A DNA stretch of 37,427 bases. It comes from Gammaproteobacteria bacterium. GTDB taxonomy: Bacteria; Pseudomonadota; Gammaproteobacteria; Eutrophobiales; Eutrophobiaceae. Numbering within the stretch: position 1 is the first letter of the stretch; each line of letters opens with the position of its first letter. The translations under genes and the position numbers were made by a program. The stretch spans positions 1-37,427 of the forward strand of contig JAJRTU010000322.1 of NCBI GenBank assembly GCA_024278135.1, given 5' to 3'. Below, piece by piece: positions 1 through 37,427 of this stretch. The notes under the pieces are model-generated. The model was not told the origin of the DNA, made no database searches, and saw nothing but the letters and a program-made list of their open reading frames with translations.

Positions 1-1752
1 AACATTGTGACGGCGTGGACGTTTTCCACGGGCCGTTTGCAAGGTCATGAAGGTGGTCCTCTGGTTCTGCCGCCCAGTGCGACAGGTCTGAGCTCAGACC
101 ATCTTTTCATTCACTCGTCATTTCCGAATGATGTGTTTGCCATCAATCTTGATGATCTGACGATCACCTGGGCATTTGAGCCGCAACAAAACGAAGCGGA
201 AACGGTTCCGGTTATGTGTTGTGACATCATTAACCGCGGTCTTGGTTACAGTATGGGGCAGATTTATCTGCAACAGAATGACACCAAGCTGGTTGCGTTG
301 AATGCCAAAACCGGTAAGCCAAACTGGAGTGTCTGGAACGGTGGTGATATTCCTGCTTCATTAGGTGGCCCGGTTAGTCCAAAAACGGGTATGACCACGA
401 CCAATGCACCACATCCCATTAAAGACAAGGTCTTTACCGGTTGTGCCGGTGCTGAGTTTGGTGTTCGTTGCTGGATGGCGGCTTACAATGCCAAAGACGG
501 CAGCCTGGCCTGGCGTGCGTTCAGCATGGGGCCGGACAAGGACATCCTGTTCGACAAGAACACGACCTCATTGGGTAAAAAGGTAGGCAAGAACTCTTCG
601 CTGAATACCTGGTGTTCCAACAGCAGTTGGAAGGCCCCTGCCAGAGGTCCAAGCAAGTGTAAAGGCTTGAGTGATCAATGGAAAACAGGTGGTGGTTCAA
701 CGTGGGGCTGGTGGCCTGCCGATTTTGGTGAGAACCTGATGTATTATGGTTCAGGCAATCCTTCCACCTGGAACCCTGTTGTACGTCCGGGTGACAACAA
801 GTGGTCAATGACCATGTTTGCCCGTGATATCGATACCGGTATTGCTCGTTGGGTCTATCAGATGACTCCTCATGATGAGTGGGATTATGATGGCATTAAC
901 GAAATGATCCTGGTGGATATCAAAGTCAAAGGTAAGAAGACACCTGCTCTGGTTCACTTCGACCGTAACGGTTATGGCTATACCATGAACCGTAAAACGG
1001 GTGCGCTGTTGGTTGCAGAGAAGTTCGATCCGGCTGTTAACTGGTCAACCCATATTGATATGAAGACTGGTTATCCGCAGACTGTTGACAAGTACAGTAC
1101 TCATCATAATGGTGAAGATGTGGTTTCCAAGGACGTTTGTCCTGCTGCATTGGGTACCAAGGATCAGCAGCACGCTGCCTTTAGCCCACGCACAGGTTTG
1201 TTCTATGTCCCCACCAACCATGTGTGTATGACCTATGAGCCAGTCAGCTATGCTGCTGGTGGCAACAAATATGTTTCTGGTCAGCCATATGTTAACGCCA
1301 ACCTGACGATGTATCCTGCCGGCGCCGTTCTGAAAGACGGAACTGACAATATGGGCAACTTTATTGCCTGGGATGCCAGCAAAGGTAAGATCAAATGGTC
1401 TATCCCTGAGCAGTGGTCAGTCTGGAGTGGTGCTTTGGCAACCGCTGGTGATGTTGTTTTCTACGGTACACTTGAAGGCTATGCGAAAGCAATTGATGCC
1501 AAGAGTGGTAAGTTACTTTGGAAGTTCAAAACGCCTTCCGGCATTATTGGTAACTTCAATACCTGGCAGCACAAAGGCAAGCAGTATGTCGGTGTACTGT
1601 CCGGTATCGGTGGTTGGGCCGGCGCTGTTGTGGCTATACCTGGTCTAGCTGCTGCTCCTGGCGGCGCTGCACTGGGCGCAGTAGGTGGTTATCGTGATTT
1701 ACTCAAGGCCGCACGTAACAGTGGTGTCTTGATGGTATTCAGCCTGCCGTAA
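1..1752 (+). CDS. xoxF: Lanthanide-dependent (XoxF-type) PQQ methanol dehydrogenase large subunit, 5' truncated by window edge
   Basis: Open from base 1 in frame ([22 protein letters not shown]...); vicinal Cys pair VMCCD; WDYDG motif (extra Asp typical of XoxF); GGYRDL...VFSLP C-terminus. Confidence 0.95.
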
Positions 1753-1781
1753 GCAAAGGTTGTTAGTTGTAAGAAGTATGG

Positions 1782-1820
1782 ATCCCCGGTACCTGTCGGT
1801 ACCGGGGATTTTTTATTTTT
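1782..1820 (+). terminator. Rho-independent terminator downstream of xoxF
   Basis: Perfect 11-bp stem atccccggtac / gtaccggggat with 6-nt loop, followed by ttttttattttt. Confidence 0.9.
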
Positions 1821-2113
1821 GCCATGACATAAAAAATTATTAACTTCAATGAAGTACGCTGGATTCAAGTTTTCATTTCCGACTTCCGCCAAAAGTTCAC
1901 CTTGTTTCCCGAGAACTTAAGCCTTGATGACAGGTCACATCGGCTAAGGCAGAGATATTCCAGCTATTTTTTGTGATGTGCAAACTGGGCCATATTCCTT
2001 TAAAATAGCAGGGTTATTGGGCTGCTGTGGCTGAAGTGAAGGTGGCATTTTGCTGGACCTGCTGAATTTAACCGGTTCAGGTACTCGACTTTGAATTTAG
2101 GAGACAATTACCC

Positions 2114-2539
2114 ATGTGTATTAAGAAATATCTTGCTGCTGTCATCATGTTTTCATCTTTGATAAGCAGTACAGCCGTATTCGCAGCTGAATCCCATACT
2201 ATTAATGCGGAAGCCCGAAGATTTGTGGCAGACATCGTTTATATCAAGCCTGGTGATACCGTAGGCTGGATCAATATGACATCCCACAATACTGTGTCTA
2301 TAGACGGTCTGATTCCAGAGGGAGCCAAACCGTGGCGTGGTGCATTGGGTGAAAACTTCCAGCTCACATTGGATGTTGAAGGCGTGTATGCTTACGTATG
2401 TGAACCGCATCTTGGATTTGGTATGGTAGGCTTGATTATTGTTGGTGAGCCTACTAATCTGGCGGCAGTGAGAGAAGCTGCATTGAAGCTTGAAGGGCCC
2501 TACCGTCGTATCCTTGGTAAATTGAAAAAGCTTAAATAG
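2114..2539 (+). CDS. Secreted pseudoazurin-family cupredoxin (type 1 copper protein)
   Basis: Signal peptide; IKPGDTVGWINMTSHNTV and YVCEPHLGFGMVGLIIVG give the His/Cys/His/Met type 1 Cu set; C-terminal helical segment like pseudoazurin. Confidence 0.85.
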   Translation: MCIKKYLAAVIMFSSLISSTAVFAAESHTINAEARRFVADIVYIKPGDTVGWINMTSHNTVSIDGLIPEGAKPWRGALGENFQLTLDVEGVYAYVCEPHLGFGMVGLIIVGEPTNLAAVREAALKLEGPYRRILGKLKKLK

Positions 2540-2613
2540 CTTAGGCAGGGATAAGAAAACTACCGGGTGAGAGAGATGTATCAAGTCGATATTATTATTT
2601 AATTTAAACCAAA

Positions 2614-3468
2614 ATGAAAAGCTTAAAATTATTAATTGTCCTGTATATTCTTTCTTGCCAGGTAGTTTGGGCAGAGAGTACTGAACGTACTGAACTCAAG
2701 GTCTGTGCTGATCCTTATAACCTGCCTTATTCAAACAAAAAGAGTGAGGGCTTCGAAAACAAGATCGCAGAGCTGTTTGCCAAAGACCTTGGTTTACCTT
2801 TGAAATATGAATGGTTTCCCCAGCGCATGGGCTTTATCAGAAATACCCTTAAAAGCGAAGTGACCTATGGGAATTTCAAATGTGATCTGGTCATGGGCGT
2901 TCCGGATCGTTTTGAGCTGGCTGCTACGACAAAGCCCTATTTTGCGTCGACCTATGTATTCGTCTATGCGAAAGGTCGGGGTTTTGATAACGTAAAAAAA
3001 GCCAGCGATATCGACAATATTCCAGAGGATGTCAGGAAGAAAATACGTGTTGGCGCATTCGACAGAGGGCCGGGACAATTATGGTTGTTTGAACATGGAC
3101 TGTTTGGCCACATGAAACCTTATATGGCACAGTCCGGTGATATCAGGATCAATCCAATCAATATACTGGACGACATTGTAGACAACATAATTGATGCTAC
3201 GGTAATTTGGGGGCCTATAGCCGGCTATTACGTCAAAAAGAACAAAAATGTTGAATTGGCGCTAATGCCGCTGCAAAGCAGTCAGGAAAATGCAGAAATG
3301 AAGTTTGACTATAATATATCCATGGCAGTCCGCCACGGGGAAAACAGCTGGAAGGCTAAAATCAATGAATTGATAGAGAAGAATCAGGCGAACATTAACA
3401 AGATACTCAATGATTACGGTATCCCTGTAGTCGCCATTAAGCCCACGCGTTCCAACGATGACGATTAG
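2614..3468 (+). CDS. xoxJ: XoxJ/MxaJ-like periplasmic solute-binding-fold protein
   Basis: Signal peptide plus LKVCADPYNLPYSNKKSEGFENKIAELFAKDLG; downstream of xoxF; C1-associated SBP family. Confidence 0.87.
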   Translation: MKSLKLLIVLYILSCQVVWAESTERTELKVCADPYNLPYSNKKSEGFENKIAELFAKDLGLPLKYEWFPQRMGFIRNTLKSEVTYGNFKCDLVMGVPDRFELAATTKPYFASTYVFVYAKGRGFDNVKKASDIDNIPEDVRKKIRVGAFDRGPGQLWLFEHGLFGHMKPYMAQSGDIRINPINILDDIVDNIIDATVIWGPIAGYYVKKNKNVELALMPLQSSQENAEMKFDYNISMAVRHGENSWKAKINELIEKNQANINKILNDYGIPVVAIKPTRSNDDD

Positions 3469-4267
3469 TAAAATGATAAGGCATAAAAATCATCCTGTGC
3501 GTTTCCTGCTGTTAACCATGTTGTGTCTGTCGCAGCTGCTTTACCCGGCCTTCGCAGCCCAAAAAAATGGCGACACACAAAATACGAAGAAATCTGAGAT
3601 TAAACCGAATATTGGCCGTATGGGAGAACCCATCGGGGTCGATCCCGATGAATTTAAATTTTCGCCTGCTGAAACAAAAATATGGCTGAATAATCACCTG
3701 GAGAATGTGAGCCGGCCGGCAAGGCTCTATTACGAGTTTGTCAAAGAAGGGACATTTGAAGAAGGTTTTACTGATGCCGTCTATCTGGATATCGTTGAGA
3801 TTAATGAGGATGGCAGTAAAAATGCCGTGCTGGAATTTTTTACCGCAGACCGCAGGCAGTCTGCTAATGCTGATAACCTGACACATATCACCGGCAACCC
3901 TGTCATTGGTGTGTATATGCAGGGAGACGTGGCGGAAATGAATCGTTTAACGGATGGGCATTGGCGGTATTTTAAACGAAAGATTAAGTTTGCAATCTCT
4001 GACAACGCGAATATTGAGGATGTCAGTTTCGAGTATAACGGGAAGATGGTAGAGGGTGAAAAAATCACGATCACACCCTATGTAAAGGATCCTCGTCGCA
4101 ATCAGTTTTCCAAGTTTGCCGATAAACGTTATGAATTTATATTTTCAAAACAGATCCCGGGAAATTTATATCAGATTAGGTCGGTAGTTCCTGACAAGTC
4201 GAACCCTGACAAATTACCTTTGATAGAGGAAACGTTGACTCTGCAAAATGTCGAGTTCCATGGCTGA
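3458..4267 (+). CDS. Conserved secreted protein of unknown function, coupled to xoxJ
   Basis: ORF overlaps the end of xoxJ by 11 bp; N-terminal signal (FLLLTMLCLSQLLYPAFAAQ); no domain recognised by eye. Confidence 0.75.
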   Translation: MTISKMIRHKNHPVRFLLLTMLCLSQLLYPAFAAQKNGDTQNTKKSEIKPNIGRMGEPIGVDPDEFKFSPAETKIWLNNHLENVSRPARLYYEFVKEGTFEEGFTDAVYLDIVEINEDGSKNAVLEFFTADRRQSANADNLTHITGNPVIGVYMQGDVAEMNRLTDGHWRYFKRKIKFAISDNANIEDVSFEYNGKMVEGEKITITPYVKDPRRNQFSKFADKRYEFIFSKQIPGNLYQIRSVVPDKSNPDKLPLIEETLTLQNVEFHG

Positions 4268-4283
4268 CATGGAGTTTTGAGAA

Positions 4284-4301
4284 ACTTCTTGTTTAAGAAG
4301 G
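4284..4301. terminator. Possible weak bidirectional terminator between convergent xox and fdh transcripts
   Basis: Hairpin cttctt-gttt-aagaag in a 42-bp gap between convergent genes; no strong T tract. Confidence 0.35.
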
Positions 4302-4309
4302 TCTGAGTC

Positions 4310-7072
4310 TTAATCTGCGGAGGCTGTCAGTTTGACGGCGCAATATTTAAATTCCGGTATTTTTCCGAACGGGTCCAGCGCCTCATTGGTGATGAGATTG
4401 GCAGCAGCTTCTCTGAACGCAAACGACATCATGACAACACCTTCCTGCATATGTGAATCCGGTCGTGCTATAGCTGTGATTTTACCTCGACGGGATTCAA
4501 TCGTGATTGGCCTGGCTGCGGCCAGATTCAGTTTTTTCAGATCTGCCGGATTGATAAACACAGAAGGGCCGGGTTCAATGGCATCCAGCACCGTGGAGTG
4601 ACGGGTCATGGTGCCCGTATGCCAGTGTTCAAGTTGTCGACCGGTAATAAAGACAACGGGGTAGTCGTCATTCGGCAGTTCATCCGGTTTTATATATTCG
4701 GCGGAAACAAAGCGTCCCCTTCCATCATCAGTGGGGAACAGACCGTTCTCAAAAATTACGGGTTCGCCAGGATCACCCTCCTGCCTGAGTGGATAGGTGA
4801 GGGAGTCTTCCTTTTCGAGTCGCTGCCAGGTAATACCGGCCATACTGGGTGTGGCCCTGCGTATCTCCTCAAAAACCTCTTCTACTGATCCATAGTGCCA
4901 GCCCAGGCCCAGGCCTTTGGCAACATCGCAGATAATCCATAGATCCTGACGTGACTCACCGGGGGGATTCACCGCCTGGCGAGCCAGTTGTACCCGTCTA
5001 TCGGTATTGGTAACGGTCCCCGTTTTTTCCGCAAACGCCGAGGCAGGCAGTATCACGTCGGCATAACTGCAGGTTTCGGTAAAGAATATGTCCTGCACCA
5101 GCAAGTGCTCCAGTTGAGACAGTGCCCGCCGTGCGTGATTCAGGTTGGGATCAGACATGGCAGGGTTTTCGCCCATAATATACATACCATGCAGTTCGTC
5201 GGCATGTATCGCGTGCATAATCTCCACGACGGTCAGGCCGGGCTCAGCATCCAGTGGTGTTTTCCAGAGCGCTTCAAAGCGCTGTTGTGCTGCATGATCG
5301 TTGACCGGCTGATAGTCAGGATACATCATAGGAATCAAGCCCACGTCGGAGGCACCCTGTACGTTGTTTTGACCGCGTAATGGATGCAGACCGGTACTCG
5401 GTCGTCCCACCTGCCCGGTCAACAGGGCCAGAGAAATGAGGCATCGTGCGTTATCGGTACCATGAATGTGCTGGGAAATACCCATGCCCCAAAAGATGAT
5501 CGCCGTATCAGCCCTTGCATAAAGGCGGGCAACCTCTTTGATGGTGGCCACCGGGATTCCACAAATGGGGGATACTTTTTCCGGGCTGTAATCTTTGACG
5601 TGTTTCTTCAGTGCTTCGAAGCCCTCGGTATGAGAGCTAATGAAGTCCCTGTTTTCAAGACCTTCATCTACGATGGTGTGCATGATGGCGTTCAACAACA
5701 ACACATCGGTAGCAGGGCGAAGTTGCAGGAAATGTGAGGCATGAAGCGTCAAATCAGAGCCGTAGGGCTCAATGACGATGAGTTTACTGCCACGATCTGC
5801 AGCATTTTTCATGAATGTTGCCGCAACCGGGTGGTTCGAATTGGGTCGGGCGCCGATCACGATGATTACATCGGCATAAGTTCCGTCTGCCACCTGGTTG
5901 GAAACGGCACCGGATCCAATGGTTTCCAATAAGGCCGCGACCGATGATGCGTGGCATAGTCTCGTGCAGTGATCAACATTATTGGACCCAAATCCAGTAC
6001 GTACCAATTTCTGAAATAAATAGGCTTCCTCGTTACTGCATTTGGCGCTGCCGAAACCTGCCAGTGCTTTGGGTCCACTGTGCTCTCGGATTTTGCGCAG
6101 GCTCGAAGTAGCGAAATCCAGTGCCTCTTCCCAACTGGCTTCGCGAAAATACTGATGAATATCTTTTTGCGCGATTAAGGCAGGCGTCTTCTCCATGTTA
6201 TCCCGTCTGATCAATGGCTTGGTAAGCCGATCAGGGTGATGTATATAATCAAAACCAAAGCGGCCTTTCACACATAAGCGGCTTTGATTGGACGGACCGT
6301 CTCTGCCTTCCACATAGTGAATTCTGTCATCTTTCACATTGTAGGTAAGTAAGCAGCCCACGCCACAGTAAGGGCAGACCGAATCCACTTTCCTGTCCGG
6401 CTTGTTCAGTGCAACATTATTTGCTGGCATCAACGCACCGGTAGGACAGGCCTGTACGCATTCACCACAGGCCACACAGGTGCTTTCACCCATGGGGTTA
6501 TCCATATCGAATACAATTTTGGAATGATTGCCGCGAAAGGCATAACCGATGACGTCATTGACCTGTTCCTCACGGCAGGCCCGCAGGCATCGGGTGCACT
6601 GGATACAGGCATCCAGATTCACTGCCATCGCCGGATGGGAAATATCCTTTACAGCTTGTTGCCGTGCCTCAAATCGGGGCTTGCCCACGGCCAGTTTTTC
6701 CACCCACTGATCAAGCTCGGAGTCTGGTTTGTAAGGAGAACGGGATTGTCCCGGCATATCCGACAGCAGCAGTTCCAGTACCATCTTTTGTGATCGCCGG
6801 GCACGCTCATTGTTTGAATGCACTGCCATGTCTTTTTCGGGTTTTCGGCAGCAGGCTGGTGCGAGGACACGTTCGCCTTCAATTTCGACCATACAGGCCC
6901 GACAGTTACCGTCCGCCCGGTAATTTTTCTGATAGCAAAGATAGGGTATTTCCACGGCATGGCGTAAAGCGACCTGCAGAATAGTCTCATCGGGAAAAGC
7001 CTCAACAGTAAGACCATTCAGGCTGAATGTCGTCCTGGAAGCGGTGGATAAATCCGGTTTAGCGGCCATCAC
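4310..7072 (-). CDS. fdhA: NAD-dependent Mo/W formate dehydrogenase, alpha (catalytic) subunit
   Basis: 2Fe-2S ferredoxin-like N-terminus, CIQCTRCLRAC and CVACGECVQACPTGA ferredoxin motifs, CPYCGVGC cluster motif, active-site TRLCHASS, molybdopterin oxidoreductase C-terminal domain. Start GTG at 7072 or ATG at 7069. Confidence 0.95.
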   Translation of the reverse strand: MMAAKPDLSTASRTTFSLNGLTVEAFPDETILQVALRHAVEIPYLCYQKNYRADGNCRACMVEIEGERVLAPACCRKPEKDMAVHSNNERARRSQKMVLELLLSDMPGQSRSPYKPDSELDQWVEKLAVGKPRFEARQQAVKDISHPAMAVNLDACIQCTRCLRACREEQVNDVIGYAFRGNHSKIVFDMDNPMGESTCVACGECVQACPTGALMPANNVALNKPDRKVDSVCPYCGVGCLLTYNVKDDRIHYVEGRDGPSNQSRLCVKGRFGFDYIHHPDRLTKPLIRRDNMEKTPALIAQKDIHQYFREASWEEALDFATSSLRKIREHSGPKALAGFGSAKCSNEEAYLFQKLVRTGFGSNNVDHCTRLCHASSVAALLETIGSGAVSNQVADGTYADVIIVIGARPNSNHPVAATFMKNAADRGSKLIVIEPYGSDLTLHASHFLQLRPATDVLLLNAIMHTIVDEGLENRDFISSHTEGFEALKKHVKDYSPEKVSPICGIPVATIKEVARLYARADTAIIFWGMGISQHIHGTDNARCLISLALLTGQVGRPSTGLHPLRGQNNVQGASDVGLIPMMYPDYQPVNDHAAQQRFEALWKTPLDAEPGLTVVEIMHAIHADELHGMYIMGENPAMSDPNLNHARRALSQLEHLLVQDIFFTETCSYADVILPASAFAEKTGTVTNTDRRVQLARQAVNPPGESRQDLWIICDVAKGLGLGWHYGSVEEVFEEIRRATPSMAGITWQRLEKEDSLTYPLRQEGDPGEPVIFENGLFPTDDGRGRFVSAEYIKPDELPNDDYPVVFITGRQLEHWHTGTMTRHSTVLDAIEPGPSVFINPADLKKLNLAAARPITIESRRGKITAIARPDSHMQEGVVMMSFAFREAAANLITNEALDPFGKIPEFKYCAVKLTASAD

Positions 7073-8733
7073 TATTTAAATTCCTGAGGAAAATATTTAA
7101 TCGCAGTCCGTAGTGGATTGGGAGCCGCCTGGCCGAGACCGCAAATGGAAGCATCTTCCATCACTGTGGCCAGTTCTTCCAGCAAGGGCAGATCCCAGTT
7201 TTTTTTGCTCATCAGTATTGCAGCCTTGGCAGTGCCGACGCGACAGGGAGTACATTGACCACAGGACTCTTTTTCGAAGAAACGCATGGCATTCAAGGCC
7301 ATATTTTTTGCACTGTCCTGTGTGGACAGCACAATGATTGCGGCCGAGCCGATAAAACTGTCATAGGCCTGCAAGGTGTCAAAATCAAGCGGTATATCAT
7401 CCAGCGATGCCGGTAGCATGCCTCCTGAAGCACCACCCGGGAAATAGCCGTAAAATTCATGTCCCTCCAGCATGCCATCGCAATACTCATCTATCAATTG
7501 ACGAATCGTAATACCTGCCGGTGCCAGATGCACCCCGGGTTTATTGATACGTCCACTGACCGAAAAGGAATGCAGACCTTTACGGCCATTACGTCCAAAA
7601 GCCGTGAACCATGCTGCTCCTTTCTCAACAATATCCCTGACCCAATGCAGAGACTCCATGTTATGTTCAAGCGTTGGGCGACCGAACAGGCCGATTTCGG
7701 CAACGTAGGGCGGGCGTAAACGTGGCATGCCACGTTTGCCTTCAATGGATTCGATCATGGCCGATTCTTCCCCACAGATATAGGCACCGGCCCCGCGGCG
7801 AAGGTGTATTTTCGGCAAGGGACAGGGCGGATCATTCTGTAGCGCGGCGATTTCCTTTTCCAGGATTTTACGGCAACCGGCGTATTCATCACGTAAATAG
7901 ATATAGATGTCATCGGCGTCAACAGCCCAATGGGCGATCAGGGCACCTTCAATAAAGCGATGCGGATCCTGCTCCAGGTAATGACGGTCCTTGAATGTAC
8001 CTGGTTCACCTTCGTCTATATTGACAGTGATCAGTTTGGGGGCAGGTTGATCTTTGAGAATGCGCCATTTACGACCGACTGGAAATCCAGCTCCACCCAG
8101 TCCGCGTAAATTAGAGTCTTCCAGTACGGAAATGACATCGTCCCGCTGGCGTTCACCATTGATACAAGCCAGCAGGATCTTGTATCCACCTAGTTCACGA
8201 TATTGCCGGTAGTGAATAAAATCTGCGACGTTTATCTCAGTTTGATTGTTGCTGACAGCTTCTTGGATCTGCCGACCGCTGGCATGATCGACGGGATGGG
8301 TGCCTACTATCGCGACAGGTGCTTTATTACAGCGGCCGACGCAGGGTACACCCTGTACACGAATATCGTCACCCAGGCTCGTATTAAGTTCGTTCAGCAG
8401 TTTTTTTGCACCAAACATCTCGCAGGTGAGCGATTCGCAGACCCTGATTGTCAATGGCGGGGGAATGGGATCATTTTCGTTCACGACATCAAAGTGATGA
8501 TAAAAAGTGGCTACCTCGTATATTTCAGCAGTGGGCAAGTTCATGACTTTTGCCAGGGCCTGAATATGATGGCTGGAGATACAGTGGTAGTGATCCTGAA
8601 TCTTGTGTAAATGTTCGATCAAAAGATCCCTGCCTCCGTCAGACTCACCTAACAGACTCTTTATCTCATTGAGGTATTTTTCGTCCGTAACACGACCGCG
8701 GATACGACCTTTCTCTCCCCGAGTGCGTTTCAC
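7072..8733 (-). CDS. fdhB: NAD-dependent formate dehydrogenase beta subunit with fused gamma (thioredoxin-like 2Fe-2S) domain
   Basis: N-terminal NuoE-like domain (CESLTCEMFGAKKLL, VPCVGRCNKAP) and NuoF-like domain (GRGLGGAGFPVGRKW-type, GAGAYICGEESAMIESIEGKRG, ESCGQCTPCRVGT). Probable GTG start. Confidence 0.93.
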   Translation of the reverse strand: MKRTRGEKGRIRGRVTDEKYLNEIKSLLGESDGGRDLLIEHLHKIQDHYHCISSHHIQALAKVMNLPTAEIYEVATFYHHFDVVNENDPIPPPLTIRVCESLTCEMFGAKKLLNELNTSLGDDIRVQGVPCVGRCNKAPVAIVGTHPVDHASGRQIQEAVSNNQTEINVADFIHYRQYRELGGYKILLACINGERQRDDVISVLEDSNLRGLGGAGFPVGRKWRILKDQPAPKLITVNIDEGEPGTFKDRHYLEQDPHRFIEGALIAHWAVDADDIYIYLRDEYAGCRKILEKEIAALQNDPPCPLPKIHLRRGAGAYICGEESAMIESIEGKRGMPRLRPPYVAEIGLFGRPTLEHNMESLHWVRDIVEKGAAWFTAFGRNGRKGLHSFSVSGRINKPGVHLAPAGITIRQLIDEYCDGMLEGHEFYGYFPGGASGGMLPASLDDIPLDFDTLQAYDSFIGSAAIIVLSTQDSAKNMALNAMRFFEKESCGQCTPCRVGTAKAAILMSKKNWDLPLLEELATVMEDASICGLGQAAPNPLRTAIKYFPQEFK

Positions 8734-9563
8734 TTCGGCAGTCTCGCATTTTGCAGGATCAGGATTTCGCCTTTCCCGGCACAGGAGACATCACCGGCAT
8801 AACGAATCGCCTCCGGGCCGAAATTCCTGAAAAAAGCGAACTGCTTGTTCGACAGGGCCATTTGTTTAAACAACAAACGTAAAAATTCTATTTTTAGCAA
8901 GCCGCAGTGGCGAAAAGTTGCAATGATGTGGCGCGGTTTTTTCGTCAATACGATGGTCCCGCGTTTCATGCCATATCCAAGATAAGCGCCTGTTTTCCCC
9001 AGCACAATAATGGTGCCCGCCAACATTCTGTTGGCGCAGTATTCACCGGTCTGGCCCTTGATCACAATCATTCCGCGGCGCATGCGCTCACCAACACGAT
9101 CACCGGCATTGCCACAAACAATGACGGTTCCGTCACTCATACCATGCTGCTCGCCGCTGAAATTCGCAGCAAGATAGTCAGCAACGTTGCCACTAATCTC
9201 AATTAAACCTCCGCTCATACCACTGGCAGTCCAGGCGCCGGCACTGCCCGTCACATTCAGTTCTCCACCGGACATATCTTTGCCGAGAAAGTCTCCACAG
9301 TCTCCGCGGACCTGGATTTTTCCCCGACGCATTCCATGACCAATGTGGGTGAGCTTCTGACAGCTGCGTTGAATTCGGATATTCTCCGGATCCTGACCGG
9401 AAATTGAAAACAGCGTCGACAAGGCCACCTTTCGTTTGCCATTGAACAGTTTGATTGCTCCAATCTGCGCCCTGGTTTTACCCGCGAGTTTATCTGGAAC
9501 CATTGCTGAAATATCAACAGGAAATTCCGGCTGCGATTTCAATGTGAATATCATCGTCGTCAT
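8730..9563 (-). CDS. fhcC: Formyltransferase/hydrolase complex subunit C, paralogue 2
   Basis: FwdC/GltB-type Gly-rich beta-helix repeats (GKDMSGGELNVTGSAGAWTASGMSGGLIEISGNVADYLA). Start placed at ATG 9563 (MTTMIFTLK), 4-bp overlap with fhcD2, rather than the longer track ORF. Confidence 0.9.
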   Translation of the reverse strand: MTTMIFTLKSQPEFPVDISAMVPDKLAGKTRAQIGAIKLFNGKRKVALSTLFSISGQDPENIRIQRSCQKLTHIGHGMRRGKIQVRGDCGDFLGKDMSGGELNVTGSAGAWTASGMSGGLIEISGNVADYLAANFSGEQHGMSDGTVIVCGNAGDRVGERMRRGMIVIKGQTGEYCANRMLAGTIIVLGKTGAYLGYGMKRGTIVLTKKPRHIIATFRHCGLLKIEFLRLLFKQMALSNKQFAFFRNFGPEAIRYAGDVSCAGKGEILILQNARLPK

Positions 9564-10456
9564 GACAGGATATCCCGGAGCTTGAAATGATAGGGTCCCA
9601 GTTTGCCCCCATAATGACCGGCGCTGATACGATAGATCCCTTTTTTGGGGCCGAACTTGCACACGGCTTTGATGCCGACAAGCATGGCATTGCTGATGGC
9701 CTCCTCGTTGAGTCCGTCTATTACGATTTCCAGTACTGAGCCTATATTTTCCGTTAATTCCGTGTCGACCTGACCCTTAAGGGTGGGGCAGTACACCTCA
9801 TTGGTTGAAGCAGGCATAAATTTATATTTGGAGCCGATTTTGGAACCGGAGCCCACAACACCACCGGGGAAGGTGGTGACGGCGTCATGCACCTTGCGAA
9901 TGGCTTTTACCGCCTGTTCACAGGCGGTGAGTCCGTGCCTTGATGTCTTTGCCATGACCAGAAAGTTACCCCCGCCAATGGCCGGAACCACCCCGGTTGT
10001 TTCTTCGCAAACAAACTCACCATGCATGACCGGAATACGCCAGTAACGAATACCGTTTATTTTCTTGGATATTTGATAACCGTCGCCGAAATATCGCAGG
10101 CTGCGCCCCAGCGGAATCATAATGTCGCTGTGACTGCCGGAAAAGCAGGCACTGGTTGCAGTGGTCATGACGGATTGTCCTACACGTTTTGTCAATTGAT
10201 CCAGCAGTGCGGATTTGGACATGGCAAAAATAATAACGGCAATACCGGGCCGTCCGTCAGGGGTTTCTTCCGGTGATAATTCTCTTTCTATATCCGCCTC
10301 ACAACCACAGGCAATGACCGAGGATGCGAATCCGGTTAATGAGTTGGCTGCCCGATAGGCCCACTTGAGCGTCATTGCGGTAATTATCAATCGCGTGGCT
10401 TTCATGGGAAAGGCTTCCGCAAAAGTGTCGTCAATTTTTACGCCATTAATTCCCAT
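9560..10456 (-). CDS. fhcD: Formylmethanofuran:H4MPT formyltransferase (FhcD/Ftr), paralogue 2
   Basis: IDDTFAEAFPMKATRLIITA, GQSVMTTATSACFSG, YFGDGYQISKK, VVGSGSKIGSKYKFMPASTN; start at ATG 10456. Confidence 0.92.
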   Translation of the reverse strand: MGINGVKIDDTFAEAFPMKATRLIITAMTLKWAYRAANSLTGFASSVIACGCEADIERELSPEETPDGRPGIAVIIFAMSKSALLDQLTKRVGQSVMTTATSACFSGSHSDIMIPLGRSLRYFGDGYQISKKINGIRYWRIPVMHGEFVCEETTGVVPAIGGGNFLVMAKTSRHGLTACEQAVKAIRKVHDAVTTFPGGVVGSGSKIGSKYKFMPASTNEVYCPTLKGQVDTELTENIGSVLEIVIDGLNEEAISNAMLVGIKAVCKFGPKKGIYRISAGHYGGKLGPYHFKLRDILS

Positions 10457-10554
10457 CGTCAATACGTCGCAAAACTGTGAGCATGAATACGAAATACAGA
10501 TTCATTATCAGAATATAGAATATTCGAAGCGATCATTTCCGTGTTCTCCATCAC

Positions 10555-12216
10555 TTACTTCGGCGTACAGGGGTGGACAATCAAAGAATTCCTTCCGTAG
10601 CCCAGTAACTCATCATCGCTGATTTTGAAATTATTCATTCTTACCGTGTGATAGCGGTCAAAATACTTCTTCAGGTGCTTCTCAATACCGATATCAAAAT
10701 CCGGTTTGACGGTATGGATGGCACCGGCCGGGGCGCTGACCACCTTCCCGTTCTTTACTACTATTTCCCCGTCCTTAAACACATATTCCGGTTTGGTAAA
10801 CATCTTTTCCTTGTTGGAGTGCTCAGCGTACACAGTGATATCCGCACAGGCGTTCATACCCAGGTGTCCACGATCTGTTAAGCCCAGGCTAAGCGCGGGT
10901 GCGGCTCTGGTCATGATGGCGATCTCATAAAGTGAGTATTCTCTGTCTATACTGCCGAGTACTGATGCCTTGCGTGCACCTTTATTAATGGTGCTCAGTA
11001 CATCATTGCGAAAGGATCTGTCCATTAACAAACGGATCAGATGTGGATACATGGTAAACGGTGCGCCGTTAGGATGATCGGTCGTCAGGAAAATACGCCA
11101 GGGATCGGTGGCCAGTAAAAATATTTCCAGGCCGATACACCATTGCAGGGCGTTGACAAAATTTTTGTCCCGGTAACGGAAAGGAACGACGCCGCAGCCG
11201 GCATCACATTCAATATCCATGCAGACCCATTTATTGGGGTGCGCATGGGCGCTGCCTTTGTGTTGCATCATGGTATCGCCGGATGCGGTGACGGTCTGGC
11301 CGAACATAATCTGGCCGACGTCCAGAGAAATGTTTTTGTTTTTATTCAATGCTTCGGCAATATGCACAGCACCGGAAGAAAATTTTCTATCACCTTCAGC
11401 CCCGTAACTGTGAAACTGAACATGGGTAAGATGTATGGGCAGACCTGCCATGGCTTCAATGGTATTCAGAGTCGTGCCGACATTGCCGGGCACACCGAGA
11501 TTACAACCGTGAACATGCAGGGGATGAGGTACACCCAGATCGTGCAGCGAGCGTGCCAGAACCTTGAGTATTTTTCGCGGGCTGAGATTGTAAAATGAAT
11601 TATAATCATCAAGATCAAGCTTACGCTGATTGAATTTAAACGCGTTAATGCCACCGGGGTTCACTATTTTCACAGCCATTGCCTGTGAGGCATGCATACT
11701 CCAGGCGACGTAATCATTAATCATTTTTTGACTTTTCCTGCCGGCAATGAGCTGCAGGAGGAAGTCATCATTGCCCAACAGATTATAGGCACCGGTATCA
11801 ACAATGGGGGTGTCCGCCATTTCCATGTGTGCCTGACGTGCATTACTTGGGAGCATGGCCGGTTCGAAACAACTGGTGTATCCCATTTCCGCATAACGAT
11901 AACCGGTGGTGAGAGTGGAAGGCGCAACAACGCCGCTTCCAGCCCGGGTGGTGGCCGTGGCTTTTGCCGGATGTTGCTGATGATCCTCTGGCAGCATCAT
12001 ACGGGCGATATTGACTTTGCCGCCACCTATATGCGTGTGAATATCGATACCACCGGCCATGACCACCTTGTCAGTAATATCAACAGTCTTGTGTATGCGT
12101 TCGCTTTTACCCGGTTTGCGTACGATCCTGCCGTCGCGCACATAGATATCGCGCTTTTTCCCCCTGACATTGTGCATGGGGTCATACACAATCCCGCCTT
12201 TCAGTCTTGTCAGCAT
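10555..12216 (-). CDS. fhcA: Formylmethanofuran dehydrogenase/Fhc subunit A (amidohydrolase), paralogue 2
   Basis: GGIDIHTHIGGGKVN, AVKIVNPGG, HPLHVHGCNLG, HLTHVQFHSYG, TTDHPNGAPF: binuclear amidohydrolase ligand motifs retained. Confidence 0.92.
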   Translation of the reverse strand: MLTRLKGGIVYDPMHNVRGKKRDIYVRDGRIVRKPGKSERIHKTVDITDKVVMAGGIDIHTHIGGGKVNIARMMLPEDHQQHPAKATATTRAGSGVVAPSTLTTGYRYAEMGYTSCFEPAMLPSNARQAHMEMADTPIVDTGAYNLLGNDDFLLQLIAGRKSQKMINDYVAWSMHASQAMAVKIVNPGGINAFKFNQRKLDLDDYNSFYNLSPRKILKVLARSLHDLGVPHPLHVHGCNLGVPGNVGTTLNTIEAMAGLPIHLTHVQFHSYGAEGDRKFSSGAVHIAEALNKNKNISLDVGQIMFGQTVTASGDTMMQHKGSAHAHPNKWVCMDIECDAGCGVVPFRYRDKNFVNALQWCIGLEIFLLATDPWRIFLTTDHPNGAPFTMYPHLIRLLMDRSFRNDVLSTINKGARKASVLGSIDREYSLYEIAIMTRAAPALSLGLTDRGHLGMNACADITVYAEHSNKEKMFTKPEYVFKDGEIVVKNGKVVSAPAGAIHTVKPDFDIGIEKHLKKYFDRYHTVRMNNFKISDDELLGYGRNSLIVHPCTPK

Positions 12217-12219
12217 GAT

Positions 12220-13494
12220 CTACATCGCCTGCCTTATTCTGCGCAGGATGGCACTGCCTTCGTACAGGTCAATCTCCCGCAGTTTTTTCAGGGGCAAACT
12301 GACTACGTTATCCGTGCGCAGCAGGTTCCCGCTATGATCGATACCGGGTGTACCGAGCGGGATATATACTTCAGCCTCGTGCGCAGGTCTTTTAGCCGGT
12401 CTCGACAGGACAATCGTAGGCAGGGCTGTACGTGGTACAGCCAGGCTGGTATCAAAGCTGGAGAGCCATAACAGGGCATCTGCCGCCTTCTCGTGAAGAA
12501 TATTTTTTGTTGAAAATGTATGGGGATCATAATCAATCCGGTTTTCATGATAGCTTACCCGCAGAGGAAAACCGCTTTGCCAGGCGCATACGTTCATAAA
12601 AGAGGTTCCGCCATTGTTGCCACCCAGCGAAAGACCTGAAAAACGGGAATGTTGATTAAGTTCTTTCACCAGATCACAAATGCTTTGTATGATGATATCA
12701 CCGTCTGTCGGCGCAAATTCACCGGCATCCCAGATAATGACACCATATTGTGCACTACGGATGCGTTCGACCAGTTTTTTCAGGGACGACAGTTTTCTCG
12801 GTCTGATATTATCAGACTGAATACGGGTATCGTTGAGCAGGGCACGAATGATCGCGATAGTTTCATTCATTTCCTTTTTAGTGCACTTGATATGTGCCGG
12901 TCTGCGTCCACCGGGATGGATGCCCGCCCGGGTGTTCAGTTCGTCACCGATATAGACGATGTCACGGGCGTTCTTTTTCAGCCCTGCAAGTGATGACTGG
13001 TTCCAGATAAAGCGTTCGAAAAATCGCGGGTAATGGCTGACAGCATCGGTGCCAATAAAAATAATCAGGTCGGCACGGTTTTTCAACTCAGTCAGTGTGG
13101 TCATAATCCAGCCCCTGTTTTGCAGTACAAGCGTGTTATTCATCATACCATCACCGTGGACATGATCGATGATCGCGCCGGATTTTTCAGCCAGCGCCAT
13201 CAGCTCCCGACTGCCGGCTACGTCCGTGCTACTTCCTGCAAACAGAGCTTGTTTTGCTCTGGACAGGATGGAGGCGGCATGCTTTATTGCTGCATCAATG
13301 GAAACACGCTCACCGTGAATGGCCGCCGCTACAGTCGGCTCATGCCGTTCAAAATTCCTGATAGCCCTGGCACAACCATGAGCTGTGACAGAGAGCTTGT
13401 TGGCTTCATTTTTGACAGACAGATCATCGCACAACAGACTGCAAAACGGGCAGGTGACGTCCTTGATGAGTCTTGATGGGTGATTTGAAGACAT
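12220..13494 (-). CDS. fhcB: Formyltransferase/hydrolase complex subunit B, paralogue 2 (predicted redox-inactive)
   Basis: FwdB-like; TCPFCSLLCDD plus downstream Cys retained, but VCHGPS-equivalent is HVHGDG and the RGHGN-equivalent is LGGNN. Confidence 0.87.
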   Translation of the reverse strand: MSSNHPSRLIKDVTCPFCSLLCDDLSVKNEANKLSVTAHGCARAIRNFERHEPTVAAAIHGERVSIDAAIKHAASILSRAKQALFAGSSTDVAGSRELMALAEKSGAIIDHVHGDGMMNNTLVLQNRGWIMTTLTELKNRADLIIFIGTDAVSHYPRFFERFIWNQSSLAGLKKNARDIVYIGDELNTRAGIHPGGRRPAHIKCTKKEMNETIAIIRALLNDTRIQSDNIRPRKLSSLKKLVERIRSAQYGVIIWDAGEFAPTDGDIIIQSICDLVKELNQHSRFSGLSLGGNNGGTSFMNVCAWQSGFPLRVSYHENRIDYDPHTFSTKNILHEKAADALLWLSSFDTSLAVPRTALPTIVLSRPAKRPAHEAEVYIPLGTPGIDHSGNLLRTDNVVSLPLKKLREIDLYEGSAILRRIRQAM

Positions 13495-13609
13495 GAGAGG
13501 AAACGATCCTGAATATCAGCAAACGGATTGGGTTAACGGGAAACGAGGCCTGCCGCCAAAGAATTCGTTGACATATCCTGCCACAAAGTGGCAAGAGCAG
13601 GCAGCACTG

Positions 13610-14986
13610 CTAGTCCAGCAGCTCAAGCATTTCAGCGATGTAGGTATACTTCTCTCGGGGTTTGTTTTTAGGTCGACCTCGATCAATTTCGCTTTGATCG
13701 ATTTTTTTCCATTCCTCAAAATTGACATAGCGAACGCTCCTGGATTGTAATAATTTGCACACCCCGTCGGCGCCGCTTTTTTCTGATCCGGTATCAAGCA
13801 TTTCCAGATCATCCAGCAAGGATTTAACTGTTGCAACGCTATCTGCACGGTTGGTGCCAATGATACCAGTTGGCCCCCGTTTAATCCAACCACTCACATA
13901 TAAACCTGAAATGGGCTGACCATTCTCTGTTATCCGGCCATCCTCATTGGTGATCACACCCTTGCGATCATCAAAGGGCAGACCGGGCAGGGGGACACCG
14001 CGATAGCCAATGCTTCTAAATAGAAGTCCCGTCTCCAGCTCCAGTGTTTCGCCAGTACCCCTGGCAGATTGTTGCAGGGGCTCACCGACAAGTTGGTTAC
14101 GTTCTAATATTACCTTTTCCAGTCGTTCAGTGCCGATTAATTCTTTGGGACTTTTTAGAAAGGTGAACTGGCAACGGCGTGGTTTACTGGAATCGCTGAT
14201 AGCGGAAAAGCGGGCTAATTGCTCCACTATTTTTCGCTGGACAGAATTTGACTTGTCGGCCAGTTCGATTTCACTTGCCGGGTTTAACTGCAGTTCCTCG
14301 CTGTCAATAGTGGTCTGGCATATTTCCAGGTTTCCAAACTCCCTCAACTCCTTCGGGGTAAACTTGACCTGGGCGGGCCCACGTCGACCTACTACCACTA
14401 TTTCCTGAACCTTGCTGTCAGCAAGCGCATCCAGAGCATGTTCGGCAATATCGGTATGTTTTAACTCATCAACGGACTTGGCTAGAATACGGGCCACGTC
14501 AGCAGCGACGTTGCCCTGGCCAATGATGACGGCCCTTTCACAACCAAGATCAAAGTGTCGGTCACGATAATCTGTATGGCCATTATACCAGCCGACAAAT
14601 TCAGTCGCAGTATGACTTCCGATCAGGTCTTCTCCGGGGATACCCAGTTTGCGATCAGACTCTGCACCGTTGGCGAAGATGACCGCGTGATGTGTGTCAG
14701 ATAACTCTTCTACACTGATATCCTCGCCGACGGTGACGTTGGCAAGCAGATTGAATTCAGGTGATTCCGCGATCCTGGCGTATACCTGAATTACCTGTTT
14801 GAGTTTGGCGTGATCCGGTGCGACGCCGCTGCGCACCAGGCCATAAGGAACAGGCAGGCGTTCCAGCATAGTAATAGTGACGTTGACATCAGATTTTAAC
14901 AGTGCTTCCGCCGCATAAAAACCACTTGGGCCACTGCCCACGATAGCGACGAGCAGGGGATGTTGTTTAGAACCAGGATGTGACAT
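13610..14986 (-). CDS. Ferredoxin-NADP+ reductase, adrenodoxin reductase/FprA type
   Basis: VAIVGSGPSGFYAAEALLK FAD motif, LPVPYGLVRSGVAPDH, IGQGNVAADVARIL NADP motif, GWIKRGPTGIIGTNRADS. Confidence 0.93.
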   Translation of the reverse strand: MSHPGSKQHPLLVAIVGSGPSGFYAAEALLKSDVNVTITMLERLPVPYGLVRSGVAPDHAKLKQVIQVYARIAESPEFNLLANVTVGEDISVEELSDTHHAVIFANGAESDRKLGIPGEDLIGSHTATEFVGWYNGHTDYRDRHFDLGCERAVIIGQGNVAADVARILAKSVDELKHTDIAEHALDALADSKVQEIVVVGRRGPAQVKFTPKELREFGNLEICQTTIDSEELQLNPASEIELADKSNSVQRKIVEQLARFSAISDSSKPRRCQFTFLKSPKELIGTERLEKVILERNQLVGEPLQQSARGTGETLELETGLLFRSIGYRGVPLPGLPFDDRKGVITNEDGRITENGQPISGLYVSGWIKRGPTGIIGTNRADSVATVKSLLDDLEMLDTGSEKSGADGVCKLLQSRSVRYVNFEEWKKIDQSEIDRGRPKNKPREKYTYIAEMLELLD

Positions 14987-15064
14987 GCTTAATGGTTAAC
15001 CTTATAGAATATCGGGCAGCCGCCCCCGCCCGGGGGGCCACTGCCAGGCTGGAACAGCGGTGAA

Positions 15065-15370
15065 TTAGAACCCCAGTTCAGTCTTTCTGTCATCGGCACC
15101 TGGCAGAGGTTCCATCTTATCTTCACAGACAGGGAGATCCCTGGCGCGTTCAGCATTGATGGCAATCCATTCTTCCATTCCTTCTGGCAGATCATCGACT
15201 TCATAGATCGCTTCGACGGGGCACTCGGGAATACAGGCACTACAGTCTATACAAACATCCGGATCGATATACAACATGTCGTCGTCGTAGTGAAAACATT
15301 CTACTGGACAAACTGTAACGCAATCCGTGAAACGGCAGCTTTTGCAGTTTTCTGTGACTATGGTTGTCAT
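15065..15370 (-). CDS. fdxA: 7Fe (3Fe-4S/4Fe-4S) ferredoxin, FdxA type
   Basis: NCKSCRFTDCVTVCPVECFHYDDDMLYIDPDVCIDCSACIPECPVEAIY typical of Azotobacter FdI-type ferredoxins. Confidence 0.93.
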   Translation of the reverse strand: MTTIVTENCKSCRFTDCVTVCPVECFHYDDDMLYIDPDVCIDCSACIPECPVEAIYEVDDLPEGMEEWIAINAERARDLPVCEDKMEPLPGADDRKTELGF

Positions 15371-15410
15371 TCTTATCTCCTACGATAATAGTTAATACGA
15401 ATTCGTTTTT

Positions 15411-16220
15411 TCAGTCATGATACAACAAAATTTCACCCCGGTTTAACTCGATTATATCACCACACCATCGCGCATAGCGCCCCATAATTTGCTGTTCACG
15501 GATGTCCAGCCCCAAAGTTTGAAGATAGAGCAGATACAACCTTAAATAAACGGGCTGGTAGACACAGGAGTAGCTGAAAGTGGGCAGCAGTCTGGTTTTG
15601 TTCATGGAAACAAGTGTGCCTCGACGCATCCCGGCACCGCTTCTGATGCCCGGCTCACCCAGCACAATAATCGTACCGGCAAGCATGTTGACGCCGGTAA
15701 AATCACCGCTATTGCCACCGACGACGATCAAGCCATTTCTCATGGCGTGGCCGACTTCATTTTGGGCATTGCCATGCACGATGATTTCGCCTCCCTGGAT
15801 ACCAGCGGGACTCCCCCTGTAGGCACTGCCCAGCATATGGCCGACATTGCCCTTGATCTGTATGCGGCCACCACGCATTTCCGGTGCCACCCAGTCGCCG
15901 GCATTGCCTTCCACCATAATTTCACCGCCGCACATGGCCGCACCGAGATGAGCACCAACGTCCCCGACGATATGTAATTGACCAAAGCTCATGTCGGCGC
16001 CGATATGCTTGATGCGGGACAGATCACCATCGACCTGGATGCGCTCGTTCTTTTCGCCTTCCACTTTAAAAAAATCACCGATACAGCAGGGCTCGTTACC
16101 ATGTTGTACGAGCTGCTTTTCAATCTCCGTCGTCGTCAATGTCGCCAGTTTGTCCGGGCTGATGACAGCAGCTTCCAATGGTACCTCGGGAAGAGTATGC
16201 AATGTTAAGGTCGTATTCAT
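15411..16220 (-). CDS. fhcC: Formyltransferase/hydrolase complex subunit C, paralogue 1
   Basis: FwdC Gly-rich repeats (GAAMCGGEIMVEGNAGDWVAPEMRGGRIQIKGNVGHMLG); 4-bp overlap with fhcD1. Confidence 0.93.
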   Translation of the reverse strand: MNTTLTLHTLPEVPLEAAVISPDKLATLTTTEIEKQLVQHGNEPCCIGDFFKVEGEKNERIQVDGDLSRIKHIGADMSFGQLHIVGDVGAHLGAAMCGGEIMVEGNAGDWVAPEMRGGRIQIKGNVGHMLGSAYRGSPAGIQGGEIIVHGNAQNEVGHAMRNGLIVVGGNSGDFTGVNMLAGTIIVLGEPGIRSGAGMRRGTLVSMNKTRLLPTFSYSCVYQPVYLRLYLLYLQTLGLDIREQQIMGRYARWCGDIIELNRGEILLYHD

Positions 16221-17116
16221 GCCGGGTCACCGTCCATCAGGCTGTGCAGTTCGATTTTATACTGGCCGAGATTACCGCCGTAATTACCGGCTGATATACG
16301 TTTGATACCCGGCCTTGCCGCTGCCTGCATACCGACTCGCATGGCGTTTCGAACGGCAGATTCATCAAGACCATCAACAACAATTTCCAGTACACAATTT
16401 ATATCGGAATCCAGTGCTGAATCGGGTTTTATTCCACGCAGGGTGGGGCAGTAGCTGTCATTGGTTGAGGCCATCAGGGATTTGTAGCGCGAACCCACTT
16501 TACTGCCACTGCGGACAACGCCATCAGGGAAGGGCAGGATCACACCTTCGACAGAACGCATCGCCCGGGTCGCGGCGTTGACGGCACGTAGTGTTGTTTT
16601 CATATCTTTGCCAAGGAGTATAAGGTTGCCACCTCCTACTGCCTCCTGTATGCCAAAACGGTCATCTACCAGAAACTCGCCGTCCATCACCGGGATACGC
16701 CAAAGACGTTGACCCGCCAGTTTTTTACTGATTTGCAGGCCATCACCAAAGTAGCGTAACTGGCCGCCGACCACGACAGATTCTTCGCTATCAAGCCCGC
16801 TGTAGCAGGCCGTTGTCGGGCAGGTCATCACGCATTGACCGACACGTTCGACCAGGCGTTTGCCGATGCCCTTGCTGTCCATGGTGAATAACAGGACACG
16901 TACTCCAGGTCGTCGATCAGGTGTTTCATCGGCGGGCATTTCACTTTCGATACCTGCTTCACACTTGCAGCCGATGACGGAGGTGGCAAAACCGGTCATG
17001 GAATTCGCCGCCGCCATAGCCCATTGTCGTGTCTCGGCCGTGATCACTATTCGTGTCGCCCACATTTTGAAGGCTTCGGCGAAGGTGTCATCAATTTGAG
17101 TTGACTTTATTTTCAT
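16217..17116 (-). CDS. fhcD: Formylmethanofuran:H4MPT formyltransferase, paralogue 1
   Basis: IDDTFAEAFKMWATRIVITAET, CVMTCPTTACYSGLD, VVRSGSKVGSRYKSLMASTND. Confidence 0.95.
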   Translation of the reverse strand: MKIKSTQIDDTFAEAFKMWATRIVITAETRQWAMAAANSMTGFATSVIGCKCEAGIESEMPADETPDRRPGVRVLLFTMDSKGIGKRLVERVGQCVMTCPTTACYSGLDSEESVVVGGQLRYFGDGLQISKKLAGQRLWRIPVMDGEFLVDDRFGIQEAVGGGNLILLGKDMKTTLRAVNAATRAMRSVEGVILPFPDGVVRSGSKVGSRYKSLMASTNDSYCPTLRGIKPDSALDSDINCVLEIVVDGLDESAVRNAMRVGMQAAARPGIKRISAGNYGGNLGQYKIELHSLMDGDPA

Positions 17117-17201
17117 TATTTAAAATAAGTTACCGATATTTTTGTAAAGATTTGTAAATCCAATACCCGATCTTTTTTCTCTCAAAAATGCTGGAGCAGG
17201 C

Positions 17202-18848
17202 TCACTGTTGATTTACTGTTGGAATAATTTCATGGTCCCCCAGATAATTATCGTCGATCGCATAATTATCGAACTCAACAGAATAATAGTCTTCGAAGAA
17301 AGGTTTAACAGAGTCAACTATGGTGCCGTCATAATCGGGTGCCACATGTAGAATACGGCCACTGTGATCTTCACGAAATTCATGATTGGCAATAACAGCA
17401 ATGCCGGATTTGAAAACATAACGCGGTGCATTGAACATTAATTCCTTGTCTTCCTGATCATCATAGATGGTGATATCCGCATCGGCTCCGACACCGAGAT
17501 GACCCTTGTTGTTCAGACCTAGACACCTGGCCGGGCCGGCACGGGTGATGATGGCAATTTCGTTTAGCGTATATTCCCGGTCGATATCCGGTAACAGAGT
17601 GCGATTAATGGCCTTCTTGTTGGCACGTGACAGCTCTTCTTTTCTGAATGCGCTGTCCATCAATAATTTAATCAACTTGGGGTAATTCATGAATGAGCCG
17701 CCGTTAGGGTGATCAGTGGATAAAATGATGCGCCAGGGATCTTCCGAGAGTAGAAACAATTCCAGCCCTATGGCCCACTGCAGGGCATGCACATAGATGT
17801 GTTCCTGATAAGCGAAGGGGATAATGCCACAGCCACTCTCACACTCGGTATCGGCATTGACCCATTTTCCTTTGGTAATGCCACGCAGCATATAGGCCAG
17901 CGGTGCATCGGCTGTCATGATGGTAGACTTGCCAAACATCACCTGACCCACGTCGCAAGAAATATTCGGATGACTGTTGACGTAGTCGGCAATCTCCTGC
18001 GCGGCGGAGGTCGGATTCTTGCCCAGCTCGCCGGCGTAACTGTGGAACTGGATATGGGCAAGGTGCGCGCGCCGGTCACCTGCCGTGCGCATGGTTTCAA
18101 GCGTGGTATTGAAATTACCGCTATGGCCGAGATTATTGCAGTGGATATGCGGCGGATGGGGCAGCCCCATCTCACCTGCCACATCAATAAAGGCATCGAT
18201 TATTTGCCGTGGGCTGATATCCGTGGCATCCAGTTTTTCGTCTATGTCGGATACATTGGAATTACGCCGGCCTTTCCAGGGTTCATCACCTCCTGGATTC
18301 ACCAGTTTGACCGTGTAGGCATTGGTGGAATTGATCCACCAGGCGACAGCGTGTTTGAATTCCTCCTGGCGACCTTCTTTTAATAATTGATTCAGAAAGA
18401 TATTATTGCCCAACAGGACATAGAAGCCTTTATCGATTACCGGTGTGTCGTGTAATTCTTCCAGTGTATGGCGGGCCCCTATCGGGGTGACTGCCGCTTC
18501 CATCGCCGTAGTGTAACCCAGCGTGGCATAACGATAGCCGGTGGCGAACGTGGACGGGACGGTGCCACCGCTGCCGGAACGCGTGTGCAGTGTGCCGGGA
18601 TGGGGATCGTGACGGTGATCTTCCGGTTGTAATTTACGTGCTAAATTGACCTTGGAGCCCGCGATATGGCAATGAATATCTACTCCGCCGGGCATGATGA
18701 CCATGCCGTGAGCATCTATCTTCAGCGCGTCAGCCGGGACGGAATCAACAATTTTTCCATCTTCAATACAGATGTCCTGTAGCAGGCCATCAACATTGTT
18801 GATGGGGTCATAAACTTTCCCGTTGGTGATACGGATATAAGATGCCAT
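17202..18848 (-). CDS. fhcA: Formylmethanofuran dehydrogenase/Fhc subunit A, paralogue 1
   Basis: GGVDIHCHIAGSKVN, TVKLVNPGGDEPW, HPPHIHCNNLG, HLAHIQFHSY, STDHPNGGSF. Confidence 0.95.
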   Translation of the reverse strand: MASYIRITNGKVYDPINNVDGLLQDICIEDGKIVDSVPADALKIDAHGMVIMPGGVDIHCHIAGSKVNLARKLQPEDHRHDPHPGTLHTRSGSGGTVPSTFATGYRYATLGYTTAMEAAVTPIGARHTLEELHDTPVIDKGFYVLLGNNIFLNQLLKEGRQEEFKHAVAWWINSTNAYTVKLVNPGGDEPWKGRRNSNVSDIDEKLDATDISPRQIIDAFIDVAGEMGLPHPPHIHCNNLGHSGNFNTTLETMRTAGDRRAHLAHIQFHSYAGELGKNPTSAAQEIADYVNSHPNISCDVGQVMFGKSTIMTADAPLAYMLRGITKGKWVNADTECESGCGIIPFAYQEHIYVHALQWAIGLELFLLSEDPWRIILSTDHPNGGSFMNYPKLIKLLMDSAFRKEELSRANKKAINRTLLPDIDREYTLNEIAIITRAGPARCLGLNNKGHLGVGADADITIYDDQEDKELMFNAPRYVFKSGIAVIANHEFREDHSGRILHVAPDYDGTIVDSVKPFFEDYYSVEFDNYAIDDNYLGDHEIIPTVNQQ

Positions 18849-18897
18849 TAAATTCTCAAACCTGAAATGATTGTTTATTAACGTGTTGTCAAATAGT

Positions 18898-20256
18898 TTA
18901 CTTCAACGGTGCGGCGACTTTTGCGGTGCCCGTTCCCCGCGCCTGGTATTTTGCTGTCACCAGCTCATGTACCCGTTTACACAAGGGCGTCAGTATGTCT
19001 TCATCAGATGGAAACGGTGATTCAAAAGCCGGGCGCAGCGTTATCGGCACATCGTCCATGCGATAAACGGTGCCCCCCGTGTTAATGCCGTAGGTGGAGG
19101 TACGAAAGGCAACATGGGCCAGCCTGCTGGTTTCTGTCTCCTTGGTGTCGAAAGATATCACCGGAATTCTGTGCAGTTGATCAATGGCTGCCTGCGGGAA
19201 GTTGGCAGCAGGATCACTGGCGATAATCATGGCCGCATCTGCATCACCTCTGATCAGCGTATCTACTGTGGTAAATTCGCCGGGATTGAAGCGCGGGTAG
19301 CCCATGCTGAAATTAACTCCAAAGGGGTAGCCGGTTTGCCAGGCAACAACATTGTCCGCGCCTGTCACGTTGCCATGTCCGCGAACCGGCTTGGCAACAA
19401 AATGGGTAAATTCATTCAGATCCGTTGCCAGTGCCATGATGGCGCCGGAATTAAAATGGCGCCCTCTGGTCATCGTCAGACCCATACCCATAAACAGCAC
19501 GCCATAGTTGCAGTTTTTCATCTTATCCACTAAATCTTCCAGCGCCTCCAGTGATATACCGGTTTCTTCTTCAATGGAAGCATCGACAGCGTGGCCTTTT
19601 ACCAATGCCCGCAAAGCCCAGGCCATTTCAAAGTCCTTGCCGGGTTTCACCTGCAGGAAAATATTGGCGACGGGGGTACTGGGGGTTCTGCGGACATCCA
19701 CGATGACCACGGTGCGATCTTTCTTGCCGTTGGGCGTAAACATGCCTTTGGGTGTTACGGTGTAGCGGGTGAAGTGGCGGGGATGGGATTCCGCCGGATT
19801 GCCGCCCCAGTACATAACAAAGTCAGCGCGATTTTTCACTTCACCCAGTGTCATGGTGCTCTCGCCGACACCCTGAAAGGCCAGGCCGGAAGGACCATGA
19901 CAGACGGAAGTGGTGGTATCGATGGTGCCGCGAATGTAGTCCGTGATCGCGACTGCCTGTCGTTGTGCCTCACAGGTGGTGTCGCTGAGGCCATAGGTGA
20001 TGGGGAACCTGGCTTTGGTCAGCACCTGAGCGGCCTCTTCAATGGCGGCTTCGACGCTGACTTCTTCGCCATCAATCATGGCTGCCGGTCCTGACTGGAT
20101 AGTATGTTCTGCAAACCAGGCACGCCCCAGAACGCAGGCATTTTTGGCTTTGGTGATTTGCTTTTTATCGAGATCGACGGTCAATTCCATATCATCACAG
20201 ACACAACCGCAAAATGTGCAGGTAGCGTTCTTTACAGTCCTGATGTTTTCACTCAT
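18898..20256 (-). CDS. fhcB: Formylmethanofuran dehydrogenase-like subunit B, paralogue 1, with archaeal-like redox motifs
   Basis: ATCTFCGCVCDD, NACVLG, TSVCHGPSGLAFQGVG, VRGHGNVTGADNVVAWQTGYPFGV. Confidence 0.93.
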   Translation of the reverse strand: MSENIRTVKNATCTFCGCVCDDMELTVDLDKKQITKAKNACVLGRAWFAEHTIQSGPAAMIDGEEVSVEAAIEEAAQVLTKARFPITYGLSDTTCEAQRQAVAITDYIRGTIDTTTSVCHGPSGLAFQGVGESTMTLGEVKNRADFVMYWGGNPAESHPRHFTRYTVTPKGMFTPNGKKDRTVVIVDVRRTPSTPVANIFLQVKPGKDFEMAWALRALVKGHAVDASIEEETGISLEALEDLVDKMKNCNYGVLFMGMGLTMTRGRHFNSGAIMALATDLNEFTHFVAKPVRGHGNVTGADNVVAWQTGYPFGVNFSMGYPRFNPGEFTTVDTLIRGDADAAMIIASDPAANFPQAAIDQLHRIPVISFDTKETETSRLAHVAFRTSTYGINTGGTVYRMDDVPITLRPAFESPFPSDEDILTPLCKRVHELVTAKYQARGTGTAKVAAPLK

Positions 20257-20293
20257 GTCTTCGTCTCGTCATGTCTGGTGTGAATTGAGTTTA

Positions 20294-20641
20294 TCATGCC
20301 GCGATTTTTTCCACCTGCACCTGAATATTCTTTGAAATGGGCATGCCACAGCCGCCGGTGTCACCTTCCATCAGCCGACTGGAAGAAGGGCCGTATGCGA
20401 TAAATATCATGCCGGTGGGTAAATCCCGGGGTTTTTTACTCTTGCAGCAGGCGATGAATTCGCCAATGGCATTACTCAGTTTGACACTGTCACCGTCATG
20501 CAGATCCATTCTCTGCATATCGTCTTCGTTCATTTCCACAGTGGAAGTGATCTGAAGATATTCTTCTTTCAGTTTTCCTTTGTTCAGGGATGTTCCCTGT
20601 TTATTGGAACGACCAGGAATTAACAACATGGTTTCAGACAT
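20294..20641 (-). CDS. FwdD/FmdD-like molybdopterin dinucleotide-binding subunit
   Basis: LIPGRSNKQGTSLNKGKLKEEYLQ...MNEDDMQRMDLHDGDSVKLS...LPTGMIFIAYGPSSSRLMEGDTGGCGMP resembles archaeal FwdD; first gene of the fhc operon. Confidence 0.85.
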   Translation of the reverse strand: MSETMLLIPGRSNKQGTSLNKGKLKEEYLQITSTVEMNEDDMQRMDLHDGDSVKLSNAIGEFIACCKSKKPRDLPTGMIFIAYGPSSSRLMEGDTGGCGMPISKNIQVQVEKIAA

Positions 20642-20932
20642 TTATGGCTCCAACATAGCGCAATATGATTTAGGTAAGTGTATTTGCTTATCTCAGGACT
20701 AGATAAAGGCCGCGCTTTCAATCAATTGGATCCTGGATGGTATTTTACCCAGTGATTTTGATTATGGCTAGTGTTACTCCATTATTCCGTCAATGCGGTG
20801 CAGTGTTGAATTTCATGTGAGAATGGAAGGCTGTATGCTGGCACCCGAATTAGTCAAAAATGAAACAGTGCAGTACTATAGCGTCGATATCGTAATTGAC
20901 GTCGAGAATCGGGCAATTATAGCGGAGTGACT

Positions 20933-21967
20933 ATGCGCGAAAAGAGTGATGTGTTTGTAAAAGTAAATGCGCCGGGGCGTTTGCATCTGGGTTTTCTGGA
21001 TTTACATGGCGGGCTGGGCAGGTTATTTGGCAGCCTTGGTTTGAGTTTGTATGATATTTCCACAGTCCTGGAAGTCAGGCAGGCATCAGAATTACAGGTT
21101 GAGGGTCCGAGTTCGGCAAGAGCGCGTCAGTACGCTGAACGTATGCTGGAGCATTTGAATATTCGTAAAGGCCTCAGCATTGAGATCCATCGGGCCATTC
21201 CCGAACATGCGGGTCTGGGCTCGGGTACGCAGATGGCGCTGGCCGTCGGTTCGGCCATAAGCAGGCTTTTTTCTGTCAAGCTGTCTCTACCAGCTATCGC
21301 CAGGATACTGGATCGAGGCAATCGTTCCGGAATCGGCATTGGTGCTTTTGCCGGAGGGGGCTTTATCGTCGATGGTGGCAGGAGTTCAACAACTGAAGTA
21401 CCCCCCATCGTCAGTCAATTACACTTTCCTGCCAGTTGGCGTATTGTTCTGGTACTGGATAAAAATTGCCAGGGCGTGCATGGGCAGGAAGAAAGCCAGG
21501 CTTTTGGAACCCTGGCAAAAATGGAGAAAGAAATTTCCGAAAATTTGTGTCGATTGACACTCATGCAGGTTTTGCCCGCCATTGTGGAGCAGGATTGCCG
21601 CTTGTTTGGTGCCGCGATTACCGAAATACAGGCTTGCATGGGGAGGTATTTCGGGACGATTCAGTCCGGTATTTATGCCAGCGCCGAAGTAGGCAAGGTA
21701 CTGACACATTTGCAACAGTCTGGCGCTGCCGGCATAGGCCAAAGTTCCTGGGGGCCGACGGGTTTTGCCATCTATGCCAGCGAGACCGAGGCTTATCATG
21801 CCTTGAAGAAGGTGCGTCGTCACTGGCAGGGAAATTCGGCGCTGGAGATGGTGATCTGTCGAGCGCAAAATGAGCCGGCGATGCTCAGCCTGGAAAAGGC
21901 GAGCGACGAAGGTGAGGTGAGTCTGTCCAGTCAGGCCGGGGGAGTGAACGTCCGGAGCGAACAGTAA
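20933..21967 (+). CDS. Beta-ribofuranosylaminobenzene 5'-phosphate (beta-RFAP) synthase, H4MPT biosynthesis
   Basis: GHMP-like: VNAPGRLHLGFLDLHGGLGRLFGSLGLSL, IPEHAGLGSGTQMALAVG, SGIGIGAFAGGGFIVDGG, GQSSWGPTGFA. Alternative GTG start at 20927. Confidence 0.92.
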   Translation: MREKSDVFVKVNAPGRLHLGFLDLHGGLGRLFGSLGLSLYDISTVLEVRQASELQVEGPSSARARQYAERMLEHLNIRKGLSIEIHRAIPEHAGLGSGTQMALAVGSAISRLFSVKLSLPAIARILDRGNRSGIGIGAFAGGGFIVDGGRSSTTEVPPIVSQLHFPASWRIVLVLDKNCQGVHGQEESQAFGTLAKMEKEISENLCRLTLMQVLPAIVEQDCRLFGAAITEIQACMGRYFGTIQSGIYASAEVGKVLTHLQQSGAAGIGQSSWGPTGFAIYASETEAYHALKKVRRHWQGNSALEMVICRAQNEPAMLSLEKASDEGEVSLSSQAGGVNVRSEQ

Positions 21968-22019
21968 GCTTATATGATCCGGCCGGGTAACAGCCATTTA
22001 ATAAATCAGCTGAACTTTT

Positions 22020-22925
22020 ATGAAAGATCCATATTTATTACATATATTCAACCCTACGAAGAATGTCAGCCCCTTTGATGTCAATATGGCATATGAGGCG
22101 GATTTTAATGGTGTTATTCCTTACAGCAATGTCACGTTGGAAGAAGTCTATGCCTTAACGCAGGATACTATTTTTTCCCGTGGCAGTACCGGCGTCAAGC
22201 GCACCGGTATTTTTATTGGCGGGCGAGAATTTGGTCTGGCCATCGATATGCTGAACCAGGCCAGAACAGCCATGGTGCCCCCGTTTGAAGTCTCGGTTTT
22301 TGCCGATCCCAGCGGCGCCATCACGACTGCCGCAGCCGTTATCGCTGCTGTGGAGATCTGGATGCTTAAGCTGTCAGGCGAGGATCTGGCCGGTAAAAAA
22401 GTCCATATATTCGGTGGAACAGGGCCGGTTGGAATATGTGCTGGTATCCTGGCCTCCCTGTGCAAGGCGGAAGTGTCCATTACCAGCCATCGAGGCGCTG
22501 ATGTCGCGCAGCGTATAGCTGATGAATATAACGGGCGTTATAAAGTGGATATGCGCGGTGTGGGTAGCGGGACGGCTGAGGATATCCTGGCGTTTCTGGG
22601 TGAGTCCAATGTTGTCATCGGTGCTGCCAAGGCCGGTATCAGGGTCATGAGCAAGGAACAAATCGAACAGGCTGAGAGTCTGATAGTCGCAGCCGATATC
22701 AATGCGGTTCCTCCCGCCGGTATAGAAGGTATTGACGTCAACGACATGGGTGTGGAACTGCCCCATGCACCGGGTAATGCGGTCGGTATCGGTGCCCTGG
22801 CCATTGGCAATCTGAAATACAGAGTTCACTATCGTCTGTTTCAAATGATGAAGGAGGCGGAGAAACCGGTATATCTTGATCATATCCGGGCCTTCGCTGT
22901 TGCCAGAGAGCTGGCAAAGGGATAG
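22020..22925 (+). CDS. mtdB: NAD(P)-dependent methylene-H4MPT dehydrogenase
   Basis: LLHIFNPTKNVSPFDVNMAYEADFNGVIPYSNV, FADPSGAITTAAAVIA, VHIFGGTGPVGICAGI. Confidence 0.95.
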   Translation: MKDPYLLHIFNPTKNVSPFDVNMAYEADFNGVIPYSNVTLEEVYALTQDTIFSRGSTGVKRTGIFIGGREFGLAIDMLNQARTAMVPPFEVSVFADPSGAITTAAAVIAAVEIWMLKLSGEDLAGKKVHIFGGTGPVGICAGILASLCKAEVSITSHRGADVAQRIADEYNGRYKVDMRGVGSGTAEDILAFLGESNVVIGAAKAGIRVMSKEQIEQAESLIVAADINAVPPAGIEGIDVNDMGVELPHAPGNAVGIGALAIGNLKYRVHYRLFQMMKEAEKPVYLDHIRAFAVARELAKG

Positions 22926-22979
22926 ATTGTCTTTGACGCCGTTATTTGTAATTCACACGGAGGTCTTTATTTAGCTATC

Positions 22980-24023
22980 TTGAGTCAGTTGGGCCAGGAC
23001 AGGGAATTAACCCAATTACTAAATGTTATTTTGATGGCTGCAATGAATACAGAAAATGTAACAATCTTTCCCAGTCTGAATCAGCGTACTGCACCGATGG
23101 TTCAGTCTTTGGTTGAACACGCACTCGATCTGCGTTTGTCCGTCACCAGTCTGGAGAACAAGACCACGATAATTGATGCCGGTATTGCTGTTGTCGGTGG
23201 TCTGGAAGCCGGCCGGCAAATCGCGGAGATATGCATGGGTGGTCTGGGCCAGGTGAATCTCAGGGCATCGACTCATTTTGAGCAATGGTCATGGCATGTG
23301 GATGTACATTCGGGTAATCCGGTACTTGCCTGCCTGGCAAGCCAATATGCCGGCTGGAGTCTGTCCCATGGAGAAGGTAAGGAGGCATTCAATGCGCTGG
23401 GTTCCGGTCCGGGACGGGCGATGGGCAGCAAGGAAGCCTTGTTTGAAGAACTGGGCTATCGCGATCAATATGACAATGCCTGTCTGGTGATCGAAGTTGA
23501 TAAGTTGCCACCCGTTGAAATCGCTGATGAAATAGCCCGGCGTTGTCAAATTCCGGCAGATAAGTTGAGCTTGATCCTGACACCCACATCCAGTCTGGCG
23601 GGTGCCGTGCAAATTGTTGCCAGAGTACTGGAAACCGCCCTGCACAAGGCCCATGCACTGGGTTTTGCTCTTGATAAGATAGTCGATGGTGCCGGTAGTG
23701 CACCTGTTTGTCCGCCGTCTCCAGATTTTTTAAAGGCAATGGGTCGAAGCAATGATGCCATCCTCTTTGCCGGACAAGTGCAGTTGTATGTTGATGCGGA
23801 TTCGGCCGATGCCGAGCAGCTCGCCAATAGTTTGCCGAGCAGTGCTTCGTCCGATTATGGTCAGCCCTTTGGTGATATTTTCAAAGCAGCCGGCTATGAC
23901 TTTTACAAGATCGATCCCATGTTATTCAGCCCGGCCCGAGTATCGGTCAGTTCCGTGAAGACGGGTGATACATTTCATGCCGGGCACATCGATCTGGATC
24001 TGTTAAATCAGTCTTTTGCTTGA
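22980..24023 (+). CDS. mch: Methenyl-H4MPT cyclohydrolase
   Basis: AGRQIAEICMGGLGQVNL, SGNPVLACLASQYAGWSL, GSGPGRAMGSKE, GAGSAPVCPPSPDFLKAMGRSNDAI. Start uncertain: TTG 22980, ATG 23034 or ATG 23043. Confidence 0.94.
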   Translation: MSQLGQDRELTQLLNVILMAAMNTENVTIFPSLNQRTAPMVQSLVEHALDLRLSVTSLENKTTIIDAGIAVVGGLEAGRQIAEICMGGLGQVNLRASTHFEQWSWHVDVHSGNPVLACLASQYAGWSLSHGEGKEAFNALGSGPGRAMGSKEALFEELGYRDQYDNACLVIEVDKLPPVEIADEIARRCQIPADKLSLILTPTSSLAGAVQIVARVLETALHKAHALGFALDKIVDGAGSAPVCPPSPDFLKAMGRSNDAILFAGQVQLYVDADSADAEQLANSLPSSASSDYGQPFGDIFKAAGYDFYKIDPMLFSPARVSVSSVKTGDTFHAGHIDLDLLNQSFA

Positions 24024-24096
24024 GCTGGGCGAGGACTTCGCGGTTTTTCATTCCATTCAAAAATAGTTTTGGATCCTGGCTGTCTGACTTTCTGAA

Positions 24097-24942
24097 ATGA
24101 GACCTCAGAATAGAACTGGCCTGGAGGCTGTCGTGCGAGACAGTTTTCTCAGAGAAATCAACGCACTGAAGCCGGGTAATGTCAGCCGGTATGCAGATGG
24201 CCATCGTATGCAATATGCAGATTTTGTCGTCAGCGCAAACGTCAGCGTCCCGATACTTTGTGATCCTGCACGGGGTGTAGGTGAGCGGATTTTACACAGT
24301 GTGGAGGCGACCGGAAACAAGGTGGGATGCAACACCAATCTGGGTATGCTTTTGTTATTTTCACCTATAATAAAGTCTTATGAATCAATTACTAATAGTG
24401 ATTTTCAACGAAGCAACCTGAAGTATACTCTCGAACACATGACGAAGACGGATGCCGAGCAGGTCTATGCCGGTATTCGCCTGGCGAATCCCGGCGGTCT
24501 GGGCAATGTAGAGCAGCATGATGTCAATTTTAATCCGGATATCAGTCTGTTAGAGGCCATGGACGCAGCGGCTGAACGTGATCTGATTGCCCGGCAATAT
24601 GTTTCCGTTTACGAAGATGTGTATAAGGTCGGTCTGAATTGCCTGAGCGAGTTTGATAAACGCTGGAATAGTGTAGAATGGGCGACTGTAGCCTGCTATC
24701 TTACATTTATGGCGCGCTATCCGGACTCGCATGTCCGGCGCAAGTTTGGCGACGAGATTGCCAGGCGAGTACAAGACAGGACTGTTCCAGTACTGGAACA
24801 GTTCAAGAATAACAAAAATCCGGCAAAGGCGATGTCTGCATTGCTGGAATATGACAGGGAACTGAAAGACTCAGATATTAATCCGGGCACCTCTGCCGAT
24901 ATGACAGCAGCGAGTCTTTTGCTGTATGGCTTGGTGACTTAG
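24097..24942 (+). CDS. CitG-like (triphosphoribosyl-dephospho-CoA synthase family) protein of C1 clusters
   Basis: INALKPGNVSRYADGHRMQYADFVVSA ... GNKVGCNTNLGMLLLFSP typical of the CitG/MdcB family. Confidence 0.82.
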   Translation: MRPQNRTGLEAVVRDSFLREINALKPGNVSRYADGHRMQYADFVVSANVSVPILCDPARGVGERILHSVEATGNKVGCNTNLGMLLLFSPIIKSYESITNSDFQRSNLKYTLEHMTKTDAEQVYAGIRLANPGGLGNVEQHDVNFNPDISLLEAMDAAAERDLIARQYVSVYEDVYKVGLNCLSEFDKRWNSVEWATVACYLTFMARYPDSHVRRKFGDEIARRVQDRTVPVLEQFKNNKNPAKAMSALLEYDRELKDSDINPGTSADMTAASLLLYGLVT

Positions 24943-25090
24943 CTGGACAGTTACCTGATAAAGCATTGCAAATCCGCAGAGTGAAGCTCTGAAGATTGGC
25001 GACTTACGGGGGCTATTCCGCTGTCGAAGTAACAGGACAGAAAAATAGCGATTCTACATATTCAGATAATAGTAATTGGAGGAGATAAAA

Positions 25091-25603
25091 ATGGCAGTGA
25101 TAGATAAAGTACTAGTTGGTGAAGCATTGGTGGGTGACGGCAATGAAGTTGCACATATTGACTTGATCATGGGGCCACGTGGAAGCGCCGCAGAAACAGC
25201 TTTCTGTAACGCTATAACCAATAATAAGGATGGTTTCAGCACCTTGTTGGCGGTGGTATCACCTAACCTGGCCTGCAAACCCAACACCATTATGTTTAAC
25301 AAAGTCACCATGAAAGGTGCAACCCAGGCTGTGCAAATGTTCGGCCCGGCTCAGCGCGCCGTTTCCATGGCGGTGATGGACTGTGTAGAAGACGGGACCA
25401 TTCCAGCAGACGAAGCGGACGATATCTTTATTTCTGTAGGTGTGTTTATCCATCGGCTGGCAGAAGATGATGCCAAGATCCAGGATTACAACTACGAAGC
25501 GGTCAAGTTATCGATCAAGCGTGCAGTCGCCGGCGAACCAAAGGCATCTGAAGTATTGAGCAAGCGTGGATCAGCTGATCATCCGTTCCAGGCCCACTCA
25601 TAA
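25091..25603 (+). CDS. fae: Formaldehyde-activating enzyme
   Basis: [61 protein letters not shown]. Start moved to ATG 25091 preceded by GGAGG; the track ORF begins at a TTG overlapping the SD. Confidence 0.97.
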
Positions 25604-25644
25604 TCTCAGATTAACTCCTCAGGGTTTATCAGCAGCAACACACC

Positions 25645-25669
25645 CCCCGGCTCCGGCCGGGGTTTTTTT
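25645..25669 (+). terminator. Rho-independent terminator downstream of fae
   Basis: GC-rich ccccgg...ccgggg hairpin followed by seven T. Confidence 0.88.
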
Positions 25670-25861
25670 GCCTACAGGATGTAGGTATGTCGCGTGAGGA
25701 AACGACTACAGGGATGCAGGAGGTAGAGCGAAGCAGGAAGCCAGAGCCGAGGAGTCCGGAGCGACTGCCCCCAAGTTGGCACAATATAATTCGTGGCAGG
25801 AGCGATTGTTTATACAGGCTGTAAGAGATAGCGTAGTGCCGGAATGCAGTAAAGTCCCGTT

Positions 25862-25933
<72 letters not shown>

Positions 25934-25976
25934 TAATTGCCGGGAATCCACGCTCGGAATTCAAGCCCCTGCCAAA

Positions 25977-26669
25977 TCAAACCGATGAATATTTTTCCAG
26001 CGCCTGAGTGCCTATTTTCCCCTCGTGCAGTGCTGTTGCCAGTAACACACCCGATACATTCTGAGTATATAAGCTCAGCAGATCATCTTCATCCCGTACG
26101 CCCCCCGCTACATAAACGCGTTTGTTGCCTGCCAGTGCCTGTATTTGTGCAAGACGGAAGGTATCGGGCCCCTGATGGCTGCCGACACGGCCAAGAGACA
26201 TAATGATAATGTCTTCCGGCCAGGCATCAATATCCTTCAGCACACTGTGATCCCCGATAAATTCATCGTCAAAAAAGTCCAGCGATAATATTGTGCTCAA
26301 TGCGGCATGTTTGTTGAGTAGTTGTTGCTGCGTAATACCGGTTTCGGAGGCGATGATATGGCGAAGCCGGGTTTAAGGAATGGTTGTCGGATAAGTATGT
26401 TTCCCCGCATCAAGCCAGAAACAGACATCAGGATGGTGATGTAACAATTCGCTGATAATCTTGTCATTGTTTCCGTCATCTTTGATAGCATTCAGGTCAG
26501 CTATATATATGTTCGTGAACGGATACAGGGACAAAAAGCCCTTGATCACCGCCAGGGGACTTGAACCATGACATAATGGTGTCTGGATTTTTTTGTAGCT
26601 CTCACGATGCCCCCTCCGGGCATGGACGACGTTTCCAGCAAAGAGATCAATGACGGGAATAATGAACAT
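25977..26669 (-). pseudogene. HisA/HisF-related protein interrupted by an in-frame TAA stop
   Basis: MFIIPVIDLFAGNVVHARRG...FWLDAGKHTYPTTIP* (26669-26373), then the same frame continues TRLRHIIASETGITQQQLLNKHAALSTILSLDFFDDEF...VYVAGGVRDEDDLLSL...GVLLATALHEGKI. Confidence 0.8.
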
Positions 26670-26696
26670 TGCAGAATCGATAACAAATAATAACCA

Positions 26697-27674
26697 ATGA
26701 AATGTATATTTGTTTGTGAGTTTATCACCTGCGGAGGTATGCGTAACAGGGAGTTGCCCTGTTCATTGCTGGCCGATGCAGAGCGAATGTATCAGGCCCT
26801 GTTGTCAGATCTGCGGCAAATTGATGATCTTGATATTGTCACCTGTCGGGATGATCGGCTGTCCGGCGTGCTTGAATCTGTCGCCAGTATCACGCAGGGC
26901 GACGATGCGTGGAAATATTGGCGGCGCTGTATGGAAACAGCCGATCTGGCATGGTTGATTGCGCCGGAAACTGACGGTGTATTGTTGCGACTCAATAAAA
27001 TGGCCCGGCAAAGTGCCTGCGAACTGATTGCCTGTGATGATGATACAGTCGAATTGACGACGAGCAAGTATGCAACCAATAAATATTTGCTGGAGCAGGG
27101 TATCCCGGCCTTGATGAGTCTCAGACTGGATGACGAGTGGCTGTCCGATGACAGAGCCAGCGTTGTGAAACCTGACAATGGTGCCGGCAGCGAACAATGC
27201 TATTTTTTTCAGAATAGTGCGGAAATGTTGTCCTGGAAAAACAGCCGGGAGGCTGGTTCGCAGTATATTCAGCAGCCCTACCTGCCGGGTATTTCCGCCA
27301 GTTTGTCGGTGCTGTATGCCCGGCAGTACACGCGATTGTTGGCCTGCAACAGGCAAATGGTGGGTCTCAGGCAGGGGATGCTGGTGAATGAGGGCATCAT
27401 CGTCAACGGTTTACAGGAATATTTTGCACCACTTGAGGCACTGGCTGTTGAAATCGGTAAAAAGCTTCTCGGCTTGCGTGGCTATGTGGGGATTGATCTG
27501 GTACTGGGGGAGTCGGAGATAACAGTCATTGAAATCAACCCACGATTGACCACCGCCTACGCCGGCTTATCTGAGGCACTGAATACGAATGTCGCCGAGT
27601 TGGTCATTAATACACTGCAAAGGGAAAATCAGGGAAGCTTTTATGACAATAACACGATCCACGCAGGAGTTTGA
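26697..27674 (+). CDS. ATP-grasp ligase, MfnD-like (tyramine-glutamate ligase family), probable methylofuran biosynthesis
   Basis: MKCIFVCEFITCGGM...; VVKPDNGAGSEQCYFF; VGIDLVLGESEITVIEINPRLTTAYAGL. Confidence 0.82.
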   Translation: MKCIFVCEFITCGGMRNRELPCSLLADAERMYQALLSDLRQIDDLDIVTCRDDRLSGVLESVASITQGDDAWKYWRRCMETADLAWLIAPETDGVLLRLNKMARQSACELIACDDDTVELTTSKYATNKYLLEQGIPALMSLRLDDEWLSDDRASVVKPDNGAGSEQCYFFQNSAEMLSWKNSREAGSQYIQQPYLPGISASLSVLYARQYTRLLACNRQMVGLRQGMLVNEGIIVNGLQEYFAPLEALAVEIGKKLLGLRGYVGIDLVLGESEITVIEINPRLTTAYAGLSEALNTNVAELVINTLQRENQGSFYDNNTIHAGV

Positions 27675-27676
27675 AT

Positions 27677-28723
27677 ATGCCTGACAAAAATTATATTGGC
27701 TGGGATATTGGTGGTGCCCATTTAAAGATGGCTTATGTGCATGCTGATGGAGCGGTGTCGCAGGTCGAACAGCATGCCACTCCCTTGTGGCAGGGGCTGG
27801 GTAGTCTGCGGAGCAGATTAATCGACATAAGCCTCCGGCTTCCTGTTGATGGACTGACCCATGTTGTGACGACCACGGGCGAGCTGGCTGATCTGTTCCA
27901 GGACAGGCAGGAGGGTGTTCAGACCTTGTTGAGCGAGTTTTGTCAGGTTTATGACAGCGGGCATGTACTGGTGTATGCGGGTCCGGCAGGGCTGATTCCG
28001 GCAGCCGAGGCGGCTGAGCAATATCAGCAGGTAGCCTCGGCAAACTGGCACGCCACAGCAGAGTACGTCGCCGGACGGAAAGAAGAGGGCATCCTGGTGG
28101 ATATCGGCAGTAGTACAACGGATTTAATTCCCTTTAAAGGGGGCAAATTGTGCCATCGCGGTTATAGCGATCAGGAACGCTTGCGTTATGATGAGCTGCT
28201 TTACACCGGCATGGTTCGTACTCCCCTTATGGCCATCGTCAGGAGGCTGCCCTGTGCCGGTGAATGGCAGACGATGGCAGCCGAACAGTTCGCCACCATG
28301 GCAGATGTTTATCGCATTACCGGTGAACTTGATGAATCCAGTGATCTGCTGGCCGCGGCGGATGGTGGCGGTAAAGAAATACTGGACAGCATACGTCGAG
28401 TGGCACGTATGCTCGGCGAGGATATTCGAGATGCAAGTTCGAACAAGCAGTATTATCATCTTGCCCGCTACCTTGCTGAAGAACAGATTCATATGATCAA
28501 TCAATCCCTGCACAGGGTGATCTCTACAAACCCTGCTTTTGGCGAGCCCTGTCTTATCGGGGCTGGTGTCGGCCGTAGTTTGGCAGCGAAACTCGCTGCA
28601 AGAAACAATTACCTGTATACAAACTTTGAACAGATCCTGGATGTGAATGAGAATCAACAAACCAGAGCAGCTGATTGTGCAACAGCGGTTTCAGTGGCGC
28701 AGTTAGCCAGGTTGGCGGGATGA
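27677..28723 (+). CDS. MfnF-like H4MPT-linked C1 transfer pathway protein (hydantoinase/oxoprolinase-like ATPase fold)
   Basis: GWDIGGAHLKMAYV, THVVTTTGELADLFQDRQEGV, GILVDIGSSTTDLIPFKGG, RTPLMAIV. Start at ATG 27677. Confidence 0.85.
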   Translation: MPDKNYIGWDIGGAHLKMAYVHADGAVSQVEQHATPLWQGLGSLRSRLIDISLRLPVDGLTHVVTTTGELADLFQDRQEGVQTLLSEFCQVYDSGHVLVYAGPAGLIPAAEAAEQYQQVASANWHATAEYVAGRKEEGILVDIGSSTTDLIPFKGGKLCHRGYSDQERLRYDELLYTGMVRTPLMAIVRRLPCAGEWQTMAAEQFATMADVYRITGELDESSDLLAAADGGGKEILDSIRRVARMLGEDIRDASSNKQYYHLARYLAEEQIHMINQSLHRVISTNPAFGEPCLIGAGVGRSLAAKLAARNNYLYTNFEQILDVNENQQTRAADCATAVSVAQLARLAG

Positions 28724-30105
28724 CATCAAAACTGACGGAAATTCCCTACCGGCGTAACTCGGCTGATTTATTCAGTCTTATCGTTGCCGAACCCTGGAGT
28801 ATTTTTCTCGACAGTGGCTACCCGAATACTGACAGAGGTCGCTATGACTTCATGTCCGCACGCCCTTACAAGACCTTGACCACCTACGGAAGCCTTACCT
28901 ATATTGACGATGGGGAGAATATCCGTTGCTCGGAGCAGGATCCCTTTGAACTTATCAAATCATCTCTTGGCAAGCGCAGTCATAATCTGACCGATCTGCC
29001 ATTTTGTGGTGGTGCCATGGGGTATTTCGCTTATGATCTGGGAAGGAGAATCGAATCATTACCTGCATCTGCCCGGCATGATATTAATATACCGGATATG
29101 GCCATTGGTCTGTATGACTGGGTTGTGGTCGTGGATCATCACAAGCGTCAATCCTGGTTGACAGGACAGGAGCGCAACGCGGGTACGGAGCGGGAATGGT
29201 CAGAACTGAACGCATTATTTCATTCCGAAGCTTATTTGCGACCGGAAAAGTTTTCTGTCCGTTCAGAAGTGCAATCCAACATGGACAAGAGCGCCTATGC
29301 CAGGTCCTTTGATAAAATAAAACGCTATATACGTAATGGTGATTGCTATCAGGTTAATCTGGCACAGCGATTCAGCGTGGAAGTTCGTGGCGATCCCTGG
29401 GCCGTTTATTTGCAATTGCGCGAGAGCAACCCTGCTCCGTTCGCGGCCTATTTCAATTCGCCGGATGGATCTATTCTGAGTTCATCTCCCGAGCGCTTCC
29501 TCAAAGTCACCAATGGTATGGTAGAAACCAAACCGATCAAGGGGACGATTCGACGTGCCAGCTATGCCAATGAGGACAAGGCTCTGGCCGAACAATTACT
29601 GGAAAGTGACAAGGATCGTGCGGAGAACCTGATGATTGTAGATCTGATGCGCAATGATATCGGTAAAAATTGTGAAACAGGTTCGGTAGCGGTACCCAGG
29701 TTGTTTGCACTGGAAAGTTACGCCACTGTGCACCATCTGGTCAGTACGGTAAGTGGCCATATAAGGCAGGATCGGCAGGCGCTGGATCTGTTGCGAGGCT
29801 GTTTTCCCGGTGGTTCCATTACCGGCGCACCTAAATTACGGGCGATGGAAATTATCGAAGAACTGGAACCACATCGACGAAATATTTACTGTGGTTCCCT
29901 GGCGTACATTGGTTATGACGGCAACATGGATTCCAATATTGCCATTCGCACTCTGGCTCATCACAGGGACAGAGTGTATTGCTGGGCAGGTGGCGGTATT
30001 GTTGCCGACTCAAAAATGGAGTCGGAATATCAGGAGTGTTTTGAAAAAGCAGCGCCAATGCTGAGGTTGTTTTCAGACGGCATGACTAAACATGTGGGTA
30101 GTTAA
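28720..30105 (+). CDS. pabB: Aminodeoxychorismate synthase component I (PABA synthesis)
   Basis: Chorismate-binding domain: GDCYQVNLAQRF, SSSPERFL, ETKPIKGTIRR, DRAENLMIVDLMRNDIGK, GSITGAPKLRAMEIIEELEP. Start at ATG 28720 overlapping the preceding stop. Confidence 0.93.
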   Translation: MTSKLTEIPYRRNSADLFSLIVAEPWSIFLDSGYPNTDRGRYDFMSARPYKTLTTYGSLTYIDDGENIRCSEQDPFELIKSSLGKRSHNLTDLPFCGGAMGYFAYDLGRRIESLPASARHDINIPDMAIGLYDWVVVVDHHKRQSWLTGQERNAGTEREWSELNALFHSEAYLRPEKFSVRSEVQSNMDKSAYARSFDKIKRYIRNGDCYQVNLAQRFSVEVRGDPWAVYLQLRESNPAPFAAYFNSPDGSILSSSPERFLKVTNGMVETKPIKGTIRRASYANEDKALAEQLLESDKDRAENLMIVDLMRNDIGKNCETGSVAVPRLFALESYATVHHLVSTVSGHIRQDRQALDLLRGCFPGGSITGAPKLRAMEIIEELEPHRRNIYCGSLAYIGYDGNMDSNIAIRTLAHHRDRVYCWAGGGIVADSKMESEYQECFEKAAPMLRLFSDGMTKHVGS

Positions 30106-30724
30106 AATTGGTGGAAGTCTGCAAAATTCGGACTGTTTGACGGGGTGGCTGGAAGGTGTACTCAGATACGGAAGTGGCAAGGTCGTCATCGTTCCCGGCG
30201 GTGGAAAGTTTGCCGATGCAGTTCGTCAGAGTCAGTCCAAGTTGGGCTTCGATGATGCGAGTGCGCATAAAATGGCCTTGCTGGCGATGGAGCAAACTGC
30301 CCACCTGTTTTCAGGCCTGGCGCCGGAGTTACGACTTGTCAGCGATATAACATCGATTCACCATTGTCTCGCTGATAAGGGGGTTGCAGTATGGTTACCC
30401 TATAAAGAGGTGGCAAGGCAGCCCCAGATACCTGCCAGCTGGGATGTCACTGCCGACGGCCTGGCGGCCTGGCTGGCAATACAATTGCGATTCAGTTCTC
30501 TGCTGCTGGTAAAATCCATACCTTTACCGACAGGCAATCCGACTTTTGACAAGCTTGTCGAACTTGGCCTGATTGATCCCTTTATTGCCCGTCTTTCCCA
30601 TGTATCCGACCTGAAAATAAGCTGGATGGGAAAAGAAGAATGCAATCTGTTGCCCGCGCTGCTCCGGAAAAAGCCGCGATATCAAGATCGTAGAATAGTC
30701 CCTCACTCGGCAAATTCGATTTAA
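30092..30724 (+). CDS. Amino acid kinase family protein, MfnE-like, probable methylofuran biosynthesis
   Basis: MWVVKIGGSLQNSDCLTGWLEGV, VVIVPGGGKFADAVR; 14-bp overlap with pabB. Confidence 0.83.
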   Translation: MWVVKIGGSLQNSDCLTGWLEGVLRYGSGKVVIVPGGGKFADAVRQSQSKLGFDDASAHKMALLAMEQTAHLFSGLAPELRLVSDITSIHHCLADKGVAVWLPYKEVARQPQIPASWDVTADGLAAWLAIQLRFSSLLLVKSIPLPTGNPTFDKLVELGLIDPFIARLSHVSDLKISWMGKEECNLLPALLRKKPRYQDRRIVPHSANSI

Positions 30725-30742
30725 TTTCATTATTGTATACAT

Positions 30743-30770
30743 AAAAAAATCTTCAAGATTTTGTGAAGAT
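30743..30770 (-). terminator. Candidate minus-strand intrinsic terminator
   Basis: Hairpin atcttca/tgaagat followed, on the minus strand, by seven T (aaaaaaa on plus). Confidence 0.5.
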
Positions 30771-30848
30771 AACCGCTACCCAGTACAGGGATTCCATTGG
30801 CAGAATATGGAAGCGATTATCAACAGGCATGAGAATTGAGAAGAAACC

Positions 30849-32045
30849 ATGGGTAATATTGTTCAAAAACTGAATCTAAGCAGGCAAATGTATTTGTTGG
30901 CAGCGACCAGTGTCGTCAGTCAGTTTATTATGTTGGGATATGTCTGGTTGACGATTTCGGAGCTGACGTCATTCAGCAGTGCCAGGATGGGAATCACATT
31001 CATCTCTGTGACAGCCTGTCTCCTTGTCGCTGGACTGGCCTACTATCTCGGCGCCTTCAATTCGGCAAGAGCCGAGACGATTGTGGGTGGTTTGCATGCC
31101 CTTGCCAAAGGGGATTTAGGTAAAAAACTCGATCTCCGAGGCAAGGACGAGTTTGCCTGGATGTGCTGGGAATATACCTGCGCCCGCAAAGGCTTTGGAG
31201 AAATGGTCAATAGTTTGATTGCCAATACCGCTCAGTTGACCTCATCAGCGGAACAATTATCCGCCATCAGCGAAAAAAGTTCTGAAGGCGCCAGTTGCCA
31301 ACAAGCCGAAGTGAAACAGGTGGCAACGGCAATGGAAGCTATGTCAGCGACAGTACAGGAAGTTGCAAAAAATGCAGGAAACGCAGCCTCTGCGGCCCAG
31401 GAAGCGGACACCCAGGCCAAACATGGACATAATGTGGTCAATGAAACCATTACCATTATTGATTCTCTCGCTGATGAGGTGACCGAAACTTCCAATGTCA
31501 TTGAGAAATTGAAAGGTGACAGCATCAGTATCGGCACGGTACTCGATGTCATTCGGGACATCGCTGAACAAACCAATTTACTGGCATTGAATGCGGCTAT
31601 AGAAGCGGCCCGTGCCGGAGAACAGGGTCGCGGTTTTGCTGTTGTGGCGGACGAAGTGCGTACGCTGGCCAGCCGTACACAACAATCCACCCAAGAGATT
31701 CAGGGTATGATTGAGCGCTTGCAGACAGGGGCCAACGAGGCAGTGTCCGCCATGGAGCATGGTAGAAGCAAGGCCCAGGAAAGCGTTGAGCAGGCCGCCA
31801 AAGCCGGTCAGGCGCTGGAATTGATCACTTCAGTTGTGGACAGCATCAAGGCCATGAATATGCAGATTGCCAGTGCTGCGGAGCAACAGAGTGCCACAGC
31901 AGAAGAGATCAACCGTAATATTGTCAATATCAGTACCGTGGCTGAAGAAAATGCGGCAGGCTCCAGACAAACATCACAGGCAATTGAAAACCTGGCTCGA
32001 CTCGCTGTAGAACAGCAGGAGCAGGTCAGTAAGTTTAACCAGTAA
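30849..32045 (+). CDS. Methyl-accepting chemotaxis protein lacking a large periplasmic sensor domain
   Basis: Two closely spaced N-terminal TM segments; signalling hairpin [48 protein letters not shown]. Confidence 0.93.
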
Positions 32046-32223
32046 TCTTGAGGTGTGAATTGCTCATATTGTCCGATAGCTTTGCCTGCTGCGAAGAAAC
32101 AGACAGATGTTCAAGTACACGTTGTGCGGCAGGTAAACCAAAGTCAAGCGCAACGCGATAACAATCAATAAGGCTGGTCTTGTTTTCATTATAATGTTGT
32201 CCAGCAAAGGCTTCGTGAGCCAT
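32035..32223 (-). CDS. Small uncharacterised protein (62 aa)
   Basis: ATG 32223 preceded on the minus strand by GGAGG with 8-nt spacing (ggaggatacaaccATG); [40 protein letters not shown]... Confidence 0.6.
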
Positions 32224-32283
32224 GGTTGTATCCTCCAGTCTTGTCATTATTTATGATGTCGTAAATATTGTCCTTTTTAAAAC

Positions 32284-32310
32284 ACCTTAACCCCTTCAGG
32301 GGATTAAGGT
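32284..32310. other. Stem-loop downstream of nrdB / upstream of small ORF
   Basis: accttaacccc-ttca-ggggattaaggt (one bulged A). Confidence 0.7.
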
Positions 32311-32322
32311 ATTAATAAGAAG

Positions 32323-32393
32323 GCCTGGTATCTGGAAGAGGCTGGAGATACCAGGCAATGGCCAAGATCCCTCTTGGCTCCCCGCTAAGGCGG
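32323..32393. other. Cluster of further stem-loops between nrdB and small ORF
   Basis: gcctggtatct...agataccaggc (32323-32356); gccaaga-tccc-tcttggc (about 32361-32378); ccgc-taag-gcgg (about 32382-32393). Confidence 0.65.
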
Positions 32394-32410
32394 TTACGGC
32401 AAATCGAATT

Positions 32411-33559
32411 TTAATCCCAGGTCAAAGCACCCCCAGTCTGGTATTCAGTCACACGGGTTTCGAAGAAATTCTTTTCCTTTCTGAGGTTGGCCTGTTCGTC
32501 CAGCCAGGGAAGTGTGGCTTCATCCACACCCGGGAAAGGTTCTTCAGCCAGGCCCAACTGGTTTGCACGGCGGTTCGCGATGTACTGGAATTGCCCCATG
32601 TGCGCTTCGGCGGAATAACCGAGGATCGGGTCTTTCAGAATATAATCGGTATAGCTCTGTTCAGCTTCAAAAGCCTCATCCCACAAATCCCGGATCGCCT
32701 TTTTATCCAGTGTCAGTTTTTCTTCATATATAATCTGTTTAACAACGCGAATACCAAAAGAAGCATGCATCACTTCATCGCGCATGATGTATTGAAACTG
32801 CTCTGCCGTGCCTTTCATCAGGCCACGACGTTGCAGGGCGAAGATGGGACTGAAGCCATTGTAGAACCAGCAACCTTCAAAGATGGCGGCAAAGAAGATA
32901 TAAGCGATAACAAAGTTATGCAATTCTTCAGGATCAGTGAGATCAATATCAGAACGTAATACAGAATCCAGCCGATGATTTGCAATGGCAATTTTTTGAT
33001 GGATCTCGGGAACGACCCGGTAGCGGTTGTATATTTCGCTTTGATCCAGACCAATCGTTTCGATGCAGTGTTGGTAGGTCCAGGTATGCAGTGCTTCTTC
33101 GTAAACCTGGCGTGCCTGATAAATCTGCAACTCCGGCGCTGACATCTTTTCCATAACGGCCAGGCCGATATTGCGCATTGCAAGAATGTCTGAGGTGGTC
33201 AGATAGGACAGAACGTTTTCATAAACATGTTTTTCTTCGAGAGTCAGCTTGTAGCGATAGTCGGTGACATCCTGCGCCATGTTGATGTCCAGCGGTGTCC
33301 AGTGATTCTTATTGGCATTCAGGAAATAATTCCATGCCCAGGGATATTTAAACGGGGCCAGTTGATTGATATCGGTATGCCCATTGATGACGCGTTTATC
33401 ATCAGGGTTGACCGGCTTTAGACTGTCTGGAGCTGCATTTAATTTGCCACTTGCCGTACTCTCATGTGTCGGCTTGTTTAATATCTGCTCGGCCAGTATG
33501 GGCTCAAGCTTATCCGACGCGGGTACCGGCTTTCCTACAGGGTCATCCCAGTTCAACAT
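32411..33559 (-). CDS. nrdB: Class I ribonucleotide reductase beta subunit
   Basis: VYEEALHTWTYQHCIE (ExxHxxxY, radical Tyr retained), EGCWFYNGF, MRDEVMHASFG. Confidence 0.95.
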   Translation of the reverse strand: MLNWDDPVGKPVPASDKLEPILAEQILNKPTHESTASGKLNAAPDSLKPVNPDDKRVINGHTDINQLAPFKYPWAWNYFLNANKNHWTPLDINMAQDVTDYRYKLTLEEKHVYENVLSYLTTSDILAMRNIGLAVMEKMSAPELQIYQARQVYEEALHTWTYQHCIETIGLDQSEIYNRYRVVPEIHQKIAIANHRLDSVLRSDIDLTDPEELHNFVIAYIFFAAIFEGCWFYNGFSPIFALQRRGLMKGTAEQFQYIMRDEVMHASFGIRVVKQIIYEEKLTLDKKAIRDLWDEAFEAEQSYTDYILKDPILGYSAEAHMGQFQYIANRRANQLGLAEEPFPGVDEATLPWLDEQANLRKEKNFFETRVTEYQTGGALTWD

Positions 33560-33594
33560 TCACACATTCCTCCCGGGTAATATTTGCTTTCAAA

Positions 33595-36486
33595 TTATTG
33601 ACAGGCATCACAATCGGGATCCAGAATCGAGCAAACCTTTGGTGCTTCGATAGATTCAAGTTGGGCGTCCGGCCTTGCAGCACTGTTGGTAGCGCCTTTT
33701 TCCATATGCGTGGCACCGAGAGAGCGCAGATAATAGGTGGTTTTCAAACCACGCATCCAGGCCAGTTTGTAAAGATTGTCCAGTTTTTTGCCACTGGGCT
33801 CGGCCATATACAAATTCAGAGACTGCCCCTGATCAATCCACTTTTGCCGACGTGATGCCGCTTCGACCAGCCAGCGCGAATCAATTTCAAAGGCAGTGGA
33901 ATAAAGTTCTTTCAGGTCTTCCGGTATGCGATCAATAGCCTGAACGCTGCCGTCAAAGTATTTCAGATCATTGACCATCACATCGTCCCATAAATCACGT
34001 GCCTTCAGATCGTGTGCAAGGTAGGGATTAACAACGGTAAATTCACCGGAGAGATTCGATTTTACAAAAAGATTCTGGTAGGTAGGCTCAATGGACTGGG
34101 TGACACCACAAATATTGGAGATAGTCGCTGTCGGTGCGATGGCCATGCAATTGGAATTACGCAAGCCCTGTTTTTTCACCTGTTTGCGCAGGCTGTCCCA
34201 ATCCAGAGTCTGGCTGTCATCCACTTCCAGATAAGTATCTCTTGCCTGGTTTAGCAGGTTCAGTGTATCAATCGGCAATATACCCTGACTCCAGAGTGAG
34301 CCCTTGAAGCTGGAGTAGCTGCCGCGCTCTTCGGCCAGGGCGGAGGATGCCTGGATGGCGAAGTAGCTGACGGCTTCCATACTGCGATCAGCGAATTCTA
34401 CAGCCGCTTGTGAAGCATAAGGGATCCGGGTCCTGTACAGCGCATCCTGAAAACCCATAATGCCCATACCGACGGGACGGTGACGCAGGTTGGAACGGCG
34501 AGCCTGAGGGACACTGTAATAGTTGTAGTCAATAACATTATCCAGCATACGCATCGCCGTCGAAATGGTACTGGACAGCTTATCCATGTTCAGGCCGTTC
34601 TCATCGACGTGTTGGGCGAGGTTGACTGAGCCCAGGTTGCATACTGCGATTTCCTCGTCAGAGGTATTCAGCGTTATCTCGGTACAAAGGTTGGACGAAT
34701 GTACGACACCGGAATGCTGTTGTGGCGAACGCAGATTGCAGGGATCCTTGAAAGTAATCCAGGGATGACCTGTTTCGTACAACATGGATAACATTTTTCG
34801 CCACAACTCAACGGCCTGCAGGGTTTTGAAGTTTTTGATCTCACCACGTTCGGCCATGGCTTCATACTCGACATAGCGCACTTCGAATTCTTTGCCATAG
34901 AGATCGTGCAGATCCGGCGTTTCATCGGGCGAAAATAATGTCCAGCTGCCTTCTTCGCAGGCGCGCTTCATAAACAGATCAGGAATCCAGTTGGCGGAAT
35001 TCATGTCATGGGTACGTCGACGTTCATCACCGGTGTTCTTGCGTAATTCGAGGAATTCCTCGATATCAAGATGCCAGGTTTCCAGATAAGCGCACATGGC
35101 CCCCTTGCGTTTACCGCCCTGATTAACGGCGACGGCGGTATCATTGGCGACTTTTAGGAAGGGTACTACACCCTGTGATTTGCCATTGGTGCCCTTGATA
35201 TGTGCTCCCATGGCGCGCACCCGGGACCAGTCGTTGCCAAGGCCGCCGGCATATTTGGATAACATGGCATCATCCTTGATGGCGCTGAAGATGCCATCGA
35301 GATTGTCCGGTACTGTACTGAGGTAACAACTGGAGAGTTGTGGTCTGAGCGTGGCAGAATTAAACAGGGTCGGTGTCGAACTCATAAAATCGAAAGATGA
35401 CAGCAGGTCATAAAACTCGATGGCTCTGGCTTCCCGATCCAGTTCATTGATTGCCAGGCCCATGGCAACACGCATGAAGAAGGCCTGCGGCAGCTCAAAG
35501 CGGATGTCATTGGAGTGAATGAAATACCGGTCGTACAGGGTCTGCAGGCCGAGATAGGTGAACAGCTGATCCCGTTCCGGTTTTAAGGCCTCGCCCAGGC
35601 GACCCAGATCATATTTTGCAATTTCGTGGTCAAGTAATTCGAGTTCCGTACCGGATTGTATATACTTCCTGAAATAATCGGGGTAGCGCAGCGCCATTTC
35701 CGCCTGCGTGGCCTCGGTCGTGCTTTTTTCTATAAAACTCAGGGCTTCGCGCCGCATGTTATCCAGTAAAAGACGAGCGGCGGCATAGCTGTAATTGGGC
35801 TCTTTCTCGATCAGGGTTCTGGCACTCATCACCAGTACCGGGTTGACATCCGCCTCGTTGACACCGTCAAATAAATTACGTAATGCATCATCAATGATCA
35901 GACGATCATCAATATAATCCAGCTTCTGACAGGCTTCGTTGACAACGGCAATGAGGCGGTTCATGTCCAGTGGCTTTACAGTGCCATCGGCATAGGTCAC
36001 GTTAATAACGTGAGCGGTACCGGCCTCTCCACTTTGCTGCTTCTCCTGCTCGATTTTTCTTGCCCGAGTACGGCTCCGTTCTTCGCGATAAATAACATAG
36101 GCACGGGCGACTTTCTGCTCACCCGCGCGCATCAGGGCCAGTTCTACCTGATCCTGGATATCTTCAATATGTACGGTGCCGCCACCGGGCATACGCCGGG
36201 TCAGGGCACGGGTAATCTGCTCACACAAGCGTTCCACTTTTTCGTGTACGCGAGTTGAAGCCGCTGCTGTGCCACCTTCGACGTCAAGAAATGCCTTGGT
36301 TAATGCCACGCTTATTTTGCTGGAATCGAAACCAGTCACTTTGTTATTACGGCGAATAACCTTGAATTCACCGGGCTCATGGCTGCTGTTTCCGGCCTGA
36401 GATATTGTCGTTTCCCGAGTCAATGCGTCGACATCAGCATCAGATATAATGACCGACTCGGCCAAAACGGCTTTTTCAACCTCCAT
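33595..36486 (-). CDS. nrdA: Class I ribonucleotide reductase alpha subunit with two N-terminal ATP-cone-like modules
   Basis: VIRRNNKVTGFDSSKISVALTKAF and VTYADGTVKPLDMNRLIAVVNEACQ cones; SSCYLSTVPDNLDGIF, NLCTEITLNTSDEEIAVCNLGSVNL; C-terminal CDAC. Confidence 0.96.
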   Translation of the reverse strand: MEVEKAVLAESVIISDADVDALTRETTISQAGNSSHEPGEFKVIRRNNKVTGFDSSKISVALTKAFLDVEGGTAAASTRVHEKVERLCEQITRALTRRMPGGGTVHIEDIQDQVELALMRAGEQKVARAYVIYREERSRTRARKIEQEKQQSGEAGTAHVINVTYADGTVKPLDMNRLIAVVNEACQKLDYIDDRLIIDDALRNLFDGVNEADVNPVLVMSARTLIEKEPNYSYAAARLLLDNMRREALSFIEKSTTEATQAEMALRYPDYFRKYIQSGTELELLDHEIAKYDLGRLGEALKPERDQLFTYLGLQTLYDRYFIHSNDIRFELPQAFFMRVAMGLAINELDREARAIEFYDLLSSFDFMSSTPTLFNSATLRPQLSSCYLSTVPDNLDGIFSAIKDDAMLSKYAGGLGNDWSRVRAMGAHIKGTNGKSQGVVPFLKVANDTAVAVNQGGKRKGAMCAYLETWHLDIEEFLELRKNTGDERRRTHDMNSANWIPDLFMKRACEEGSWTLFSPDETPDLHDLYGKEFEVRYVEYEAMAERGEIKNFKTLQAVELWRKMLSMLYETGHPWITFKDPCNLRSPQQHSGVVHSSNLCTEITLNTSDEEIAVCNLGSVNLAQHVDENGLNMDKLSSTISTAMRMLDNVIDYNYYSVPQARRSNLRHRPVGMGIMGFQDALYRTRIPYASQAAVEFADRSMEAVSYFAIQASSALAEERGSYSSFKGSLWSQGILPIDTLNLLNQARDTYLEVDDSQTLDWDSLRKQVKKQGLRNSNCMAIAPTATISNICGVTQSIEPTYQNLFVKSNLSGEFTVVNPYLAHDLKARDLWDDVMVNDLKYFDGSVQAIDRIPEDLKELYSTAFEIDSRWLVEAASRRQKWIDQGQSLNLYMAEPSGKKLDNLYKLAWMRGLKTTYYLRSLGATHMEKGATNSAARPDAQLESIEAPKVCSILDPDCDACQ

Positions 36487-36581
36487 AACCCCTCCTATAA
36501 AGGTTAATCACTGAATATTGTTATTATCGTTTTAAAGCGTAGAAATGAGATGAAGTTTTTTACGTAAGACAAATTAAAGCA

Positions 36582-36629
36582 CCACAAGAAATTGTGGTCA
36601 AGTTGTATTTAACATACGACATATTGTGG
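36582..36629 (-). promoter_or_regulatory. Tandem NrdR-box-like sites upstream of nrdA
   Basis: ccacaagaaattgtgg (36582-36597) and atacgacatattgtgg (36614-36629), 32 bp apart, i.e. about three helical turns, as expected for NrdR boxes. Confidence 0.65.
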
Positions 36630-36658
36630 ATTGAACTGTTAGTTCAGGTCGGAATACT

Positions 36659-36667
36659 TGTGGATAA
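36659..36667 (-). promoter_or_regulatory. Consensus DnaA box upstream of nrdA
   Basis: tgtggataa = TTATCCACA on the minus strand. Confidence 0.65.
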
Positions 36668-36969
36668 GTTGAGGAAAAAAATATTGTCATTCATGCTGCT
36701 CGGCACCAATCATAAGGTATTCAAACACTTACTTTGTCGACCTGCTGCTGTTCCTTCATTTCGATGGAAATATTTCAAAGTCAAAACGGCGCCACAGTGG
36801 ATGCGAGTTGTCTGAACAGCCTGGAAAAAAATAAAATTTTACAAAAATATGACGGGAAGATTTTTCTGCACGGTCACTATTGAAATACATGGGGTAAACT
36901 GTACCGATGTCGGGCAGATAATTAACACCGCCGGGTCTGAGTCTGGCCGGGCACTTATGTGGATTATGA

Positions 36970-37427
<458 letters not shown>

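Follow-up and report, generated by a model that had tools for sequence, protein, structure and literature searches.

A predicted bacterial formylmethanofuran dehydrogenase with a putative electron outlet of its own, encoded beside an Fhc hydrolase in a gammaproteobacterial contig

The window analysed in this study is a contig of 37,427 nucleotides (JAJRTU010000322.1) from a gammaproteobacterial genome assembly (GCA_024278135.1). On its minus strand lies a putative operon in the order FwdD-B-A-Ftr-C, followed by genes for an FdxA-type ferredoxin and for FprA, with intergenic gaps of -4 to 85 bases. Directly downstream of FprA come FhcB2, A2, D2 and C2 and then a formate dehydrogenase of the NAD-linked type. 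Genes for the synthesis of H4MPT and the furan cofactor, together with genes of the upstream pathway, run divergently from FwdD. The features are listed below.

20294-20641, minus strand: FwdD, predicted pterin-dinucleotide-binding subunit, first gene of the operon (115 aa, ATG start; NCBIfam, Pfam and solved FwdD chains)
18898-20256, minus strand: FwdB1 ("FhcB1" in an earlier note), predicted W/Mo-bis-MGD and [4Fe-4S] catalytic subunit (452 aa, ATG start; TIGR03129, archaeal FwdB chains, motifs, tree, fold search)
17202-18848, minus strand: FwdA1, amidohydrolase subunit, predicted site of formyl-MFR hydrolysis/condensation (TIGR03121, 704 bits, above cut-off)
16217-17116, minus strand: Ftr (FhcD-type), formylmethanofuran:H4MPT formyltransferase (TIGR03119, 427 bits)
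15411-16220, minus strand: FwdC1, beta-helical scaffold subunit (TIGR03122, 259 bits, above cut-off)
15065-15370, minus strand: FdxA-family ferredoxin (7Fe-type), proposed electron acceptor of FwdB1 (NF045490, 4e-32)
13610-14986, minus strand: FprA/adrenodoxin-type NADPH-ferredoxin reductase (FprA 1lqt_A, 2e-113; adrenodoxin reductase 1cjc, 2e-96)
12220-13494, minus strand: FhcB2, hydrolase-type B subunit (motifs: Cys/His/Arg lost, cluster cysteines retained)
10555-12216, minus strand: FhcA2, amidohydrolase subunit of the Fhc hydrolase (best PDB match M. extorquens FhcA, 6s6y_A, 2e-127)
9560-10462, minus strand: FhcD2, formyltransferase of the Fhc hydrolase (PF01913/PF02741; start codon uncertain)
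8730-9662, minus strand: FhcC2 (PF01493; gene order)
7072-8733, minus strand: NuoE/NuoF-like diaphorase subunit of formate dehydrogenase (profile matches)
4310-7072, minus strand: formate dehydrogenase alpha subunit, NAD-linked type (TIGR01591, 743.5 bits, above cut-off)
7-1752, plus strand: XoxF-type PQQ methanol dehydrogenase, truncated by the contig end (DEWDYDG motif, lanthanide type)
20927-21967, plus strand: beta-RFA-P synthase (H4MPT synthesis), divergent neighbour (TIGR00144, 165.9 bits)
22020-24023, plus strand: MtdB-like gene and Mch, H4MPT steps feeding formyl-H4MPT (Mch TIGR03120, 402 bits)
25076-25603, plus strand: Fae, formaldehyde-activating enzyme (TIGR03126, 244 bits)
26697-30724, plus strand: MfnD-like, MfnF-like, PabB-like and MfnE-like genes, synthesis of the furan cofactor and H4MPT (profile matches)

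The MtdB-like gene has no NCBIfam match and was named by its position and conserved order. The interval from Fae to the Mfn-like genes contains a short HisA/HisF-related ORF (25977-26300, minus strand). Elsewhere in the source genome, RuBisCO is present and MobA adjoins FdhD; a search of this genome for the pMMO/AMO subunit A family had no hits, which is weak evidence of absence as the genome is 88% complete.

On TIGR03129, with a cut-off of 327.8, FwdB1 reaches 507 bits and FhcB2, encoded by the other B gene in the window, 285 bits. The identity of FwdB1 is 38-43% to five archaeal FwdB structure chains and 24% to FhcB2; homology to M. wolfeii FwdB (5T5I) extends over the full length with 42.5% identity. 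Comparison with solved chains gave E-values of 3e-114 to 1e-98 for archaeal FwdB and 1e-12 for the cofactor-free FhcB of M. extorquens (6s6y). The motifs of FwdB1 are C13-x2-C16-x3-C20 plus C41, VC119-H120-GPS and VR292-GH-GNVTG. Cys13, 16, 20 and 41 align with Cys9, 12, 16 and 35 of 5T5I (the N-terminal [4Fe-4S] ligand positions), and Cys119, His120 and Arg292 with its Cys118, His119 and Arg288. Following what is established for archaeal enzymes, we take Cys9/12/16/35 to be cluster ligands, Cys118 the metal ligand and Arg288 an active-site residue; these roles are carried over to FwdB1 through alignment to archaeal sequences, which were obtained from HMMER alignment output and for which a check of the C118, H119 and R288 numbering proved correct.

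The small gene 37 bases upstream of FwdB1 matches the NCBIfam FwdD model at 2.6e-20 (72.8 bits, under the model's own cut-off of 175), contains a Pfam molybdopterin-dinucleotide-binding domain above cut-off and matches solved FwdD chains at 2e-16 to 6e-6, and on these matches it is assigned as FwdD. The earlier note, made from the letters of the window, had placed a B subunit and a FwdD-like gene here and had equated CxxCxxxC plus a fourth Cys, VCHGPS and VRGHGNVTG with the archaeal cluster ligands and active-site Cys, His and Arg. Both genes and all of these motifs are indeed found at these positions on the minus strand, and the equivalence holds in the alignment to 5T5I.

Between FwdB1 and its nearest relative (L005), NG86 dN/dS is about 0.04 (dN 0.06, dS 1.68, the latter near saturation), and dN of FhcB2 is about three to five times that of FwdB1 in the same genome pairs. 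Given this ratio and a TIGR03129 score above cut-off, the assignment of FwdB1 is not a matter of chance. A Foldseek search with an AlphaFold monomer model of FwdB1 returned archaeal FwdB first (4.6e-38) and FhcB much later (9.6e-17); the model has a modest mean pLDDT of 70.8, with the lowest confidence around the active site, and gives little beyond the sequence. Judged by its sequence, FwdB1 is a true FwdB.

We also compared FwdB-type and FhcB-type proteins across bacteria. Among 177 full-length bacterial homologues, the CHGP and RGH motifs occur in 113 of 113 FwdB-type and 0 of 64 FhcB-type proteins, so that the catalytic Cys, His and Arg are not shared with cofactor-free FhcB, a check that the earlier note had proposed. 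Eleven positions (Cys118, His119, Gly120, Pro121, Trp149, Arg179, Arg187, Asp206, Arg288, His290 and Asn292 in 5T5I numbering) do not vary among archaeal FwdB rows, reach 97% conservation or more in the bacterial ones and are missing from all 29 aligned FhcB rows. In locus counts that include a few genomes present twice under different handles (e.g. L054 and L095) as well as relatives that are not independent, a FwdD gene is adjacent in 93/96 FwdB-type loci versus 0/35 FhcB-only loci. The cysteine cluster, which the earlier note had used as a further cue, fared less well: the N-terminal CxxCxxxC is retained in 37/64 FhcB-type proteins, FhcB2 among them, although their pterin residues are gone. 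The cluster alone therefore fails to discriminate, whereas CHGP, RGH and FwdD do. The FhcB in 6S6Y is without the N-terminal cluster domain. In a maximum-likelihood tree, the root of which is not resolved, all bacterial FwdB sequences group together (100/96), and a branch with 100/100 support separates them and archaeal FwdB from FhcB.

A contig scan with FwdB1 yielded 260 relatives, 80 of which were kept. These are mainly gammaproteobacterial MAGs (Thiotrichaceae, Methylococcales and some labelled Legionellales), and Chloroflexota, Gemmatimonadota, Betaproteobacteria and Planctomycetota are also represented. We rejected the idea that the assembly had fused bacterial and archaeal DNA, as the same genes occur in 80 bacterial loci, long single chromosomes among them (L045 on OY282354.1 and L057 on OY288106.1). 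Among 274 sampled genomes of the class, scores place the FwdB type in 13 (source genome included) and the Fhc type only in 26 others; among the matches listed, three of the 13 (G039, G174 and G180) have FwdB without FhcB. In the order of a Methylococcales MAG (G279), the FwdB type occurs in 11/81 genomes. In the inspected Methylococcales genomes that are on one large contig, every B protein was of the FhcB type and had no pterin motifs. MCA2860, outside this set, is annotated as formylmethanofuran dehydrogenase B in M. capsulatus; it was important in a CRISPRi screen and, with the Rnf complex MCA2893-2899, was among the strongest fitness hits on methane (PMC13108547).

In the rest of the operon, FwdA1 matches archaeal FwdA chains at 4e-145 to 3e-123 and 6s6y_A at 4e-107. 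FdxA scores 110.6 bits on the proteobacterial FdxA model NF045490 (under its cut-off of 135), and its position downstream of FwdC is conserved in most FwdB-type loci. FprA is homologous over its full length to the solved 1lqt_A (residues 9-455). Searches of ORFs, NCBIfam and Pfam found none of the electron-relay subunits FwdF, FwdG and FwdE in the operon, which has a single FdxA-type ferredoxin instead; the polyferredoxin relay FwdF/FwdG is accessory rather than defining, since electron modules vary within the Fwd family. The FdxA and FprA pair is present in 40/52 wide FwdB-type loci versus 0/19 wide Fhc-only loci (Fisher 2e-9, a value that ignores kinship and, with duplicate and related genomes in the counts, overstates certainty). 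The outlet is not universal, because the other 12 of the 52 are without the pair. Pfam searches of ten neighbouring ORFs did not support another electron acceptor beside fwdB in the Chloroflexota and planctomycete loci. In a Chloroflexota genome, a DUF2193 protein labelled as conserved in archaea is encoded a few genes upstream of fwdD (L051:3937-5481).

The two halves of the locus also occur separately. The second half (fhc and formate dehydrogenase) is found without fwd in the stretches covered at L157 and L162, and other genomes have the first half without fhc. In L152 (G246), FprA stands beside fhcBADC without fwd or fdxA, an apparent scar of a lost fwd module, which suggests that cells with Fhc can do without the module. 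In Ca. Porisulfidus (G283, L057), the complete chromosome encodes FwdB and MobA but neither FhcB nor a formate dehydrogenase above cut-off; this gene content fits a dehydrogenase that would finish the oxidation alone. The comparison is suggestive only, because G283 also lacks FdhD and has another MopB-family protein that could need the cofactor too, and because the FwdB-only loci L016 and L035 do carry formate dehydrogenase. FdhD supplies sulfur to formate dehydrogenases and is taken to sulfurate active sites such as that of FwdB; no match to it was found in three FwdB-bearing genomes, namely G283 (L057), G288 (L080) and G289 (L084), and as a marker of Fwd use it proved inconsistent across FwdB-bearing genomes.

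Taken together, the genes at positions 13610-20641 probably code for a bacterial formylmethanofuran dehydrogenase that comes with an electron outlet of its own. Archaeal Fwd converts CO2 to formate and back at the W/Mo pterin of FwdB/D; formate travels through a cavity inside the complex, and its attachment to methanofuran or release from it is the work of FwdA (PMC11656701; PMC13397495). All parts of this chemistry are encoded here, and Ftr lies in the operon as in Fhc. In the proposed mechanism, Ftr would pass the formyl group from formyl-H4MPT to the furan cofactor and FwdA would hydrolyse it to formate, which would be channelled to a W- or Mo-bis-pterin site formed by FwdB (Cys119, His120 and Arg292) and FwdD and oxidised there to CO2, as in archaeal Fwd. 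The one [4Fe-4S] cluster in FwdB would hand the electrons on to the FdxA-type ferredoxin, from which FprA would move them to NADP+. The adjoining cofactor-free Fhc hydrolase and NAD-type formate dehydrogenase would provide a parallel exit via free formate, yielding NADH, so that the locus may hold two exits, one from formyl to CO2 with NADPH and one from formyl via formate to CO2 with NADH. The NADP+ couple lies at -0.32 V, and FprA is reversible. With the formyl-MFR/CO2 couple at -0.53 V (PMC11656701), electron transfer from formyl-MFR through FdxA and FprA to NADP+ is computed to release about 40 kJ/mol under standard conditions.

Redox activity of the FwdB1 complex is strongly predicted from the residues and FwdD, in line with the suggestion of the earlier note that the formyl group may be oxidised to CO2; the linked ferredoxin and FprA genes, unused in that finding, strengthen this prediction. 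A scaffold role of FwdB1, like that of FhcB in M. extorquens, with a complex that merely hydrolyses formyl-MFR to formate, would agree with the structural record, in which the sole bacterial relative found is a cofactor-free hydrolase (6s6y; PMC10100899). However, FwdB1 retains all cofactor and catalytic positions under strong purifying selection and has FwdD beside it, and every one of those residues is lost in FhcB-type proteins. On these grounds we rejected a cofactor-free FwdB1 and hold this reading to be hardly credible. It is also very improbable that the complex runs reductively, fixing CO2 as formyl-MFR for assimilation while NADPH and FprA reduce ferredoxin. Under standard conditions, such a reaction would cost about 40 kJ/mol, with NADPH at -0.32 V and formyl-MFR at -0.53 V, the neighbouring XoxF, Fae, MtdB and Mch form an oxidative methanol route, and RuBisCO is available for CO2 fixation, although archaeal Fwd is reversible and acts as a CO2 reductase in methanogens (PMC11656701).

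The electron acceptor leaves more room for an alternative. The complex may be redox-active and deliver its electrons to another ferredoxin user (e.g. Rnf) or to a direct acceptor rather than to NADP+ via FdxA and FprA, these two proteins being linked to the locus for some other reason. The 12 wide FwdB-type loci without the pair, the retention of FprA in L152 without FwdB or FdxA, and the wiring of Fwd to F420 rather than ferredoxin in ethane-oxidising archaea (PMC11493965) are in keeping with this, but the pair follows fwdC within one gene run in many loci and the two genes are together missing from the 19 wide Fhc-only loci, and we regard this alternative as unlikely. The preferred reading of an oxidative dehydrogenase with an FdxA-FprA outlet is weakened by the absence of FwdF, FwdG and FwdE from the operon, by the loci without the pair, by the FdhD gaps, by L016 and L035 and by the modest AlphaFold model. 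In its broader form, we lean slightly towards it: a widespread bacterial system would oxidise formyl-methylofuran directly to CO2 and send the electrons to NADP+ through FdxA and FprA as a dedicated pair, alongside a hydrolase and formate dehydrogenase route that is encoded in the same locus and yields NADH. Cells could thus choose to finish the H4MPT pathway with either NADPH or NADH, and with either CO2 or free formate. In textbook accounts, the bacterial H4MPT pathway ends in free formate and formate dehydrogenase. A working dehydrogenase would bypass free formate, save the energy lost in formyl hydrolysis and supply NADPH. The annotation "formylmethanofuran dehydrogenase" would then cover two different reactions, which a check of the two motifs plus FwdD separates, and with both enzyme versions side by side in one locus, the comparison is directly testable.

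Bacterial FwdB is not new as such. An earlier phylogeny reported none (PMC7331816), and 149 bacterial hits have since been catalogued and attributed to transfer from archaea (PMC10100899). In the literature searched, which did not extend to Hemmann et al. 2019 and Adam et al. 2019 (Nat Microbiol 4:2155), we found no description of the FdxA-FprA module, of the two-track locus or of the biochemistry of a bacterial redox Fwd. The operon shares the FwdA, B, C and D subunits, the cluster cysteines and Cys118, His119 and Arg288 with the archaeal tungsten enzyme FwdABCDFG of M. wolfeii (5T5I/5T5M/5T61); unlike it, the operon has no FwdF/FwdG polyferredoxin genes, includes Ftr, is followed by FdxA and FprA and belongs to a bacterial host with XoxF. 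FhcABCD of M. extorquens (6S6Y) resembles it in its B-A-D(Ftr)-C content, its origin in a bacterial methylotroph and its furan-cofactor-linked formyl handling, but the FhcB of that complex is without the N-terminal cluster domain, the pterin residues and FwdD, all of which the FwdB1 set has; its counterpart in the window is FhcB2, which likewise has no pterin residues and no FwdD. The Hakuba actinobacterial fwdDBA-ftr-fwdC set (PMC7325909) has the same five-gene order, is reported to have Cys118 and the 4Fe-4S domain, and has no fwdFG, but its reported context is an acetogen-like Wood-Ljungdahl pathway without H4MPT synthesis genes, and the passages covered mention no FdxA-FprA. In the F420-reducing Fwd of Ca. 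Ethanoperedens (8RJA; PMC11493965), an oxidative Fwd likewise relies on a dedicated reductase rather than on general ferredoxin; that enzyme is archaeal and reaches F420 via subunit FwdI, whereas the operon in the window is predicted to use a soluble ferredoxin and FprA to reach NADP+. By every core feature testable from sequence, the operon is a member of the Fwd family, new in its electron outlet and its context.
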